The translations under genes were made by a program, and so were the position numbers. From Eubacteriales bacterium (GTDB taxonomy: Bacteria; Bacillota; Clostridia; Oscillospirales; Butyricicoccaceae), in contig JAUNGZ010000004.1 of the NCBI GenBank assembly GCA_030524205.1, positions 59,953 through 123,952 on the forward strand: 64,000 nt of DNA. The letters run 5' to 3'. A model generated the notes under the pieces. The model did no database searches. It worked only from the letters and a program-made list of their open reading frames with translations, and was not told the DNA's origin. Shown here piece by piece: positions 1 to 64,000 of the stretch; the first letter of the stretch is position 1; each line of letters starts with the position of its first letter.

Positions 1-251
1 AGATAAAAGACATTCTCGCTGGGGGTCGTGATGGTAAAGAACTCCTTGCCGTCCTCGTCGGTGGCGTTGTCTACCACAGTCCCCGTCCCGTCCGGGGTAA
101 AGGGCTTTGCGGTGGTTTCTTCCTCCACGGCTGGCGGGGGCGTTTCCTCGGTGGGCTCGCCGCTCTGGGCGTAGGCCGTGACGCTCATACAGGTAAGGGA
201 AAGCAGGGCGGCGGTCAAGACTGCGGCCCTGCAAAACAGCTTATTTCTCAT
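1..251 (-). CDS. DUF4366 (CD1107-like) conjugation surface protein, N-terminal part
   Basis: The gene runs off the left edge, so only about the first 83 residues are visible. They begin MRNKLFCRAAVLTAALLSL, a basic n-region with a hydrophobic core. An Ala-Tyr-Ala-Gln cleavage-like site follows, then an acidic Pro/Glu-rich tract. This is the usual start of the DUF4366 mobile-element proteins that follow DUF4315 in Tn1549-type elements. The protein is probably secreted or membrane-anchored and part of the transfer apparatus at the cell surface. Its ATG overlaps the end of the upstream DUF4315 gene by 11 nt, so translation is probably coupled. The family assignment rests on the signal peptide and gene order, because the conserved domain itself is off-window. 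Confidence 0.75.
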   Translation of the reverse strand, partial: MRNKLFCRAAVLTAALLSLTCMSVTAYAQSGEPTEETPPPAVEEETTAKPFTPDGTGTVVDNATDEDGKEFFTITTPSENVFY

Positions 252-495
252 GTGCGGTGTCCTCCTTTTCTTCATGGGACTTCGGGCCAAGTTGGCCCGA
301 AGCGGCGAGATTGGGGTTATCAAAAAAGGCGGCCAGCTCGGAGGGCGTCAGTTTCAGAGAGCGGACAGCCTGAACGATCATGCTGTTTTCTTCCTCCTGA
401 CGCTGTTTCTCTAAGTCCCTGACCTTGGCCTGCCACTCGGCGGCCTTCTCTCTGGCCTTCAAAAGCTCCTTGTCGATTTTTTCAAGTTTCGTCAT
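241..495 (-). CDS. DUF4315 family small conjugation-module protein
   Basis: An 84-residue protein. Residues 1-45 are a charged coiled-coil-like helix rich in Lys, Glu and Gln. A short conserved block (LTPSELAAFFDNP) follows. This is the standard DUF4315 layout, found between the NlpC/P60 protein and DUF4366 in Tn1549-like elements. The function is unknown; no membrane segment is visible. An AAGGAG ribosome-binding site precedes the ATG. The C-terminal tail contains the island's 21-bp palindrome (281-301) in frame, read as SGQLGPK about 15 residues before the stop. The tail may therefore be an extension created by the repeat. Confidence 0.85.
   Translation of the reverse strand: MTKLEKIDKELLKAREKAAEWQAKVRDLEKQRQEEENSMIVQAVRSLKLTPSELAAFFDNPNLAASGQLGPKSHEEKEDTAHEK
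281..301. repeat. 21-bp dispersed palindrome, copy 1
   Basis: Perfect 10-bp arms TTCGGGCCAA / TTGGCCCGAA around one base (G on the plus strand). This copy lies inside the DUF4315 coding region and is read in frame as SGQLGPK. It is one of nine copies confined to 281-11,570. Confidence 0.9.
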
Positions 496-516
496 GTCAT
501 GCTCCTTTCCGTGAGA

Positions 517-2394
517 TCAGTCTAATCTTCCGAAGGTATAAAAGTGCTGTTGCCAGTAAGAGGTGGCAATGCTGGCATATTTGATGGGGGCGCCGCAATG
601 GATCATCATGTTATTTCCCACATAGATACCCACATGGCTGGCCCCGCTGGTGTTGTAAGTCCCCTGAAAGAAAATCAGGTCGCCCGGCTTTGCGTCCTGC
701 GGGGACACCCGGGCGCATTGGCTCAAAATCCCGTTGGCTGTGGTGCGGGGCAGACTGTGTACGCCGGAGTTGGAATACACCCAGCAGACAAAGCCGGAAC
801 AGTCAAAGCTGGTGCTTGGGGAGGAACCGCCCCACACATAGGGATAGCCCAGATACTTTTCCGCCTCCGTGATAAGGGCCGCAAAGGCCGGGTCGGAAAG
901 GGCTTCGCCGGGGATGGTGTAATCACTTCCGGGGTCATGGCTGCCACCGCCGCCCGAGTAAATGTCGTCCCACAGATAGGGTTTGTTGCCTTTGAGCTCC
1001 AAGGTTATGTCGTAGATTTCCTTCTGCTCGGCACTTAACAGGGAATTGACCACCACAGGAAGGGTCTTGTTGTCCAGCCGCACATGGAGGATGTAATACT
1101 CATAGGGAACCTCGTAGGTGTCCGTATGGGTGTTTCCTTCCTCGTCCGTCCATGTGTCCGTCTCGGTGCGGTAGCGTATCTCCACTTCCTCGGTCAAGGT
1201 CAGCTTGTACTGTGCCTCGAATAAGGCTCTAAGCTCCCCCTGCACATTCTCCCGGGTATAGGTGCGGAGCTTGGCGATCAGGTAAGAGGTCAGCTCATAG
1301 GGGTTGTGGCCCAGCTCGTCCACATCGTAGCGGTATTCGTCATAGCCGGGGTGAGTGCTCTCGATGTTCGCCACTTCCCGCCGCAGTTCATCTTCAAGGG
1401 CGGTATAGTCCTCATTGGCCCCCAAAATGTCCTCGTCCTCGGCGGTGTAGGAAGTCCCCACCACGGCGTTCATCATGCCAGTACCCAGCGAAGGGAGGGC
1501 GGAAAAGGCAGAGTTGAGGATAAGGAACAGGACGAACAGCAACAGGATAATGAGAGCCCCGCCCTTATGGTTGCGGACAAACTGCGCCACATGGGCCGCC
1601 GCCTTCTCCGTGGTGGTTGCCGCCGTTCCCGCCGCCTTGGCAGTCTGCTTTGCGGCTTCTCTGGCCTGTCTGGCATACTCCCGTTTGATTTTCCATTTCT
1701 GGGCCATGCGGGATAAGACATTGCTGGAAAGCTCCGGGTGCTCCTGCGCCATCTGCTGATAGTGGAGGTTGGCGTTGGCCTTCATGGTCTTGTGTTCCCA
1801 TTTCTCCACCTGACGGGCCGGGTGCTCCCGGATACGTCGCTTGGCGTAGCGGCTGACCTTACGGGCTCCGGCTTCGGCCAGAAGCTCGGTCTTGTGGGCT
1901 CCTTCTGTTCCTACATTTTCCTGCTCGACCTCATGGATTTTCTGGTGGCCGTAGGCCCACACACCAGCCCCCGCCGCCTTGGCCGCCCGCTTGGGGAGGC
2001 CGGGCGGCTTCTGGGGCTTCTGCCGGGCCAGCTTTTCCTTGGCGGCATCCAGCTTCACGGCGGACTGTTCGGCCTTGGCCTCGGCCCGTTCCTTCTTTTT
2101 CTCCTGTTTGTCCTTATGGGTCTTGTGGGCCGCCTGTTCCTCCTGACGCAAGCGGGAGGACGGCTTTTCCCGTTCCCCGTCCTGCTTGAATTTCCCGGTG
2201 CTGTGGGGCTTCGGGCCAACTTGGCCCGAAGTCCTGGCCCTCTCGTTCCGGGTCACTTCATCCTCACTGAATTGGAGCCGCCCACGCTTCACACGTTTGC
2301 CCGGCGGTTTTTTAGAGTGCTTTTCCGTGGAAAACACCTCCTTCCTCTGGATAGTAAAAAAGCCAGTCAATATCGCTGGACATTGTACTGGCAC
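517..2394 (-). CDS. CD1108-like NlpC/P60 peptidoglycan hydrolase of the conjugation system
   Basis: About 625 residues. The first ~260 are very basic (Lys/Arg/Ala-rich). One membrane helix (GGALIILLLFVLFLILNSAF) lies near residue 280. An extracytoplasmic linker follows, and then a C-terminal NlpC/P60 domain with the catalytic Cys in FDCSGFVCWVY and a His in ASHVGIYVG. The role is probably to open peptidoglycan locally for the transfer channel. The start is uncertain. The GTG at 2394 has no good ribosome-binding site. The only strong GGAGG (2337-2341) precedes no ATG, GTG or TTG at proper spacing. It lies 8 nt before an ACG codon at 2328-2326, which could be a non-standard start or a mutated ATG. 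The protein carries the 21-bp palindrome in frame as TSGQVGPK. Confidence 0.88.
   Translation of the reverse strand: MPVQCPAILTGFFTIQRKEVFSTEKHSKKPPGKRVKRGRLQFSEDEVTRNERARTSGQVGPKPHSTGKFKQDGEREKPSSRLRQEEQAAHKTHKDKQEKKKERAEAKAEQSAVKLDAAKEKLARQKPQKPPGLPKRAAKAAGAGVWAYGHQKIHEVEQENVGTEGAHKTELLAEAGARKVSRYAKRRIREHPARQVEKWEHKTMKANANLHYQQMAQEHPELSSNVLSRMAQKWKIKREYARQAREAAKQTAKAAGTAATTTEKAAAHVAQFVRNHKGGALIILLLFVLFLILNSAFSALPSLGTGMMNAVVGTSYTAEDEDILGANEDYTALEDELRREVANIESTHPGYDEYRYDVDELGHNPYELTSYLIAKLRTYTRENVQGELRALFEAQYKLTLTEEVEIRYRTETDTWTDEEGNTHTDTYEVPYEYYILHVRLDNKTLPVVVNSLLSAEQKEIYDITLELKGNKPYLWDDIYSGGGGSHDPGSDYTIPGEALSDPAFAALITEAEKYLGYPYVWGGSSPSTSFDCSGFVCWVYSNSGVHSLPRTTANGILSQCARVSPQDAKPGDLIFFQGTYNTSGASHVGIYVGNNMMIHCGAPIKYASIATSYWQQHFYTFGRLD
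2210..2230. repeat. 21-bp dispersed palindrome, copy 2
   Basis: Perfect 10-bp arms with centre C. It lies in the basic N-terminal part of the NlpC/P60 gene, read in frame as TSGQVGPK. Confidence 0.9.
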
Positions 2395-2425
2395 ACTTCT
2401 TTGTTAAATTGAAACTTGCCGCTTC

Positions 2426-2446
2426 TTCGGGCCAACTTGGCCCGAA
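2426..2446. repeat. 21-bp dispersed palindrome, copy 3
   Basis: Perfect arms, centre C. It lies between the VirB4 and NlpC/P60 genes, 6 nt past the VirB4 stop in the direction of transcription. Confidence 0.9.
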
Positions 2447-2452
2447 GTGGCC

Positions 2453-4855
2453 TTACCCATTGGCCGCCTCCTTTTCCTCCGGGCGGGTGGTCATAATAGA
2501 GTAGAGCTTGGTATTCTTCGGGAAACGGTCAACAAACGGGATGGTCACATTTCCGAAGAACAGAAGGCCCTCGCCGGAATTGGAGTGGGTCACATAGGAA
2601 AGCTGATGGGGGCTGATACCCAACTGCTTGGCAAGTATCTGCCTGTCCCCCTGCGCCTGTGACAGGAGCACCATGAAGTCGGAGTTTTCAAAGATGTTCT
2701 CAATCTGTCGGCTGGCAAGGAGGTCTTTCACGTTCTGGGTCAGGGCACTCGGCACACAGCCTTTCTTGCGGAGCATCTTCCAGATGGTCACAAAGTAGCT
2801 GGAAGTCAGCTCGTCCTGCAACAGCACATGGAACTCGTCATAGTAGCACCATGTAGCGATACCGCAGGAGAAGTTGTGGGAAACCTGACTGTTCATCAGG
2901 TCGTTGATGATGTGCATGGCAATGGTGCGGAGGCCGGAGCCCAGCCGCTTTAAGTCAAAGCACACCACACGGGCGTTCTTGTAGTCCATGTTGGTCTTGT
3001 GGTTGAAGATGTTGAGGGAGCCGGATACATAGATTTCAAGGGCCGTTGCCAGCCGCTTTGCCTCGGGCTCGGTCTGCTGGCAGAGAAGGTCATACAGGTC
3101 TTGGAGGGTCGGCATGGGGGTATTGTCCGGGTCATTCAGCAAATCCCGGTACACCATGCGGGCGCATCGGTCAATGATGGTGCGTTCCACCGGCTGTAAG
3201 CCGTCCTTGCCGCCCACAATCAGCTCCATCAGGGAAAGGATAAAATCACATTTCAGACTGATGGGCGAAACCTCGTCATCCATGTTCACATCCAAATCCA
3301 TTGGGTTGATATGGTGCGGGCTGTTGGGGGCCACCTCCACCACAAGGCCGTCCTTCCCGAACTGGCGCACTAGCGGCGAATATTCGCCCATCGGGTCAAG
3401 AATGATGATACGGTCACTGGTGGCAAGGAACACATTGACAAGCTCCCGTTTTCCGGCAAAGGATTTGCCGGAGCCGGGAACGCCCAGATACAGGCCGTTG
3501 GGGTTTTTGAGCTTCTTGCGGTTTGCCATGATGACATTGTGGGACAGGGCATTTAAGCCGTAATAAATGGCCTCCCCGTCCATGCGGAGCTCCTGCGTCA
3601 TAAACGGCACGAAGATCGCCGTGGAGCTGGTAGTCATCCCCCGGTGTATCTCGATACCGTTGTGGCCCAGCGGAAGGCTGGACACAAGGCCCTGTTCCTG
3701 CTGGAAGTCCAGCCGCTTCAAAATGCAGTTGTATTTCTGCATGATACCCGATACCGTGAACAGGTCATTGTCCAGCTCCCGGCGGGTGGCGGCGGTATTT
3801 ACCACAAGGAAGGTCAAAAGGAACATTCGCTCATTCCGGCTCTGCAAGTCGTTCAACAGGTTCTTTGCGTCCTGACTGAATGTAACAAGGTCGGGCGGGA
3901 GTATGTCCATATCGTAGCCGCTTCGGACGGCCTTTTTCTGTTCCTCCACCTTCATCTTGTCAATGTCGCTGACCTTGCCCTTGATGGTCTTGATGGCCTT
4001 GGCCTGGTCTACCGTCTGGATGTGCATGGTAATGGTCATTTCAGCGTCCACCTCCAACAGCTCCGCAAGGAGCTTGTCGGAGAGCTCGGAGGCCATGATC
4101 TGCATATACGAAGCGGCTCCCCATGTGGAGCCCATGCGGAACAGACGGCTCTGGCGGAAGTCAAAGCTGGTCGGTGCAATGAAGTCTTTGGTGGAAAGCC
4201 CGGTCTGGGGTATCATATCCCACGAAAAGCGGAAGGGCTCTGTTCCGCTGGGGTGGAGCTGGCCGTGAAGGATCTCCAAGCGTTCCAGTCCGTTGAGGGG
4301 CCGGGACTGCGCCCCCAGCTTTGTGAAGTTACTGCAAATGTCGGCCTCCACACGCTCCAGCCGGGGCTTGGCAGTAGCAAGGCTGTCCGCCGTAATGCCG
4401 AAGGTCAACAGCTTCGTCCGAACAATGCCGTTGTTGCTCTTGGCGATCTGGCCCTCCAGCATATCCACATATTCACTCCGCATATCGCTGTATTCATCCT
4501 CCCGCATGGGGATGTTGATGGTGTACTTGCTGTCCGGGCGGCTCCTGTGGTTGATGAAGGAGAGCTGGAACGGAAGGGAGCTGTCAAAGGAATTGAGGAA
4601 GGCACAGTAGCCGTCAAAAATGGCCGACTGGTCATCGGCCTGTGCAAGCTGGTAATTGATGTCCTCATATTCAATGGTCTTGGTAAACAGCCTGTCGTTT
4701 ACCCGGCAGATACCATCCTTGAAAAGCTCCCGGTAAGGGATGGTCTGCTGTGCGGTCTGCGGCCCGGCCTTTTGGGCCTTGGCCTGTTTGGCGGGCTTAT
4801 GGTCAGGACGCTTTCTTTTTGCGTCCGGCCTTTTTGCCCCTCTGGTTGTCTGCAA
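2453..4855 (-). CDS. VirB4-like conjugal transfer ATPase
   Basis: An 800-residue TraE/VirB4-family ATPase that powers the type IV secretion channel at the inner face of the membrane. Walker A is GVPGSGKSFAGK near residue 460. A Walker B-like acidic segment (WCYYDEFHVLL) lies near 675. The N-terminal half is the VirB4 oligomerisation and membrane-contact region. The start is a TTG with AGGAGG 9 nt upstream, inside the 3' end of the PrgI gene. The overlap is about 50 nt, so the two are translationally linked, as in other Tn1549-type modules. Length and motifs are normal for the family. Confidence 0.95.
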   Translation of the reverse strand: MQTTRGAKRPDAKRKRPDHKPAKQAKAQKAGPQTAQQTIPYRELFKDGICRVNDRLFTKTIEYEDINYQLAQADDQSAIFDGYCAFLNSFDSSLPFQLSFINHRSRPDSKYTINIPMREDEYSDMRSEYVDMLEGQIAKSNNGIVRTKLLTFGITADSLATAKPRLERVEADICSNFTKLGAQSRPLNGLERLEILHGQLHPSGTEPFRFSWDMIPQTGLSTKDFIAPTSFDFRQSRLFRMGSTWGAASYMQIMASELSDKLLAELLEVDAEMTITMHIQTVDQAKAIKTIKGKVSDIDKMKVEEQKKAVRSGYDMDILPPDLVTFSQDAKNLLNDLQSRNERMFLLTFLVVNTAATRRELDNDLFTVSGIMQKYNCILKRLDFQQEQGLVSSLPLGHNGIEIHRGMTTSSTAIFVPFMTQELRMDGEAIYYGLNALSHNVIMANRKKLKNPNGLYLGVPGSGKSFAGKRELVNVFLATSDRIIILDPMGEYSPLVRQFGKDGLVVEVAPNSPHHINPMDLDVNMDDEVSPISLKCDFILSLMELIVGGKDGLQPVERTIIDRCARMVYRDLLNDPDNTPMPTLQDLYDLLCQQTEPEAKRLATALEIYVSGSLNIFNHKTNMDYKNARVVCFDLKRLGSGLRTIAMHIINDLMNSQVSHNFSCGIATWCYYDEFHVLLQDELTSSYFVTIWKMLRKKGCVPSALTQNVKDLLASRQIENIFENSDFMVLLSQAQGDRQILAKQLGISPHQLSYVTHSNSGEGLLFFGNVTIPFVDRFPKNTKLYSIMTTRPEEKEAANG

Positions 4856-5192
4856 TCGGCTTTTCCTCCTTTCGGTTCAAAAAAGCATAGAAGTTGTTGG
4901 TCTTATAGGGCCTGACCCGTGGCAACAGAAATTTTGTGCGGATGATGTTGGCGAGCACCTTTTCAAAAGGGAGCCCGTCTTTTTCAAACATGGCGAACAA
5001 AAAACACGGCATCATCAGGCCGATCATCAGGAACAGAGCTGTGCTGTTCCCGATATGGGAGCGGGTAAACAGGTAGAACGGGATACCGATACCGCCCGCT
5101 ATGGAAAAACAGATAAGCTGGCGTTTCGTCAGGTTGAAGGCCAGCTTGGTCTTGATACGGGTCAAGTCGTTTGGGACTGGCACATAGGCCAT
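4803..5192 (-). CDS. PrgI family membrane protein of the conjugation channel
   Basis: 129 residues from the ATG at 5192 (MAYVPVPND), which is preceded by GGAGG. The ORF extends upstream to 5219 without a second ribosome-binding site. Two membrane helices lie near residues 29-49 and 54-74. The opening with VPxDLTRI followed by KTKLAFNLTKRQL is typical of PrgI, a VirB3-like protein that partners VirB4. The C-terminus is Lys-rich and cytoplasmic. The gene overlaps the VirB4 start downstream. Confidence 0.9.
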   Translation of the reverse strand: MAYVPVPNDLTRIKTKLAFNLTKRQLICFSIAGGIGIPFYLFTRSHIGNSTALFLMIGLMMPCFLFAMFEKDGLPFEKVLANIIRTKFLLPRVRPYKTNNFYAFLNRKEEKPIADNQRGKKAGRKKKAS

Positions 5193-5209
5193 GAAAACCT
5201 CCTTTCCGC

Positions 5210-5230
5210 TTCGGGCCAACTTGGCCCGAA
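5210..5230. repeat. 21-bp dispersed palindrome, copy 4
   Basis: Perfect arms, centre C. It lies 2 nt past the stop codon of the 133-residue gene at 5232 and just ahead of the PrgI ribosome-binding site. Confidence 0.9.
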
Positions 5231-5231
5231 G

Positions 5232-5633
5232 TCAACGCTGTGTCTGGCGGGCCGGGGCCTCCCTCCGGGCGGCCTGTGCCGCTTCAAGGCCGGATTGTCT
5301 GGCCCGCCAATAGTCCGGGTTATACTGCTTTAGGGATTGGTTGATGTTTTCCTCAAAGGCGGCCTTGTCCCGGATACGCTCGGGTATCTGCCAGAGCTTC
5401 TTATCAAGGAGCTCCCGCAGCACCACGCTTTCCTGTGTATCTTCCTCAAAGCAGAGATAGCCGCCCCGCTTGAAGCCGCACTTTTTCGCCGCCGGGGAGA
5501 GGAAGGCTGACACCTCCTTGGAAACCATCGTCCCGCCGTGGCTGGCGGTGCTCACAAGGAACACGCCGGGGCAGAGCATATCACAGGTCTGCACCTTGCC
5601 CCACGGGGACTTTTCCGGCCCCTGATACATCAT
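5232..5633 (-). CDS. Conserved small protein of the conjugation module (possibly DUF7007)
   Basis: 133 residues, no signal peptide or membrane helix. The sequence is a compact mixed alpha/beta segment (residues 20-70) followed by helices rich in charged residues and an Ala/Arg-rich tail. I think this is the protein labelled DUF7007 in Firmicutes ICEs, but that is from memory. The start ATG overlaps the stop of the SpoVG-like gene by 4 nt (ATGA), so expression is coupled. No catalytic motif is visible, so no function is proposed. Confidence 0.7.
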   Translation of the reverse strand: MMYQGPEKSPWGKVQTCDMLCPGVFLVSTASHGGTMVSKEVSAFLSPAAKKCGFKRGGYLCFEEDTQESVVLRELLDKKLWQIPERIRDKAAFEENINQSLKQYNPDYWRARQSGLEAAQAARREAPARQTQR

Positions 5634-6067
5634 CGCTCCGCACCCTTAGAGGGCCTTTCCTTGGGCGGTCTGGCCGCCTTCTCCTTGGCCGCTTCTTTGG
5701 CCCCGGCCTCCAACTGGTCTTTGATGGAAGGCCGTTCCTGTGCGGCGGCTACTGCCTGCAAGCGTCCGATCTCTGCCGAGTAGGCGTTGAGGATAGCCCC
5801 GTGGAGCTCTTTTCTAAACTCCCCTGTGATGGGCTTGGCCGTGTCCCGGTAGCCTGTCTTGCTGGATTTGTCCGGCTTGCTTGGCATACCCACATAAAGG
5901 CCCTTATCCGTTTGCAGGATTTTGAAGTCCTCCACCACAAAGCAGTCGTTGAACTTTACATTGGCAAAGCCCAGCAGGTTGCCCTTGGGCTCGATGGCCC
6001 GGACGCTCACATCCAGTTTCATGGGGGCGGCCTCCTGTACGGGGCTGTTCTTTTCCTGTTCTGTCAT
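5630..6067 (-). CDS. SpoVG-family protein encoded on the ICE
   Basis: 145 residues. Residues 17-75 match the SpoVG fold: beta strands in VSVRAIEPKGNLLGFANVKF, then FVVEDFKILQ and a conserved GLYVGMPSK loop. SpoVG proteins bind nucleic acid and act as regulators. Homologues on mobile elements are common, but their role in transfer is not known. The C-terminal 55 residues are a Lys/Glu/Ala-rich extension not present in chromosomal SpoVG. A strong AAAGGAGG precedes the ATG, and the stop overlaps the next gene (ATGA). Confidence 0.85.
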   Translation of the reverse strand: MTEQEKNSPVQEAAPMKLDVSVRAIEPKGNLLGFANVKFNDCFVVEDFKILQTDKGLYVGMPSKPDKSSKTGYRDTAKPITGEFRKELHGAILNAYSAEIGRLQAVAAAQERPSIKDQLEAGAKEAAKEKAARPPKERPSKGAER

Positions 6068-6088
6068 TTCTGTTTCCTCCTTTCCGGC

Positions 6089-6109
6089 CTCGGGCCAACT
6101 TGGCCCGAA
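6089..6109. repeat. 21-bp dispersed palindrome, copy 5
   Basis: One mismatch at the outer arm (CTCGGG instead of TTCGGG). It lies 12 nt past the VirB6-like stop codon and before the SpoVG-like gene. Confidence 0.88.
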
Positions 6110-6121
6110 GTCCTTATGATT

Positions 6122-6988
6122 TTAGTGGGCTCCGAAGATGGATTTTGCCAGCGTTCCCGTCTTGAACAGAACGAAGCACAACAGGACGGTGTACCCCACA
6201 CAAGTCCAGATGGCGTTCATCATGTCGCCGCCTGTGCCGATACTCTGCACCAGTACGGCGTAGATGGCCATACACACCATAATGAGCATCCCTTGAAAGC
6301 CCACGGCAAACAGGGACTTGAAGTAGTTGTGTCCCATGTGGCCCACCTCCCGGTTGACGCTGGTGGCAAAGGGGATGGGCGCAAGGCTGGTCATTAAGTA
6401 AATCTCAATCATACGCCCATAGACGATGACGAAGATCACGATGTTTAAGGCCGTCATGGTAAACTGCACGAAGAAGGATTGCAGGAAGATACCAAGGAGC
6501 GGCCCCAGCTCCATTGCTTCAAGCTGGGTCTGCATATCATTCAGCACTTCCGGCGTGACCTCGGTGGAGCCTTGTATGAGGCCCGCTGACTGCTGGATCA
6601 CAGACTGGGATACATCAAATACCGCCATGACGATGTTGAAGGTGTTGGATAAAATCAGCACCGCAACGAAGGTCTTGAAGATCCACTTGAAGAAAATCCA
6701 TGTGTCAAAGTTGTGCAGGTTGTTGTGCTCGATCAGCATTTGAATGAGCTCATAGGTCATCACGAAGGTAAGCACTACCCCGGCAATCGGTAGGATGACC
6801 GTTTCAGAGAGCTGGCGTATCATGGAAAAGACCCCGGCGTTCCATGCCGCCGGGGTCGTCCCTACCTGCGCCGCAATCTCTCCGACACGCTCATTCACAT
6901 TGGTAAAGAGCCCGCCGAGGTTTCCCATGATACCCTCGACCAACAGCCCTTTGAGCCATTCTGTGATAGCGTCGAAGATACTTTGCAT
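6122..6988 (-). CDS. VirB6/TrbL-like polytopic channel protein
   Basis: 288 residues with about six membrane helices (around residues 57-80, 97-120, 165-190, 193-215, 225-250 and 255-275). The short N-terminal amphipathic stretch reads AITEWLKGLLVEGIMGNLG. This layout and its place between Maff2 and the SpoVG/PrgI/VirB4 genes match the VirB6/TrbL-like proteins of Tn1549-type elements, which form the inner-membrane part of the channel. The ATG has AGGAG 7 nt upstream. The gap to Maff2 is 20 nt, so they share an operon. Confidence 0.9.
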   Translation of the reverse strand: MQSIFDAITEWLKGLLVEGIMGNLGGLFTNVNERVGEIAAQVGTTPAAWNAGVFSMIRQLSETVILPIAGVVLTFVMTYELIQMLIEHNNLHNFDTWIFFKWIFKTFVAVLILSNTFNIVMAVFDVSQSVIQQSAGLIQGSTEVTPEVLNDMQTQLEAMELGPLLGIFLQSFFVQFTMTALNIVIFVIVYGRMIEIYLMTSLAPIPFATSVNREVGHMGHNYFKSLFAVGFQGMLIMVCMAIYAVLVQSIGTGGDMMNAIWTCVGYTVLLCFVLFKTGTLAKSIFGAH

Positions 6989-7008
6989 TGCTTACTCCTT
7001 TCAAAGAC

Positions 7009-7221
7009 TTAGAACAGGTTTGCCAGCAGAGGGATGAGGTTCATACCCAGCAGGACGATACCGCCGCCAGCCATGAGCTGCTTCATGCCCTGGCTCTTGC
7101 TCGCAGGGTTGTCCGCCCCGTAGCCTTCCAGAAGATTGACGATACCCCATGCGCCGAGGCCGCAGCCGATAGCCATAACCAGAACCTTCAAAGTGTCAAC
7201 AGCAGAAGCGAAAAATTCCAT
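7009..7221 (-). CDS. Maff2 family small membrane protein (VirB2/pilin-like)
   Basis: 70 residues with two hydrophobic helices (about 11-31 and 47-68) joined by a short polar loop containing GADNPASKSQGMKQL. This is the Maff2 family, always found beside VirB6 in these elements. By size and topology it is the likely equivalent of the VirB2/TrbC subunit. GGAGG precedes the ATG. Confidence 0.9.
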   Translation of the reverse strand: MEFFASAVDTLKVLVMAIGCGLGAWGIVNLLEGYGADNPASKSQGMKQLMAGGGIVLLGMNLIPLLANLF

Positions 7222-7262
7222 ATAGTTTCCTCCATTTGATAAAAGATTGAATTGTGGGTAAC

Positions 7263-7285
7263 AAAAAAACCGCCATATCTGGCGG
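7263..7285 (-). terminator. Rho-independent terminator after the VirD4 gene
   Basis: On the minus strand, CCGCCA-GATA-TGGCGG is followed by seven T residues. It lies between VirD4 and Maff2, so part of the transfer operon may be separated or attenuated here. Confidence 0.75.
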
Positions 7286-7293
7286 CGGGGAAC

Positions 7294-7314
7294 CTCGGGC
7301 CAACTTGTCCCGAA
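7294..7314. repeat. 21-bp dispersed palindrome, copy 6
   Basis: Arms with two changes (CTCGGG and TTGTCCCGAA). It lies 11 nt past the VirD4 stop and just ahead of the terminator. Confidence 0.85.
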
Positions 7315-7325
7315 GTGCTCTATGG

Positions 7326-9119
7326 TTAAACGAAATCGTCTGCGCTGTCCAAATCGTCATAATTGAGAATGTCAGCGTCCTCGTCCGAGGCATCCACCTC
7401 ATACACCGTGTACTCGTCCTCCGGCTTTAGTCTCAATCGCCGGGTGAGCAGGCGTTCCAAGTGGAAGGCGTTTCGTTTGCCATCATATTCCGCTGTGTAG
7501 CGGTAGTTGGGGTGCTGTTTTAGGTCATACTTCGGGGAGAAAAACGGCGGAAGTCCCCGAAGCTGTAACAGGCACTTGTTGCCGGGCATGGTGGTGATCT
7601 CGCTTGTGGTAAGGAGCTCCCGGCCCAGCCGTTGGGTATTGAGGCCATAGCTTTCCGACTGGCCCCGGGTGCGGCTGTCCGTCTGCATGGAGATGGTGGC
7701 CTTTCCCAGCCAGTTTTCCGATATGTCCTTTAGGGTGGAGGCTTCCCGTCCTCCAAGAAATACAATGCTGTCCATGTTTCCCATGATGGTTTCCGCATTG
7801 TCTTTATACAGGGCCTTGCATTGGCTCATGGCCTGATAAAATAAAGTCAGGCTTATTTCTCTTGACCGGATAACGGCAATCAGCTTTTCCAGCCCCGGCA
7901 CCTGCCCGGTGTTGGCGGCCTCGTCCCAGAGTACCCGCACATGATGGGGCAGGCGGCCCCCGTATTTGTTGTCCGCCCGCTCACAGAGCATATTGAACAT
8001 GGTGGACATAGCCAGCGCCACAAGGAAGTTGTAGGTTGAATTGGTGTCCGAAATCAGGAAGAACAGAGCCGTTTTCTCGTCCCCCAGCTTGTCAAGCTCC
8101 AACTCGTCATAGCTCATGATCTCCCGGAGCTCCGCAATGTCAAAGGGAGCAAGGCGGGCTCCACAGCTAATCAAAATCGACTTGGCCGTTTTGCCGCTGG
8201 CTAACTTGTACTTGGCGTACTGGCGCACAGCGAAGTGCTGGGGGCTTCTCTTGGCAAGGCCGTCAAACATATAGTCCACGGCGTTTTTGAAGCTCTCGTC
8301 ATCCTCCCGGACTTCCATGCTGTTTATCATTTCCACCAGCGTATTCATGTTCCGTTCTTCCTCCGGCCCCTCAAAGACGATATAGGCCACAAGGGCGCAG
8401 TACAAAAGCGTTTCGGCCTTCGTCCAGAACTCGTCCCCCTCCTTGCCGTCCCCTTTGGTGTTGGCGATCAGGGCATTGACGAACTTGAGCACATCGCTTT
8501 CCGTCCGCAGGTAGGCCATCGGGTTGTAGTGCATGGATTTTGTAAAATCTATGCTGTTGAACACCTTGAGCTTGTACCCCTGTTTTTGCAGGAAGTATCC
8601 GCATTGGGAAAGGGTGCCGCCCTTGGGGTCTACCACCACATAGGACGAATGGGCTTGAAGAAGCTGAGGGGTAAGCCAGAACCGGGTCTTGCCCGAGCCG
8701 GACGAACCGATGACACAGGCGTTTAGGTTTCTGGCGTTAGCGGGTATCTTGGGCCGGGTGTTCATCGTGAGAAATTCTGTCCCGGTCAGGATGACATTGT
8801 TTTGAAACTTCGGGTCTACAAAGGGTTTTATGTCTTTCTCATTTCCCCATCGGGCAGAGCCGTACTCCATATCCCGGCGGAACTTCCGGGACTTCTTGAT
8901 TTTGGACTGCACCACAAAGTACAGGATAACGGCCCCGGCCACGCCTACGGCAAGGTCTAAAAGCCCCAGCCCCGGCGCATAGCTTTGAAATACAGGGCCG
9001 ATGGTCTTTACCATGCCGAACAGCTTTTCCCCGAGGTTGCCGCCCGCCGCCATGCGGTAGGCTGTGCCGCACTTGGAGAAAAACCAGAAGGCTATGAGAT
9101 AGGGGAAATAAGGGAGCAC
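7326..9119 (-). CDS. VirD4/TraG-like coupling ATPase
   Basis: 597 residues or slightly more. Two N-terminal membrane helices are followed by a TraG/TraD ATPase core. Walker A is GSSGSGKTRFWLTP and Walker B is VRVLWDEAANTG. The protein links the relaxosome to the secretion channel. Residues up to about 550 follow the family; the tail is acidic (DASDEDADILNYDD). The GTG at 9119 has no ribosome-binding site at the proper distance. A GGAGG at 9148-9152 points to a start slightly upstream, but the in-frame codons there are ACG, GTA and AGC, so the true start is unclear. The gene follows PcfB by about 20 nt. Confidence 0.93.
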   Translation of the reverse strand: MLPYFPYLIAFWFFSKCGTAYRMAAGGNLGEKLFGMVKTIGPVFQSYAPGLGLLDLAVGVAGAVILYFVVQSKIKKSRKFRRDMEYGSARWGNEKDIKPFVDPKFQNNVILTGTEFLTMNTRPKIPANARNLNACVIGSSGSGKTRFWLTPQLLQAHSSYVVVDPKGGTLSQCGYFLQKQGYKLKVFNSIDFTKSMHYNPMAYLRTESDVLKFVNALIANTKGDGKEGDEFWTKAETLLYCALVAYIVFEGPEEERNMNTLVEMINSMEVREDDESFKNAVDYMFDGLAKRSPQHFAVRQYAKYKLASGKTAKSILISCGARLAPFDIAELREIMSYDELELDKLGDEKTALFFLISDTNSTYNFLVALAMSTMFNMLCERADNKYGGRLPHHVRVLWDEAANTGQVPGLEKLIAVIRSREISLTLFYQAMSQCKALYKDNAETIMGNMDSIVFLGGREASTLKDISENWLGKATISMQTDSRTRGQSESYGLNTQRLGRELLTTSEITTMPGNKCLLQLRGLPPFFSPKYDLKQHPNYRYTAEYDGKRNAFHLERLLTRRLRLKPEDEYTVYEVDASDEDADILNYDDLDSADDFV

Positions 9120-9139
9120 ATATTTTTTGATCTTACTGC

Positions 9140-9610
9140 TTACCGTTCCTCCTTCACCGCCTCTCTGGCCCGTTCCTTGAACTTGGGCCTTTCCCTGATC
9201 TGTTCTGCCAGCTTGCGGAGCTGACCGAGGATAGATACCTTGTCCTTGCTCCGGCCCATGACCTTTTCGGAATACTTGGAAAAGGCCGCCGTGATAGCGT
9301 CTGCCTGATCTGCTTTGAAGAACAGCAGATAGTGGCCGGGGCTGGTCTTGTGGAAAGCGTAGTCCACATGGAACTCCTTGGCGATACGGTCAAAGTCCTT
9401 GGGTGCGCCTACCAGCGTCAGGGCATTTTTGCCGCCGTAGTGGTTCATCAGCTTTTTCACGCTCTGTCTGCCGTGGGGACGCTTGGCGGCTTCATGGTGC
9501 TTCTTGATTTTGGCAAGGGCCTTTGTGCAGGCCAAGGCCAGAGCCCGGCCCGACAGCTTGGCCGCTTTGACAGATATGGCAACTGTCCGTTCTTCTACAT
9601 ACTCCTGCAT
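9140..9610 (-). CDS. PcfB family conjugation protein (DUF3801)
   Basis: 156 residues, basic and soluble. The ATG is preceded by AAAGGAGGCAGT. The VKAAKLSGRALALACTKALAKI opening helix and the central ALTLVGAPKDFDRIAKEF block are typical of PcfB. In pCF10, PcfB is an accessory protein working with the relaxase and coupling protein PcfC, and this gene likewise lies directly upstream of the VirD4 homologue. The tail is Lys/Arg-rich and may bind DNA. Confidence 0.88.
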   Translation of the reverse strand: MQEYVEERTVAISVKAAKLSGRALALACTKALAKIKKHHEAAKRPHGRQSVKKLMNHYGGKNALTLVGAPKDFDRIAKEFHVDYAFHKTSPGHYLLFFKADQADAITAAFSKYSEKVMGRSKDKVSILGQLRKLAEQIRERPKFKERAREAVKEER

Positions 9611-9680
9611 ACTGCCTCCTTTCTTCCGGGCGGGTTAGGGGAAACAGGAGGCTCCCGGCCAGCCCCCTGTCTGGAAGTAC

Positions 9681-9701
9681 CTCGGGCCAACTTGGCCCGA
9701 A
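9681..9701. repeat. 21-bp dispersed palindrome, copy 7
   Basis: One mismatch at the outer arm (CTCGGG). It lies 2 nt past the ArdA stop codon. Confidence 0.88.
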
Positions 9702-9703
9702 GC

Positions 9704-10420
9704 CTACCGTTCCTCATGGGAAGACCCCACCTTATCCTTGTGGGGAGCTGGCGGGGCCTCTTTGAACTGTTTGATGGTTTCCAAAATAGAGCGGGTTTCC
9801 TCCTTCTCGTTCCGGGTGTGGACATTGGAAATGCGGTATTCCTCGGGAATATCGTCCAGCCCGGAATAATGCTCAATAAACCGACTTTGATTGTTGAACA
9901 CATAGCCGCCGGGGGCAAAGTGGCCGCCCTCGTTGATACGCATATCCCGGCCATAGCCTTCGTAGTCAAGATAATCAACCAAGTGTTCCGGCACCTGTAT
10001 GGCTTCAAAGTCCAGCAGATACATACGGCCTAATTCTTCATCGGAACTGATACCGCCATATAGCTCATAGCAGTCAAGGTTCTGGGTCAGGTTGATTAGG
10101 TCTTTGACACTGTTTGTATACTCCCCGGTGTCCATGGCCGCCTCCAGCTTTTCCAGCTCGTCCGGGGTCAATTCTTCCAGAAGGTGCGCCAGATAGTTGA
10201 GCTCGTCAAGGCTTTCATACTCCCCAAGATAGTCATACAGGCCCAGCACATCGCTCTCATAGTTGGTTATGAAGTATTCCTGATACCGTTTTCCGTCTAT
10301 GCCAATCCGGGGAAAGAGGGCCTGCACTTCCACTACCGTGGTAGGGAATTTCAGGTATTCCCCGACTTCAACCCCATGCTCCGGGTACATCCCCAGATTG
10401 GTCACAAAGGCTTCAAACAT
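9704..10420 (-). CDS. ardA: Antirestriction protein ArdA
   Basis: 238 residues and very acidic, as expected of a DNA mimic that blocks type I restriction enzymes when the element enters a new host. The three-domain ArdA pattern is visible: an N-terminal beta domain to about residue 60, a helical middle with LNYLAHLLEELTPDELEKLEAA, and a C-terminal part with FEAIQVPEHLVDYLDYEGYGRD and GYVFNNQSRFIEHY. A Lys/Glu-rich extension of about 40 residues follows. The ATG lies inside the end of the upstream gene (8-nt overlap) and has no strong ribosome-binding site of its own, so translation is probably coupled. Confidence 0.92.
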   Translation of the reverse strand: MFEAFVTNLGMYPEHGVEVGEYLKFPTTVVEVQALFPRIGIDGKRYQEYFITNYESDVLGLYDYLGEYESLDELNYLAHLLEELTPDELEKLEAAMDTGEYTNSVKDLINLTQNLDCYELYGGISSDEELGRMYLLDFEAIQVPEHLVDYLDYEGYGRDMRINEGGHFAPGGYVFNNQSRFIEHYSGLDDIPEEYRISNVHTRNEKEETRSILETIKQFKEAPPAPHKDKVGSSHEER

Positions 10421-10760
10421 CGTTCCGGCCCTGCTGGTTGACGGTCAGGATACCATCCAGCGTAGTTGCTGTGATGTTCAGCCGCTTGGCAACGGCAATA
10501 TCATTCTTCACATCCTCGTCCACCTCGCCGCCGCAGACAACAAGCACATGGGAGCGGCGCAGAAGGTCACGGCGCATATCAATCCCGTCCTTGTGTTCGC
10601 TGGGGATAGCGTCATTGAGAAACAGCGGCAGGTAAAGCAGGGGGCAGATAGGAGAAAAGCCCGCTTCGTATGCCATCCGGCAGTAGCGGGCCCCAATCTC
10701 CATATCCGTTTCATAGTCGCCGCACCATGCGGCGGTAATGTATGCCAAAGGTCGTTTCAA
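10413..10760 (-). CDS. DUF4406/DUF7768-like nucleoside deoxyribosyltransferase-fold protein
   Basis: 115 residues from a TTG start with GGAGG upstream. It opens RPLAYITAAWCGD and continues with an alternating beta/alpha pattern ending SHVLVVCGGEVDEDVKNDIAVAKRLNI. This is the small Rossmann-like fold of the 2-deoxyribosyltransferase/DUF4406 group seen on phages and ICEs. The biochemical role is unknown; base or nucleotide salvage is one possibility. It is the first gene after the long inverted repeat at 10.85-11.01 kb and overlaps ardA. Confidence 0.75.
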   Translation of the reverse strand: MKRPLAYITAAWCGDYETDMEIGARYCRMAYEAGFSPICPLLYLPLFLNDAIPSEHKDGIDMRRDLLRRSHVLVVCGGEVDEDVKNDIAVAKRLNITATTLDGILTVNQQGRNDV

Positions 10761-10846
10761 GGTTTTGTCCCTCCGTTTCTACTTATTAAATAAGGTTGCG
10801 CCGGATACGCCCAACCCCTCCGCCCCTTCCCGTGGGAAGGGGGACG

Positions 10847-11008
10847 GCTCAAAGGAATATATATCCCCGTCGCTTGCCGCCTCAAAGCATAACCGGGAGA
10901 AATCCGTCAAGGGTGCTTCGCACCGCAAAGCGGCTGTGCCCTTGACAGATTTTCCCGGCTATGCTACCTGAAAACCCGGCGACGGGGAATAATTTATATC
11001 CTTTGAGC
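10847..11008. repeat. 162-bp long imperfect inverted repeat between parB and the transfer operon
   Basis: Nested arms pair over the whole segment. The outer arms are GCTCAAAGGA / TCCTTTGAGC, then CCCCGTCGC / GCGACGGGG. The next pair is AGCATAACCGGG / CCCGGCTATGCT, followed by CCGTCAAGGG / CCCTTGACAG, and the centre is at about 10,927. No gene is present in the 308-nt gap. A further short hairpin (TGCGGGGCAGAGCCCCGCA) lies at about 11,016-11,034. The repeat may be a structured leader RNA, an origin, or a small inserted element. Confidence 0.8.
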
Positions 11009-11040
11009 TTCGGGGTGCGGGGCAGAGCCCCGCATATCCC

Positions 11041-11061
11041 CTCGGGCCAACTTGTCCCGAA
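11041..11061. repeat. 21-bp dispersed palindrome, copy 8
   Basis: Same two changes as copy 6 (CTCGGG and TTGTCCCGAA). It lies 7 nt past the parB stop codon. Confidence 0.85.
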
Positions 11062-11068
11062 GTGGGCG

Positions 11069-12574
11069 TTACTTCTCCGCCTCGGGAGACTTCTTTTCCG
11101 GCTTGGCAACTTCCTTCTGCTGGCCCTTCCAGTCATCCAGCAGCTTGATGATCTGGTCTTTCATTTCCCTCGGGGTGGTTTCCTTCCCAAAATATTTACC
11201 CAGTTCCGCACCTGTCAAAATCACTTTGTCTACCTCCTTCTTATCCTCCATCATAATGCCGTCGATTACATCCCCATTCAGCACACCCTTCTGGTCAAGC
11301 TCCCTCATGCGCTGGGCCTGAGAAAGAGAAGGGGCTGACTGCTGGCCCTCAATGGCAACGGCGATATACCGCTGGTTCTTGGGCTTGATATAGGCAAGCT
11401 CCACCGCCGGGGTAAACTTAATCTGCCCGGCATCCATCATTTTCTGCAAGTCAGGTACAAGGTCATTGAGCTTGATATACCGCTGTACCTGTTTGACAGT
11501 CATCTTGTTACGCTCGGCCACCACCTCATTGGAACGCCGCCCGGCGTCCTTCGGGTCAAGTTGGCCCGAAGTGGCCTCTTTGGCCCCTTGGTGCTTGATG
11601 GCCTCCAACTGCATTTTCAGGGCTTTGGCCCGCTCACTCGGCAGAATGTTTTCCCGCTGGTTGGTGTTGTCCTCCACCATCTGCGTGATGGCCTGTTCAT
11701 CCGTCAGGTTGCGGACGATACAGGGCATATCCGTGAAGCCCGCAAGCTCGCTGGCCTTCTGGCGGCGGTGGCCCGACACGATCTCATAGCCGCCGTCCTC
11801 ACGGGGGCGGACAATGGCGGGCTGGGTCACGCCCTTATCCCGGACACTGGAAACCATCGCTTTCATTTCCTCGTCATTGCGGACTTGGAAGGGGTGGTTT
11901 TTGAAGGCGTGGAGGTCAGAAAGTTTCAGATAGACAATCTGTTCGTCCTTGGCTGGGCGGGGAGCCTCCGAAGGAGCCGGGGGCGTTTCCGGCTGGACAG
12001 GGACTTTTACCTCCGGCGTACCCTTGGCAGGTTTGGGAGCCTTGGGAGCTTTTTCAGCCTTCTTGGCCGGGGCTGGCTTCTGTGCCGCCTTCTCCTTTTT
12101 GCCGGGAGCCTCCTTCTGTGGGGGAGCGGCGGCCTTGTCCTTGTCAGCCTTGGGCGGGCGGCCCCTTCGCTTCGGGGGCTGTTCCTGCTCCTTGGGCTTT
12201 TCCTGTTTTTGCCCGCCCTCCTTGGCGGGTGCGGCCTTCTCCGCCGTTTTCGTTTTCTCCTTCGGCTTCTCCGGGGCCTTTTCCTCCTGTTTAGCGGCGG
12301 CTTTTTCAGCGGCCTTTTTCTCGGCCATGATCTCGGAGAAGTTAAAGACGGACACGCTGGCGGCTTTCTGCTCTCCGGGAATGTCAGCCGCTTTGTCCGG
12401 CTGTGCCGGGGCGGCCTGTTCGGGAGCCTTGCCCTTGTCTGGGGGAGCATTTTCCGGGGCTGGCTGTTCCTGTTTAGGGGCGGGAGTGCCGCCGCCTGTC
12501 TCGGGCTGGACGGGAGACGGGCCAGCGTCAGGCCCGGGAGCGTCGGTTACAACTTTGTTCTTTTCATCGGCCAT
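11069..12574 (-). CDS. parB: ParB/Spo0J/KorB-like DNA-binding protein with long disordered N-terminus
   Basis: 501 residues from the ATG at 12,574 (MADEKNK), 9 nt after GGAGG. Residues 1-200 are an Ala/Pro/Lys/Glu-rich low-complexity tract. Residues ~205-290 form the ParB N-terminal nuclease-like domain, with the conserved GHRRQKASELAG box. A helix-turn-helix region follows (NEVVAERNKMTVKQVQRYIKL). In KorB/ParB relatives this binds palindromic sites for partition or repression. No ParA is encoded upstream, which is unusual. The gene carries palindrome copy 9 in frame (SGQLDPK near residue 335), and eight more copies lie downstream, so they are candidate binding sites. Confidence 0.9.
   Translation of the reverse strand: MADEKNKVVTDAPGPDAGPSPVQPETGGGTPAPKQEQPAPENAPPDKGKAPEQAAPAQPDKAADIPGEQKAASVSVFNFSEIMAEKKAAEKAAAKQEEKAPEKPKEKTKTAEKAAPAKEGGQKQEKPKEQEQPPKRRGRPPKADKDKAAAPPQKEAPGKKEKAAQKPAPAKKAEKAPKAPKPAKGTPEVKVPVQPETPPAPSEAPRPAKDEQIVYLKLSDLHAFKNHPFQVRNDEEMKAMVSSVRDKGVTQPAIVRPREDGGYEIVSGHRRQKASELAGFTDMPCIVRNLTDEQAITQMVEDNTNQRENILPSERAKALKMQLEAIKHQGAKEATSGQLDPKDAGRRSNEVVAERNKMTVKQVQRYIKLNDLVPDLQKMMDAGQIKFTPAVELAYIKPKNQRYIAVAIEGQQSAPSLSQAQRMRELDQKGVLNGDVIDGIMMEDKKEVDKVILTGAELGKYFGKETTPREMKDQIIKLLDDWKGQQKEVAKPEKKSPEAEK
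11550..11570. repeat. 21-bp dispersed palindrome, copy 9
   Basis: One change (TTCGGGTCAA) and centre G. It lies inside parB between the nuclease-like domain and the HTH, read in frame as SGQLDPK. Confidence 0.85.
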
Positions 12575-12670
12575 TCGCATTACCTCCTTCTTATTTGATG
12601 GCATGAAAAAAGGGCCTAACCGTTTTTCAGTCAAGCCCCACAAGTAGGGATACCTCCTTTCTTTGCCCAT

Positions 12671-12702
12671 GAAAAAACCGCCCTGTGTCTCGATAGGGCG
12701 GT
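12671..12702 (-). terminator. Rho-independent terminator after the recombinase genes
   Basis: On the minus strand, ACCGCCCT-loop-AGGGCGGT is followed by a run of six T. It separates the recombinase operon from parB. Confidence 0.8.
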
Positions 12703-12737
12703 AAATTCAGTAGGTCGGCAGTCCATTTTTAGTTGTT

Positions 12738-13586
12738 TTATGTAGTATCCCTTTGTACACCGACGCAAACCAAAGCCGGGAATACATTTTCATGCCGAAA
12801 CCTTTCATTCTTTGGAATATAGCGGCTCACCCCATCACGCGTTTCTCGCTGGTGATTATAAAGCACCCCGGTATAGCTCTCGTTAACCAATACATTTTTC
12901 ACGCTGGTGTAGGACCATCGGTATCGTTTCACCTGCGGGTTTTGCCTGCCGTGCCGCTCGTGCTGGAGCTGCGCCGGGGTTTTACAGCCCAACATATCCA
13001 GCCGGCGGGCGATTTCTTTCAGCCCGGTGCTATCCAGAAACAGGCGGTAAATCATACGCACCGTGTTTGCCGCGTCCGTGTCTACCTTTATTTCACCGGT
13101 ATTTTTATCCTTCCAGTAGCCGAAAGGCGGGGTAATGACGATCCCCTCTTTTTGCTTCTGGCGGTAGCCCGCCCGAACCTTTCTGCCGATATCTTTCGCG
13201 TAGAAATCGTTCAGGATTCCACGCACACCGATGGTCAAATCGTCTTTTTCCTGCAAGCTATCGAGGTTCTCGGTAGCGGAAAGCACGCGAACCCTCTTTT
13301 CCCGAAGAAAATCCAGAAAGAGCGCCGTTTGCGTGCGGTGCCGCCCGAGGCGGGAGAAGTCTTTGACGACAACGGCGTCCATGCCGCCATGCAGGACCGC
13401 GGCGGTCAGCTTTTGAATGCCATCGCGCCGAAAGTGCATGCCGCTGGCATTGTCGTCAAAGGATTCACCGACCACAGCAAACCCTTGCCGCGCAGCGTAT
13501 TCCATGCAGCTTTTTCGCTGGTTCTGCAGCGAATTCCGTTCCTTGTCGTCATCGTTCGAAAGCCGGTAATACAGCCACGCTCTCAT
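12738..13586 (-). CDS. Large serine recombinase, C-terminally truncated
   Basis: 282 residues, against 500 or more for intact relatives. The resolvase domain (residues 1-150) is complete: Tyr and Ser in LYYRLSNDD, DDNASGMHF, and SRLGRHRTQTALFLDF. Part of the recombinase domain follows (residues 160-270). The sequence then stops after RHENVFPALV with a short unrelated tail, so the zinc ribbon and coiled coil are missing. It starts 10 nt after the intact recombinase with its own AGGAG and is clearly a paralogue of it. The catalytic domain may still fold, but attachment-site recognition would be impaired. The truncation point is close to the parB module boundary. Confidence 0.85.
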   Translation of the reverse strand: MRAWLYYRLSNDDDKERNSLQNQRKSCMEYAARQGFAVVGESFDDNASGMHFRRDGIQKLTAAVLHGGMDAVVVKDFSRLGRHRTQTALFLDFLREKRVRVLSATENLDSLQEKDDLTIGVRGILNDFYAKDIGRKVRAGYRQKQKEGIVITPPFGYWKDKNTGEIKVDTDAANTVRMIYRLFLDSTGLKEIARRLDMLGCKTPAQLQHERHGRQNPQVKRYRWSYTSVKNVLVNESYTGVLYNHQRETRDGVSRYIPKNERFRHENVFPALVCVGVQRDTT

Positions 13587-13596
13587 GCTGCCGCTC

Positions 13597-15255
13597 CTAT
13601 TCTGCTGAAAATTCTTCCATGATAATTGATTTCAGGCGGTCAAAATCATACTCCAGCGACAGGTCTACATCGACGATTTCACCCTGATCATAATGGTCGA
13701 GGTGGCTGCGGAACGGCGCTTTCAGGCGTATCTCTAAGTTCAATTTTCCGTCCTGCTCGCTGACATAAATCTTTTCCACCAGCAATCGAAGCTGCGCTTC
13801 CGAAATGCTTCCGCTCTCTAAAATTTCATCCATGAGGCGGATATCGCGCTTCATGTCTGCCTGCCGTTTGCGCAGCACTTCTTCCACGCTCTCTAACTCC
13901 GCGATCTGCTTTTTTATGACTGCAATTTCGGCCTCGCGCTTTTCAATCATGCGGTTATACCGTTCCGCGTTGGCCTTATCCCGAATGCGTTCCATCAAAA
14001 TCACCTCCAGCTCCTCCTCAATGGATGATATCCGTGTTGCCAGCTTGCCCGTTTGCTCCCGCGCCATCGTTTGACTTGGGGTCCATCGCGCGATCAGGCA
14101 GTCCAGCGCGTCCCAATTTGCTTGATACATCCGTTTGCAGGCTTTCAGTTCGTCGGTGATCAGCGCGTCAAGCAATCCCTCCTGCACGGTGTGCGCCGAA
14201 CAATGCTCTTTACCATAGCGATGATAGGTATCGCAGCGGTACTCCACCCGCTCTCCGCCTTTCAGCTGGATGCGCTTGCCCACAAGAGTCCTGCCGCAGT
14301 CCCTGCAGCGAAGCAGCCCGCCGTACCGTAAAAGCGCGTGCTTGCTGCCTGCGCGGGCATGGCTGGTCTTTCGTTCCGATAACAGAAGCTGTGCCTGCTC
14401 CCACAATTCTTTGGAGAGTATCGCGGGAAGAAAGCCTTCATGCCGGAACTGTTCCGCCGCGTTAGTCAGCCGGAACGTCTTGTTGATTTTGCTCCGCTCG
14501 CTCTTATGGCAGATCAGGGTGCCCGTGTATATTTCATCGCACAGAATGCGTTTTACCATCGCGGCGTCCCATAAATACTTCTTCCGTATGCCGCTGTGCG
14601 TATTGGGCGGGCGTTTGCGGAGCAGCTCCATTTGCGTTTGGGACGGTGTTTTCCGCCTCTGCCCGTTCAGCGTTTTGGCAATGGATTTGAACCCGTGTCC
14701 GCTCATATAAAGGGAGAATATCAATCGCACGGTCTCCGCCGCTTGCTCCACGATCACGATTTGCCGCGTATTTTTGTCTTTGAAGTAACCGAAGGGCGGG
14801 ATAATTACCATGCCCTCCTTCTGCTTCATCCGCAGCCCCGTACGAACACGGCGGCTGCCATCGCGAGCGTAAAAATCGTTCATAAGCCCCTTGAATCCGA
14901 TGATGAGATCGTCGTTTTCATCGAATGTATCAATGTTTTCGGTAGCGGAAAGCACCCGCACATCGTGCTCGCGTAAGTAGTCGATGAACAGCGCGGTCTG
15001 TGTCCGGTGTCTGCCCAGACGCGATAAATCCTTGACCAGCACCGCGTCGATGCCGCCTGCTTCCACCGCGTCATAGATTTTATCAATGCCCGCGCGGTTG
15101 AAGTGCATTCCGCTGACATTGTCATCGAAGGACTCGCCGACCACTTCATATCCCTGTGCCATGGCGTAATCATAAATGATTTTGCGCTGGTTGGTCAGCG
15201 AGTTCAGCTCCTCGTCTTCATCGCGGGACAGACGGTAGTAAAGCCAAATTTTCAA
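13597..15255 (-). CDS. Large serine recombinase (site-specific integrase/excisionase)
   Basis: 552 residues from a TTG start 8 nt after GGAGG (LKIWLYYRLSRDEDEE). The N-terminal resolvase domain has the catalytic Ser in LYYRLS and the SRLGRHRTQTALFIDYL motif. The recombinase domain covers about 165-275. A zinc ribbon (CRDCGRTLVGK, then CDTYHRYGKEHC) spans about 350-395. A coiled coil (EEELEVILMERIRDKANAERY onward) covers about 425-490. This is the complete TndX/TnpX-type layout. It would catalyse integration or excision of the element, probably together with the accessory genes upstream. It forms an operon with the truncated copy downstream. Confidence 0.95.
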   Translation of the reverse strand: MKIWLYYRLSRDEDEELNSLTNQRKIIYDYAMAQGYEVVGESFDDNVSGMHFNRAGIDKIYDAVEAGGIDAVLVKDLSRLGRHRTQTALFIDYLREHDVRVLSATENIDTFDENDDLIIGFKGLMNDFYARDGSRRVRTGLRMKQKEGMVIIPPFGYFKDKNTRQIVIVEQAAETVRLIFSLYMSGHGFKSIAKTLNGQRRKTPSQTQMELLRKRPPNTHSGIRKKYLWDAAMVKRILCDEIYTGTLICHKSERSKINKTFRLTNAAEQFRHEGFLPAILSKELWEQAQLLLSERKTSHARAGSKHALLRYGGLLRCRDCGRTLVGKRIQLKGGERVEYRCDTYHRYGKEHCSAHTVQEGLLDALITDELKACKRMYQANWDALDCLIARWTPSQTMAREQTGKLATRISSIEEELEVILMERIRDKANAERYNRMIEKREAEIAVIKKQIAELESVEEVLRKRQADMKRDIRLMDEILESGSISEAQLRLLVEKIYVSEQDGKLNLEIRLKAPFRSHLDHYDQGEIVDVDLSLEYDFDRLKSIIMEEFSAE

Positions 15256-15337
15256 GCGCTTACCTCCTTGCGGCATGGCGTGCCGTTTATCACGACACAC
15301 CATACCACACTTGCTTTTCAATAGCTATCAGAACGAA

Positions 15338-15514
15338 TCAAACCGACTTGAATTCTACGTTATCCACAATCTTTTGCGCCAACTGTGTATAGGGTTGGTC
15401 GACCGAAAGATAATTATGGAGCATCATTTTGAGGAAACGATCGAACTCTTGATCCGTTCCGACATAAGAAAACATAACGGTACGGAGACGATCCTTGTCT
15501 TTCTTTTTGGGCAT
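15338..15514 (-). CDS. Small protein ahead of the recombinase
   Basis: 58 residues (MPKKKDKDRLRTVMFSYVG onward), with AGGAGG 4 nt before the ATG. It opens with a Lys-rich basic patch. The rest is a helical region (DQEFDRFLKMMLHNYLSV) and a short tail. It lies between the 128-residue protein and the recombinase in the same direction and is tightly spaced, so it is probably an accessory of the recombinase unit. I do not recognise a named family. Size and position resemble the small proteins that accompany large serine recombinases in transposons such as Tn4451, but I see no clear sequence match. Confidence 0.7.
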   Translation of the reverse strand: MPKKKDKDRLRTVMFSYVGTDQEFDRFLKMMLHNYLSVDQPYTQLAQKIVDNVEFKSV

Positions 15515-15531
15515 ATGGCCTCCTGTTATTT

Positions 15532-15918
15532 CTATTTCCCGAAGGTTGGTACGCTGCCAAGCCGCTTGACCTCCTCAGCACACTGCTGATGGATTTGCCG
15601 CAGCTTCGCTGTGTCAAGGCCGAGGTATTCGGTCAGCAGGAGGGAAAGCTTGGCCAGCTCCACCGCGATTTTGTACTGGCCCGTCCCCATCGTCCTGCCA
15701 AGCGTCTCCATCTTTTTCTGCGCTTCGGAGGTGAATATCTCATCAAAAAATTGCGGGTTCTGCGCCGCGTTCAGGTATCCGGCGTAGAACGCAATGGCTT
15801 TTTCCACAAACTCGTTGCGGGAATCCGCACCGGCGCGGCGCAGATTTTCATCGCACAGCTTGAGGTGCGCGGCGGTGACTGCCAGCCCGGTTTTGATTCG
15901 TTTTTCCTGATAACGCAT
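15532..15918 (-). CDS. Conserved accessory protein of the recombinase cassette
   Basis: 128 residues from ATG 15,918 with GGAGG upstream. An N-terminal segment resembles a ribbon-helix-helix protein (IKTGLAVTAAHLKLCDENLR, then SRNEFVEKAIAFYAGYL), the pattern of small DNA-binding accessory or antitoxin-like proteins. The C-terminal half is helical (MGTGQYKIAVELAKLSLLL). It is followed after 17 nt by the 58-residue gene and then the recombinases, so it is the first gene of that operon. A role as recombination directionality factor or regulator is plausible but not shown. Confidence 0.7.
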   Translation of the reverse strand: MRYQEKRIKTGLAVTAAHLKLCDENLRRAGADSRNEFVEKAIAFYAGYLNAAQNPQFFDEIFTSEAQKKMETLGRTMGTGQYKIAVELAKLSLLLTEYLGLDTAKLRQIHQQCAEEVKRLGSVPTFGK

Positions 15919-16412
15919 GGTGCTGTCCTCCTCTTTTCTCAGCCGGTACCGCGCCGTGTTACCCGCAAGTGCGGCTGAACACGGGCGTTTTTGCGGGATA
16001 ATACTTCGTTTGGCATACGGCAAGGTACCAGAGCTCCGTTTTTGCATCACCTCCGGTACCGCCGCACGGCTTTGCCGGGCGGGGTTTTCTCGGCTGGGAG
16101 GCGCCTTTGGCGCCACCCTGCCTTTAACCTGCGCACTTTTCGACCCTCGCCCCAGCGCCGTACCCATGGAAACAACCACAGAGAAAAAAATCCTCACAGC
16201 CCGCGCCTTTCGGGCCACAGCCGCGCCGTGTGCGGTTTTCTGCCCGGGAGGGATAGGACTGCCAACCCCTCCCCAAAAGCCGGCACACGGGCGGACAAGC
16301 AGCCGTGTGCGGCTGACGTTTCTATTTCTTTTCTCTGCCGTTTAAATCTTCTTTATATTGGGTTGTTCTATTCGTCTTGTTGTTCCTATCCGCTGGTGAG
16401 ACAGGGCATATG
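15919..16412. other. 494-nt gene-free spacer with inverted repeats
   Basis: No ORF here has a ribosome-binding site or family-like sequence. Several short inverted repeats are visible: GGCGCCTTTGGCGCC near 16,106-16,120, and GGGAGGG / CCCTCCCC arms around 16,247-16,275. GCCGTGTGC occurs twice, near 16,226 and 16,302. The region may contain the promoter of the recombinase operon and an origin or transfer site; nothing is decisive. Confidence 0.4.
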
Positions 16413-16754
16413 TCACTGTGACACATGGGGGGGAGCCTCCGGTGAGACAGGCAGAAAAGAGTAGCTGTTGTTGATCTGCCGGCCGCCGTCATAGTTGTGG
16501 CGGCATGTGATGAGTCCACGCTCCGCGAGCAGTTTCAGCGCGCCGCTCACCGAGCTGACCGCAATGCCGCACGCGTTTGCGATTGTTCGTTTGCTTGGGT
16601 AACAGCCGCGCCGCGCATTGTCGCACCGCCTCAGGTAGCAGTACACATAGAACGCGACCGGTTTCAGCTTGTACCTGAAAATTTCATTGTCCACAAGGAA
16701 AAAGTTCTTGCGCTTTCTTCTCTGCTTGTCATTCACCACAACGGGGTTATCCAT
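16413..16754 (-). CDS. Winged helix-turn-helix protein (HTH_36-like)
   Basis: 113 residues. An N-terminal basic stretch (DKQRRKRKNFFLVDNEIF) leads into a helix-turn-helix. The HTH has VAFYVYCYLRRCDNARRGCYPSKRTIANACGIAVSSVSGALKLL and then a wing with GLITCRHNYDGGRQ. This is the pattern of HTH_36 or replication-initiator-type domains on plasmids and ICEs, with probable DNA binding in the control or replication of the island. The ATG follows a weak AGGAAAGG. It is divergent from the zinc-ribbon gene at 17,009. Confidence 0.8.
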   Translation of the reverse strand: MDNPVVVNDKQRRKRKNFFLVDNEIFRYKLKPVAFYVYCYLRRCDNARRGCYPSKRTIANACGIAVSSVSGALKLLAERGLITCRHNYDGGRQINNSYSFLPVSPEAPPHVSQ

Positions 16755-17008
16755 AATTCCATCCTTTCCTGTCGTCCGTGTGTTTGAAAAAGCCTCTCAC
16801 TGTCTTCTACGCTCCGGCGAAGCGTTGAGTCTCTTTTCCGATAAAAAACGGACAAGTTCTCCGTTTCACACAAACAGTCATAGCCCTCGTTGTGGAAAGT
16901 GCAATAAAAAAGCGCATAAAAAATCACCGGCTCGGCCGGTGACAAACATTTTATTCAGTGATATGATAAGTATAATAGTTATTTATCTATTATCAGACGG
17001 AGGCCGAT

Positions 17009-17839
17009 ATGTATCTTGAGCAATGCCAAACCGTGCGGCACTATGCCGTGCAGGTGCATCCGGCGCGGGGCGCGTATCTGCTTGGCGCTTTAGACGCCGA
17101 AGCGCAGAAATATGATCCGTTTGCGCACATGACAGACCTCCTGTTTGCGCTGATGCGCATCGGCGTTCCCTACCGGAACGGCGAAGATATTTGCTATGCC
17201 GCACAGGAATTCTGCGCGCGGTTTGGTTTCCTTGGCTTTGAGCAGGCCGATGTGCAAAAACGGTACGACGACGGCTCGGTGAAGCTGTACCGCGGCAATG
17301 TACTGTGCGAAAAGGCATTGCTGCCCACACAAATTGAGCAGCTGTTCCGGCCTTTTCAGAGAGAACTGAACCGCCAGCACCGGCGCACACAGAAGTCTGC
17401 GTTTCAGGCGCTTTCCGCCGGAGACGGATCGGAAGAACCGCTGGTTCCGGAGCTGGATTATTCCTACTGTGAGCGCGTGGAGTGGTATGGAAAATACGGC
17501 GCTCAGCTTCTTCAACGAGCAGCGCAAATACAATGCGGCGAACCGTTTGAACTGCTGATTGGAAACGCGGAGCCGGTCTTTCGCTGCGAAAACGGACGGG
17601 TAACGCGCCGGTGGAGGTTCGACTCCCTCAAGACAGCCTGCGATATCGGTTTTGCGGAAATGCTGCTTGCGGAGGTTCCCGCAATTCGGCTGTGCAAACG
17701 GTGCGGCAAGCCGCTTCTGACAAACGGCACCCGCGCGGCGTACTGCTCCACGTCCTGCCGCAATGTGGAGAATGTCAAGAACTCCAGACGGCGCAAGCGG
17801 CTTGAAGAAAGAAGCCGGGCTGCGGAGCCTTTGCTTTGA
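17009..17839 (+). CDS. Zinc-ribbon protein at the island end (DUF6076-like)
   Basis: 276 residues with GGAGG before the ATG. Residues 1-220 have no motif I recognise. Near the C-terminus is a probable zinc ribbon, CKRCGKPLLTNGTRAAYC-STSC, followed by a basic Arg/Lys-rich helix (SRRRKRLEERSR). Proteins of this layout are common near ICE ends in gut Firmicutes and I think are labelled DUF6076. The basic tail suggests nucleic-acid contact. It is the only plus-strand gene of the island and the last one before the tRNA fragment. A -10-like TATAAT at 16,971 lies just upstream. Confidence 0.75.
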   Translation: MYLEQCQTVRHYAVQVHPARGAYLLGALDAEAQKYDPFAHMTDLLFALMRIGVPYRNGEDICYAAQEFCARFGFLGFEQADVQKRYDDGSVKLYRGNVLCEKALLPTQIEQLFRPFQRELNRQHRRTQKSAFQALSAGDGSEEPLVPELDYSYCERVEWYGKYGAQLLQRAAQIQCGEPFELLIGNAEPVFRCENGRVTRRWRFDSLKTACDIGFAEMLLAEVPAIRLCKRCGKPLLTNGTRAAYCSTSCRNVENVKNSRRRKRLEERSRAAEPLL

Positions 17840-17935
17840 TAGGTCTACCGCGCCAAAACGCGGAGAGCAAACTTGCAAAACCGTCATTTATTTACCAATA
17901 GTCAAATTGAAAACCTTTCACTAAGGGGGCGGAAC

Positions 17936-17990
17936 CCTTAGGTTCTGGTGGGCAACCCCCGTGCAGGTTCAAGTCCTGTTATCCGCACCA
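17936..17990 (+). tRNA. 3' fragment of tRNA-Leu(UAG), attachment-site scar
   Basis: The 3' half of a leucine tRNA is present: anticodon-loop sequence CTTAGGT with anticodon TAG, a class II variable arm, a T arm (CAGG TTCAAGT CCTG), acceptor strand TATCCGC and encoded ACCA. No matching GCGGATA 5' half, D arm or 5' anticodon strand lies upstream, so this is not a working tRNA. An element integrated in the gene and displaced this piece. The native tRNA terminators follow it. Confidence 0.85.
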
Positions 17991-18054
17991 AACGAGCCAG
18001 ACTCCGAGTATGGGACAGTTTTGTTGCACTGTCCCGTGCCCGGAGCCTTGACTG

Positions 18055-18098
18055 ATGCCAAAAAGCCTGATTTTTTTTAAGGCTTTTTGGCATTTTTT
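18055..18098 (+). terminator. Strong rho-independent terminator behind the tRNA-Leu fragment
   Basis: Stem ATGCCAAAAAGCCT / AAGGCTTTTTGGCAT with a T-rich loop and a T run. Another hairpin with a long stem (ACTCCG ... TGGGACAGT / ACTGTCCC ... CGGAG) lies just before it at about 18,000-18,045. The 400-nt gap from 17,840 to 18,239 holds only these and the tRNA scar. Confidence 0.85.
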
Positions 18099-18161
18099 GC
18101 TTTTGGGGGCTATCTTCGCGCGCTTAGAAAAAATATAGGGTCTTCCGCAGAGCGGGCTGAT

Positions 18162-18190
18162 TTGCCTTTTGCCGCATTTTTATGTAGAAT
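18162..18190 (+). promoter_or_regulatory. Candidate sigma-A promoter of the LytS-like kinase
   Basis: TTGCCT, 17-bp spacer, TAGAAT, about 50 nt before the ATG. Confidence 0.45.
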
Positions 18191-18239
18191 AAAAGCACCT
18201 CAGCGGATAAGTTCCTCGTTTTAAAAAAGGAGGACCGAT

Positions 18240-19556
18240 ATGAGCCTGATCGGTTATATCAACGTTTCTCTTGAAATATGGGGCTGCGTGCTGTCATTTA
18301 TCGTAGCGGTATGCCTGCTTGCGGGCGGACGGCCCCGGACCATCCAAAACCGGCTGTTTCTGCAAATGCTGGTATGCAACGCCGTGATCCTGCTCTGCGA
18401 CGCGGCAGCCTGGCTCTTTAAGGGCCGGATGGATGCGGTAAGCTGGTGGGGCGTCCGGGTATCCAACTTCCTTGTATTCGCCTTGGGCTATGTGCTGCTG
18501 GCCAGCTTTACGCATTACCTCACCACCTATCTCAGCCAGCGCACAGCCGTTTCCACCGCCCCGCTCCGATTCATCCGGGCCATGTGCGTGGTTTCCTTCC
18601 TGCTGGTCTTACTGTCCCAATTCAATCATATGTTCTATCTGATCGACGGGCAAAACGTCTATCACCGGCAGGCGTGGTTCTGGCTCTCGCAGGTGGGGGG
18701 CATCTTCGGTATGTGCATCAACGCCGGGATTCTCCTCCGGTACCGCAGCGCGGTCGAGCCGCAGGAATCGGCGGCGCTGTGGTCTTATATTCTGCTGCCG
18801 GTTGCGGCCATGGGCATTCAAATTTTTGTATACGGCATAGCCCTTTTAAATCTGGCCGTTACCATCTCTATTTTGGTTATCTTCCTGTTCCTTCAGGTGG
18901 AACAGGCCCGGCGCAGCAAGGCGCGTGAATTGGAGCTGACCGAAATGCGCATTTCGGTCATGCTCAGCCAGATACAGCCCCACTTCCTCTATAACGCGCT
19001 GACCGCTATCAAGGGGCTGTGCGTGACGGATCCCGGGCGGGCCGAACGGGCGGTGGACAGCTTTTCGGTATTCCTGCGCGGCAATATGAATTCGCTGGTG
19101 GCCCGCGCGCCGATTCCGTTCTCGCAAGAGCTCACCCATTGCAAGCATTATTTGGAGCTCGAGCAGCTGCGCTTCGGAACGCGGGTGAACGTGGTATACG
19201 AGCTAGGCCCCACGGATTTCTGCCTTCCGACGCTGACCCTGCAGCCCATTGTGGAAAACGCGGTGCGCCACGGCGTGACCAAAAAGCGCAGCGGCGGAAC
19301 GGTGTGGATCCGCACCGAGGACACGCCCCAAGGCTGGCGGATCACGGTAGCCGACGACGGCGTGGGGTTTGATCCGCAGAAAAAGTCTGACGACGGCCGC
19401 TGCCATGCGGGCATCGAAAACGTGCGGATGCGGCTGGACAGCCAATGCGGCGGCTCGCTGACCGTACAAAGCACTCCGGGGCAAGGGACCACGGTAAAAA
19501 TCGAGCTTCCAAGGGAGGGCGCGCGGAACATGCATGCCCCTATCCGCCGTGGATGA
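18240..19556 (+). CDS. LytS/YehU-type sensor histidine kinase
   Basis: 438 residues with AGGAGG before the ATG. Six or seven membrane helices fill residues 1-220. A His_kinase domain follows, with the phospho-acceptor His in SQIQPHFLYNALTAIKG near residue 245. A HATPase domain has LQPIVENAVRHGV and DDGVGFD. Kinases of this class normally pair with a LytTR response regulator encoded next to them. Here the gene's last codons overlap the start of such a regulator, but that regulator is broken (see the next entry). The kinase may be orphaned or may act on a regulator encoded elsewhere. It is the first chromosomal gene beyond the island. Confidence 0.92.
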   Translation: MSLIGYINVSLEIWGCVLSFIVAVCLLAGGRPRTIQNRLFLQMLVCNAVILLCDAAAWLFKGRMDAVSWWGVRVSNFLVFALGYVLLASFTHYLTTYLSQRTAVSTAPLRFIRAMCVVSFLLVLLSQFNHMFYLIDGQNVYHRQAWFWLSQVGGIFGMCINAGILLRYRSAVEPQESAALWSYILLPVAAMGIQIFVYGIALLNLAVTISILVIFLFLQVEQARRSKARELELTEMRISVMLSQIQPHFLYNALTAIKGLCVTDPGRAERAVDSFSVFLRGNMNSLVARAPIPFSQELTHCKHYLELEQLRFGTRVNVVYELGPTDFCLPTLTLQPIVENAVRHGVTKKRSGGTVWIRTEDTPQGWRITVADDGVGFDPQKKSDDGRCHAGIENVRMRLDSQCGGSLTVQSTPGQGTTVKIELPREGARNMHAPIRRG

Positions 19557-19647
19557 CAAGCCGATCGCGCTCGGCGTGCTGCACCGAGCCGGTGAAGACG
19601 GCCGTTTCGGGCGGCGGCAGCATGCCCAGCCCGATCACCCGGGCTGA
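19534..19647 (+). pseudogene. Remnant of a response regulator (first ~20 receiver residues)
   Basis: The ATG at 19,534 overlaps the kinase gene and reads MPLSAVDDKPIALGVLHRAGED. This is recognisable as the start of a LytR-type receiver: the acidic AVDD pair and the PIAL helix start. After about 22 residues the similarity ends and the frame stops at 19,647. The phospho-acceptor Asp and output domain are missing. It looks like a large deletion of the kinase's partner. Confidence 0.65.
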
Positions 19648-19959
19648 ATTTGCTGCTGTCTGCGGCGTTCATAATTTACAGCTTCCTTATCCCATCCCAA
19701 CGCGGCACAGCTTGGTACTAATCCGATATTTTACAGCATGCCGATTCCGCCGGTATCCGTATCGCGCCGCTCCGTTGCCCGGATAAATACGGTTCCAAAT
19801 CCCCCTGTCTGCCGCGCCAAATTCGCTTAAAATGGAAAAAAACGCGGCTTCTCCGCGCGTTGACATTGTGATTGCTGTTGCAAAGCAAACCGCCCTGCTA
19901 TATAATATGGATTATAGGCCAAGATTGGCGTGACACAGGAAAACAGGGGGGGAGACGGT
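19648..19959 (+). promoter_or_regulatory. 312-nt spacer with promoter for the lipoprotein-kinase operon
   Basis: No gene is seen. A promoter is present: TTGCAA at 19,878, 17-bp spacer, TATAAT at 19,901-19,906. The first half may be decayed response-regulator sequence. Confidence 0.55.
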
Positions 19960-21900
19960 ATGAGCCGCAGAATCGCAAAATGGGTGGCGGGAACGCTGGG
20001 CGCGTCCCTGCTGCTGGGTATGCTGCCGGGCTGCGCCCAGCATACGGCGAAGGAAAGGACCGCAATTAAAATCCTTTATACGAACGATTTCAAGCAGGTG
20101 GAGGCTCTGGTGGAATCCACCTATGACGATATCGATCTGCAAGTAGAAAAATCCCTTTACACCAGCGAGCAGCTCCGCCGGCTGGAAAAGGGCGTGGGCC
20201 CGGATCTGGTTATCGCCGCGCAGCCCGATTCCGCGCTGGTGCAGAAGTATCTGCTGGACATCAGCGATATCAGAGCCAGCATGGCCTACGACGGCACGAT
20301 TATGAACGCCTCCAAGCAGGACGGAAAGACCTACCTCATCCCCCTGCCCGGCGTTTACAGCGGATATATCGTCAATGAAACGCTGTTTGAACAGGCCGGG
20401 CTTTCCATCCCCGCAACCAATGCCGAGCTGGCGGCCGCCCTCAAAGCGTTGAAGGCGCAGGGACTGGGGCTGGGTGAGGACGGCATCAATTTCTCCATCA
20501 TGAGCGACTACAATACGTCGGTGGGCATGTTCATGGTCGGCTATATGGTGCCCGACTTTCTGGGTACGGTGGAGGGCGTCCAATGGCTGGCCGGGTTCCG
20601 GGATAAGCAAACGACCTTCACCGGCGTATGGGAGCGGAGCTTTTCCCTGCTCGACGACCTGACGGAGGCGGGCGTCATGGACCCCGCCGATATTGCCCGG
20701 CAGCGCAATTCGGTCCGCTACCGGCAGCGCTTGGGCGACGGCACGCTGGCGGCTGCTTTCGGAGATTCCGTGCTGTACTTTGACTGTGTCGCCGGCAACC
20801 GCGAGGCGGTGCGGGCGGGCAAGGCGGAGCCGTACTCCTACCGAATGCTCCCGCTGCTCAGCGACGAAGGGAACGAGCCTTGGTTTTTATTCTCCCCCTC
20901 CGCTCTTCTGGGCGTCAACAACGCCGTCAGCCCTGAAAAGCAGGACGCCTGCAAGCGCATCCTCGACTTACTCTCCACCCCCGAGGGACAGGATGCTCTG
21001 CTGGCCGATTTGGGCGCGGGTATGTCCTGCCTGATCGACTATCAGCAGCAGGAAAAGCTGATCCCCGCCGGCGTGGAAGATTATCTGGAATCGGGCTACA
21101 TCTACAATGTTCTGTTTCCCGGCAAAACGGTGGAGTTTCTCGGCGGATACGTCAGAAACGTCCTGACCGGCAAGTGCACTGTGGAGCAGGCGCTGGAGGC
21201 CATCGACCGCTTTTATTACGACGGAACGGACGAAACCTACGACTTCACCGTCATTGGGCGGGTGAGCCATGACCTGCTGTTCCAAGATTTCAATGTGAGA
21301 TATCAGGAGACCGAGCTCGGCAATTTTATCGCGGACTGCGTCGCCGAGGCCTCCGGCGCGCCCATCGCTGTGGTAAACGGCGGCGGCGTCCGGGCCAGCT
21401 TTTATGAGGGCGTGGTCTATGGCGGAGACGTCACGGCGGTCTGCCCCTTTGATAACCGGATCATCGTGCTGGAAATGGACGGGCAGACCCTGTGGGACAT
21501 GCTGGAAAACGGCTTGTCCACCTGCACCGACGAGTTCCCCGGCGGGCAGTTCTTACAGGTCTCGGGCGTCCATTATACCTTTGACAGCCGAAAACCGGCG
21601 GGGAGCCGGCTTGTGAGCGCGGCGCTGCCCGACGGAACGGCGCTGGACCGGACGGCGAGCTATCAGGTGGCCGTGACGGACTACATGGCCGGTTCCAAAA
21701 CCTATGCCGAGGGCAATGGGGACGGCTATACGATGCTCAACTACTATGACAGCGCCGTTCCCAAGGGGGCCGTGACGCTGGTAAAGGAAACCAGCCTGAC
21801 CTATCGGGACGCTTTGGCGCAGTATTTTGAACGGCATCGGGACAGCGCCGTGGAGGCTGAGCTGGAGGGCCGGATCTCCGATCTGGCGCAGGACCAATAA
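19960..21900 (+). CDS. Lipoprotein: solute-binding domain fused to 5'-nucleotidase C-terminal domain
   Basis: 646 residues from the ATG at 19,960. The lipobox is LLGMLPGCAQ, so the protein is anchored outside the membrane. Residues ~35-420 read like a family 1 (sugar-type) ABC solute-binding protein, with DLVIAAQPDSALVQKYLLDIS, GKTYLIPLPGVYSGYIVNE and a DLLSTPEGQDALLADLGAG helix. Residues ~440-610 match the 5'-nucleotidase C-terminal substrate domain: NGGGVRASFYEG, then GDVTAVCPFDNRIIVLEMDG, GGQFLQVSGVHYTFD and GNGDGYTML. The catalytic metallophosphoesterase domain is absent, so hydrolysis is unlikely and a binding or sensing role is more likely. A Cache-type kinase follows after 34 nt, so it may present a ligand to that kinase. 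I do not know this fusion as a named family. Confidence 0.85.
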   Translation: MSRRIAKWVAGTLGASLLLGMLPGCAQHTAKERTAIKILYTNDFKQVEALVESTYDDIDLQVEKSLYTSEQLRRLEKGVGPDLVIAAQPDSALVQKYLLDISDIRASMAYDGTIMNASKQDGKTYLIPLPGVYSGYIVNETLFEQAGLSIPATNAELAAALKALKAQGLGLGEDGINFSIMSDYNTSVGMFMVGYMVPDFLGTVEGVQWLAGFRDKQTTFTGVWERSFSLLDDLTEAGVMDPADIARQRNSVRYRQRLGDGTLAAAFGDSVLYFDCVAGNREAVRAGKAEPYSYRMLPLLSDEGNEPWFLFSPSALLGVNNAVSPEKQDACKRILDLLSTPEGQDALLADLGAGMSCLIDYQQQEKLIPAGVEDYLESGYIYNVLFPGKTVEFLGGYVRNVLTGKCTVEQALEAIDRFYYDGTDETYDFTVIGRVSHDLLFQDFNVRYQETELGNFIADCVAEASGAPIAVVNGGGVRASFYEGVVYGGDVTAVCPFDNRIIVLEMDGQTLWDMLENGLSTCTDEFPGGQFLQVSGVHYTFDSRKPAGSRLVSAALPDGTALDRTASYQVAVTDYMAGSKTYAEGNGDGYTMLNYYDSAVPKGAVTLVKETSLTYRDALAQYFERHRDSAVEAELEGRISDLAQDQ

Positions 21901-21934
21901 GCACGCCTCCCGCGCGGAAAGGATAGGAGCCACA

Positions 21935-24541
21935 TTGCATACCAATGAAAGAACGAATAAGGACCGCAGGATCGCTGCCTTCGCCTCCGTCCTGATTCTG
22001 ACGGTGGCCGTCCTCTGTCTGCTGGCGGCCGCCATATTTCAGAAAATGTCCGTCCAGACGGTAACCAATATCAGCGAGGTGTACCTGCAGGAGATGGCCG
22101 GGCAGATCAGCAGCCATTTCCAGACCAATCTTGACAGCCAGTTCGCGCAGATCCAAACCCTCATCAATGTTATTTCCGAGGACGACCTCCGGGACGAGGC
22201 CAGCCTCAGCAGCTTTTTGGCCCGGGCGCAGACGGACAACGGCTTTACCCATATCGCGGCTGTCAGCGACAAAGGCATCGCCTATTCCTCCGACGGCGCG
22301 GTTCCGGCAATTTCAAAAATTTCCGGTCTGGATAAGCTGCTGACCGGCGCGGAAAACCTGGTCTCCATCAACGAGACGATCTGGGAGAGCGGGACGATCC
22401 TGTTGGGAACTACAATGGCGCCCGTGACCTTCCGGGACAGCCGTCTGGTCGCCGTGATCTGCGGCATCGACGCCGCCGACATAGGGGCCAGACTGGGCCT
22501 TGACAGCGAGCAGGGGACCAATTCCCACACAAATGTGGTCACGCAAAACGGAGATTTTGTCATCAAAAGCATCTTTTCACAGGAGGTATTAAGCGGCTCC
22601 AACCTGTTTACCATCTACGAGCAGCAGGCCCGCTTTGACGAGGGCTACAATCTTCAACGCTTTCGCGCCGCGATCTCCGCGGGGGAAAACGGCATGACGC
22701 TGCTGACCATGGGAACCCATCACGAGTATCTCTACTATATGCCGATCCCGGGCACAAACTGGTACATTATGACCAGCATGGCGTTCCAAACGGTAAACAA
22801 TCAGATCCTGCATCTCAGCCGGTTTATCATTTTTGTAGGCGCGGGAATCTTTTTGACCGTGCTGGTCACCGTGTTCGCCTTCTTCTTTCTGCTACGGCGC
22901 AACGAGCAGCGCAGCAGCGCGCGGCTGCGGGAGGAGATGGAGCGGGCCGAAGCCGCCAGCCGGGCGAAAAGCGACTTCCTTTCCCAAATGTCCCATGAGA
23001 TCCGCACGCCGCTCAACGGCATCATCGGCATGGTGGAAATCGGGAAAAAGCATATTGCGGAGCCCGGCCGGATGCGCAACTGCCTGAGCAAGATCACCCT
23101 GTCCTCCAACCATCTGCTCTCTCTCATCAACGACATTCTGGATATGTCCAAAATCGAGAGCGGCAAAATCGAGCTGCACCCCGAGCGGTTTGATCTGGGC
23201 CAGCTCCTGCGGACGCTGACCACCGTATTCCACGTTCAGGCCGTCAGCAGGCAGATCGACTTCCAGATTTTCCTTTTCGGCGAGCTTGAGGAATATCTGG
23301 TCGGCGACTCCCTCCGCTTGAATCAGATTTTGACCAACCTGCTCTCCAACGCCATGAAGTTCACGCCCGCGGGCGGGCATGTCAGCCTGAACGTGGAGGA
23401 AACCGGGCGCGACGAGGGCAGGATCTGGCTCCGTTTCCGGGTCGAGGACACCGGGCGCGGCATCGCCCCGGAAAATCTGGACCGTATTTTCGAAGCCTTC
23501 ACGCAGGAAAACAGCGGAATTTCCCGCCAGTATGGCGGCACCGGGCTGGGCCTGCCCATCACAAAGAATTTTGCCGAGATGATGGGCGGCGCCATCTCCG
23601 TATCCAGCGCGCCGGGTAAGGGCAGCGTATTCACGGTCGAGCTGCCCTTCGCCCGCGCGTCAAGCCCTCCGGGCGAGCCCGTGGAGCGCTGCGGAAACGG
23701 CAAGCCGGTTCTGATTGTCAATCAAGTGGAAAATTTGGCCGCGCACCTTGCCGTCGTGCTGATGAAGGAGCAGTTCCGCGTGGATTCGGCTTCGGATGAA
23801 CAGACCGCGCTGGACATGGCCGCGCGGGCCGCCGAACGCGGCGAGCCTTACGAATGGTGTATGCTAAGATGGAATTTTTCCGAGGATATGCGGCGTTTGG
23901 CGGACGAGATCCGGGCGCGGGCAGGCAGCACGGCGCTTAAAATCATTCTGACCGGACAGGATCAGGACGAGTTGGAAGAGACCGCCGCGGCGTGCGGCGC
24001 CGAGGCCACCCTTTGCCGGCCGCTGTTCCATTCGGACATCGCGCGCCTTGTCCGCGAGCTGGCGGGCGAAAAGGGAGACTGCCCGGGGGCGGCGCAGGCC
24101 GCCGTGCTCGACGGCGCGCGGGTTCTGGTGGTGGAGGATAACGACATCAACCTCCTCATTGCCGTCGAGCTGCTGGAAGGCGAGGGCGCCGTGGTCGACA
24201 CGGCCCAAGACGGGCGGGAGGCGGTCGGTAAATTTTCCGAAGCGCCCGCAGGCTATTACGATCTGATCCTGATGGACATGCAGATGCCGGTGATGGACGG
24301 ATGCAGCGCAGCGAGAGCCATCCGCTCGCTTGCTCGGCCCGACGCCCAAAGCGCCATTATCATAGCCATGACGGCAAACTCCTTCCGGGAGGACGTGCAA
24401 AAATGCGTGGACAGCGGAATGAACGCGCATATCGCAAAACCCTTTGTTTTGAAGGATATCATACACGCCTACACGGAAGCATTAAACGGGCGGCAGGAAG
24501 GGAACGGACAGGCGGACAGCCTGTCCGGCACAAGCAGATAA
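21935..24541 (+). CDS. Cache-domain hybrid sensor histidine kinase
   Basis: 868 residues from a TTG start 6 nt after TAGGAG. Helix 1 lies at about residues 14-34, an extracytoplasmic dCache-like domain at 35-290, and helix 2 at 292-320. Next are HisKA (SDFLSQMSHEIRTPLNGIIG, His near 353) and HATPase (N box LTNLLSNAMKF, GTGLGLPI). Two receivers follow. The first (about 590-700) lacks the acidic pocket and phospho-Asp and looks degenerate. The second (about 730-850) is complete, with VVEDNDIN, LILMDMQMPVMDG, AMTANSF and AKPF. There is no output domain, so phosphotransfer to another protein is likely. It is co-transcribed with the binding-protein/nucleotidase-C fusion, which may sense for it. 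Confidence 0.93.
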   Translation: MHTNERTNKDRRIAAFASVLILTVAVLCLLAAAIFQKMSVQTVTNISEVYLQEMAGQISSHFQTNLDSQFAQIQTLINVISEDDLRDEASLSSFLARAQTDNGFTHIAAVSDKGIAYSSDGAVPAISKISGLDKLLTGAENLVSINETIWESGTILLGTTMAPVTFRDSRLVAVICGIDAADIGARLGLDSEQGTNSHTNVVTQNGDFVIKSIFSQEVLSGSNLFTIYEQQARFDEGYNLQRFRAAISAGENGMTLLTMGTHHEYLYYMPIPGTNWYIMTSMAFQTVNNQILHLSRFIIFVGAGIFLTVLVTVFAFFFLLRRNEQRSSARLREEMERAEAASRAKSDFLSQMSHEIRTPLNGIIGMVEIGKKHIAEPGRMRNCLSKITLSSNHLLSLINDILDMSKIESGKIELHPERFDLGQLLRTLTTVFHVQAVSRQIDFQIFLFGELEEYLVGDSLRLNQILTNLLSNAMKFTPAGGHVSLNVEETGRDEGRIWLRFRVEDTGRGIAPENLDRIFEAFTQENSGISRQYGGTGLGLPITKNFAEMMGGAISVSSAPGKGSVFTVELPFARASSPPGEPVERCGNGKPVLIVNQVENLAAHLAVVLMKEQFRVDSASDEQTALDMAARAAERGEPYEWCMLRWNFSEDMRRLADEIRARAGSTALKIILTGQDQDELEETAAACGAEATLCRPLFHSDIARLVRELAGEKGDCPGAAQAAVLDGARVLVVEDNDINLLIAVELLEGEGAVVDTAQDGREAVGKFSEAPAGYYDLILMDMQMPVMDGCSAARAIRSLARPDAQSAIIIAMTANSFREDVQKCVDSGMNAHIAKPFVLKDIIHAYTEALNGRQEGNGQADSLSGTSR

Positions 24542-24553
24542 GGCGGGGATAAT

Positions 24554-26017
24554 TTGAAACACGGTATGCTGATGTACCAAAGAGTGTACGAGATCCTGAA
24601 AAATAAAATTGAAGGCGGGCTGCTGCCGGCGGGCGCAAGCCTCCCCTCCCGCGCCGCTCTGGCCTGTACGTTCGGAATTTCGGAAAAAACGGTCCGGCGC
24701 GTCATGGCCATGCTCGAAGCGGACGGCCTTGTTGAGACGGCCCAGCGGAAGCGTCCGGTCGTCGCCGCCCGCCGGGACGCGGGCCATCTTACGACGGCCC
24801 TTGCCCTGAAAAAGATCGACGCCGATATGACCAGCGACGTGCTGAAAACGGGCGTGCTGCTTTGCTATCCCGTCATCAAAAAGGGGATAGCCCGGTGCGA
24901 ACGGACTGATTTGCAGATCCCGCGCCGGATATTGGAGAATATGGAGATCGGCAGCCCGCCGGAGTTTTGGAAGCTGTCCAAGCAGTTTTACCGCTTCTTC
25001 GTCGCGCGAAACGAAAACGCTCTGATCGTGCAGGCCGTCGACAGCCTCGGCCTCTCCGACCTCAAGCCGCTGCACGACGATATTGAAATGAGAACCAGAT
25101 ATTACCGCCAGCTTCAGCAATTTATGACAACCCTTGAAACCGGCGGCGCGCCGGAAAGCGTCCATTTTGACGATATGTCCGGCATATACGGCACAACCGC
25201 CGGCGGCTCCGCTTTTCAGGCGTCCGCCGATTCCCCGCTCCTGCTCGGCCGGAAACAGCTTGAAAAAACGCTGCGCGAGGCCGACGAGCGGTATTCGGCC
25301 GTATATATGGATATCATCGGCCTGATCGCGGCGGGCCGCTACCGGCGGGGCGACCGGCTGCCAAGCCACAAGGAGCTGCAGGCAATTTACGGCGTCAGCG
25401 TCGACACAACGCGCAGGGCAATCCAAATCTTACGGGATTTGGGCGTTGTAAGGACGGTTCGTGGCAGCGGCATTTTCGTTGAAATGAACCGGGACGGCAT
25501 TCGTCAGATCACGCTCCCGCCCCACTTGATTGCGTGCCATGTCCGCCGGTATCTGGATACGCTGGAGCTGCTGGCCCTGACGGCGGAGGGCGCCGCGGCC
25601 TGCGCGGCCGCGCAGGCCGCCCCGTCGGCCGTTCAGGCGGCGCAGGCGGAAATCGACCGGCTGTGGAACCGGGACTACCTATATGGGCGCAGCCCGGCCG
25701 TGCTTCTGGATTTTATCGTCAGGCATATCGGAATTGACGCGTTCTCCGTCATTTACGTGCTTCTTCAGCGCAATTTCCGGATCGGGCGCAGCATTCCCGG
25801 CCTGCTGACCACGGAAAAAACGGCTTTGAACTGCGAAATCCATCAGCAGTGCGTGGATACGGTAAAGCTGCTCTCCGCAGGCAGCCGGGAGGCCTTTGCC
25901 GCACGGTCCGCCGATCTGTTTGAGCGCATCCGCCGGCTGGTGATCGAGGCGTGCAGGCGGCTGGGGTATTACGAGGCCGCGGCCGGGGTTTACGACGGGG
26001 CCGCGCTGTGGAAATAA
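24554..26017 (+). CDS. Double-GntR regulator A (two winged-helix domains in one chain)
   Basis: 487 residues. A first GntR winged helix lies at about residues 7-73 (YEILKNKIEGGLLPAGASLP, SRAALACTFGISEKTVRRVM). A helical region spans ~75-235. A second GntR winged helix lies at about 245-315 (IGLIAAGRYRRGDRLPSHKE, YGVSVDTTRRAIQILRDLG, then VRGSGIFV). A second helical region runs to the end. Single GntR regulators have one wHTH, so this looks like an internal duplication acting as a built-in dimer. It lies 12 nt after the hybrid kinase and is probably co-transcribed. A paralogue with the same layout is encoded at 27,350-28,819. Confidence 0.85.
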   Translation: MKHGMLMYQRVYEILKNKIEGGLLPAGASLPSRAALACTFGISEKTVRRVMAMLEADGLVETAQRKRPVVAARRDAGHLTTALALKKIDADMTSDVLKTGVLLCYPVIKKGIARCERTDLQIPRRILENMEIGSPPEFWKLSKQFYRFFVARNENALIVQAVDSLGLSDLKPLHDDIEMRTRYYRQLQQFMTTLETGGAPESVHFDDMSGIYGTTAGGSAFQASADSPLLLGRKQLEKTLREADERYSAVYMDIIGLIAAGRYRRGDRLPSHKELQAIYGVSVDTTRRAIQILRDLGVVRTVRGSGIFVEMNRDGIRQITLPPHLIACHVRRYLDTLELLALTAEGAAACAAAQAAPSAVQAAQAEIDRLWNRDYLYGRSPAVLLDFIVRHIGIDAFSVIYVLLQRNFRIGRSIPGLLTTEKTALNCEIHQQCVDTVKLLSAGSREAFAARSADLFERIRRLVIEACRRLGYYEAAAGVYDGAALWK

Positions 26018-26182
26018 CGTCCCCCGCGGCCGGCGCGCCTCAGCCCGCCTTGAAAGGCCGCCAGAATCCGGCGAATCCGCATCTTTTCGGCAAAAACGGC
26101 GCTGTCTTTATCAGGCGGCGCTGTTTTTTTGTTTTTGCGCCGCCGCAGCGGAAAAAAATTCCGCCCGACCGCCTTTTTCCTC

Positions 26183-26213
26183 TTGACTTGAAGCGCGCTC
26201 CAAGTTATATGAT
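26183..26213 (+). promoter_or_regulatory. MerR-type promoter with 19-bp spacer and palindromic operator
   Basis: -35 TTGACT at 26,183-26,188 and -10 TATGAT at 26,208-26,213 are separated by 19 bp, the stretched spacer typical of MerR activation. Inside it lies a near-perfect palindrome, ACTTGAAGCG / CGCTCCAAGT (26,186-26,205). This resembles operators of MerR aldehyde/stress regulators. No MerR gene is in the window. It drives the leader ORF and SDR gene. Confidence 0.7.
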
Positions 26214-26273
26214 GACTTCACACGGCAAAAACGCCGCGTTTATCACAAACAAGCTGCATAGGAGGAAGATTCT

Positions 26274-26363
26274 TTGAAAACATTGCTTTTGTACGATGGC
26301 TCCGCTGCCCGCTGGCCGCGGGTCACGCCGTCTGCGTTGACGGAGGGGGGCTGCGCCGCATGA
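26274..26363 (+). CDS. 29-residue leader peptide ahead of the SDR gene
   Basis: A TTG start 8 nt after AGGAGG (the better ribosome-binding site of the pair) opens MKTLLLYDGSAARWPRVTP and ends CAA-stop. The stop overlaps the SDR start as ATGA. It could couple or regulate SDR translation, or be a small peptide in its own right. No family is recognised. Confidence 0.5.
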   Translation: MKTLLLYDGSAARWPRVTPSALTEGGCAA

Positions 26364-27217
26364 AGGACGTATTGCTTCTGACCGGCGCGGGGCAGATCGG
26401 CCTTGCCATTGCCCGTCGGATGGGCTATGGCAAGCAGATCGTGCTGGGCGACAAAAGCCCGGAAAACGCCCGGGCCGCCGCAAAAACGCTGACCGACGCC
26501 GGGTTTGACGCGGCGGCCGTGCAGATGGACCTGTCCAGCCGCGCCTCCATTCAGGCGATGCTCGCTGAGGCGCGGCGCTGCGGCGAAATCACGCTGCTGG
26601 TAAACGCCGCAGGGGTTTCGCCCAGCCAAGCGCCCGTCGAAACGATCCTGCAAGTCGACCTGTACGGCACCGCCGTGCTGCTGGAGGAGGTGGGCAAGGT
26701 TATCGCCCCCGGCGGCGCGGGCGTGACCGTCTCCAGCCAATCCGGACACCGGCTGCCCGCCCTGTCGCCCGCGGAGGACGAGCAGCTTGCCGTCACCCCC
26801 GCGGACGAGCTGCTTTCGCTTGCGCTGCTCCAGCCTGCAAGCATCCGGGACACCCTGCACGCCTATCAGCTGGCCAAGCGGTGCAACGTCAAGCGCGTCA
26901 TGGCCGAGGCGGTCAAGTGGGGCGCGCGCGGCGCGCGGATCAACTCCATTTCCCCCGGCATCGTGGTCACGCCCTTGGCGATCGACGAATTGAACGGCCC
27001 GCGCGGCGGCTTTTACAAAAACATGTTCGCAAACTGCCCGGCGGGCCGCCCCGGCACCGCCGACGAGATCGCGAACGTGGCCGAGCTGCTGCTGAGCGGC
27101 CGGGGCGCGTTCATCACCGGCGCGGACTTTTTGGTGGACGGCGGCGCCACCGCCTCTTATTTTTACGGCCCGCTGAAGCAGCAGACCCGGCAGCCGGGAC
27201 ATGCGGCAAGGCCATGA
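26360..27217 (+). CDS. Short-chain dehydrogenase/reductase
   Basis: 285 residues, classical SDR fold. The N-terminal nucleotide-binding motif is LLTGAGQIGLAIARRM (TGxGxIG). LGDKSP follows at the end of strand 2, where an Asp favours NAD. LVNAAGVS corresponds to the NAG motif, SSQSGH supplies the catalytic Ser, and the active-site pair is YQLAK (YxxxK). The C-terminus ends GADFLVDGGAT, the common SDR tail. The substrate is not evident. A MerR-type promoter upstream suggests induction by an aldehyde or another reactive compound. A perfect terminator follows. Confidence 0.92.
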   Translation: MKDVLLLTGAGQIGLAIARRMGYGKQIVLGDKSPENARAAAKTLTDAGFDAAAVQMDLSSRASIQAMLAEARRCGEITLLVNAAGVSPSQAPVETILQVDLYGTAVLLEEVGKVIAPGGAGVTVSSQSGHRLPALSPAEDEQLAVTPADELLSLALLQPASIRDTLHAYQLAKRCNVKRVMAEAVKWGARGARINSISPGIVVTPLAIDELNGPRGGFYKNMFANCPAGRPGTADEIANVAELLLSGRGAFITGADFLVDGGATASYFYGPLKQQTRQPGHAARP

Positions 27218-27244
27218 CCGGCCGCGCCCGGGAGCAGGTTAAAA

Positions 27245-27310
27245 GCGCCCCATCCGGCGCGTCCCCGCCTGACGGCACGGGGGACGCGCCGGATGGGGCG
27301 CTCCTTTTCT
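27245..27310 (+). terminator. Long-stem rho-independent terminator
   Basis: A 22-bp perfect stem begins GCGCCCCATCCGGCGCG on the left arm. The loop is GCCTGACGGCACG and a T-rich tail follows. It lies between the convergent SDR gene and double-GntR regulator B and could serve both. Confidence 0.85.
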
Positions 27311-27349
27311 TTCTGCGTAGGCCCGGCTCATTGCGCGCCTTGCCCGCGC

Positions 27350-28819
27350 TTATCGGGCCGGGTAATATGCCGGGGTTATGATCAGCGCCGCTTCCGACAG
27401 GCCGCAGCCGACAAGAAACTCCCGTACAAATTCCAAAATATGCGTATAGCACGAGAACAGGCATTCGGCCAAGGCCTCGACCTCTCCGGCGCATAAATAC
27501 CCCATTGCTTCCTTGCATTTGCGGGCAAGCGTCTCGTCAGCCGGAGGGCCGCTGCGGTAGAACGAATAATAATACCCCCAGATGTTGAGACCGCACAGCT
27601 CCCGCAGGATGGTCCGCATCGGCCGCAGCGGCTGATGCTCCACAATGCACCGGACAATCGCGTCCGCGGGAATGCATCCCGGTTCTTCCAGCCGGCGCTT
27701 GAGCGCCGCCTTCTCCTGCTCCCCGATGGCGGGCGCGGACAGCCTCACGGCGGCGGGAAGGATGACGGCCGTCAGCTGCAGCGCGCTTAGATACATAAGC
27801 GTATCCCGCTTGAGCGCCTTGTTTTTCATGCATCTGGCGGCCACCTGCTCATCCTGCCAAAGCACCTTGGTGCCCTTCACATTATAGGTTTTTGCAAAGC
27901 CAACCTCATTGAGCAGCGACAGCGCGCTGCGCACGGTCGACACGCAGACGCCGTACTGCGCCGCCAGCGCCGCTTCGGAGGGGAGATAGGAATTTTCCGG
28001 AAAAGCTCCGGTTCCGATTTTGTCGATCAAATCCCGCGCGATCTGAAGATAGAAATGCTCCCTGCCCCTATACGCGTTCCAAGAGAACTCCAGAGAGGGA
28101 TCTTCCGGCACATTTGGATGCTCGGCCGCAAATTTATCCATCAAAAGCCCGATAGCGGATACGATCGCTTCATACATAACGGAAAAACGGTGCGCAATCT
28201 GCGCGCCGTTTTTTTCCAAGAGCGCTTCGGCGAGCCATGTCAGGCTGCCGAACTCGTTATGGCGCACCACGCTCGATTCAAACTCTTCCAAGTTGGAAAA
28301 CAGCGGAATTTTTGCATAAAGCTCATAATTGGAATACAAATCCCGCAGCAGGAGGTTCCCCGAGCTTTCCAGCAGGAAATACAGAAAGGACGCCATCAGC
28401 TTTTTGCGTTTACCGGCGTCCTTTTTGTCATAATTGCGGAACGCCTTTGCCCATTCCCGCATTTTTTCGTCGCTGCAAGCCATGGACGACAGCGCAAATA
28501 CCGGGGGCAGAAGCAGCGCCATCGTTTGGTAAAGCTGAAGGATGGACGTCCTTTGCCTGAGCGCCGCGTCAACCGCCGAGGCCTGTTGGCGGTCTCCCCG
28601 GCGGAATGTCACAACCGTGTGCTTGCGCTCTTCCGTCCGAATATATCCATCCGCTTTCAAAGCGCACAGCACGTCTTTTATCGTACGGACGCCGACATGG
28701 TACAACTCGCAAAGCTGGCTCATCGAAGCCAACGCATCCCCAAATTCCAACCGTCCGATTTCTATCTGCTCGCGCAGGTCGCGATATACATAATCGAACG
28801 AGGTCTGTTTGTCCTTCAT
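27350..28819 (-). CDS. Double-GntR regulator B (paralogue of the 24,554 gene)
   Basis: 489 residues with GGAGG before the ATG. The first GntR winged helix lies at about 8-75 (VYRDLREQIEIGRLEFGDAL, YHVGVRTIKDVLCALKADGYIRTEER). A helical domain spans 80-255. The second winged helix lies at about 258-325 (ARDLIDKIGTGAFPENSYLP, SEAALAAQYGVCVSTVRSAL). A second helical domain runs to the end. It has the same order, length and spacing as regulator A. A perfect 20-bp palindrome 67 nt upstream of its start (28,887-28,906) is a good candidate for its own operator. Confidence 0.85.
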   Translation of the reverse strand: MKDKQTSFDYVYRDLREQIEIGRLEFGDALASMSQLCELYHVGVRTIKDVLCALKADGYIRTEERKHTVVTFRRGDRQQASAVDAALRQRTSILQLYQTMALLLPPVFALSSMACSDEKMREWAKAFRNYDKKDAGKRKKLMASFLYFLLESSGNLLLRDLYSNYELYAKIPLFSNLEEFESSVVRHNEFGSLTWLAEALLEKNGAQIAHRFSVMYEAIVSAIGLLMDKFAAEHPNVPEDPSLEFSWNAYRGREHFYLQIARDLIDKIGTGAFPENSYLPSEAALAAQYGVCVSTVRSALSLLNEVGFAKTYNVKGTKVLWQDEQVAARCMKNKALKRDTLMYLSALQLTAVILPAAVRLSAPAIGEQEKAALKRRLEEPGCIPADAIVRCIVEHQPLRPMRTILRELCGLNIWGYYYSFYRSGPPADETLARKCKEAMGYLCAGEVEALAECLFSCYTHILEFVREFLVGCGLSEAALIITPAYYPAR

Positions 28820-28886
28820 GGCAACCCCTCCGCACCGGAGTTCCGGCAGTTATAGGATAACATAATTGATCAGGAAATAAAATACT

Positions 28887-28906
28887 ATTTGTGTACGTAC
28901 ACAAAT
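28887..28906. promoter_or_regulatory. Perfect 20-bp palindrome, candidate GntR operator
   Basis: ATTTGTGTAC / GTACACAAAT. It contains the TTGT...ACAA layout common to GntR operators. It lies between the double-GntR regulator B and the EAL gene, directly upstream of the EAL -35 element. Confidence 0.65.
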
Positions 28907-28909
28907 AAT

Positions 28910-28939
28910 TTATTGGAAAATGTGATTATTTGCTATAAA
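28910..28939 (+). promoter_or_regulatory. Candidate promoter of the EAL gene
   Basis: TTATTG, 18-bp spacer, TATAAA, next to the 20-bp palindrome. The start codon is about 115 nt downstream. Confidence 0.4.
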
Positions 28940-29053
28940 ATAAAAGAGGGTGGGTATTAACGCTTTCAGCGGCAGCCTGCCGTATTTTTAACATTAACCG
29001 CCGCCTTAAAAACTCAAAAATTTCAAGAGCACAAAATAAAAATAAGGAGTGTA

Positions 29054-30544
29054 ATGATGAAGCGAAGAGATATTTTTATGTTAAGCTGCACCGCGGCGCT
29101 GTTCATCATTGCCATCCTGTGCGGCGCAATGTGCCTGAGCAGCATCAGGCATGGGCCGCGGCCTTACGCCGCCGCAGCAGGCGTTTGCATCGTCTGCGCG
29201 GCCCTTCTTTGGTTTATCGTCACCGCCCGCGTCTATGCAGCAAAAAGCCGCAGGCAGCTCGCGGCGGTCACAATGATCGACCCGCTGACCAAGGGCGATA
29301 ACAGCTCGGCCTTTCAAATAAAGCTGAAAACGCTAACCTCGCAAGCCCCCCCGTCCACCTACACGCTGGTCTTTCTGAATATCAAGGATTTTCAGCTGAT
29401 CAATGAGAATTTCGGGGTCGGAGCCGGAGACAATACCCTAAAATACATACACAGCGTGTTAAAATCCCACATAAAAGAGGATGAACTGGTCTGCCGCAGC
29501 GAAATGGACCATTTTTTCCTGTGCCTGAAAGACGCCTCGGAACAAAGCGTAACGGAAAGGGTCGCCGAAATCGCGGAGGCCGTTAACGGCGGCGGGGCGT
29601 ATACCGGCGTCGGCAGCCGCATAACCCTGAGGGCCGGGGGGTATTTGATCGACAACCCCGGCCTAAAGGTCATAACCATGCAGGACCGCGCGCGCGCCGC
29701 CTGCATAAACGCGCCGGAGGATGCGGCGTGCGCCTTTTTCGGGCCCGCGCTGCTCGAACGGAAAAAAAGAGAGGGCATTCTCAACTCCATCTTCGCCGCC
29801 TCGCTGAAGCATCACGATTTCCAGATCTACCTTCAGCCCAAGGTCCGCTTGTCCGACCGAAAGCTCTGCGGCGCGGAGGCTCTGGTGCGGTGGCGCCATC
29901 CCGAATACGGGATGATTTTCCCCTCCAACTTTATTCCGCTGTTTGAACGGAACGGCAACATCTGCATCCTCGACGTTTATATCTTTGAAGAGGTCTGCAG
30001 GCTGCTCCGGTCTTATCTGGACGCACGGCAGGCGCTTATTCCCATTTCGGTCAATCTGTCGCGGAGCCACATCAAAAAACCGAATTTTCTGCGCGAATTT
30101 GTGGAAATCAAGAAAAAATACCAAATTCCGGACAATATCATCGAGTTTGAGCTTACAGAGTCCATTATGCTCAGCGCGGAGCATATCAAGCTGGTCAAAA
30201 ATGTGATCGGCGAAATGCATAAAAACGGTTTTCTGTGCTCGCTGGACGATTTTGGGTTCGGGTACTCCTCCCTTTCCCTGTTGAAGGACCTTGAAATTGA
30301 CGTGGTCAAGCTGGATAAGAGCTTTTTCGACGACGTTCTCAATCCAAAGGCGGAAAGCATTATTCTGGGCTTCATCGAAATTGCGCACCGGCTGGGGATA
30401 AAGGTTGTGGCGGAAGGGATTGAGACAGAGGACCAGCTCAACTCCCTCTGCCGCCTGCATTGCGACGCTGTGCAGGGTTATTTTTTCTCAAAGCCGCTGT
30501 CAATCGTCGATTTTGAGGCATGGAGCCGCGCAAGCGGCGCATGA
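29054..30544 (+). CDS. Membrane c-di-GMP phosphodiesterase (degenerate GGDEF + EAL)
   Basis: 496 residues. Two membrane helices lie in residues 8-30 and 36-58. The GGDEF domain (about 75-225) has lost the signature: the loop reads CRSEMDHFF in place of GGDEF, so it should not make c-di-GMP. The EAL domain (about 240-490) looks active: GAEALVRWRHP, then IPISVNLS, FELTESIM, LDDFGFGYSSLSLL, VKLDKSF and VVAEGIET. It probably hydrolyses c-di-GMP at the membrane. The start has two adjacent ATG codons after AAGGAG. It shares its upstream region with double-GntR regulator B. Confidence 0.92.
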   Translation: MMKRRDIFMLSCTAALFIIAILCGAMCLSSIRHGPRPYAAAAGVCIVCAALLWFIVTARVYAAKSRRQLAAVTMIDPLTKGDNSSAFQIKLKTLTSQAPPSTYTLVFLNIKDFQLINENFGVGAGDNTLKYIHSVLKSHIKEDELVCRSEMDHFFLCLKDASEQSVTERVAEIAEAVNGGGAYTGVGSRITLRAGGYLIDNPGLKVITMQDRARAACINAPEDAACAFFGPALLERKKREGILNSIFAASLKHHDFQIYLQPKVRLSDRKLCGAEALVRWRHPEYGMIFPSNFIPLFERNGNICILDVYIFEEVCRLLRSYLDARQALIPISVNLSRSHIKKPNFLREFVEIKKKYQIPDNIIEFELTESIMLSAEHIKLVKNVIGEMHKNGFLCSLDDFGFGYSSLSLLKDLEIDVVKLDKSFFDDVLNPKAESIILGFIEIAHRLGIKVVAEGIETEDQLNSLCRLHCDAVQGYFFSKPLSIVDFEAWSRASGA

Positions 30545-30589
30545 CCGCCGTTCGGTCCGGCCGCGCGTTTTCGGCACAACGATATACGG

Positions 30590-30625
30590 TCAGCATCGCC
30601 GCGCGCGGCGATGCTGATTTTTTTT
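30590..30625 (+). terminator. Rho-independent terminator after the EAL gene
   Basis: Stem TCAGCATCGCCGC / GCGGCGATGCTGA with eight or more T. Confidence 0.85.
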
Positions 30626-30662
30626 GCGCCCCAGCCGCCGGGAAGCGCTTCTTTTCCCGCAT

Positions 30663-30708
30663 GAAAAAAAGAGAGGGAACAGCGCGGCGGCCCGTGCTGT
30701 TCCCTCTC
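30663..30708 (-). terminator. Terminator of the long minus-strand sugar operon
   Basis: On the minus strand, GAGAGGGAACAGC / GCTGTTCCCTCTC is followed by seven T. It marks the end of the operon that starts near 40,975. Confidence 0.85.
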
Positions 30709-30769
30709 ATAACAGATCGCTTGCTCATCGGTTTTTGGCGGGCGCATGCCTGCGGCCGCCGCCCCCCTC

Positions 30770-32107
30770 TTACGGATAGCGGCAGTATGCAAGCCGCAGC
30801 ATTTCCGCGAGCATTTCCAGCTCCTTCGTGATATCTCCGTATGCAACGACGAAATGCGGCTCCCAGCCGTCCTTCACGCTTCGCTCCAAAATGGAGCGAA
30901 CGTTCCCTTCGACCCGCACCACCGCGCTCGTGCCGGTATACTGCTTGGGCGCGTCCAGAATTTCCCCCTTGAGCGCAAACAAACGGAACGCCCCCTCCGG
31001 CCCTTGGCCGACGCGGAGCACCGTCGCCTCCTTGGCCGCCTTGCAGCCGAAATCCAGCGTCGGCCCGATTTTCCGGTTGCAGTGCACGCCCGCGCAGGCG
31101 CCGGTATCCTCCCTTGCCAGCGAGCAGGCGGCCGTGCCGCAGTGCCAAAAGGTAAAGGTGTTTTGCGCCTCGTCGATGGACACGGGGTCTCCGAAAAACA
31201 CAGGGCCTCCGCTCAGCCGCATGCCGATAAACATGCTCAGCGCGCCGTAAGCGTCCGCTTCGCAGCCCGCCGCGACGCCGCTGTCATTGAGCATGGCCAG
31301 CACCGCGCAGACCGGCGTGCCGTAATCGGTGAAGAAATCCGGCCAGCAGCGCGACGACACGGCCCCGATTCCTTCCTCCTCTACATAGGTTCGGTAGGCT
31401 TTCCACAGACGCGCGAAATCCGTCCGATTTTTCTCTGAAATCCGATCGAGCCCGTGTATCCGCCCGTGGGCGGTTTCCAGCTCCCAAGCGATATCGTCCG
31501 CGGAATAGGCGGCCGCCCTCGCCATCAGCTGCCTCGTTTCGGCCGACTCCAGATGCACGCCGAAATACCGGAGCATGTCCTCGTCCGCCGCCCTGCCAAA
31601 GCCAAAGCCCTGCGGCGTGTGGCCGATCTGCGCCAGCTTCAAATGCTTCAGCGCAAAGCGCGTCCTTGCGGCGCGGAACGCGGCCCGTATGCCGTCCGCC
31701 GCCTCGGCCGCGGAGCCGTAGACATAGGCGAACGGCTTTCGCCCGCTCCTTCGCAGCATGTGTGCGGCGCTGAACGCGCCGGTCATCGAGTTGAGGCGCA
31801 GCCGCCCGCCGTCCGCCGGAGGCTCCCGCAGCGTCCAAAGCAGGAGCGGGCAGTCCGTTTTTGCGGCCGCCTCTCCGGCGTAGGCCGCGTTTGCAAAGGT
31901 AGCGTTCTGCAAAATCACGAGATCGGGGGACAGCGGCTCCAAAAACGCGGACACCTCTGCCGGACTGAGCAGGATTTTGTCGGGACAGATCACCTCCGCA
32001 TCGATCGCGCGGAGCATTTCGCACGAAGCCCCAAACTGCGCCCGCGCGCTTTCCATATCGAAGGTCCCCACTCCGACCGGAAGGTAGACCGCCGTAAATT
32101 TTTCCAT
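30770..32107 (-). CDS. FucI/AraA-fold sugar isomerase-like protein
   Basis: 445 residues, cytoplasmic, AGGAGG before the ATG. The N-terminal half has the alternating fold of the L-fucose/L-arabinose isomerase family (DLVILQNATFANAAY, then LLLWTLREP). The C-terminal half has a Glu/Asp/His-containing metal region (VLAMLNDSGVAAGCEADAYGA, then FWHCGTAACSLA). Members interconvert aldoses and ketoses. As the last gene of this operon it could make the first step (sulfoquinovose to 6-deoxy-6-sulfofructose, if the sulfo-transketolase reading is right). The assignment to the fold is fairly sure; the substrate is inferred from context. Confidence 0.7.
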   Translation of the reverse strand: MEKFTAVYLPVGVGTFDMESARAQFGASCEMLRAIDAEVICPDKILLSPAEVSAFLEPLSPDLVILQNATFANAAYAGEAAAKTDCPLLLWTLREPPADGGRLRLNSMTGAFSAAHMLRRSGRKPFAYVYGSAAEAADGIRAAFRAARTRFALKHLKLAQIGHTPQGFGFGRAADEDMLRYFGVHLESAETRQLMARAAAYSADDIAWELETAHGRIHGLDRISEKNRTDFARLWKAYRTYVEEEGIGAVSSRCWPDFFTDYGTPVCAVLAMLNDSGVAAGCEADAYGALSMFIGMRLSGGPVFFGDPVSIDEAQNTFTFWHCGTAACSLAREDTGACAGVHCNRKIGPTLDFGCKAAKEATVLRVGQGPEGAFRLFALKGEILDAPKQYTGTSAVVRVEGNVRSILERSVKDGWEPHFVVAYGDITKELEMLAEMLRLAYCRYP

Positions 32108-32125
32108 TTTGCGCCTCCTGTCCGT

Positions 32126-33244
32126 CTATTGCAGCGCCGCAAACATTGCGGTCAGCCGCTCCCGCGTCATTTCAACCGGATTGTTCCGCAGGTTGGGATG
32201 CATGCAGCTTTCCGCGAGCGCGGGCAGGTCGCGCGGCTCGATCCCGGCCTGCCGCAGCGTGCACCGCATGCCGGTTTGCCGTTTCAGCCGCAGGATCTCG
32301 TCCGCCATCGCCTCGGGCGACGCAAAGCCGGTCATGTCCGCCAGCCGCTGCAGCCTGTCCCGCTCCGCTTCGCAGTTGATGCGGAGCAGCGAATCGAGCG
32401 TGAACGCGCAGGCCTCCCCGTGCGGGATATGGTAAAGGCTGGTCAGCGGAAAGGAGCAGGCGTGCGCGGCGGCGGTCTTGGGCGGACCGAAGGCCAAGCC
32501 CGCGGTCAGCGCCGCCAGCGACATGTTTTCCTTGGCCCGCAGGTTGTCGCCGTGCCGGACGGCCTCCTCCAGATTTTCAAAAACCAGCCTGCACGCATAA
32601 ATCGCGCACGCGTCGCAGATGGGCTGGTGGTTTTTGCTCCAATACCCCTCCAGCGCGTGAGAAAGTGCATCGAGGCCGGTGGACGCGGTCACGCGCGGCG
32701 GCACGGACAGGGTGAGCGCCGGGTCGACAATCGCGAGCTTTGCAAACATATGCTCCGACGCCATCGGCGCCTTGCTCCCCTTTTCCGGGTCGCTCAGCAC
32801 CGCCACGTTGGTCACCTCGCTGCCCGTGCCCGCGGTTGTGGGAATGGCGACGACGGGCAGCCCCGGCGCGGCGATCTTTTCGCCGCCGCTGTGAAAAGCG
32901 CGCACGCTTTTGCCGGAATACGCCGTTACGGCCGCGGCTTTGGCGCAGTCGAGCGAGCTGCCGCCGCCGAGCGCCGCGATAAAGCGCGCGCCCTTTTCCT
33001 CCGCCAGCTTGGCGCAGGCGTCCACGCTCGCGACGGTTGGGTTGGATTCCAAATCGCTGAAAACCGCGGTAAGCGCGCCCTCCGCATACCGGACGACCTG
33101 CTCCGCCAGCCCGTTTTCCCGGAAAAAGGGGTCGGCCACGAGTATGCCGTCAGCCCACCCGCGTTCCCGGCAGTACCGCCCCAATTCTTCGACGGTGTTA
33201 CTGCCGAACACGATTTCCGTTGCGAGGGCATATCGGAATTTCAA
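32126..33244 (-). CDS. Iron-type alcohol dehydrogenase, likely sulfo- or phosphonoacetaldehyde reductase-like
   Basis: 372 residues of the group III metal-dependent alcohol dehydrogenases. The nucleotide loop is GGGSSLDCAKAAAV and the signature is IPTTAGTGSEVTNVAVL. Metal ligands lie around TGLDALSHALEGYWS and in HIPHGEACAF. The EGYWS segment is close to the subgroup that includes phosphonoacetaldehyde and sulfoacetaldehyde reductases (SarD/TauF type). With the TauA-like importer and transketolase genes beside it, reduction of sulfoacetaldehyde to isethionate with NADH is the best guess. Butanol or glycerol dehydrogenase activity cannot be excluded from sequence alone. Confidence 0.8.
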   Translation of the reverse strand: MKFRYALATEIVFGSNTVEELGRYCRERGWADGILVADPFFRENGLAEQVVRYAEGALTAVFSDLESNPTVASVDACAKLAEEKGARFIAALGGGSSLDCAKAAAVTAYSGKSVRAFHSGGEKIAAPGLPVVAIPTTAGTGSEVTNVAVLSDPEKGSKAPMASEHMFAKLAIVDPALTLSVPPRVTASTGLDALSHALEGYWSKNHQPICDACAIYACRLVFENLEEAVRHGDNLRAKENMSLAALTAGLAFGPPKTAAAHACSFPLTSLYHIPHGEACAFTLDSLLRINCEAERDRLQRLADMTGFASPEAMADEILRLKRQTGMRCTLRQAGIEPRDLPALAESCMHPNLRNNPVEMTRERLTAMFAALQ

Positions 33245-33262
33245 AGGGTTTTCCTCCTTCCG

Positions 33263-34003
33263 TCACCACCATTTGATCTGCTGGGTGATATATTCCCGCA
33301 GCCTCACAAATTCCTTTGACGCGATATCCCGCGGATGCGGCAGGCCGATCTCCACGGTTTCCTTGACCTTGGCGGGCTTATTGGTCAAAATCATGCATTT
33401 TTCAGCCAGATACACCGCCTCTTCGATGTTGTGCGTGATGAACAGCACCGTCGACCCCGTCGCCTGCCACAGCTTGATGACCTGATCCTCCAGATAATAG
33501 CGGAGCTTGATATCCATCGGCGCGTACGGCTCGTCCATCAGCAGCAGGTCGGGGTGCAGCGCAAAGCTGCGGCCGATGACGATGCGCTGCTCGGTCGAGG
33601 CGGAGAGCTCGCGCGGGTATTTGCCGCGGTCTTTTTCCAGACCGAGGATGCCGAGCACCTCGTCCGTGCGCTGGCGGATCGTCGCCTCGGGCAGCTTTTT
33701 GACCTCCATCCCGAAGCGGATATTCTGCTCAACCGTCAGCCAAGGATAGGCCGACGGCTCCTGAAACACGAAGGAGATATTGTGCTTCTGCGGGTCCGCC
33801 GGCTCCCCGTCGATCAAAATCCGGCCGGCGGTGGGCTCCAAAAGCTTGACGAGCAGATTTAAAAAGGTGGTCTTTCCGCAGCCGGTCGGCCCCACGATGC
33901 AGACGAACTCCCCTTTTTTGATTTCAAACGAAATATCGTCGAGAACCAGCAGATCGCCGAATTTTTTAGTCAGGTTCTCCACTTTCACCTTAGCTTGCTG
34001 CAT
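33263..34003 (-). CDS. TauB/SsuB-like ABC transporter ATPase with altered signature motif
   Basis: 246 residues from ATG 34,003 (MQQAKVKVEN) with GGAGG upstream. Walker A is GPTGCGKTT, the Q-loop is FVFQEPSAYPWLTV and Walker B is LLLMDEPYAPMD. The ABC signature, normally LSGGQ, reads LSASTEQR, and the D-loop has APMD instead of ALD. Both depart from the family norm, so this subunit may be a weak or regulatory ATPase paired with the normal one encoded next to it. It belongs to the nitrate/sulfonate/taurine importer family. Confidence 0.88.
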   Translation of the reverse strand: MQQAKVKVENLTKKFGDLLVLDDISFEIKKGEFVCIVGPTGCGKTTFLNLLVKLLEPTAGRILIDGEPADPQKHNISFVFQEPSAYPWLTVEQNIRFGMEVKKLPEATIRQRTDEVLGILGLEKDRGKYPRELSASTEQRIVIGRSFALHPDLLLMDEPYAPMDIKLRYYLEDQVIKLWQATGSTVLFITHNIEEAVYLAEKCMILTNKPAKVKETVEIGLPHPRDIASKEFVRLREYITQQIKWW

Positions 34004-34016
34004 GGCGTCCTCCCTT

Positions 34017-34772
34017 TTACAAAACCAGATCCGTGTTTTCGGCGATCTCGTTGCGCAGCGCCAAAAATGCGGGGTCGGTGTAGTTTCTGGGTCTGGGGAT
34101 GTCCGGAACATATTCCTTGCGGACCACGGTGGGGGTATCGCCCAATAAAATGATGCGGTCGCCCAGATAGATCGCTTCTTCCAGATTGTTGGTGACGAAA
34201 ATCACCGTGCGCTTTTTCTTTTCCCAGATTTTGAGGATTTCCTCCTCCATCGAATACCGGGTCTGCGCGTCGAGCGCGCCGAAGGGCTCGTCCATCAGCA
34301 TGATATCCGATTCGCTGGAATACGCCCTTGCGATGCCGACCCGCTGCTTCATGCCGCCCGACAGCTGCTTGGGCAGCGCCCTTTCAAAGCCGGTCAAGCC
34401 GACCAGGTCAATGTAGCTCTGCGCTTTTTCCCGGCGCACCTCCTTTTTCACATGCTTGAGCTGCGGCCCCATTTCCACATTGCCCATCACGGTTTTCCAC
34501 GGGAATAACGCGTATTTTTGAAAAACCACGCCCAGCTCTCCCATCTTGGGACGTCCGCCGGAAAATTCAATCGTGCCGGAGGACTGCTCCTCGAGACCCG
34601 CGATGATGTTCAAAATGACCGTTTTGCCGCATTGGCCCGGGCCGAGCAGGACGAGAAACTCGTTTTCATACACGTCAAGCGAAATATCGCCGAGAACGGG
34701 GGTGTTTTTGCCCTTTGCATAAAAAGACTTCGTAATATTGCGGAGCCGAATTTTTACGTTTTGAACTGCCAT
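34017..34772 (-). CDS. TauB/SsuB-like ABC transporter ATPase
   Basis: 251 residues from ATG 34,772, which lies inside the 3' end of the permease gene (19-nt overlap). Walker A is GPGQCGKT, the Q-loop is VVFQKYALFPW, the signature is LSGGMKQR and Walker B is IMLMDEPFGALD: all intact. It energises import of a sulfonate-type solute together with the two permeases and the lipoprotein. The two ATPase genes are adjacent and probably form a heterodimer. Confidence 0.92.
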   Translation of the reverse strand: MAVQNVKIRLRNITKSFYAKGKNTPVLGDISLDVYENEFLVLLGPGQCGKTVILNIIAGLEEQSSGTIEFSGGRPKMGELGVVFQKYALFPWKTVMGNVEMGPQLKHVKKEVRREKAQSYIDLVGLTGFERALPKQLSGGMKQRVGIARAYSSESDIMLMDEPFGALDAQTRYSMEEEILKIWEKKKRTVIFVTNNLEEAIYLGDRIILLGDTPTVVRKEYVPDIPRPRNYTDPAFLALRNEIAENTDLVL

Positions 34773-35527
34773 GGACACAGCACCCCTTCCAGCTTTGTTA
34801 AGGATACGGAAATGATCATGCTGACAATGCCGATCGCGAACATGCACACGACGATCAGCGCCATGTCCCCGATCTCCTGCCCCTTGATGATCAGAAACCC
34901 GACGCCCTGCTTGGCCGCGATCATTTCCGCGGCCAGCACGCACATCCAGCCCGCCGAAAGCGAGGTTTTCACGCCGGCCAGTATTGCGGGGAACGCCGCG
35001 GGCATCGCCACATGCGACAAAAGCTGCGCCTTGGTCGCGCCCAAGGAGCGGCCGGCCTTGATCAGCTCCGGGTCGATGCTTTTCATACCGGCATGCGTGT
35101 TGATCACGATGCCGGTAAACGCGCCGATGAACACGATCACGATTTTTGCCAATTCGCCGATGCCGCACCAAATGATGATCAGCGGCAGCCACGCGATCGG
35201 CGGGATCGGACGGACCAGCTCAAAGGCTGGCATGACCAGCCCCCGGAACACCGGGCTCCAGCCGAACAGCACGCCCAGCGTGATGCCCACGACAACCGCC
35301 AGCACCATGGCGATCAGCACGCGGCGCAGCGAAACCAGAATATGCACGGGCAGCGTCGCGTTTGCGATGGGATTTGTCATGACAAACACGAAGCGGGACC
35401 AGGTCTCCGCGGGCGAGGGGATGAGCGAGCCTTCTTTCATCGAAAGCAGCACCCAGCCGATCAGGATGACGACAATGGACAGCGCGGGCAGCACCGCGTA
35501 GAAGGTATTCTTTACCGCTTTCTTCAT
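34754..35527 (-). CDS. TauC/SsuC-like ABC permease 2
   Basis: 257 residues from ATG 35,527, with six membrane helices. The cytoplasmic coupling loop carries the EAA-type motif SLGATKAQLLSHVAMPAAFPAILAG. The helix with VRPIPPIAWLPLIIIW is characteristic of the SsuC/TauC group. The start overlaps the previous stop by one base (TAATG). It probably pairs with permease 1. Confidence 0.92.
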   Translation of the reverse strand: MKKAVKNTFYAVLPALSIVVILIGWVLLSMKEGSLIPSPAETWSRFVFVMTNPIANATLPVHILVSLRRVLIAMVLAVVVGITLGVLFGWSPVFRGLVMPAFELVRPIPPIAWLPLIIIWCGIGELAKIVIVFIGAFTGIVINTHAGMKSIDPELIKAGRSLGATKAQLLSHVAMPAAFPAILAGVKTSLSAGWMCVLAAEMIAAKQGVGFLIIKGQEIGDMALIVVCMFAIGIVSMIISVSLTKLEGVLCPWQFKT

Positions 35528-36348
35528 TATCTGTCCCTCCATGGCGCGATCCGTTTCTCGATCCGCCCCAGCACAAGCCCCATCAGCGCGCCGATGCTGC
35601 CGATCGTGAACATGCCGAGAACGATGATATCCGGGCGGATCAGGCGGCGGCCCATTTGGATCATATAGCCCAGCCCGCTCGTCGCCGCCAGCATCTCCGC
35701 GGCAACCAGCGTGCCCCAGGAGGAGTTGAGCGCGGTGCGCACGCCGGCAAAAATCATATTGACCGCCGACGGCAGGCAGACCTTTGTGAAGATCTGCCAA
35801 TCCGACGCGCCGAAGGTCTTTGCCACATTGATGTAGGTGCGGTTTGTCAGCTTAATGCCGAGATAGGAGTTGATGACGCAGCCGCAGAACGCGGAGATGA
35901 AAATGATGAATATTTTTGCGCCGAGGCCGATGCCCAAGGTGAGTATCACAATCGGGATCCACGCGATCGGAGGGATGGGCCGCAGAATTTCAAAAATGGG
36001 CGTCATAAATTTGTCGAACGCTTTGAAATAGCCCATGAACAAGCCCAGCGGGATGCCGACCGCGACCGCGATCAAAAAGCCCAGCACGGCGAGCTTGAGG
36101 CTTGCCAGCATGTTGACGATCAGCGTCGCCCCGTCCGGGTTTTTGGAAACGAGCTTTGTCAGCAGGGTGCCGACCAGCTCGCTGGGGCTGCACAGCGCCC
36201 GCGACGAGATCACGCCGGTATCCACCAGAACCTCCCACAGCACAAAGAAAAGAACCAGCCCCGACAAGGATAACAGCACGTTCTTGCGCCGTTCGCGTTC
36301 AAATTTTCTCTGTTCGGGGCTTTTCAGCTTATTGACTGGCTTTTTCAT
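35527..36348 (-). CDS. TauC/SsuC-like ABC permease 1
   Basis: 273 residues. A basic N-terminus (KSPEQRKFERERRK) is followed by six membrane helices and the EAA loop FGASDWQIFTKVCLPSAVN. It shares LRPIPPIAWIPIVI with permease 2, so the two are paralogues. Taurine and sulfonate importers usually use one permease as a homodimer; here two different ones are encoded. Confidence 0.92.
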   Translation of the reverse strand: MKKPVNKLKSPEQRKFERERRKNVLLSLSGLVLFFVLWEVLVDTGVISSRALCSPSELVGTLLTKLVSKNPDGATLIVNMLASLKLAVLGFLIAVAVGIPLGLFMGYFKAFDKFMTPIFEILRPIPPIAWIPIVILTLGIGLGAKIFIIFISAFCGCVINSYLGIKLTNRTYINVAKTFGASDWQIFTKVCLPSAVNMIFAGVRTALNSSWGTLVAAEMLAATSGLGYMIQMGRRLIRPDIIVLGMFTIGSIGALMGLVLGRIEKRIAPWRDR

Positions 36349-36433
36349 CTATATCCCCTCCGTTTTGCGCTATTCCGGCGTATGAAGCAGGGCAGACGCC
36401 CAGACAGCCCGTCTGGACGTCCGCCGGCAGCCT

Positions 36434-37549
36434 TTACTTCAGGCCCGCTTCCGCCGCCAGCTTTTCAATAAACTGGCCGTCGACAAAACCATTTTCCAGC
36501 AGCGTGTCCTTATCGCCGGGCTCATAGCGTCCCTGCGCGATATAGAAATCCACGATGTTATAGATCACGTCGTCGATCTTGCGCTTGCCGTACTCCCCTT
36601 TGAACAGCGCCCAAACGTCCTCCAGCGTCGGCAGGGTGTGCTTGCCGACTTGGATCGCGGCTTGGCCCGCGTCAACGTCGGAGCCCTGCTCGAGCTGCAT
36701 CTCCAAAAAGTACTTGGTCAGCGCGTCGTTGTCGCTTACGTATTTCCCGCTGACCTCATAGTAGGAGCGGAGCCACGCCAAAACCGCGTCGGGCTTTTCG
36801 GAAATTGCTTTTTCGGACGCGACCAGCACGGTCGGCATGGACTCCCCGCCCGAAGCGCCGGTGGCGCAGCAGGTCCAGTCCTCGTCCTCGGCCAGAATGT
36901 AATTGGGGAAGCCCAGCGCGCAGATGTCGCCCTGCCCGGCCTGCATGGCCGTGTACGCCTGCGAGGCGTCCATGTCGATGATGTTCACGTCGTCCTCGGT
37001 CAGGCCGAGCTTGTTGAGCGTGGCGATCAGCACAAAATGCCAGGAGGTCACCAGCGGGCACAAAATCGTCTTGCCGCGCCAAGAGGCCGCGTCGCCGACG
37101 ATGCCGTCGCCGTCGGGGTCGCCGTAGGCGGCGATATCGCTGTCATTCCTGCACCAGAAGGACAGCGCGACCGTGTCCTCGACGGAAAGGCCGATAATTT
37201 TCATATTGTACGCCAGATTGGCGGCGATGGTGGGAGGCGAGCCGATGCAGCCCACGTCCCATTCGTCCGCGCCGAGCGCTTCGGTCTGCGGAGGCCCGGA
37301 GGTGAAGTACAGGATATCCACGTCCAGACCGTTTTCTTCAAACACGCCCTCCTTGTCCGCGATATAGCTCGGCAGGGAATGGATGGACGCTTGATGGCTG
37401 ACGGTGAGCGGCATCAGCGCGCCGTCGGCATCGCCTTCGGGCTGCGACGCGCCGCCCTGCTCCTGCTGCGTGTTGCCGCAGGCGGCAACCGAAAACGCCA
37501 TGAGCACCGCAAGCAAACCGGCAAGTATCCGCTTCGACTGTTTTTTCAT
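36434..37549 (-). CDS. TauA/SsuA/NMT1-type substrate-binding lipoprotein
   Basis: 371 residues. The lipobox is FSVAACGN near residue 24, followed by a Gln/Gly/Glu-rich linker. The two-lobe NMT1/SsuA pattern is visible: HSLPSYIADKEGVFEENGLDVDILYF, then GSPPTIAANLAYNMKIIGLSVED, and DDVNIIDMDASQAYTAMQAGQ. This family binds sulfonates, nitrate, taurine or thiamine precursors. An acidic insert (GDPDGDGIVGD) could bind calcium. It is the only binding protein of the operon. Confidence 0.9.
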   Translation of the reverse strand: MKKQSKRILAGLLAVLMAFSVAACGNTQQEQGGASQPEGDADGALMPLTVSHQASIHSLPSYIADKEGVFEENGLDVDILYFTSGPPQTEALGADEWDVGCIGSPPTIAANLAYNMKIIGLSVEDTVALSFWCRNDSDIAAYGDPDGDGIVGDAASWRGKTILCPLVTSWHFVLIATLNKLGLTEDDVNIIDMDASQAYTAMQAGQGDICALGFPNYILAEDEDWTCCATGASGGESMPTVLVASEKAISEKPDAVLAWLRSYYEVSGKYVSDNDALTKYFLEMQLEQGSDVDAGQAAIQVGKHTLPTLEDVWALFKGEYGKRKIDDVIYNIVDFYIAQGRYEPGDKDTLLENGFVDGQFIEKLAAEAGLK

Positions 37550-37607
37550 CTTCTTCTCGCTCCTTTACTTTTTATCCCATCGGCCGCGGCCGATCTCTTC
37601 CTTCCGG

Positions 37608-38084
37608 TCAGGCGCCGCGGCAGGCCTCGTCGATTTCGCGCACCTGAACGAACGCATCCTTCAGGAACTCCGCCCGCCACGGTTCCACCCCTTCGGTGTG
37701 GCCCGTATGCAAAAAACACTCCACCATTTTGACGCCCAGCTCGGGCGCGATGATCCAGCCGCCCATGCACAGGATGTTGGAATTGTTGATGGCCCGGCTC
37801 ATGCGCGCGCCGTATTCGCTCTCGCAGCACGCGGCAAGCACGCCGGGGAACTTGTTGGCCACCTGACTCATGCCCATGCCGGTGCCGCAGATCAGAACCC
37901 CGAGCTCCGCTTCCTTGCTTTGTATCATCTGCGCGGCCGCCGGCGCGACGGCATAAAACGGCTGGGCGTCGTCCACAGAGAGCGTGCCCACATCCGCGAC
38001 CGTCTGGCCGCAGTCCGTCAAATACCGTTTGACCGCTTCCTTCAGCGTAAAACCGGACTTATCCGAACCGATCACTACTTTCAA
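37608..38084 (-). CDS. RpiB/LacAB-family isomerase with altered active-site residues
   Basis: 158 residues, the usual RpiB length. The catalytic Cys region LICGTGMGMSQVANK is intact. Two residues that matter in ribose-5-phosphate isomerase B are changed: the His of the SDHxGF motif is Lys (SDKSGF), and the ring-opening His (RQHNDTN in E. coli) is replaced (RAINNSN). This suggests a non-phosphorylated, open-chain acidic substrate such as 4-deoxy-4-sulfoerythrose, which cannot form a ring. The gene overlaps the transketolase C-terminal gene by ATGA. The comparison with E. coli RpiB is from memory. Confidence 0.85.
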   Translation of the reverse strand: MKVVIGSDKSGFTLKEAVKRYLTDCGQTVADVGTLSVDDAQPFYAVAPAAAQMIQSKEAELGVLICGTGMGMSQVANKFPGVLAACCESEYGARMSRAINNSNILCMGGWIIAPELGVKMVECFLHTGHTEGVEPWRAEFLKDAFVQVREIDEACRGA

Positions 38085-39025
38085 GAGCTTCCCTTCCTTT
38101 CCATCGCACGTTTTGCCGCCCGGACGATATCCGCAGCCGTCATATGATAGGCGCGCTTGAGATAGTCCAGCTTTGCCACCTCGCCAAAATGATCCTCGAC
38201 GCCGACGCGCTCCAGAGGCATGGGCGCCTGCCCGCAGAGCAGCTCGGCCGCGGCCGACCCAAGCCCGCCGGTCACGTTGTGGTTTTCGCAGGTCACCACC
38301 GCCCCGGTTTTGCGCGCGGACGATAGGACCGTCCGCTCATCGAGCGGTTTGATCGTATGGACGTTGATCACCTCCGCGCCGACCCCTTGGGCGGCGAGCA
38401 GCCGGGCGGCCTCCATCGCTTCCGCGAGCATGATGCCCGAGGCCAGCAGCGTGACGTCGCGCCCGCTTTGCACCACGTCGGCTTTCATCAAATCGAACCG
38501 GTAGGACGCCGGATCGAATATTGGCGGCGCTTCCTTGCGGAACAGGCGGATATACACGGGGCCGGGATGGGCAATGATCTGCGGCACGGCCTGCGCAAGC
38601 TGGACCGCGTCCGCCGGCTCGAAAATCACGATCGAGGGAATGCTCCGCAGCACGCCGATATCCTCCACGCTCATGTGAGTCCCGCCGTTCAGCTCGGCCG
38701 CGATGCCGGGATCGGAGCCGATGATTTTGACGTTCTGCCGCGCGTAGCAGATCGAAATGGCGATCTGATCGCAGATCCGCCTTGTGGCGAAGGCGGTGAA
38801 CGAGCCGATAAAGGGGATAAAGCCGTAGGAGGCCATGCCCGCGGCGATCGAAGCCATGTTCTGCTCCGCGATGCCGACGTCGAACGCCCGCTCCGGAAAA
38901 GCCTCCCGCAGCCCGATCGTTCCGTTCGCCTTTGCCAGATCGGCGTCCAGCACGGCAATATCCGGGTTGCTTTTCATGGCTTCCAACAACTGCTCCGCCA
39001 AAACGGCGCGCATTTCTTTTCCCAT
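38081..39025 (-). CDS. Transketolase, C-terminal subunit
   Basis: 314 residues from ATG 39,025 (MGKEMRAV) after GGAGG. It contains the pyrimidine-binding domain of a thiamine-diphosphate enzyme (FDVGIAEQNMASIAAGMA, with the conserved Glu) and the C-terminal domain (VINVHTIKPLDERTVLSSA). It works with the N-terminal subunit encoded next to it (4-nt gap) to form one split transketolase. A split transketolase inside a sugar operon, apart from a housekeeping enzyme, suggests a dedicated two-carbon transfer step. Confidence 0.93.
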   Translation of the reverse strand: MGKEMRAVLAEQLLEAMKSNPDIAVLDADLAKANGTIGLREAFPERAFDVGIAEQNMASIAAGMASYGFIPFIGSFTAFATRRICDQIAISICYARQNVKIIGSDPGIAAELNGGTHMSVEDIGVLRSIPSIVIFEPADAVQLAQAVPQIIAHPGPVYIRLFRKEAPPIFDPASYRFDLMKADVVQSGRDVTLLASGIMLAEAMEAARLLAAQGVGAEVINVHTIKPLDERTVLSSARKTGAVVTCENHNVTGGLGSAAAELLCGQAPMPLERVGVEDHFGEVAKLDYLKRAYHMTAADIVRAAKRAMERKGSS

Positions 39026-39029
39026 TGCC

Positions 39030-39854
39030 TTACCTCCCCGCAAGCTCATCGAGCGCCTGCCGCGTCTGCTCGGGCGTGAGCGGCATATTGTGATTGCCGC
39101 AGCCGGCGGCCTCGACAAAGGAAACGCCCTTGCCCTTCGTCGTTTTCAGAATGATCATCGACGGGGCCTCCGTATCCGCCTTGGCCTGCCGTATCGCGTC
39201 GGAAACCGCCGATACGTCGTGTCCGTCGACCGTCTGCACGTGATAGCCAAACGCGCGCCATTTTTCCGCGGGGTCGCGAAGGCTCATCACCTCGTCGACC
39301 GTGCCGTCGATCTGCTTGCCGTTCCAGTCCAAGAAGCTGATCAGGCGGTCGAGCTTAAAATGCGCCGCCGCCATCGAGGCTTCCCAAATCTGCCCCTCCT
39401 GCGCCTCGCCGTCGCCTATCACGGCGAACACACAGGCGTCGTACCCTCTGATTTTCGCGGCTTTGGCCATGCCCACCGCGCAGGAATAGCCCTGTCCCAG
39501 CGAACCGGCCGTCATGTCCACGCCTACCGTCCGGTTCATATCGCAGTGGCTCGGCAGCTTGGTGCCCGGCCGGTTGAGCGTGTGCAGCTCCTCCAGCGGG
39601 AAATACCCCTTGAGCGCGAGCGCCGCGTACAGCGCGGGGCCGGCGTGCGCTTTCGACAGCACCAGCCGGTCGCGTTCCGGCCAGCCGGGCTCTTCCGGCC
39701 GCACGCGCATCCCCTCTCCGAAGTACAGCACCGCAAGCAGCTCGGCCAGCGATAGGCAGCCGCCGACATGGCCGACGCCCAGACGCCCGATCTCGTCCAT
39801 GGTATAGTACCGGATCTTCCTCGCCATATCCTCCAGATAGTCTCTTTTGTCCAT
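39030..39854 (-). CDS. Transketolase, N-terminal subunit
   Basis: 274 residues. It carries the thiamine-diphosphate motif GDGEAQEGQIWEAS, ending in the Asn of DWNGKQ. Conserved His residues occur in GHVGGCLS, LSKAHAGPALY and KLPSHCDM. It is partner to the C-terminal subunit. The pair would move a C2 ketol unit from a ketose to an aldose phosphate. In the sulfo-transketolase reading it would act twice, on sulfofructose and on sulfoerythrulose. Confidence 0.93.
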   Translation of the reverse strand: MDKRDYLEDMARKIRYYTMDEIGRLGVGHVGGCLSLAELLAVLYFGEGMRVRPEEPGWPERDRLVLSKAHAGPALYAALALKGYFPLEELHTLNRPGTKLPSHCDMNRTVGVDMTAGSLGQGYSCAVGMAKAAKIRGYDACVFAVIGDGEAQEGQIWEASMAAAHFKLDRLISFLDWNGKQIDGTVDEVMSLRDPAEKWRAFGYHVQTVDGHDVSAVSDAIRQAKADTEAPSMIILKTTKGKGVSFVEAAGCGNHNMPLTPEQTRQALDELAGR

Positions 39855-39857
39855 ACG

Positions 39858-40913
39858 TTATGCCTCCCCTTCGCCGGACGGGTCCGCGCCGATGCGTATC
39901 ACGCACTTTGTCACTTCGTTCTTGCAGTTCATCGCCCGCCGCAGGCCGTCCTCCACCTTGTCAAAGGGGTAAATATCCGAAACCAGCTTTTTCAGCGGCA
40001 GGCCGTTCTCCAGCATCTCGATCGCGAGCGGATAGGTGTTGCGGTAGCGGAACGCGGTTTTGATCGTGATTTCATTGTTGATCAGATGGTTGACATAGAG
40101 GGACGCCTGCCGCTCCACCGGATAGCCGATCAGCGTCACCGTCCCGCCGCGCTTTGCCATCAGACCGGCCTGCTGGATGGTCTGCGGCCTTCCGGCGGCT
40201 TCAAAAACGGCGTCCACGCCGCCAACCGCTTGCTGCAAATATTCCGCGGCGTCCGTTTCGGCGGAATTGATCGTGCGGTAGCAGCCCAGCGTTTGGGCGA
40301 GCGCCAGCCGGTTTTCCATCACGTCGATCACAAACACTTTTTTCACGCCCCTTGCCAGCAGCGCCAGCACGACCGTCAGGCCGATGCAGCCCGCGCCGAT
40401 GACCGCGGCGGTCTGCCCGGCCTGAACGCCGGATTGGCCGACCGCGTGCAGCCCCACCGACAAAGGCTCGATCAGCGCGCCCTCCAGCGTAGAAACGGAG
40501 GCGGGCAGCCGATAGCAGAAGCCCGCCGGATGTACGACATATTCCGCGAAGCACCCTTCCATCGTCGGCGGGGAGGCGTAAAACTTCACCTGCGGGCAAA
40601 GGTTGTACCTGCCGGATTTGCAGAACGCGCATTCCATGCAGGGCTTCTGCGGCTCTATGGCCACCTGGTCGCCCGGCGAAAAGCCGCCGGCGCCTACCCC
40701 CGCTTTGACAACGACGCCGGCAGCCTCATGGCCGAGAACGCATGGAGCGGTTACCGCTTTGCCGCCGCAGGAGGCGGTCTGGTACAGGTGCACGTCCGAA
40801 CCGCACACGCCCACATAATCAATTTTGATCAGCAGCTCGCCGCGGCCGGGCGCGGGAATCTCCGTTTCCCGAAACCTGATCGTTTGCTTTTCCGTCATTT
40901 CGGCGACTTTCAT
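39858..40913 (-). CDS. Zinc-dependent sorbitol-type (MDR) dehydrogenase
   Basis: 351 residues from ATG 40,913 (MKVAEMTEK). The catalytic zinc motif is CGSDVHLYQ followed by GHEAAG. The structural zinc Cys set is CMECAFCKSGRYNLC. The Rossmann motif is VIGAGCIGLTVV with an Asp after strand 2 (VFVIDVMENR), which favours NAD. It resembles sorbitol/L-iditol and threonine dehydrogenases. It is the first gene of the operon. It may feed polyols or sulfo-polyols into the pathway; the substrate is unknown. Confidence 0.9.
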   Translation of the reverse strand: MKVAEMTEKQTIRFRETEIPAPGRGELLIKIDYVGVCGSDVHLYQTASCGGKAVTAPCVLGHEAAGVVVKAGVGAGGFSPGDQVAIEPQKPCMECAFCKSGRYNLCPQVKFYASPPTMEGCFAEYVVHPAGFCYRLPASVSTLEGALIEPLSVGLHAVGQSGVQAGQTAAVIGAGCIGLTVVLALLARGVKKVFVIDVMENRLALAQTLGCYRTINSAETDAAEYLQQAVGGVDAVFEAAGRPQTIQQAGLMAKRGGTVTLIGYPVERQASLYVNHLINNEITIKTAFRYRNTYPLAIEMLENGLPLKKLVSDIYPFDKVEDGLRRAMNCKNEVTKCVIRIGADPSGEGEA

Positions 40914-40937
40914 ACCGTTCACCCCGCAAGCATGTTA

Positions 40938-41004
40938 TTTATCTTTCGATTTATATTATGTTTTTTTCGATATAATTATATTATACGAAAGTATAGAAAG
41001 TCAA
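40938..41004 (-). promoter_or_regulatory. Promoter and candidate DeoR operator of the sulfonate-sugar operon
   Basis: On the minus strand, TTGACT (41,004-40,999), an 18-bp spacer and TATAAT (40,980-40,975) form the promoter. Around it lie repeated CGAAA/TTTCG half-sites: TATACGAAAGTATA at 40,983-40,996, TTTTTTTCGATATA at 40,961-40,974 and ATCTTTCGAT at 40,941-40,950. Similar half-sites occur upstream of the DeoR gene. Confidence 0.6.
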
Positions 41005-41060
41005 GACGCAAGCGCTGCTGCATTTGGAGATTATTCGGCCTTCGTTTTATGGATTATGCC

Positions 41061-41100
41061 AAAACGAAAAAAAGAAAAGGCGCCGCTGTAAGCGGCGCCT
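41061..41100 (-). terminator. Terminator of the DeoR gene
   Basis: On the minus strand, AGGCGCCGCT-TAC-AGCGGCGCCT is followed by a T-rich tail. It separates the regulator from the operon, which has its own promoter. Confidence 0.85.
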
Positions 41101-41126
41101 TCACGCGGATATTCCGAACAGGCCGG

Positions 41127-41888
41127 TTAGTTTTCGTCGGCAAAAATAATCTTGATGCCCATTTTCCTAAGCTCATCGAACAATGCGGCATGCTGCGGCG
41201 AGCGGGTGGTGATGATGGTATGCAGCTGCTTGAATTCGGCAAACAGGTTTACGCCCGCGTGACCGAATTTGCTGTCGTCAAACACCGCGATGACCTCCTT
41301 GCCGGCGGAAATCATCGCCTTTTTTACCATGGCCTCCAGCACCATGCCGGTCGTCAGGCCCACGGAATCGCGCACGCCGGTGCAGCCGATAAACACTTTA
41401 TCGCATTCGAGCGCGGAAATTTCCCCCTCGGTCACCGGGCCTACCGTGCATTTGGATTTTGAAAGCAGCATTCCGCCCAAAAACGTCACCATATGGTTGG
41501 ATTTATCCAAGCAATTAGCGACTGACAGGGAATTGGTGATAACGTTGATCGGATCTCCGTCCGCGATTTGCTCCGCGATCATCATCGTCGTCGTGCCCGA
41601 GTCCAGCATAATGGAGTCCCCCGTGCTGATCAGCTCGGCCGCCCGCTTTGCGATTTGCTGCTTTTTGATGAAATTAGCGTCCTGGCGCTGGCTGAACGGG
41701 ATGGGAACGGCGGTGGCAAGGCTCACCTTTCCGTGGTAACGGATGATCAGCCCCTGCTCGACCAGCTCGGCGATGTCCTTGCGCATCGTTACCTGCGAAA
41801 CGCCGTATATGGCAGCCAGATCCGACACCTTTGTATATTCCTCACGGCTCAGCCGCTGCAGAATATCCTTTCTTCTCTGCTCTACCAT
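41127..41888 (-). CDS. DeoR/GlpR-family repressor of the operon
   Basis: 253 residues from ATG 41,888 (MVEQRRKDI) with GAGG 10 nt upstream. The N-terminal HTH is YTKVSDLAAIYGVSQVTMRKDIAELVEQG. The C-terminal DeoRC sensor domain has DSGTTTMMIAEQIADG, GGMLLSKSKCTVGP and VFDDSKFG. Members usually respond to phosphorylated sugars or related effectors. It lies between the operon (same strand) and the divergent EamA gene, and TTTCG half-sites are present on both sides. Confidence 0.92.
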   Translation of the reverse strand: MVEQRRKDILQRLSREEYTKVSDLAAIYGVSQVTMRKDIAELVEQGLIIRYHGKVSLATAVPIPFSQRQDANFIKKQQIAKRAAELISTGDSIMLDSGTTTMMIAEQIADGDPINVITNSLSVANCLDKSNHMVTFLGGMLLSKSKCTVGPVTEGEISALECDKVFIGCTGVRDSVGLTTGMVLEAMVKKAMISAGKEVIAVFDDSKFGHAGVNLFAEFKQLHTIITTRSPQHAALFDELRKMGIKIIFADEN

Positions 41889-41942
41889 ATGTAACACTTC
41901 CTCAATAAATATTCACTGCGCGGAGCCATGTACGCGAGCCCT

Positions 41943-42040
41943 TCGTATATATTACGAATCTTTCGCATCAATGCATTTTAGGTTATTTAAATTATATATC
42001 ATCCTTGCGTTTTGTCAATAATAATTTCGTAACTTTCATT
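41943..42040. promoter_or_regulatory. Candidate DeoR operator sites between the regulator and the EamA gene
   Basis: TCGTATATATTACGA (41,943-41,957) is an inverted repeat. The next site is ATCTTTCGCA (41,958-41,967), and TTTCGTAACTTTCA lies near 42,025. ATCTTTCG is shared with the operon promoter region. Confidence 0.4.
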
Positions 42041-42047
42041 TTATGCC

Positions 42048-42076
42048 TTGACTGTATTACGTTTTGGATGTATATT
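42048..42076 (+). promoter_or_regulatory. Promoter of the EamA transporter gene
   Basis: TTGACT, 17-bp spacer, TATATT, about 45 nt before the ATG. Confidence 0.7.
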
Positions 42077-42120
42077 ATTTCTAATATTTCGCTTCTATTG
42101 TGCAATATAAGGAGGGCGCC

Positions 42121-43050
42121 ATGAAAAGCAAGTCCGACTACTTCGCTTTGGTTTTTCTTTCCTTCGTTTGGGCCGGCCACCTGACCTTGGTCCGGGTAAT
42201 CGGCGCGTTCCTTCCCGTCAACACAACCGGGGCGTGCGTCCGCGCGGCTACCTGCATCATATTGACGGCAGCGTTAGCCGCCGCGCACCGCCTGCCCGCG
42301 CTGCGCATCGCCAGCGCCAAAATAGGCCTGCTGCTGGTGTGCGTCGGCGGGCTCGGGTTTTTGTTGGATTTTTTTTCATTTCTCGGCCTTACCTATGCCG
42401 ATTCCAACACCGGAACCGCGCTGCTCAAAACAGACGTGCTGTTCTCGGCGCTTCTGACGGCCCTCGTATTCAAAAAAGGCGCGCGGTTCCGCCCGCGCGA
42501 TTGGGGCGTTACGCTTGCCATGCTTTTCGGCGTTTTGCTCATACTCGACATCGACTTGGCCCATCTGCACTGGAAAGCGACCGATTTCTATTTTATTCTA
42601 AGCGCCCTCTTTGTCACGCTCAACGCGTTTTTGATCCAGCATTTGCAGCACAGGCACGGCCTTTCAAATGATACGATCGCGTTCTATAACAATTTATTTA
42701 CGATGCTCATTTTTGCCGTCTTCGCGCTTATGTTTGAAAACGGCGCGTTTTCCCTCTCCCGGCTTACGCTGCGGCAGTATCTGCCGCTTTTGGCCGCCGG
42801 CGCGACGCAGTCGTTGATATACCTGTATTATTACCGGAGCCTGTCTGTTTTCCCGGTGTGGTTTGTAAAATCAATCCTGCTCTTGATGCCGGTCTTTTCC
42901 ATGGTCATCAACTTCCTCGCATTTCAAACGATTCCCACCCCGCAGCATCTGCTCGGCACCGCAATCGTGGTCGGCTGTGCGGCGCATATGCTGTACGCGC
43001 ACCGGCATGACGGGCGCGAGGACGGAACCGGCGTTTGCTCCCGCGGGTAG
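42121..43050 (+). CDS. EamA/DMT-superfamily permease
   Basis: 309 residues from ATG 42,121 after AAGGAGG. Ten membrane helices in two EamA repeats: residues 1-140, with FLDFFSFLGLTYADSNTGTALLKTD in the first, and 150-290 in the second. The family moves small metabolites such as amino acids and drugs, often outward. It is divergent from the DeoR repressor and shares its control region. It is therefore a candidate exporter of the operon's end product (isethionate in the model) or a second importer. Confidence 0.88.
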   Translation: MKSKSDYFALVFLSFVWAGHLTLVRVIGAFLPVNTTGACVRAATCIILTAALAAAHRLPALRIASAKIGLLLVCVGGLGFLLDFFSFLGLTYADSNTGTALLKTDVLFSALLTALVFKKGARFRPRDWGVTLAMLFGVLLILDIDLAHLHWKATDFYFILSALFVTLNAFLIQHLQHRHGLSNDTIAFYNNLFTMLIFAVFALMFENGAFSLSRLTLRQYLPLLAAGATQSLIYLYYYRSLSVFPVWFVKSILLLMPVFSMVINFLAFQTIPTPQHLLGTAIVVGCAAHMLYAHRHDGREDGTGVCSRG

Positions 43051-43407
43051 CGGCCGGCGGCAAAGCCTTTCGGGGGAATAATTGCTAATTTATGGCAATC
43101 TTCGTTTCTATTTTGATTATACCAGATGATTCCAACCGTTGCAAGGATGTCATGAGGCGCGCGGCAGCGCCCCGGACACAGAAGCTGGCGCGCATGCCGC
43201 CGCCGCATATCCGCTGTTTCTCCAAGCGCCCGGCCCGTGTGCCGCAAATGGGGAAAACGCCCTTCAAACCTCCGGTTTGAAGGGCGTTTTTAATGCTTTT
43301 GGTCAGAATCGGAACCGGCGCGGGCGCATTGCCGCCAAGGGGCTTGCCGGCGGCTTTTCGGGTTATCCGGGCGAAAGGCGCGCTTCTGCTTTTTATCAAC
43401 CGCCTGT
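43051..43407. other. Gene-free spacer with an orphan minus-strand promoter
   Basis: No gene is seen. A consensus promoter on the minus strand, TTGCAA (43,144-43,139), 17 bp, TATAAT (43,121-43,116), would transcribe into the EamA gene antisense. It may be vestigial or drive an antisense RNA. Confidence 0.35.
43254..43291. terminator. Bidirectional terminator between EamA and the AraC-type regulator
   Basis: Stem GCCCTTCAAAC / GTTTGAAGGGC, with A-rich and T-rich flanks on the two sides. It can serve both convergent genes. Confidence 0.85.
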
Positions 43408-45006
43408 TCAGCTCGGCGCATCACGGAAAGCGGCGCTCTCCTTAAACTCTTTCGGCTGCAAGCCGGTCACCTTTTTAAACAATCTGGAGAAATAGATGGG
43501 GTTTTTAATTCCCACCTGCTCGGCCACCTCATAGAAATGCAAATCGGTTTTCCGCAGCAGCTCCTGCGCGCGTTCGATCCGTTTATGCTGGATATAGCTT
43601 GTCAGGTTTTTCCCGGTCTGCTGCTTAAACAGGCGGCTTAAATAACTGGGGCTGAAATGCACAAGCGCCGCAAGGGATTCCAATCCCAGCTCCTCCGCCA
43701 AATGCCCTTGAATGTAGCCGCAAACCGTTGTAACGGCGGCGGCGGAGTGCTGGCCGGAATCCGCCAGACAGATGGCGGCGCGTTCGATCATGTTCGATAG
43801 AAGCGCCTCCAGCTCTCCCAAGGTTTGGCAGGCGTAGGCCGCATGCTCCGTCGGGCTGACCGGATTGGCAAATAAGGATGGCTGGTAAGACCAGATCAAC
43901 TGCATGCAGGAGGTGCAAAACAGCTGCACCAAATGCTGCGCCTGTAAAAACGGGAGCTGTTCCGAGCGAATAAATTCCGTTAATTGCTTCGCAAGCCTTT
44001 TGCAGGCGTCAAAATCGGAAGAAAGAAGGGCGTGCTCAAATTTTTGGAGCTGCTGGGTGCAGCTTTCGAACTGAACGTTGGAAATATTGGGAAGCGCGTC
44101 GACCGCGAACACCGTGTTGTTCGGCATGTAAGAGGCAAAGCTGGTGGCCTGCTGCGCCTCCGCTTTTGCTTCGGTAAGAGATAAAAGGTCGGCGTGCAGC
44201 CGGCTGACGCCCGCAAAAACCTGCAAATTGCTGAAATTTTCAATAATATGGAGCCATTCGCGGCACAGCAGCAGAACATGGGCCGGAGAGGGCGGCTCTT
44301 GCCGCGCCCCGTGCACAATCAGGAAAAATTTGCGGTCGCTGATCTCCAAAAGCCGCGTGGAAAAAGGAGAAAACGTCGAAAGCAGGGTGCTGCGGATCGT
44401 CGTAAGGTTTTCGGCCACGGCTTCGAGGCTCCAGTCCTCGGCCTGCACATCCGCTTCGATCAGGAGGTAGTTCTCAATTTGCAGGCCCAGCGCGGATATC
44501 TGCGCCAGCACAAAAAGATTTGAAAGATGCTCCGCGTTCAGCATGCGCTGCAAAAAGCTGTTTTGCTGCAAGAGCAAATTCTGCGCCTGCTGCTCCGAAA
44601 GCGCGTTGGCCGTTCGATAGGAGCTGGAGATGCCGTCCAGCCGCTGCGCGGCTTTTCGCACCGCCTCGGTAATTTGCGGCGCGGTCGTCGGCTTTAAAAC
44701 AAATTCCGTTACGCCATAGCTGACCGCCCGGCGCGCATACTCAAAGTCCGGATACCCCGTCAGCAATATCAACTGGATATGGGAGAACCTCTTCTGCAAA
44801 GCCGAACACAGCGCAAGGCCGTCCATGCCCGGCATGCGGATATCGGTTATCACGATGTCGGGCGACAGCTCCTCCGCAAGCCGCAGCGCCGTTTTGCCGT
44901 CGGCGGCTTCCCCTATCGGCGCGCAATCCAAGGCGGCCCAATCGACAAAGCTTTTCAGCCCGTTGCGGATATAAGATTCGTCGTCAACGATTAAAACGCG
45001 ATACAC
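43408..45006 (-). CDS. YesN-like response regulator with AraC output domain
   Basis: 532 residues from a GTG start with GAGG upstream. The receiver (1-120) has LIVDDESYIRNGLKSF, the phospho-Asp in DIVITDIRMPGMDG, and the Lys in FVLKPT. A long helical middle (130-420) is typical of the YesN group. The C-terminal double AraC HTH has LAALVHFSPSYLSRLFKQQTGKNLTSYIQ and ELLRKTDLHFYEVAEQVGIKNPIYFSRLFKK. The partner kinase lies 3 nt upstream. The pair probably activates the divergent sugar-import operon at 47,042. Confidence 0.94.
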   Translation of the reverse strand: MYRVLIVDDESYIRNGLKSFVDWAALDCAPIGEAADGKTALRLAEELSPDIVITDIRMPGMDGLALCSALQKRFSHIQLILLTGYPDFEYARRAVSYGVTEFVLKPTTAPQITEAVRKAAQRLDGISSSYRTANALSEQQAQNLLLQQNSFLQRMLNAEHLSNLFVLAQISALGLQIENYLLIEADVQAEDWSLEAVAENLTTIRSTLLSTFSPFSTRLLEISDRKFFLIVHGARQEPPSPAHVLLLCREWLHIIENFSNLQVFAGVSRLHADLLSLTEAKAEAQQATSFASYMPNNTVFAVDALPNISNVQFESCTQQLQKFEHALLSSDFDACKRLAKQLTEFIRSEQLPFLQAQHLVQLFCTSCMQLIWSYQPSLFANPVSPTEHAAYACQTLGELEALLSNMIERAAICLADSGQHSAAAVTTVCGYIQGHLAEELGLESLAALVHFSPSYLSRLFKQQTGKNLTSYIQHKRIERAQELLRKTDLHFYEVAEQVGIKNPIYFSRLFKKVTGLQPKEFKESAAFRDAPS

Positions 45007-45009
45007 AGC

Positions 45010-46755
45010 TCATCTATCCTCGCTTTCTTCGATTGGGATTTGAATCAAGACCTCGGTTCCCTCTCCGGGGCCGCTGCGAATGGTAAAAGCACAAGCGTCC
45101 CCGTAAAGCAGGCGGAGCCGCCGGCGAATGTTGTCGAGCGCGACATGGTTGTGCGCGTTCCGCCCGTCCTCCGGCGCGCCGCCGTCGGGCCGGAAGCCGG
45201 CCCCGTCATCCTGTACGCGGCAGAAGAGCGAGTCGATCTCTTCCCACACGTCAATGCATACCTCGCAGCAGCCGCACTTTGGCTCCAGACCATGCACAAT
45301 GCTGTTTTCCACCAGCGGCTGGATCATCAGCTTGGGAACCAAGCAGCTCCTCAGCCGTTCGCTTTCGACCTCGATTCGGAAGGACAGGCGGTCCTCATAG
45401 CGCAGGCTTTGCAGCTGCAAGTATCCGGTCACATAATACAGCTCCTCGCGGAGCGTAATCTTTTCCTTGCCGCGCAGCGCGATGCCGCTTCGTATCAGGT
45501 TGGCCAGCGTGGAAACGATTTGGTTGATCTCGTCGGCGTGCAGCTCCGTGGCCTTCCAATTGACCAGCTGCAAAACATTGAAGATGAAATGCGGGTCAAT
45601 CTGGGATTGCAGCAGCCGCAATTCGGATTCGCACAGCAGCTGATGCTTTTCCCGCACCTCGTCCATCAGGTTCTCGATCTGGCCGGCCATGGCGTTGAAA
45701 CGGTCGGACAGCAGGTTCAGCTCGCGCACCTGACACTGCGGCAGCCGGGTTGACAGGTTTCCGCTTCCAAAAATCGAAATGCTATTCATAAAGCCCTTCA
45801 TGGGCAGGTGGATCAATTTATAAACATGGACAACCGCCAGTACCGTGCACGTCAGCATAAGCAGGCAGAATACGCCGAAAAGCCCAAGGGCCCGCAGCAG
45901 CTCGCCATACAGCTCGGCGCTTGGGATCAAAACTGCGGCTTGCAGGGAAAAAGCCTGAAGCGGCCTTGTAATGCAGTAATAGGAGTCGTTTTCTATGCCG
46001 ATCTGATCGGGCGACGCCGGAAACGCGGTATCGCGCAGCGCGTCGTCCGAAACCTGATCGGACGCGCCAAAAAAGATGGTGCGGTCCGCGTTATAAATGT
46101 AGGTCAGCGCGCCGGGATAAATCTTTTTCAGCGCCTGCAGCTGATCCGCAAATAATCTGGTCGGATCAATTTCCAATACGATTTTGCCGATATGCTCCAT
46201 TGTGCGGATGTCGTCGTAATTCTGCACCCAATAAATATAATCGGTGTGATTGTTGCCCGCAACCAGCTTATTGGTGTCCTGTTCCGCCTGATATTGCAGA
46301 TAAACGCTGCGCGCCCGTTCGATGCTGGCCGTGTAGAAGCTTTCCCTCAGCGCGGTGACGTACGTGTCCGGCTGGGAATCGCTGAAAACGATGGCGGATA
46401 CTAAAAATTCGCTGTTCCACGCGCTGTTGTACAGCAGCGCGCGGGTCAGCATATCTTCCACCGGACGGATGGAAATATAGGTTTCGCTGCTGGGCGGCGC
46501 GACAAGTATATCGGAAATCTCCGGCGTGGCCAGCAGCATCAAAGAAATGTTTCTCGCGGAATCCAAGTACCCGTTCAATTCACGGGTGATCTGCTCCACA
46601 TAAAAATCCGTGTTTGCTTTTACGTTTTGCTCAAGCTGTGTGGAAACGACAAGGAAAAAAAACAAGCCCGCAAGCAGCATGGGGAGCAGCAGGCATAGTA
46701 TAAGCGCCGATACCAGCAGCTGGCGCAGGGAAAATATGTGTCGAAACCGCCGCAT
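45010..46755 (-). CDS. YesM-like sensor histidine kinase
   Basis: 581 residues. Helix 1 lies at about 13-36 and a large extracytoplasmic sensor at 37-280. Helix 2 (285-310) and a HAMP linker follow. The His_kinase domain carries LLQSQIDPHFIFNVLQLVNWKA, and the HATPase has MIQPLVENSIVHGLEPK and DDGAGFRPDGG. It is the usual partner of YesN-type regulators. The sensor probably detects an extracellular oligosaccharide or a binding protein. It is divergent from the ABC importer operon. Confidence 0.94.
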   Translation of the reverse strand: MRRFRHIFSLRQLLVSALILCLLLPMLLAGLFFFLVVSTQLEQNVKANTDFYVEQITRELNGYLDSARNISLMLLATPEISDILVAPPSSETYISIRPVEDMLTRALLYNSAWNSEFLVSAIVFSDSQPDTYVTALRESFYTASIERARSVYLQYQAEQDTNKLVAGNNHTDYIYWVQNYDDIRTMEHIGKIVLEIDPTRLFADQLQALKKIYPGALTYIYNADRTIFFGASDQVSDDALRDTAFPASPDQIGIENDSYYCITRPLQAFSLQAAVLIPSAELYGELLRALGLFGVFCLLMLTCTVLAVVHVYKLIHLPMKGFMNSISIFGSGNLSTRLPQCQVRELNLLSDRFNAMAGQIENLMDEVREKHQLLCESELRLLQSQIDPHFIFNVLQLVNWKATELHADEINQIVSTLANLIRSGIALRGKEKITLREELYYVTGYLQLQSLRYEDRLSFRIEVESERLRSCLVPKLMIQPLVENSIVHGLEPKCGCCEVCIDVWEEIDSLFCRVQDDGAGFRPDGGAPEDGRNAHNHVALDNIRRRLRLLYGDACAFTIRSGPGEGTEVLIQIPIEESEDR

Positions 46756-46965
46756 AGCAAGTCGCTCCCCTTTCTGAGAACTATTATAGCAAATCCGATT
46801 GCGAAAGCAAGGCGCAGTTCCCCATATTGGCCGGCGGTTCTATGAAAAGGCATCATCGTATCAGAAAAGCCCCGGAAAAGACAAAATAGTATCGGAAGCG
46901 TTTTGGCGGCGGCGGAAAAAAAGCCGTATGTAAATCCTGGTTCATAAATTGTGCGCAATTGGATA

Positions 46966-46994
46966 TTGGTAAATTTGGCTTTTGAACTTACAAT
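46966..46994 (+). promoter_or_regulatory. Candidate promoter of the sulfatase/ABC operon
   Basis: TTGGTA, 17-bp spacer, TACAAT, about 48 nt before the GTG start. The -35 is weak, which fits activation by the YesN-like regulator. Confidence 0.45.
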
Positions 46995-47041
46995 AAAGAC
47001 ATCAGCAAGACAGAGGAAAAACAAATAAAGGAGGAACAATC

Positions 47042-48340
47042 GTGAAACGAAAATTAAGGTGCCTGCTGGCGGGTGTGTTGACGGGCTCGCTGTGCCTGTC
47101 GGGATGCGGGCAAGCAAACCCGCAGGCAGAGCAGGGCGATGTAACGGTCATCAAATTCCCGACGTTTCAGGTGGGCGTCAATCCGTCCGCGCCGGCCATC
47201 GAGCAGATCACCCAGCGCTTTAATGAGAAATTTGAGGGGAAATACCGGATTGAAATCGAAGAGGTGCCCGGCGACGCGAACTATGTGGAAAAAATGAAGG
47301 TTCTGCTTTCGGCGGATTCCCTGCCGGCTGTGATTGATGGGCGCGGGTACAATCTGCTGGATATGGCGCTCTCGCGCGACGCCGTCGTCGACCTGACCCC
47401 GTATCTGGAGGCGGACCCGGAATGGAAAGCGCAGTTTGACGAGCGAACGCTGGAATACAACTCCCGGGACGGCAAGGTATATTCCATTCCGGCGGAGCGC
47501 AGCGTGATCGGCTATTTTTACAACAAAGAGCTGTTCGCAAAAGCGGGCATTACAAAGACCGCCGAGACTTGGGAGGAGCTGTTCGCGCAGTTTGAACAGC
47601 TGAAAGCCGCGGGGATCACGCCGCTCTCTATGGACACCGCAGACAGCGCGTGGTCAAGCTCGCTCTGGCTCGGCGCGTTTATGGCGACCGCCGGGCCGGA
47701 GGCGCAGCAGTTCATGGATCAGATGATGCCCAGCGACTATAACGACCCGGCATTTGTCGAAGGCGCGCGGCGGCTGAACGAAATGCTGCAAAATTACACC
47801 ACGGACGACGCCATCGGCGGAAAATTCGAGCATGCGGCCAACAATTTCCTCTCCGGCAAGACCGCGATCATCGCCAACGGCCCGTGGATGACCGGCTCCT
47901 TCAGCGATCCGACCAAGGCCCCCGAAGGCTTTGCGGATAAAGTGGGGGTGGCGATCTACCCCGAAAGCTGTGTTTACAGCGCGCCGATGCTTGGCTACTT
48001 TGTCGCCGCGAAGGAGGAAAAGCAGATCGAAGCGGCGGTGGAAATGGTCAAATTCTTCACCAGCGACGAGGCGCAGCAAATCGCGCTCGAGGTGTCCGGG
48101 CTGCTCCCGGCGTCCCAGACCGTGGAGATCACGGACGATATCCGCACAAAGTATCCGCTGACCGCCGAGCTGCTGGATTTGGCCAAGGGGGCGGAGATTC
48201 AGGTCAACTATCTGCAGGCGACCATGTACCCCAACCTGTTGGATGTTATGTCGCAGGAGCTTCCCTCGCTGGTTGCCGGCCAGATCGACGCGGCGGAATT
48301 CTGCGATAGGCTGACGCAGGCGGCGCTGAAAAACCAGTAA
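47042..48340 (+). CDS. ABC sugar-binding lipoprotein (family 1)
   Basis: 432 residues from a GTG start after AAAGGAGGAA. The lipobox is GSLCLSGCGQ near residue 22. The family 1 solute-binding fold is clear: PAIEQITQRFNEKFEGKYRI, then DSLPAVIDGRGYNLLDMA, VYSIPAERSVIGYFYNKELF, FLSGKTAIIANGPWM and AKEEKQIEAAVEMVKFFTS. It delivers an oligosaccharide to the two permeases encoded next. Aromatic residues at the likely binding site support a sugar ligand. Confidence 0.93.
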   Translation: MKRKLRCLLAGVLTGSLCLSGCGQANPQAEQGDVTVIKFPTFQVGVNPSAPAIEQITQRFNEKFEGKYRIEIEEVPGDANYVEKMKVLLSADSLPAVIDGRGYNLLDMALSRDAVVDLTPYLEADPEWKAQFDERTLEYNSRDGKVYSIPAERSVIGYFYNKELFAKAGITKTAETWEELFAQFEQLKAAGITPLSMDTADSAWSSSLWLGAFMATAGPEAQQFMDQMMPSDYNDPAFVEGARRLNEMLQNYTTDDAIGGKFEHAANNFLSGKTAIIANGPWMTGSFSDPTKAPEGFADKVGVAIYPESCVYSAPMLGYFVAAKEEKQIEAAVEMVKFFTSDEAQQIALEVSGLLPASQTVEITDDIRTKYPLTAELLDLAKGAEIQVNYLQATMYPNLLDVMSQELPSLVAGQIDAAEFCDRLTQAALKNQ

Positions 48341-48495
48341 ACACCGGCAAAGGTGCGGTTTTCGGGTGGAACCGGCAAGATTTCTGAGATAAGGCGGCTT
48401 GAACCGCCGCGTAAGGATTGATCTTGCCCTTGTATTTCCCCCGGGCCGCGCCTTTTTTATGGACAAAACAAGAATAAAGGAACGAGGTGGTAACT

Positions 48496-49371
48496 GTGAA
48501 AAAAAGAGGACGATGGGGATATGTGTTTGTGCTGCCGGCCGCTCTGCTTTTTTTGCTCGTATATGGGATTCCGCTGGTCACAGTGTTTGTAACGTCATTG
48601 TTTGATTACAGGATTTTCCCGGACCGGTTTACGTTTATCGGCTTGGAGAATTACTGCAAGCTCTTCTTTCAGGATCAGGCCTTTTGGCAGGCGTTTTTCA
48701 ACACCGTCGTCTGGCTGCTGCTGCAATGCACCGTGCATGTGGCGCTCGGCGTTTTAATCGCGTTGATTCTGGCAAAGCGGCCGCGCGGATGGAAAACGAT
48801 CCGCGTTTGCTATATGATCCCGAACATCATTTCCGCTTCCGCGGTCGGCATGATTTTTATTAACTTTTACAACCCGGAGTTCGGCATTTTGAATTCTTTG
48901 CTCAGGCTGGCCGGCTTGGAGCATTTGCAGCACAACTGGCTGTACGACATGTCGACGGCCTTCCCGGCCGTCACCGTGACCTGGCTGCTGTTTGCCGGAT
49001 ATACCACAACGCTGGTGCTGGCCGAGATCCTTTCCGTGCCGGAATCTATTTTCGAGGCCGCCCGGGTGGACGGCGCGACCGGCGTGCAAATGGACGTGCG
49101 GATCACGCTGCCGTTGATCAAAAACATCATCGCAACTTCAACGGTCATGGCCGCCACCTACATGCTGCAAATGTTTGTGCTGCTGTACGTTACCACAAAG
49201 GGCGGGCCGAGCGGCTTGACGACCAATCTGCCGCTTTACCTATATAAAACCGCGCTGCTTGAAAACAATTACGGATATGCCAATACGATGGGCGTGTTTA
49301 TCATCCTGATCGGCATCGCCATCATGACGGCAATCAACCGTGCGTTCGGCGTAGGGAAAGGGGAGGAATAA
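48496..49371 (+). CDS. ABC sugar permease (LacF/UgpA-like)
   Basis: 291 residues from GTG 48,496. Six membrane helices. The coupling motif EAARVDGATGVQMDVRITLPLIKN is the sugar-type EAA loop. It is partner of the second permease, which starts 3 nt after its stop. Confidence 0.93.
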   Translation: MKKRGRWGYVFVLPAALLFLLVYGIPLVTVFVTSLFDYRIFPDRFTFIGLENYCKLFFQDQAFWQAFFNTVVWLLLQCTVHVALGVLIALILAKRPRGWKTIRVCYMIPNIISASAVGMIFINFYNPEFGILNSLLRLAGLEHLQHNWLYDMSTAFPAVTVTWLLFAGYTTTLVLAEILSVPESIFEAARVDGATGVQMDVRITLPLIKNIIATSTVMAATYMLQMFVLLYVTTKGGPSGLTTNLPLYLYKTALLENNYGYANTMGVFIILIGIAIMTAINRAFGVGKGEE

Positions 49372-49374
49372 ACG

Positions 49375-50217
49375 ATGAACAGAACCGCTCGCTGGCGCAG
49401 ACTGGCAATGCAGGCGATTTTATATCTGTTTCTGGCGGCAGTCGTTTGTGTTGCCGTCGCCCCGATCGTATGGGTCGTGCTTTCCTCCTTTAAAACCAAC
49501 GCGGAGATTCTAAACAACGCTTTGTCGTTTCCGACCTCCTTTGGGCTTGAAGGATACCGCATCGCGCTGGAATTGGCGCCGCTGGCAAAGTATTTTGTCA
49601 ACAGCCTGATCGTTTCAGGCCTGAGCACGGTTCTGAACGTTCTGGTATTGGCAATGGCGGCTTATGCCTTCGCCCGGCTGGAGTTCCGGGGGAAATCGCT
49701 GCTGTACATTATCCTTTGCACCGCCATGGTCATCCCGATGACCAGCCTGATGCACCCGGTGTATCTGGTGATCAACCGGCTGCATCTCTATGACACCAAG
49801 ACCGGTCTGGTTCTGGTATACGCGGCTTTGGGGCTTCCCATTTCTCTGATGATCCTGCGCAGCTTTTTCCTCACGGTTCCCAAAAGTCTGGAGGAAGCGG
49901 CCTATGTCGACGGCGCGGGCTTTGTGCGCACCTTTGCGCAGATTATGCTGCCGGTAGCCAAACCGGCGCTGGCCAGCGCCGGCGTGCTGCAGTTTTTAAC
50001 CGCGTGGAACGAGTTTACCTACGCGCTGGTGCTGACCAACTCCAATAACGCGCGGACCCTGCCCCTTTCCTTGGGATTTTTCACTTCACAATTCAGCTAC
50101 AACTACACCGCAATGTTTGCCGCCATCTCGATCGCTGTTTTGCCGAGCATTTTGGTTTTTGCAATCTTCCAAGAGCAGGTCGTAAACAGTATGGTCACCG
50201 GCGCGGTAAAGGAATAA
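49375..50217 (+). CDS. ABC sugar permease (LacG/UgpE-like)
   Basis: 280 residues, six membrane helices, EAA loop EEAAYVDGAGFVRTFAQIMLPVAKP. It forms the heterodimeric channel with the upstream permease. The sulfatase gene follows after 13 nt. Confidence 0.93.
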   Translation: MNRTARWRRLAMQAILYLFLAAVVCVAVAPIVWVVLSSFKTNAEILNNALSFPTSFGLEGYRIALELAPLAKYFVNSLIVSGLSTVLNVLVLAMAAYAFARLEFRGKSLLYIILCTAMVIPMTSLMHPVYLVINRLHLYDTKTGLVLVYAALGLPISLMILRSFFLTVPKSLEEAAYVDGAGFVRTFAQIMLPVAKPALASAGVLQFLTAWNEFTYALVLTNSNNARTLPLSLGFFTSQFSYNYTAMFAAISIAVLPSILVFAIFQEQVVNSMVTGAVKE

Positions 50218-50230
50218 GGAGGATTATGGC

Positions 50231-51688
50231 ATGCGAGTGCTTTTTCTGGATCTGGATACCCTGCGCCCCGATCATCTGGGGTGCTACGGGTATCTGCGCG
50301 ATACGTCGCCGAATATTGACCGGATTGCGCGGCAGGGCGTGCGGTTTGATCAATATTACTGCCCCAACGCGCCCTGCCTGCCGTCGCGGGCATCACTGGT
50401 TTCGGGCCGGTATGGGATCAGAAACGGCGTTTTGGGACACGGGGGAACGGCGGCCGATATGCGGCCGTACGGCAAGGGCCGCGACTTCCGCAGCCAGCAC
50501 GACGAAAACGGACTGTGGTACCAATTCAGAAAGGCCGGCTTCCATACGGCTTCGATCAGCACGTTTGCCGAACGGCATTCGGCTTGGTGGTTCAACGCCG
50601 GCTTTCATGAATGGTACAACGTCGGCGCAAAGGGCGATGAGTCCGCCGAGGAGATCATGCCCATTGCAGCCCGCTGGCTGAACGAGCATGCGGCCGAGGA
50701 CAACTGGCTGCTGCACATCAACTTCTGGGACGCCCACACGCCCTACCGGGCGCCGGCGTCGTACGGCGAGCCCTTCGCCGGGCAGCCGCTGCCGGATTTC
50801 TATACGCCGGAACGCTATGAGCGCCAAAAAAGCATGGCCGGGCCGTTTACGCTTCAGGACCAGAATATGTATGACGGAAATGCCGATCCGCGGTACCCGC
50901 GCCAGCTGGGAACGGCGCGTTCCTATGAGGATATGCGCCGCATTCTGGACGCCTACGATACCGGCATCCGGTACATGGACGAGCAGATCGGTTTGCTGCT
51001 CGACATATTAAAGCGGCAGAGCGTGCTGGACGACACCGCCGTTATCATCACCTCCGACCACGGCGAAAGCATGGGGGAGCTGGGAATCTATTCCGAGCAT
51101 GCGACAGCGGATGAAGCGATATCGCACATTCCAATGATCATCCGCTGGCCCGGCGGACAGCGCGGAACCGTGGACACCGCGTTCCATGCGAACGTGGACT
51201 TAGCGCCTACGATAGCGGAATTGCTCCGCCTGCCGGCCTATGAGGAGTGGGACGGAAAAAGCTATGCGCGGACGCTTTTAACCGGCGAGCAAAGCGGGCT
51301 GCCCTATGTCGTCCTTACCCAGTGCGCCCATGTGTTCCAGCGCGCGGTGCGGTTTGACCGCTACCTTTATATCCGCACCTATCATTGCGGCTATCATTTG
51401 TTCGATGAGGAAATGCTGTTCGATATTCAAAACGACCCGTTTGAAACGCAAGATTTGAAGGACCGGCTTCCCGAATTATGCGACCGCGGCGCGCACCTGC
51501 TCTCCCGCTGGGTGGAGGGCATGCTGCAAAAAACACCGCGGCTGGCCGATCCGCTTTGGACGGCGGTTCAGGAGGGGCCTCCGCACCATTGTGAAGGCCA
51601 GTTGGCCGCATATTGCGTTCGCTTGGAGCAGACCGGCCGCGCGGAGGCCGCCGCCCGGCTGCGGGAAAAATATCCGGAGGAATTGTAA
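50231..51688 (+). CDS. Cytoplasmic S1-family sulfatase (Cys-type)
   Basis: 485 residues with GGAGG before the ATG. The active-site motif is C49-L-P-S-R53 (NAPCLPSRASLVSG); the Cys must be converted to formylglycine. Calcium-site residues lie in LDLDTLRPDHLG and in TSDHGESMGE near 275. There is no signal peptide, so it acts inside the cell on an imported sulfated sugar. With NagB and a sugar kinase downstream but no NagA, an N-sulfoglucosamine or glucosamine O-sulfate substrate is plausible. No sulfatase-maturing enzyme is encoded in the window. Confidence 0.93.
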   Translation: MRVLFLDLDTLRPDHLGCYGYLRDTSPNIDRIARQGVRFDQYYCPNAPCLPSRASLVSGRYGIRNGVLGHGGTAADMRPYGKGRDFRSQHDENGLWYQFRKAGFHTASISTFAERHSAWWFNAGFHEWYNVGAKGDESAEEIMPIAARWLNEHAAEDNWLLHINFWDAHTPYRAPASYGEPFAGQPLPDFYTPERYERQKSMAGPFTLQDQNMYDGNADPRYPRQLGTARSYEDMRRILDAYDTGIRYMDEQIGLLLDILKRQSVLDDTAVIITSDHGESMGELGIYSEHATADEAISHIPMIIRWPGGQRGTVDTAFHANVDLAPTIAELLRLPAYEEWDGKSYARTLLTGEQSGLPYVVLTQCAHVFQRAVRFDRYLYIRTYHCGYHLFDEEMLFDIQNDPFETQDLKDRLPELCDRGAHLLSRWVEGMLQKTPRLADPLWTAVQEGPPHHCEGQLAAYCVRLEQTGRAEAAARLREKYPEEL

Positions 51689-51702
51689 AAGGGGAAGCGG
51701 AA

Positions 51703-52353
51703 ATGCGCGTATTCACTGCTTTTTTTGCGGAAGAGAACGAGCCTGCCAATGGCGTCCTGCAATTTGTCAAACGCTTTTGGGGCTCCCTTTGGGATATCAT
51801 TAAGCTCAACCTGTTATTCCTGCTCTGCTGCCTGCCTGTTGTAACAGCCGGCGCCGCCTTAGCCGGCTTGACGGAGGCGTCATACCGTCTGGCAAGCGAC
51901 GACGGCCGCGGGATTTGGCATGATTTTTTTCAAGGCGCGTCCCGGCATTGGAAGGCGTTCACACTGTATCTGATGCTTGAACTACCGCTCGGGGCGCTGC
52001 TCCTTTTTTCTATTCTCCAATACGGCCGGTGGCTTGCCCACCCGGCGGCGGCCGTCGCAGGCGCTCTGTGCATAGGGCTCGGCCTATTTTGCTTTGCGGC
52101 CGCCTGTTATCTGCACAGCGTGCGGATATCCGACGGCCTGCCGTTGAAAAAAGCCCTGAAAAATGCGGTCTGTCTGGTTTTGCTGGGGCTTCCCGATTTT
52201 GGGTTTTTGGGCGGCGTTTTGATTTTATGGTGGCTGGGGATCGCAATGCTGCCGTACAGTTTGCCGGCCTTTGTGCTGTTTTTGCCCGCCGCCGCGGCTT
52301 TTACCAGCTCCTTTGCCTCCTTGCGGACGGCGGCGCGCTATCCGGCAGGCTGA
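51703..52353 (+). CDS. YesL-like DUF624 membrane protein
   Basis: 216 residues from ATG 51,703. Five or so membrane helices (about 24-46, 77-99, 105-130, 150-172, 175-200). The LWDIIKLNLLFLLCCLPVVTAGAALAGL opening is typical of DUF624/YesL. YesL genes travel with YesMN kinase pairs and sugar ABC importers. The function is unknown, possibly signalling between transporter and kinase. It lies in the same operon, 14 nt after the sulfatase. Confidence 0.85.
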   Translation: MRVFTAFFAEENEPANGVLQFVKRFWGSLWDIIKLNLLFLLCCLPVVTAGAALAGLTEASYRLASDDGRGIWHDFFQGASRHWKAFTLYLMLELPLGALLLFSILQYGRWLAHPAAAVAGALCIGLGLFCFAAACYLHSVRISDGLPLKKALKNAVCLVLLGLPDFGFLGGVLILWWLGIAMLPYSLPAFVLFLPAAAAFTSSFASLRTAARYPAG

Positions 52354-52507
52354 AAAACGCCGCCGCGCGGGAGCAGGCGGAATATTTTATGCAATCGCAG
52401 AAAAAAACAGGCGAAATAGCTGCAAAACCGGCCTTCCCCTTCCGGAACGCACGGTGTCCAGCCTGATCGCCGGTGCAGACAAGGAATAAGAAAGGAAGGA
52501 ACACAAG

Positions 52508-53623
52508 ATGTCAAGCATAACGCTGAAAAATATCGAAAAGACCTACCCGGGGAACGTGAAGGTCATCGAGGATCTGAATTTAGAAATCCGGGACAAGGAA
52601 TTCATTATTTTGGTAGGGCCTTCGGGCTGCGGCAAGTCGACGACGCTGCGCATGATCGCGGGTCTGGAGGAGGTGACGGGGGGCGAGCTGTGCATCGGGG
52701 AGCGCCGTGTGAACGACGTTCCGCCGAAGGACCGCGACATCGCGATGGTGTTCCAGAACTACGCGCTCTATCCGCACATGACGGTGTACAAGAACATGGC
52801 GTTCGCGCTGTCGCTGCGCAAGGAGGATAAAAGGGTCATCGACCAAAAGGTGCGCGAGGCGGCCAAAATTCTGGATATCGAGCATTTGCTCAACCGCAAG
52901 CCCAAGGCGCTGTCGGGCGGGCAGCGGCAGCGCGTGGCGCTGGGGCGCGCGATGGTGCGGGACCCAGCGGTGTTCCTGCTGGACGAGCCGCTGTCCAATC
53001 TGGACGCCAAGCTGCGCACGCAGATGCGCACCGAGATCACCAAGCTGCACAAGCGGCTGGAAACGACGTTCGTCTACGTCACGCACGACCAGACCGAGGC
53101 AATGACGATGGGCGACCGCATCGTGGTGATGAAGGACGGCGAAATCCAGCAGGTGGACACGCCGCAGAACCTGTATGACAGCCCGTGCAACCTGTTCGTG
53201 GCGGGATTCATCGGCTCGCCGCAGATGAACTTTATCGACGCTGTGCTGGTTCAAAGGGACGGCGCGTACCGCGTCGAATTCGGCCCGTACTCGATCCCGC
53301 TGCACGAGGGCATGGCCGAACGGGCCGATCTGGCGGCCTACGAGGGCAGGCCGGTCGTGCTGGGCGTGCGGCCGGAGGACCTGCACACCGAGCCCGCGTT
53401 CTTGGACGCCTCGCAGGAGAGCGCGATCGAGCTGAAGGTCGATCTGGCCGAGCTGATGGGCGCGGAAATCTACCTGTACGGCGAAACGGCGGGCGCGCCG
53501 CTGACCGTGCGCGCGCCCAGCCGGGTGCGGGCGCGGGCGGGCGACGCCGTGCGTCTGGCGGTCGACCGCAACAAAATGCATCTGTTCGATAAGGAAACCG
53601 AACGGGTGATCAGCAACGGATAA
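52508..53623 (+). CDS. MsmX/UgpC-type ABC transporter ATPase
   Basis: 371 residues. Walker A is GPSGCGKSTT, the Q-loop is MVFQNYALYPHMTV, the signature is LSGGQRQR and Walker B is VFLLDEPLSNLD. A C-terminal TOBE-type regulatory domain (about 240-370) has PQMNFIDAVLV and VLGVRPEDL. These ATPases serve several sugar importers. GC content rises in this and the following genes relative to those before it, hinting at a different origin or a highly expressed block. Confidence 0.94.
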   Translation: MSSITLKNIEKTYPGNVKVIEDLNLEIRDKEFIILVGPSGCGKSTTLRMIAGLEEVTGGELCIGERRVNDVPPKDRDIAMVFQNYALYPHMTVYKNMAFALSLRKEDKRVIDQKVREAAKILDIEHLLNRKPKALSGGQRQRVALGRAMVRDPAVFLLDEPLSNLDAKLRTQMRTEITKLHKRLETTFVYVTHDQTEAMTMGDRIVVMKDGEIQQVDTPQNLYDSPCNLFVAGFIGSPQMNFIDAVLVQRDGAYRVEFGPYSIPLHEGMAERADLAAYEGRPVVLGVRPEDLHTEPAFLDASQESAIELKVDLAELMGAEIYLYGETAGAPLTVRAPSRVRARAGDAVRLAVDRNKMHLFDKETERVISNG

Positions 53624-53730
53624 GCGAAAGAGGGGAAGCACCGTGGCGCTGTTCCGGCCGAGCTGCTTACAGGAAGGTCCGTGCGTCGAGCGGCTGGTGA
53701 TCCGAAAAAACAACAACGGAGGAGAAAACA

Positions 53731-54819
53731 ATGATTAAAGTAGGCGTAATCGGTCTGGGCGAGGTTTCCCAGTGCATGCACCTGCCGATTTTGCAGGATA
53801 TGTGCGAAAAATACGAGGTGACGGCGGTTTCCGACGTCGCCCCCTCGCTGGTCGGCTTTATCGCAAAGAAATACCGCATCAGGGACACCTATCTGGACGC
53901 GGCCGAGCTGATCGACAAGGCCGACATCGACGCGGTGCTCATCCTGTCGCCCGACCAGTACCACGGCGAGTACGCCGCGCGGGCGCTCAAAGCGGGCAAG
54001 CACGTGTTCGTGGAAAAGCCCGTCACGCTGTGTCTGGACGAGCTGAAAGAGCTGATCGAGCTGAAAAAGCAGTATCCGGAGCAGACCGTCATGGTCGGCT
54101 ACATGCGGCGCTACGCGGGGCCGTACCTCAAGGCCAAGGAGCTTTTGACCGAAAAGCCGATGAAAACCGAATACCTGCGCTTCCGCGACATCATTCTGGA
54201 AGCGCCGTTCTTCATCGGGCAGACAAGGCAGGTGTTTTATCCGGACGACGTGCCCGCCGAGGTCATCCGCGAGGGCGGCGCGCGCCGCCGCGCGCACCTC
54301 GACCGCGCGATCGGCGCGGACGCGACCGACGAGATGCGCACCACCTACCAGATGATGACCGGCCTTGGCTGCCACTCGTTCGCGGCGGTGCGCGAGCTGT
54401 TCGGCGCGCCGAAGAAGATCCATTCGGTCACGACCGCCGCGAACGGCGAGCAGGTCGTGATCGTCATGGAGTTCGAGGGCGGCTTCCTCGGTACCTACGA
54501 GCTGGTCAACAACCAGAGCATCGTGCAGTTCGACGCCGCGATCGAGGTGTTCCAGCAGACCCGCAAGGTGCTGGTCAAGTACGAAACGCCCTATCTGCGC
54601 TACCAGCCCGCGCAGGTCGAGGTGATCGAATCGAACGACAAGGACACCAAGACCACCGTTTACGGCCCGGATTTCCGCGACGCGTTCCACACCGAGCTCA
54701 AGCTGTTCGCCGCGTGCATCGAGACCGGCAGGCAGCCCAAGACCAATTTGGAGGACGCTGTGGCCGATTTGGAGCTGTTTCAGGAGATCATCCGTGTGAT
54801 GAAGGCGCAGAAGGGATAA
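53731..54819 (+). CDS. Gfo/Idh/MocA-family dehydrogenase
   Basis: 362 residues. The N-terminal Rossmann domain starts IKVGVIGLGEVSQ (GxGxxS). The catalytic EKP is in GKHVFVEKPVTL, and the C-terminal dimer and substrate domain follows. It oxidises a sugar or cyclitol hydroxyl with NAD(P). Next to an IolE-like TIM barrel it could act in an inositol-type pathway or in the 3-keto-glycoside route that splits glycosidic bonds without a hydrolase. It lies 11 nt ahead of the IolE-like gene. Confidence 0.93.
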   Translation: MIKVGVIGLGEVSQCMHLPILQDMCEKYEVTAVSDVAPSLVGFIAKKYRIRDTYLDAAELIDKADIDAVLILSPDQYHGEYAARALKAGKHVFVEKPVTLCLDELKELIELKKQYPEQTVMVGYMRRYAGPYLKAKELLTEKPMKTEYLRFRDIILEAPFFIGQTRQVFYPDDVPAEVIREGGARRRAHLDRAIGADATDEMRTTYQMMTGLGCHSFAAVRELFGAPKKIHSVTTAANGEQVVIVMEFEGGFLGTYELVNNQSIVQFDAAIEVFQQTRKVLVKYETPYLRYQPAQVEVIESNDKDTKTTVYGPDFRDAFHTELKLFAACIETGRQPKTNLEDAVADLELFQEIIRVMKAQKG

Positions 54820-54830
54820 GGAGGATAGCG

Positions 54831-55730
54831 GTGAGCCAAGTGAAAATCGCGACCGCGCCCTGCTCGTGGGGCGTTTGGTACGCCGACGGCACGCCCTCGG
54901 GCACGCCGTGGCAAACCTTCCTCGACCAAGCGGCCGAGGCCGGCTACAAGGCGCTCGAGCTCGGGCCGGACGGCTACCTGCCGGCCGACGAGGCAAAGCT
55001 CCGGGAGGAGCTGCAAAAGCGCGGCCTGTCGGTCTGCGCGGGCACAGCCTGCTACCAGTTCGACAAGGGCGCGTCCTTCGCCGCTTTCTGGCCGCGGGTC
55101 GAGGCGCTGTGTAAGCGCCTGACCGCGCTGGGCGCGAAGTATTTGGTGACGATGGACGAATCCGACGTCGGCCTGTACAGCGAAAAGAAGCGGGACATGG
55201 GCGCGGACGAATGGAACGCGTTCCTGACCAAGCTCCGCGACATGGGCAAATACACGAAAAACGAGTTCGACATCGAGGTCGTCTATCACCCGCACATCAA
55301 AACGATGGTCGAGTACGAGGACGAGATCGTCCGCCTGATGGACTTCACCGGCCTTAACCTATGCTTCGACACCGGCCACCACGCTTACGACAACGGAAAC
55401 GGCCAAAAGGGCGACCCGTCCGCGCCGGCTTTCATGCGGCGCTTCGCTTCGCGCATCGCCTACCTGCATTTCAAGCAGGTGGACGGGGCGGTCTATCAAA
55501 AGGTCATGGCCGAGCACATCGACTCGGACACCGCGTTCGACATCAACGTGATGTGCGACCTGCCCGACGGCATCATTGATTTTACCGAGGTGAAAAGGGC
55601 GATGGACGACATCGGCTTTTCGGGCGTCGCGGTGGTCGAGTCCGACATGCCGCGCGCGACGACCGCCGAGGCCTTCGCCTCGGCAAAGCGCAATTTGAAC
55701 TACCTGCGCGACATCCATATCATCGACTGA
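54831..55730 (+). CDS. IolE-like sugar phosphate isomerase/epimerase (TIM barrel)
   Basis: 299 residues from GTG 54,831 after AAGGAGG. It is a xylose-isomerase-like TIM barrel. KIATAPCSWGVWYADG at the start is very like inosose dehydratase. Metal-site residues are in IEVVYHPH, LCFDTGHHAY, YLHFKQVDG and VAVVESDM. It could dehydrate a keto-inositol or 3-keto sugar made by the adjacent dehydrogenase. The exact reaction cannot be told from sequence. Confidence 0.9.
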   Translation: MSQVKIATAPCSWGVWYADGTPSGTPWQTFLDQAAEAGYKALELGPDGYLPADEAKLREELQKRGLSVCAGTACYQFDKGASFAAFWPRVEALCKRLTALGAKYLVTMDESDVGLYSEKKRDMGADEWNAFLTKLRDMGKYTKNEFDIEVVYHPHIKTMVEYEDEIVRLMDFTGLNLCFDTGHHAYDNGNGQKGDPSAPAFMRRFASRIAYLHFKQVDGAVYQKVMAEHIDSDTAFDINVMCDLPDGIIDFTEVKRAMDDIGFSGVAVVESDMPRATTAEAFASAKRNLNYLRDIHIID

Positions 55731-55744
55731 GGAGGGAAACCGCT

Positions 55745-56467
55745 GTGGAACTGATCATCTGCAAGGATTATGAGGAAATGAGCCGCAAGGCCGCGTCGCT
55801 CGCGGCGGACAGCGTGCGGCAAAACCCGCGGGCGCTTTTAAGCTTTCCGGGCGGCGATACGCCGCTCGGCATGGTGCATGCGTTCGCCGATCTGGTCAAC
55901 GCGGGCGAGGTGGATATCTCGAAGGCGCGCTATGTGTCGCTCGACGAGTGGGTCGGCCTGTCGGACACGGACGAGGGCTCGTGCGGCCTGTTCAACCGCA
56001 CCGAGCTGCTCGGCCGCCTGCAAAAGCCGTTTTTGGACGCGCACATCATCGACGGCGCGGCAAAGGATATCGAGGCCGAGCGCAAGGCGCTCGACGCTTA
56101 CATCGCGCGGTACGGCCCGCTGGACGTGTCCGTTTTGGGCATCGGCATGAACGGCCACCTCGGCTTTAACGAGGACGGGGTGGACTTCGGCCTGCACGCG
56201 CATATCATCCCGCTGTCCGACGTGACCAAAAAGGTGATGACCAAGTATTTCGGAGAAAAATGCCATCCCGAATACGGCATTTCGCAGGGTATCGCGCAGA
56301 TCATGGCGGCGAAAAAGGTCGTGTTGATCGCAAACGGCGCGCACAAGGCGGATATCCTTGCCCAAGCGGTGCGCGGCGAGGTGACAAACCGCGTGCCCGC
56401 CTCGGTGCTGCAAAACCACCCGAACTGCTTTGTCGTGGCGGATGAAGCGGCCGCGGCAAAGCTATGA
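55745..56467 (+). CDS. nagB: Glucosamine-6-phosphate deaminase
   Basis: 240 residues from a GTG start after GAGGAGGG. Motifs are LLSFPGGDTPLGMVHAF, the catalytic VSLDEWVGL, and GIGMNGHLGFNEDG (Asn at the position where E. coli has Asp, as in Gram-positive enzymes). It converts glucosamine 6-phosphate to fructose 6-phosphate and ammonia. No NagA deacetylase is encoded nearby, so the amino sugar probably arrives without an acetyl group. The stop overlaps the kinase start (ATGA). Confidence 0.9.
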   Translation: MELIICKDYEEMSRKAASLAADSVRQNPRALLSFPGGDTPLGMVHAFADLVNAGEVDISKARYVSLDEWVGLSDTDEGSCGLFNRTELLGRLQKPFLDAHIIDGAAKDIEAERKALDAYIARYGPLDVSVLGIGMNGHLGFNEDGVDFGLHAHIIPLSDVTKKVMTKYFGEKCHPEYGISQGIAQIMAAKKVVLIANGAHKADILAQAVRGEVTNRVPASVLQNHPNCFVVADEAAAAKL

Positions 56468-57528
56468 GCTGGCGGGCCGCGCTGCGCGGACGCGAGGCCG
56501 AAATCGCCGGCAAAAAGCTGACCGTGGGCTTTGACGGCTTCACCGACCTGATCGCGCGCCCGCTGCGGCGGGCGGCGGCGGACGGCGCGCCTGCGCAGCC
56601 GTTTGACACGATACGGGAGTTCGGCGAGTTTCTGGTAAGCAAGGCCGAAAAAAGCTGCTCGGTCGAGCTGCGGGTCGAGGCGCGGCAGCTGGGCGGCAAC
56701 CTGCCGTTCCTGTCGCGCGGCGCGGGCGGGCTGGGGCTGGACGTGCGCTGCATCGGCATGCTGGGCGCCGGCGCGGCGGAGGAGCCGTTCCGCAATATGC
56801 CGTGCACGCTGTACCCGTTCGCGCCCTCGGGGCAATCCACCTGTCTGGAATTCCGGGACGGCAAGGTCATGCTCGCGGCGGACTGCGCGCTGCCGGGCGA
56901 CGCGTGGCAGCTGGTGCTGGACGCGACGGACGGCCGCGCGCCCGCGCTGTTCGACGGGGCCGACCTGCTCGCGCTGGTCAACTGGAGCGAGCTTTCCTTC
57001 GCGCACGGGCTGTGGGAGAAAACGCTCGCGTCGCTCGGCGCGGCGGACAAAACGCGCTTCGCGTTTTTCGACCTGTGCGACGTGTCCCGCAAAACGGAGG
57101 AGCAGATCGACGCGGTGCTGCGCCTGATCGGCGGCTTCGCCCAAAAGCGCACCGCGGTTTTGAGCCTGAACGAAAACGAGGCGCTTACCGTGTCCGCCGC
57201 CGTGCTGGGCGGCGTGCGGGAGATTGAGCGCATCGCGGCCGCGGTGCGGCGCAAATACGGCGTGGACGAGGTGCTCGTCCACACCGTGCGCGACAGCCTG
57301 CTGCTGACCGCGCGGGGCCTGACCCGCCTGCCCACCGACTTCGTGCCCGCGCCCAAAATATCCACCGGCGCGGGCGACAACTTCAACGCCGCCTCCTGCT
57401 TCGCCGCCGTCTTAGGGCTGAACGACCGCGACCGCCTCGCCTTTGCCAACGACTTCGCGCATTTTTATATTCAATTCGGGTTTAATCCGACGCTGGAGGA
57501 ATTATATGAAAGCCGACAGCTCTGCTGA
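56464..57528 (+). CDS. PfkB-family carbohydrate kinase
   Basis: 354 residues. The C-terminal PfkB signature STGAGDNFNAASCFA holds the catalytic Asp. The N-terminal sugar-binding region is VGFDGFTDLIARP, then LGGNLPFLSRGAGGLG. Translation is coupled to nagB. It probably phosphorylates the sugar released by the sulfatase (glucosamine in my model) to feed NagB. It is longer and more divergent than fructokinase or ribokinase. Confidence 0.85.
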   Translation: MSWRAALRGREAEIAGKKLTVGFDGFTDLIARPLRRAAADGAPAQPFDTIREFGEFLVSKAEKSCSVELRVEARQLGGNLPFLSRGAGGLGLDVRCIGMLGAGAAEEPFRNMPCTLYPFAPSGQSTCLEFRDGKVMLAADCALPGDAWQLVLDATDGRAPALFDGADLLALVNWSELSFAHGLWEKTLASLGAADKTRFAFFDLCDVSRKTEEQIDAVLRLIGGFAQKRTAVLSLNENEALTVSAAVLGGVREIERIAAAVRRKYGVDEVLVHTVRDSLLLTARGLTRLPTDFVPAPKISTGAGDNFNAASCFAAVLGLNDRDRLAFANDFAHFYIQFGFNPTLEELYESRQLC

Positions 57529-57642
57529 CAATCCAAACAAGGCTATCGGCCTAAACGGCAGGCTATATCCTGTCTGCACACGTGCATGTCTTTTTTAACG
57601 CGCCCGCAGCTTGCAACTACAATCTTTTCTTCTTTTCTTTGA

Positions 57643-57666
57643 GAGGGCTGCCCGCGGGCGGCCCTC
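57643..57666. terminator. GC-rich hairpin after the sugar operon
   Basis: GAGGGCTGCCC / GGGCGGCCCTC around a GC centre. The T-run is weak on the plus side, so it is a possible terminator. Confidence 0.45.
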
Positions 57667-57711
57667 AAATTTATATAAACCGGTATATGTTCGACGCTTA
57701 GGAGGAATGGA

Positions 57712-58488
57712 ATGCCGATCCTTTATTTTTTGATTGCATTTGGCTCGACAACTGTCGGCGCGCTGACCGGTATGGGCGGAGGCGTTATCATTAAGCCTGT
57801 CTGCGATATCATCGGGCCGTATGACGCGCAGACCATCGGCGTACTCGCCTGCGTAACGGTGTTTTTCATGGCTTTGGTCTCGCTCGCCAAGCAGATGAGG
57901 CAAAAAACCAACTTTTCAGCCGCGATATCCGTTCCGCTGAGCACCGGCGCGGTCTTTGGGGGCGCAGGCGGCCAGCGTGCGCTGGAACGGATCGCGGCCG
58001 GCCTGCCCGGCTCCCATGTCACGGTTACCCAAAATATTGTTTTGGCGCTGCTCATCGCTGTTGTATTTTGGTATATGCTTTATAAGGACAAGCTGCCGAC
58101 GCTTCATTTACAGGGAGCGCTTGCGGCGGCGCTGTCCGGCGTGCTGCTCGGTTTTTTCTCCTCTTTCCTCGGGATAGGCGGAGGGCCGATCAATGTCGCG
58201 CTGCTTATTTTCCTGTTTTCTTTCCACATAAAAACAGCCACGGTTTGTTCCATATTGACCATCCTGTTCTCGCAGATCTCTAAAATTGCAACAATTATGC
58301 TGGATGGCGGCTTTATCCGATACGATTTGTCCATGCTCCCTCTTATGATAGCCGGCGCGGTATTGGGCGGCTTTCTGGGAGCAAAGCTCAACAAGCAGCT
58401 TGCTGAAAAAACAGTGGAACGCGCTTTTGGCGCCGTGCAGTTATTGGTGCTGGCGCTTTGCATTATAAATGTATTCCGCAATTTATAA
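57712..58488 (+). CDS. TauE/SafE (TSUP) anion exporter
   Basis: 258 residues, AGGAGG before the ATG. Seven or eight membrane helices with the TSUP glycine motifs GALTGMGGGVIIKP and FLGIGGGPINVALL. Members export sulfite, sulfoacetate or other organosulfonates, or sulfate. Its position next to the sulfatase operon and near the sulfonate-sugar operon fits disposal of a sulfur anion. It is a separate transcription unit, so this link is inferred. Confidence 0.9.
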   Translation: MPILYFLIAFGSTTVGALTGMGGGVIIKPVCDIIGPYDAQTIGVLACVTVFFMALVSLAKQMRQKTNFSAAISVPLSTGAVFGGAGGQRALERIAAGLPGSHVTVTQNIVLALLIAVVFWYMLYKDKLPTLHLQGALAAALSGVLLGFFSSFLGIGGGPINVALLIFLFSFHIKTATVCSILTILFSQISKIATIMLDGGFIRYDLSMLPLMIAGAVLGGFLGAKLNKQLAEKTVERAFGAVQLLVLALCIINVFRNL

Positions 58489-58623
58489 GCGCAAAGGCCA
58501 TGCGCCGGTCGATGGTTCGAGCGGTCTGACGGTAACCGTAGACGAAGCAGCCTGTTTCCGTCAGCTCTGCAAGCGACATGGGGGAACAATCGAAAAAACA
58601 GATTCAACCATTACAGAAATACC

Positions 58624-58658
58624 AAAAACCCGCCTATTCTTACGAAAAGACGGGTTTT
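58624..58658 (-). terminator. Terminator after tRNA-Thr
   Basis: On the minus strand, AAAACCCG-loop-CGGGTTTTTGG. Confidence 0.75.
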
Positions 58659-58661
58659 CTT

Positions 58662-58737
58662 TGGAGCTTGTGATCGGACTCGAACCGATGACCTGCGCAT
58701 TACGAATGCGCTGCTCTACCAACTGAGCCACACAAGC
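58662..58737 (-). tRNA. tRNA-Thr(CGU)
   Basis: 76 nt including encoded CCA. Acceptor stem GCTTGTG / CACAAGC, D arm GCTCAGTTGGTAGAGC, anticodon stem GCGCA / TGCGC with loop TTCGTAA (anticodon CGT), T loop GGTTCGAGTCC. All arms pair. Confidence 0.96.
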
Positions 58738-58833
58738 ATTTGTGAGAACCGGGCTTTTGCGCCCTGTTCTATTTTTTCGCATATAGGCCGCGGGCGGTCT
58801 GCATGCTGCGCTTCACTTCATGTCAGCCTTGAT

Positions 58834-58862
58834 AGTATACCATGTTTTTTGAAGTCCGTCAA
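58834..58862 (-). promoter_or_regulatory. Promoter of tRNA-Thr
   Basis: On the minus strand, TTGACG, 17-bp spacer, TATACT. Confidence 0.8.
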
Positions 58863-58880
58863 TCTTTTTTTAAGTTTTCC

Positions 58881-58908
58881 TTGACTTTTTCTCCCTGTCT
58901 AGTATAAT
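58881..58908 (+). promoter_or_regulatory. Promoter of the rpsF-ssb-rpsR operon
   Basis: TTGACT, 16-bp spacer, TATAAT, 65 nt before the rpsF ATG. It is divergent from the tRNA promoter. Confidence 0.85.
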
Positions 58909-58972
58909 GGAAAGGTATCCTTGCTCATATCAGAGGATGTGGGCCAATAGTCCAAAAGGAGGTGCTAAAAGC

Positions 58973-59269
58973 ATGGCAAAAATCACTGGCAAGTACGAGA
59001 CGATCTTCATTGTCAACCCCTCGTTGGAAGAGGCGGCGGTTACCGCCGTTCAGGACAAGTTCAAGTCGCTCGTCGAGGCAAACGGCACGAACGTGGAGGT
59101 TGAGGATTGGGGCAAGCGTCGTCTGGCGTACCCGATCGAGGACCTGATGGACGGCTTCTATACGCTGATCCGTTTCGAGTCCGCCCCGGCTTTCCCTGCT
59201 GAGCTGGACCGTATCTACAAGATCACGGACGGTATCATGCGTTCGCTCATCGTCTGCCTGGACGACTAA
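58973..59269 (+). CDS. rpsF: 30S ribosomal protein S6
   Basis: 98 residues from ATG 58,973 after AAAGGAGG. The beta-alpha-beta S6 fold is clear: YETIFIVNPSLEE, the conserved DWGKRRLAYPIE, and FYTLIRFES. It is a component of the 30S subunit platform that pairs with S18. It is the first gene of the standard Firmicutes rpsF-ssb-rpsR operon; this operon often has an S6:S18-binding mRNA leader, which I could not confirm here. Confidence 0.97.
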   Translation: MAKITGKYETIFIVNPSLEEAAVTAVQDKFKSLVEANGTNVEVEDWGKRRLAYPIEDLMDGFYTLIRFESAPAFPAELDRIYKITDGIMRSLIVCLDD

Positions 59270-59284
59270 GGCGGTGAACTGAAA

Positions 59285-59767
59285 ATGCTCAACAAGGCTA
59301 TTCTGATGGGTCGTTTGACCCGCGATCCCGAGCTGCGCCACACCCAATCGAACATGGCTGTGTGCTCGTTCACCCTTGCGATCGACCGCGACCGCAAAGG
59401 CCCGAACGGCGAACGCCAGACCGACTTCATCGACTGCGTCGCATGGGGCCGGCAGGCGGAATTTGTCACACAGTGGTTCAACAAGGGTGCGATGGCAATC
59501 GTAGTCGGCCGCGTGCAGTCCCGTAACTGGGAGGACAAAAACGGTGGAAAGCGTGTTTCCATCGAAGTCAACTGCGACGAGGTTTCCTTCGGCGAGACCA
59601 AGAAGTCCCGCGATGCGAACGGCGGTTTCAACGCCGGCGGCTATGACGGCGGATCGCAGATGCGGCCCGAGCCTGCCGCGTCCCAGATCGCTCCCGCGTT
59701 CGACCTGCCCTCGGGCGGCTCGGATTTTCAGGAGCTTGCTGACGACGACGGCGATGTCCCATTCTAA
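59285..59767 (+). CDS. ssb: Single-stranded DNA-binding protein
   Basis: 160 residues. The OB-fold (1-108) has NKAILMGRLTRDPELRHTQ, FIDCVAWGRQAEFV and GRVQSRNWEDKNG. A disordered Gly/Pro/Ser tail follows. The C-terminus ends DDDGDVPF, the acidic tip that recruits repair and replication proteins. Length and order within the operon are normal. Confidence 0.97.
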   Translation: MLNKAILMGRLTRDPELRHTQSNMAVCSFTLAIDRDRKGPNGERQTDFIDCVAWGRQAEFVTQWFNKGAMAIVVGRVQSRNWEDKNGGKRVSIEVNCDEVSFGETKKSRDANGGFNAGGYDGGSQMRPEPAASQIAPAFDLPSGGSDFQELADDDGDVPF

Positions 59768-59786
59768 CTAAGGAGGTAACGCGACA

Positions 59787-60059
59787 ATGGAAGAGACCAA
59801 AAAGGAATATACGCCCCGCCCGGAGCGCTCTGAGCGCCCGCAGCGCGGCCGCCGCCGCCGGAAGGTTTGCGCCTTCTGTGTCGACAAGGTCGAAAGCGTT
59901 GACTACAAGGACGCAGGCAAGCTGCGCAAGTATATGTCCGAGCGCGGCAAGATTCTGCCCCGCCGCATGACCGGTACCTGCGCGCATCACCAGCGCCAGC
60001 TGACCGACGCGATCAAGCGCGCCCGTCATATCGCTCTGCTGCCCTACACGGCGGAGTAA
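59787..60059 (+). CDS. rpsR: 30S ribosomal protein S18
   Basis: 90 residues after GGAGG. The N-terminus is Arg-rich. The [15 protein letters not shown] segment has a Cys-x-x-Cys pair, so this is a zinc-type (C+) S18. It ends [18 protein letters not shown]. It is the last gene of the operon; a terminator follows. Confidence 0.97.
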
Positions 60060-60086
60060 TTCGTTTTTCATAAATAGGATACGCAG

Positions 60087-60124
60087 AAGGCCGCTTTCCC
60101 CTTGCGGGAGAGCGGCCTTTTTGG
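60087..60124 (+). terminator. Terminator of the rpsF-ssb-rpsR operon
   Basis: Stem AAGGCCGCTTTCCC / GGGAGAGCGGCCTT followed by five T. Confidence 0.9.
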
Positions 60125-60125
60125 T

Positions 60126-60850
60126 TGCTTTTGCGGAAAGCAGAAGATTTTTTGAGGCTGCCGCCTGCGGGCGGCGGGAGCGTCGCTCTGCCCGCGCGGG
60201 GGTGTCCGCGCACGGCGCGGGGACGGGGTTTCGCCGCCTGCGGGCGGCGGAGTTTCGCGCGCTGCGGCGCGCGGGAGCGTTCGCGGCTGCGCGCCGCAGG
60301 CGCACAAGAGGGGCGAACCCTACGGTTTCTCCCCTCTTGCGAATCACCCCTTTTCCCTTATTCCTAATGGGAATCCCGGGCCGATGGAATCGGCCCTCCC
60401 GCACGGCACACCGCTCCGAAAAGGACGACGGGGGCCGAAGCGGAGGGGCCTGCCGCACAGATGTCAGCGCCGCCCTCCGCACCGGAAAATGCGTGCCAAA
60501 CAAGGCCTACGTTTTCTCGCTCTATGCGCGCATAACAGTGCGCGCGGGAGGGTGAGTATAAGGGTGCATACAATTTGGTGCAGCGCCCACCCTCCGAAAG
60601 GAGTACAAGGCGCGTCGCGCCATGGGCGGCTGTGTCAAGTTCCGCGTTCACCCGCATCCCCGAAGGGCAGGCAGCCCGCCTTGTCGTAGGAAACTGAACG
60701 GCGGCTCTCCGTACCCCAGACAGGACAAGGGGGGAGCGGTTTCCTAAGTATCGCGGGGGAACGAAGTCCCCCCATTATACTTAGACACCTGCGGCGCGCA
60801 GCCGCGAACGTCCCGCACCGTGCGTGAAACCCCGCTGTGTGCACAGCAAA
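60126..60850 (+). repeat. GC-rich intergenic repeat, copy 1 (core 60,382-60,830)
   Basis: No gene with a ribosome-binding site or family-like protein is visible. The core matches, in inverted orientation, the segment 63,580-64,000 on the other side of gyrA. Shared blocks, read along the plus strand here, include CACACCGCTCCGAAAAGGAC, GACGGGGGCCGAAGCGGAGG, CCCACCCTCCGAAAGGAG and GAACGGCGGCTCTCCGTACC. The first part (60,150-60,310) is a run of short GC palindromes (CGCGCGCTGCGGCGCGCG type). It appears to be a dispersed non-coding repeat. Confidence 0.75.
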
Positions 60851-60853
60851 ACC

Positions 60854-60884
60854 AAAAAAACGGACGCTTTCGCGTCCGTTTTTT
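60854..60884 (-). terminator. Terminator of gyrA
   Basis: On the minus strand, AAAACGGACGC-GAAA-GCGTCCGTTTTTT. It is symmetric enough to work both ways. Confidence 0.9.
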
Positions 60885-60887
60885 CTG

Positions 60888-63461
60888 TTATTCAGCTGTT
60901 TCCGGCGCTTCCGAGCTTGCCGGAGCCTCTTCCCCGCTCTCCGCGGGTTCTTCCTCTTCCTTATCCGTGCGCGCGATGGAGATGACCTTGACGTCCTCCC
61001 CCGTCCGCATGACGATAACGCCCTGCGAACCGCGCCCGTACTCGCGGATGTCCTCTACCCCGGTGCGGATGATCACGCCGTCGTCGGTAATGATCATCAC
61101 GTCGTTTTCGCTGTCGACGACCGCGATGCCCGCCACCAGACCGGTTTTCGCCGTCAGGTTGTGCAGCATCATGCCGCCGCCGCCGCGGTGGTGAACGGTG
61201 AATTCCTCAACCGGCGTGCGCTTGCCGAAGCCGTTTTCGGTGATCGACAGCACGTGCGCGCCCTTTCTGGCGCGGCCCGCGCCGATCACGTAATCCTCCG
61301 GATTCAGGCGGATGCCGCGCACGCCCGTCGCCACGCGGCCCATCGCGCGGACTTCGTTTTCATCGAAGCAGATCGCGCGGCCCTGATGCGTGGCAATCAG
61401 GATGTTCTGCTCGCCGTCGGTCAGGCGCACGTCGACCAGCGCGTCGTCCTCGTTGAGGTTGAGCGCGCGCAGGCCCGCGCGGCGGATGTTCTGCAAATCG
61501 CTGAGCACCACGCGCTTGACCGTGCCCTGCTTGGTGACGAAGAACAGGAATTTATCGTCTGCAAACTCCTTGATGGGGAACATCGCGGTGATTTTTTCAT
61601 CGGATTCCAGCTCAAGCAGGTTTACAATGTTCATGCCCTTGGCCGACCGGCCGGTTTCGGGGATCTGATAGCCCTTGAGCTTGTACACCTTGCCGCGGTC
61701 GGAGAAGAACAAAATCGTATCGTGCGTCGACGCGGTGAAGATATCCTTGGCGAAATCCTCCTCGCGCGTGCTCATCGCGGACACGCCGCGCCCGCCGCGC
61801 TTCTGCGCGCGGTAAACCGAGGTCGGCTGGCGCTTGATGTAGCCGAAATGGGTCAGCGTATAAGCGCAGTCCTGCTGCTCGATCAAATCCTCGATGTCGA
61901 TTTCGTCGGCAACATTGGCGATTTCGGTATGGCGCTCGTCGCCGTATTTCTGCTTGACCTCTTGTAATTCCTGCTTGACAACCTCGAGCATATTCGCGTC
62001 GGACGACAAAATCTCCTCAAAGCCGGCAATTTTGCCTTCCAGCTCGTTGAATTCATCGTTGATCTTCTGCTGCTCCAGACCGGACAGGCGGCCGAGGCGC
62101 ATATCCACAATGGCTTGTGCCTGCGGCTCGTCCAGATGGAACTCGAAATGCTCCGAGCCGTCCACAATGCCGAGCAGCGCGATCTGGTCGACCCAGAACG
62201 GCTCGGCCATCAGGTTTTCCTTGGCCTCGGCTTCGTTTTTGGACGCGCGGATGATTGCGATAATGCGGTCGATATTGTCGGTGGCGACCTTTAAGCCCTC
62301 GAGGATATGCGCCCGGTCCTGCGCTTTTTTCAGGTCGAACCGGGTGCGCCGCGCGACCACGTCCTTCTGGAAGGCGACATATTGGTCGATGATCTGGCGC
62401 AGCGTCAGCACGCGCGGCTGCAGCTTGCCCGACGCGCCCGTCGGCACGAGCGCGATGTGGATCATCGAAATCGTATCCTCAAGCTGTGTATAAGTGAAAA
62501 GCTGGTTGAGGATGACCTGCGCGTTCGCGTCGCGCCGGATATCGACGACGATGCGCATGCCCTCGCGCGAGGAATGGTCCTGAATATTGGTGATGCCGTC
62601 GACGCGCTTGTCCTTGACGAGGTTTGCCATCGCTTCGACCAGCCGCGCCTTGTTGACCATATACGGGATCTCGGTGATGATGATTTGGCTTTTGCCGTTG
62701 TTCAGCTCGACGATCTCGGTCTTGGCGCGCAGCTTGATCTTGCCGCGGCCGGTGGCATAGGCCGCGCGGATGCCCGAGCGGCCCATGATGATGCCGCCCG
62801 TCGGGAAATCCGGCCCCTTGATGAACTGGCAGATCTCGTCCAGCTCGGCCTCGGGATGGTCGATCACATAGCAAACGCCGTCGATGACCTCGGTCATGTT
62901 GTGCGGCGGGATATTGGTCGCCATGCCGACCGCGATGCCCGACGAGCCGTTTACCAGCAGGCACGGGAAGCGGGAGGGCAGCACGAGCGGTTCCTTGCGC
63001 TCCTCATCGAAGTTGGGACCGAAATCCACCGTATCCTTCTTGATATCGGCCAGCATGTAGTTGGCAACGCGGGCCATGCGGGCCTCGGTGTAACGGTAAG
63101 CCGCCGGGGGGTCGCCGTCGACCGAGCCGAAGTTTCCGTGGCCGTCGATCAGCGGATAGTGCAGTGAAAAGGGCTGCGCCATGCGCACGAGCGCGTCGTA
63201 AACCGAAGCGTCGCCGTGCGGATGGTAACGGCCGAGCACGTTACCGACGGTCGTCGCCGACTTGCGGTACGGCTTGTCCGAGGTCAGGCCGTCCTCATAC
63301 ATCGCGTACAGAATGCGGCGGTGCACGGGCTTGAGGCCGTCGCGCACATCGGGCAGCGCGCGGCCGACGATTACGCTCATCGCGTAATCAATATAGCTCT
63401 TGCGCATCTCCTTTTCCAGATCGACCTGTATGATTTTCTGTTCTTCGTATTCTTGACTCAT
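60888..63461 (-). CDS. gyrA: DNA gyrase subunit A
   Basis: 857 residues with GGAGG before the ATG. The breakage-reunion domain has [20 protein letters not shown] and the catalytic Tyr in [10 protein letters not shown]. The C-terminal beta-pinwheel carries the GyrA box as QKRGGRG, which distinguishes gyrase from topoisomerase IV. The position equivalent to E. coli Ser83 is Ala (HPHGD-A-S), as in Mycobacterium tuberculosis, which often means lower fluoroquinolone sensitivity. The C-terminal tail is Glu/Ala-rich. gyrB is not in the window. Confidence 0.97.
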
Positions 63462-63579
63462 TCTCTGCCTCCAGAATTGTTGGCTTTTCTATGTGGTTGG
63501 CCGCATAATGGCGGGGGTTTCGCGCTGCCCACGCGGGAGTTTTGCGCGCTGCGGCGCGCGGGGATTCCGCCGCTTGCGA

Positions 63580-64000
63580 GCGGCGAGGAACGCAGCGCCT
63601 ACGCGGCGCGGGCGCCAAAGTATAATGGGGGGCTCCGCCCCCCGCGATACTTTGGAATCGCGCTCCCCCCGGCGTTTATTGGGGTACGGAGAGCCGCCGT
63701 TCAATCACCTGCGACAAGGCGGGCTGCGGTGCGTTTCGGGGAACGGGCGGCTGTGGAATTTGACTGTGCAACCCAAGGCGCGACGCGCCTTGCGCTCCTT
63801 TCGGAGGGTGGGCGCGGCACCACCCCTCTACTCACCCTCCCGCGCGCGCTGTTACGCGCGCATAGCGCGTTGGCTCCGTCGGCCTTGTCTTGCACGCACC
63901 CTCCGGTGCGGAGCGCGGCGCTGACTTCTATGAGGCGGGCCCCTCCGCTTCGGCCCCCGTCGTCCTTTTCGGAGCGGTGTGCCGTGCGAGAGGGCCGATA
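63580..64000 (-). repeat. GC-rich intergenic repeat, copy 2 (runs off the window)
   Basis: The reverse complement of this segment aligns along its length with 60,382-60,830 at roughly four identical bases in five by eye. It includes the conserved hairpin that ends AGTATAATGGGG...CCGCGATACTTT. No gene is visible from 63,462 to the right edge. Confidence 0.75.

Follow-up and report, generated by a model that had tools for sequence, protein, structure and literature searches.

Organization of the locus

The window (the whole analysed stretch of 64,000 nucleotides) contains at positions 30770-43050 twelve minus-strand genes and one divergent plus-strand gene encoding an EamA permease, all of them long open frames; every gene named in an earlier note on this DNA was recovered at its position, and the families were confirmed by assignment with Pfam and NCBIfam. 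The DeoR-family repressor gene (41127..41897, minus strand; Pfam DeoRC and HTH_DeoR) possesses its own promoter-like site (42018-41991, minus strand, 12/12 matches) in the divergent region that separates it from the EamA gene (41898..42120; plus-strand site at 42048-42076; three TTTCG motifs, a number reached in 28 of 1000 shuffles) and is followed by a terminator-like hairpin (41102-41076). This hairpin is located in the operon promoter region (40923..41126, minus strand), which comprises a second promoter-like site upstream of the zinc dehydrogenase gene (TTGACT-18-TATAAT, 41004-40975, 11/12 matches) and four TTTCG/CGAAA motifs (four were reached in 21 of 1000 shuffles). Promoter-like sites numbered 10 in the stretch, and shuffled sequences averaged 4.2; for terminator-like sites the corresponding figures were 18 and 15.9, as a class near chance.

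In correction of the single operon proposed, an eleven-gene unit probably starts at 41004-40975 with the zinc dehydrogenase gene, and DeoR has its separate promoter-like site and hairpin. The frames of the unit abut or overlap, no minus-strand promoter-like site was present inside it, and its internal hairpins were only weak (5-6 pairs). DeoR probably represses the operon, the EamA gene and itself.

For comparison, 25 loci for sulfoquinovose (SQ), a sulfur-bearing sugar of plants, were used (16 sulfo-transketolase (sulfo-TK) and 9 sulfo-TAL loci; numbers with L denote individual loci); L034 and L062 lie on the same contig, hence the 16 sulfo-TK loci represent 15 records, and the total of 25 represents 24. 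Absences in some of these loci are weak evidence, since the end of a contig or of the fetched stretch truncates them. The best 80 matches of the scan of genome contigs were listed; the search of a viral collection gave no matches.

Probable sulfosugar isomerases

The last gene of the unit (30770..32107, minus strand, 445 aa) encodes an SQ isomerase-like protein of the SqvD/SftI type (FucI/AraA superfamily). Its sole NCBIfam match was the sulfoquinovose isomerase model NF048012 (residues 5-440, E 3.4e-113, 378.7 bits), whose equivalog cut-off of 700 was reached neither by this protein nor by the four cluster isomerases tested; the SQ-locus isomerases scored 372.2 (L034), 382.5 (L058), 401.4 (L156) and 201.5 bits (L041), two non-SQ isomerases 72.6 and 127.2 bits. 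The Pfam Fucose_iso_C score (28.6) was slightly below the cut-off of 29.3. Glu-283, Asp-307 and His-418, which are likely metal ligands by analogy with FucI, were invariant (7/7 rows). In the tree (matches below 80 bits, rows below 350 aa and short duplicate loci excluded) the protein belonged to a clade of 24 rows with 100/100 support; the other 23 all originate from SQ loci, 17 of them with YihQ in the fetched stretch. Identity to these 23 isomerases was 50-60%. The window protein is the second most divergent member of its clade (on average 56% identical to the other members; the value is 53% for L062 and 58-70% for the remainder) and was placed weakly (91/82) beside the sulfo-TAL isomerases; a clade with the sulfo-TK isomerases was not rejected (p-AU 0.169).

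The RpiB-like isomerase (37608..38084, minus strand, 158 aa) grouped with SqwI, i.e. the RpiB of sulfo-TK loci (support 96/92), with identities of 48-55% to the Bacillota sulfo-TK proteins, 39-40% to those of two spirochaete loci and 33-41% to four others. Lys-9 and Ile-99 replace the phosphate-binding and the ring-opening histidine of the family, respectively: lysine was found in 16 of 23 rows (duplicates L029, L030 and L062 excluded) and isoleucine in 18 of 22 readable rows (17 of sulfo-TK type plus the window), the remaining four having histidine (three) or alanine (one). These residues and the clade suggest that the protein is probably a 4-deoxy-4-sulfoerythrose isomerase; the double replacement would fit a sulfonated tetrose incapable of ring closure and suggests a sequence-based test for SqwI. 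Such a test bears on an activity that, according to the part of PMC9594981 available, is not directly measurable owing to an apparently spontaneous isomerisation of the substrate.

Probable sulfoacetaldehyde reductase and split transketolase

The iron (metal-dependent) alcohol dehydrogenase (32126..33244, minus strand, 372 aa) is of the TauF/SqwF type; its best solved relative was BkTauF (6JKO/6JKP; E 2.5e-105, 46% identity, compared with 33-40% between BkTauF and 12 reductases of sulfo-TK-type loci). All three probed substrate-site residues of BkTauF (Phe-252, Thr-257, Phe-265) are kept, as are Asp-192, His-261 and His-275; Gln-196 is replaced by histidine. The pattern F252-T257-[F/Y]265 occurred in 15 of 21 rows (the window, BkTauF, L043 and the 12 sulfo-TK-type reductases) and in none of the other six. 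The nearest relative in the sample (52%; tree without L062 and rows below 270 aa) is an uncharacterised, stand-alone gene in L043. An identity as SarD was set aside in favour of TauF. By homology, the enzyme is probably a sulfoacetaldehyde reductase, a step that sulfo-TK pathways fill with SqwF or, in the oxidising form, with SqwD/KL.

Both halves of a split transketolase are present, the N-terminal half (39030..39854, minus strand; Pfam Transketolase_N; SqwG role) and the C-terminal half (38081..39025, minus strand; Transket_pyr and Transketolase_C; SqwH role), the latter sharing four bases with the RpiB-like frame. In the tree of the C-terminal half (matches below 225 bits, rows below 290 aa, loci L085-L122 and duplicate L062 excluded) the protein fell outside the sulfo-TK transketolase clades, and a single clade with the Oscillospiraceae-type sulfo-TK enzymes was rejected (p-AU 2.3e-5). 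Transketolase identity was discarded as a pathway marker: the pairs of highest identity (59-68%) stand alone (as shown by gene lists for L043-L046 and only by BLAST for L048), the nearest in L043 (68%), and with seven matches to the C-terminal half in the own genome such identity says little.

Transport, zinc dehydrogenase and undetected accessory genes

The importer consists of a lipoprotein, a pair of unlike permeases and a pair of unlike ATPases, all encoded on the minus strand, and the best match of every subunit fell below the curated Tau/Ssu cut-offs. The SsuA/TauA-like (NMT1 family) lipoprotein (36434..37549) has a lipobox-like N-terminus, matched the SsuA family model TIGR01728 (E 4.9e-26) and, as only PDB match at E <=0.001, TauA (6SSY, E 1.3e-7); permeases A (35527..36348) and B (34754..35527) matched the TauC model (E 5.8e-50 and 3.7e-49). 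NCBIfam and motif comparison of the ATPases revealed complementary degenerate motifs: ATPase 1 (34017..34772) has a normal signature (LSGGM), asparagine in place of the H-loop histidine and glutamine as fourth P-loop residue; ATPase 2 (33263..34003) has a normal Walker A motif and H-loop histidine and a degenerate signature (LSAST). Their best matches were SaoA, then TauB-type and PhnT2-type models. Relatives of the importer adjoin LarA-type racemases, aldolases and sulfatases; elsewhere in the class they adjoin TauE exporters as well as LarA-type racemases, and the importer family points to additional sulfonate or sugar-acid routes still to be characterised.

The head gene (39858..40922, minus strand) encodes a zinc polyol dehydrogenase of the sorbitol/xylitol/L-idonate dehydrogenase family (NCBIfam L-idonate 5-dehydrogenase, E 6.3e-61, below cut-off; PDB relatives 5vm2, alcohol dehydrogenase; 1e3j, ketose reductase; 3qe3 and 1pl6, sorbitol dehydrogenase). 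The published sulfo-TK route has no place for it; its putative role is probably to supply the pathway with a related polyol. The EamA permease (42121..43050, plus strand; Pfam EamA) was 36-41% identical to the EamA proteins of ten sulfo-TK-type loci and, judged by this resemblance, is a putative isethionate exporter. The earlier note had regarded importer, zinc dehydrogenase and EamA permease as new features. With the thresholds applied, none of the 25 SQ loci used for comparison showed a Tau/Ssu-like importer, a sorbitol-dehydrogenase-type head gene or a DeoR regulator; EamA is not new, being present in 9 of the 16 sulfo-TK loci (and in none of the 9 sulfo-TAL loci).

YihQ (SQase) and SqvB were not found in the approximately 82% complete assembly, either by profile search or, for YihQ, by searching the genome with the E. 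coli K-12 protein; control genomes were positive in 3/3 (YihQ) and 2/3 cases (SqvB). The E. coli control genome scored below the YihQ cut-off; the model was then checked on E. coli K-12 YihQ itself (1246.6; 44% identical to the L034 protein). The PF16161 search was uninformative with the own genome alone and was repeated with other genomes. A nearby Gfo/Idh/MocA protein (53731-54819), the one protein examined for GH188/SqgA, gave 24 PDB matches, none labelled SQase. In the fetched stretches of the 16 sulfo-TK loci, some of them cut, no YihQ was seen in 7 and no SqvB in 10 (L041, with a cut stretch, has YihQ in its genome); the two genes are therefore not strictly defining. Surveys based on YihQ would overlook the operon.

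Proposed pathway and alternative interpretations

All five enzymes occur together in the locus, as they do in 12 of 16 sulfo-TK loci. The lipoprotein and the heterodimeric Tau/Ssu-like importer would take up the sulfosugar. According to the published scheme (PMC9594981 and PMC11659671, as far as their available text extends), the SqvD-type isomerase would convert it to 6-deoxy-6-sulfofructose. The split transketolase would transfer the C1-C2 ketol unit to glyceraldehyde-3-phosphate, yielding xylulose-5-phosphate and 4-deoxy-4-sulfoerythrose; after isomerisation of the latter to 4-deoxy-4-sulfoerythrulose by the RpiB-like enzyme, it would remove a second C2 unit to give a second xylulose-5-phosphate and sulfoacetaldehyde. 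The TauF-type reductase would then form isethionate, regenerating NAD+, and EamA would export it. Gene content, family membership, diagnostic residues and cluster relationships are established; we infer the substrate and the product. The operon is read as one of the sulfo-TK type, by which a free six-carbon sulfosugar, SQ being the most probable one, would be fermented anaerobically (probability about 0.82 on the sequence comparisons). This reading, already drawn from the sequence alone, survived comparisons that could have refuted it: the nearest relatives found of both the FucI/AraA-like and the RpiB-like isomerase sit in SQ loci, and the reductase, assigned beforehand to the sulfo-/phosphonoacetaldehyde group, has a characterised sulfoacetaldehyde reductase as its nearest relative of solved structure. 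Against the reading speak the place of the transketolase outside the sulfo-TK clades, the divergence and weak placement of the isomerase, the neighbours of the importer's relatives, the zinc dehydrogenase, and the failure to find YihQ and SqvB in the approximately 82% complete assembly.

The zinc dehydrogenase that heads the operon, with solved relatives among sorbitol, xylitol and arabinitol dehydrogenases and ketose reductase and absent from the 25 SQ loci, would be accounted for if the same C2-cutting route were supplied mainly with a compound other than SQ, i.e. a sulfonated alditol (e.g. 6-deoxy-6-sulfo-glucitol/-mannitol) oxidised to sulfofructose, redox being balanced between this enzyme and the reductase, or another 6-sulfohexose. 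The importer, which resembles neither the CUT1 nor the Tct type recognised in part of the SQ loci, the failure to find SQase and SqvB in the incomplete assembly and the relative divergence of the isomerase agree with such a supply; however, an isomerase is needed only for an aldose and belongs here to the SQ-isomerase clade, and we know of no natural sulfo-alditol. Moreover, SQ degraders without YihQ are on record (Caproiciproducens, in the accessible portion of PMC13219744), and a main substrate other than SQ is considered unlikely.

The position of the transketolase outside the sulfo-TK clades, and the gene order ZnADH-TKN-TKC-SBP-PermA-PermB-ATP1-ATP2 that recurs in L138, where SqvD was not found, would suit a hybrid operon in which the transketolase pair and the importer are devoted to a different sugar, leaving just isomerase, RpiB-like enzyme and reductase for a sulfosugar route whose remaining steps are encoded elsewhere in the genome; the contiguous frames lacking an internal promoter-like site or strong hairpin, and the absence from the operon of transaldolase or another sulfofructose-cleaving gene, make this improbable. 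Least probable is an unsulfonated or phosphonated sugar route (pentose, apiose, deoxysugar, phosphonate) resembling sulfo-TK through shared families: members of all three (FucI-like isomerase, RpiB-like enzyme, split transketolase) act on many sugars, and the related locus L036 combines a distant isomerase (about 28%) and a transketolase with absence of the YihQ, SqvB, SLA-reductase and EamA markers, yet such a route is at odds with the loss of both canonical histidines in the RpiB-like enzyme, the BkTauF site residues, the SQ-clade isomerase, the sulfo-TK-like EamA and the Ssu/Tau-like importer.

We retain the sulfo-TK reading and regard the operon as a separately assembled variant that would scavenge SQ in free form or a closely related sulfosugar or sulfopolyol; its genes probably came together separately from those of the two further sulfo-TK lineages encountered. 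Quite tentatively, it might even constitute a third, independently assembled sulfo-TK route with separately recruited transketolase and reductase and an asymmetric heterodimeric Tau-like importer of a class that we did not find described, taking a sulfonated polyol (oxidised by the head dehydrogenase) besides or instead of SQ.

Comparison with known systems

Lipoprotein and permeases best match the TauABC/SsuABC families; the importer differs from these in its sub-cut-off scores, the paired unlike permeases and the paired unlike, degenerate ATPases. BkTauF of Bifidobacterium shares the conserved active-site residues with the window reductase but is assigned to taurine nitrogen assimilation, whereas the aldehyde would here derive from a sulfosugar.

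That a sulfo-TK route has been reported in a Clostridium is correct, though not as sole case: Faecalicatena, rumen Oscillospiraceae, Caproiciproducens and Sphaerochaetaceae are also named in the portions available of PMC11659671 and PMC13219744. Compared by their partly available description, the clusters of Clostridium sp. MSTE9 and Faecalicatena (SqvD, SqwGH, SqwI, SqwF) combine the same five enzyme families in one cluster with the same C6 -> C4 -> C2 logic, that of Faecalicatena also including a drug/metabolite-type permease as in the window; in contrast to both, no SQase, SqvB or ROK regulator was found in the window, which has the Tau/Ssu-like importer, DeoR and the zinc dehydrogenase. 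The Oscillospiraceae/Clostridia sulfo-TK loci (L047, L049-L052, L054, L056-L058) are related by isomerase (55-59%), RpiB (48-51%), reductase (43-47%) and, where present, EamA (39-41%). Their isomerase gene is divergent from that of the transketolase, whereas the window has one compact operon with the isomerase at its end, and importer, regulator and zinc dehydrogenase differ, as does the clade of the transketolase. The route itself is known; importer, additional polyol dehydrogenase and transketolase origin distinguish the operon from the relatives examined.

Operon organization and genomic context

The minus strand of positions 30770–43050 carries a DeoR gene, with a promoter-like site and a terminator-like hairpin of its own, followed by a unit of eleven genes in the order zinc dehydrogenase, transketolase N half, transketolase C half, RpiB-like isomerase, lipoprotein, two permeases, two ATPases, iron-type alcohol dehydrogenase and FucI-like isomerase; all genes named in the earlier note are present, with the EamA permease gene divergent from DeoR gene and unit. 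The operon would represent a new variant of the known transketolase route of sulfoquinovose degradation (sulfo-TK); this reading, proposed in the earlier note, is well supported by the relationships of the isomerase, the reductase and the RpiB-like enzyme and by gene content. The window (G000:C35:59953-123952) belongs to an assembly of 2.2 Mb with an estimated completeness of 82%. An adjoining plus-strand cluster (47042–58488) with genes for a CUT1-type sugar ABC importer, a sulfatase, a Gfo/Idh/MocA oxidoreductase, glucosamine-6-phosphate-isomerase-like and ketohexokinase-like proteins and TauE/SafE looks like a sulfated-sugar locus; at 27350–28819 (minus strand), a 489-aa protein with two stretches each matching GntR-type models suggests a doubled regulator.

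Isomerase, reductase and RpiB-like enzyme

No close relative of the isomerase was found in 24 other examined genomes of the genus (best match E 1.5e-18); matches occurred in 11 of 391 genomes of the class sample (E 1e-40 or better) and in 10 of 394 of the order sample (E 1e-60), own genome counted in each. The relatives at 50–60% identity (three from the class, nine from the order sample) reside in neighbourhoods that look like sulfoquinovose (SQ) clusters: genes for YihQ-type GH31, transaldolase, a sulfolactaldehyde-reductase-like protein, DUF4867 (SqvB), TauE and ROK are found there, with transketolase and RpiB at loci L034 and L161. The YihQ model scored 867 bits for L034 and 779 bits for L032 (cut-off 553; control: E. 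coli K-12 YihQ, 1246.6 bits and 44% identical to the L034 protein); the DUF4867 label rests on a model at L033, L041 and L058 and the TauE label at L156, models being run on part of the neighbours only and the remaining labels assigned by BLAST to model-checked proteins. NCBIfam NF048012 gave 378.7 bits for the window isomerase, 372–401 for three cluster isomerases, 201.5 for a fourth (L041), and 73 and 127 for isomerases of the same genus (L006) and order (L002), respectively. According to the tree, the window isomerase and 23 SQ-locus rows form one clade (100/100), in which the former occupies its own long branch beside the transaldolase-type (sulfo-TAL) rows (91/82); its mean identity to the 23 rows is 56%, the second lowest among the 24, and its placement in a clade with 12 sulfo-TK rows was not rejected (p-AU 0.169). 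Beside one sulfo-TAL-type cluster, a glycyl-radical (2S)-3-sulfopropanediol dehydratase HpfG is encoded (L163:15831-18341; 1614 bits, cut-off 1000).

By far the best solved relative of the iron-type dehydrogenase is 6JKO, identified in the available part of PMC6616044 as the Bifidobacterium sulfoacetaldehyde reductase BkTauF. The probed BkTauF residues F252, T257 and F265 and the ligands D192, H261 and H275 are retained; Q196 is replaced by His, as in a number of BkTauF homologues (PMC6616044, same part). Of 21 rows, 15 carry the F-T-[F/Y] pattern, namely 12 reductases from sulfo-TK-type loci together with the window reductase, BkTauF and L043; the remaining six lack it. In the tree, the window reductase lies near BkTauF and L043, where branching lacks resolution. 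At L043:7296-10239, a stand-alone transketolase pair is convergent with a TauF-like reductase (52% identity to the window reductase); pair and reductase are the nearest relatives found for both window genes.

The RpiB-like enzyme falls into an 18-row clade (96/92) with RpiBs encoded at sulfo-TK-type loci. In the RpiB family, His9/10/11 contacts the phosphate and His96/99/102 acts in ring opening, kcat of EcRpiB H99N being decreased 26-fold (PMC4783025, PMC3755991, as far as accessible). Of 23 aligned rows, 16 have Lys at the first position (15 sulfo-TK rows besides that of the window), one has Arg, two have Leu and four His; the second position is Ile in 18 of 22 readable rows, His in three and Ala in one. 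As the rows share ancestry, these replacements are not independent events; L138, outside the sulfo-TK type, likewise has no second His. 4-Deoxy-4-sulfoerythrose does not possess the hydroxyl required for furanose ring closure, so loss of the ring-opening His would make sense.

Transketolase and zinc dehydrogenase

The transketolase C half pairs with the L043 stand-alone pair (68% identity; fork 87/83). Twelve sulfo-TK rows of Oscillospiraceae type form a separate clade (100/99) with L053, a locus without the SQ isomerase SqvD in its stretch, and L034, L041, L042 and L065 constitute a third set. Constraining the window C half with these 12 rows (picked after the tree) was rejected (p-AU 2.3e-5), as was constraining it with all 16 sulfo-TK rows, labelled by gene content beforehand (p-AU 3.8e-5); the simplest reading of the trees would be a separate recruitment of the window transketolase. 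The window's own assembly contains seven C-half matches (L132–L137 and one more); one match (L145) has Fe-ADH and Zn-ADH neighbours.

The nearest class-sample relatives of the zinc dehydrogenase (46–48%) stand beside aldolase, sugar-kinase or other genes (assigned by look), with no SqvD within the short stretches fetched; because of these neighbours and the PDB matches it is probably a polyol dehydrogenase, nothing more specific being indicated.

Importer

Eight importer systems including the window's were compared; a single genome supplied three of them, and one comes from the genome that carries the window. Lipoprotein relatives share 25–34% identity; ATPases (54–67%) and permeases (37–55%) are better conserved. 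In all eight, ATPase 1 has Asn at the H-loop His, a non-Gly fourth P-loop residue and a normal LSGGM signature, and ATPase 2 a normal Walker A and H-loop with a broken signature (LS[AVT]S; ISVS in one). The pair would form one degenerate and one normal composite site, as in asymmetric heterodimeric ABC proteins. The seven other systems (L138–L144) have among their neighbours genes for LarA-type racemase (Pfam match at L138, elsewhere judged by look), TauE/SafE (Pfam: L140, L143), sulfatase (Pfam: L144), aldolases and transketolases, so the substrate is not readable from the family. One of these systems, a second copy in the window's own genome (G000:C13; L144:4235-8669), adjoins sulfatase-like genes.

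Comparison with sulfoquinovose loci

The 25 SQ loci compared (24 distinct records) comprised 16 with SqvD, transketolase C half and RpiB and nine with SqvD and a sulfolactaldehyde-reductase-like gene; YihQ was present in 18 and SqvB in 14. Of the features that had been claimed as new, the Tau-type importer and the zinc dehydrogenase stood, neither they nor a DeoR relative occurring in any of the 25 at the thresholds used, whereas the EamA permease did not: it accompanies nine of the 16 sulfo-TK loci versus none of the nine others. In the accessible portion of the literature on sulfoquinovose with ABC transporter, TauABC or SsuA, neither a Tau/Ssu-type importer for SQ nor the gene arrangement of the window was found. 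YihQ and SqvB were not detected in the window's own assembly (82% completeness; control genomes positive in 3/3 and 2/3, respectively). Since Caproiciproducens sulfo-TK genomes devoid of YihQ or the GH188 SQase SqgA are on record (PMC13219744, available part), the organism is plausibly a scavenger of free SQ.
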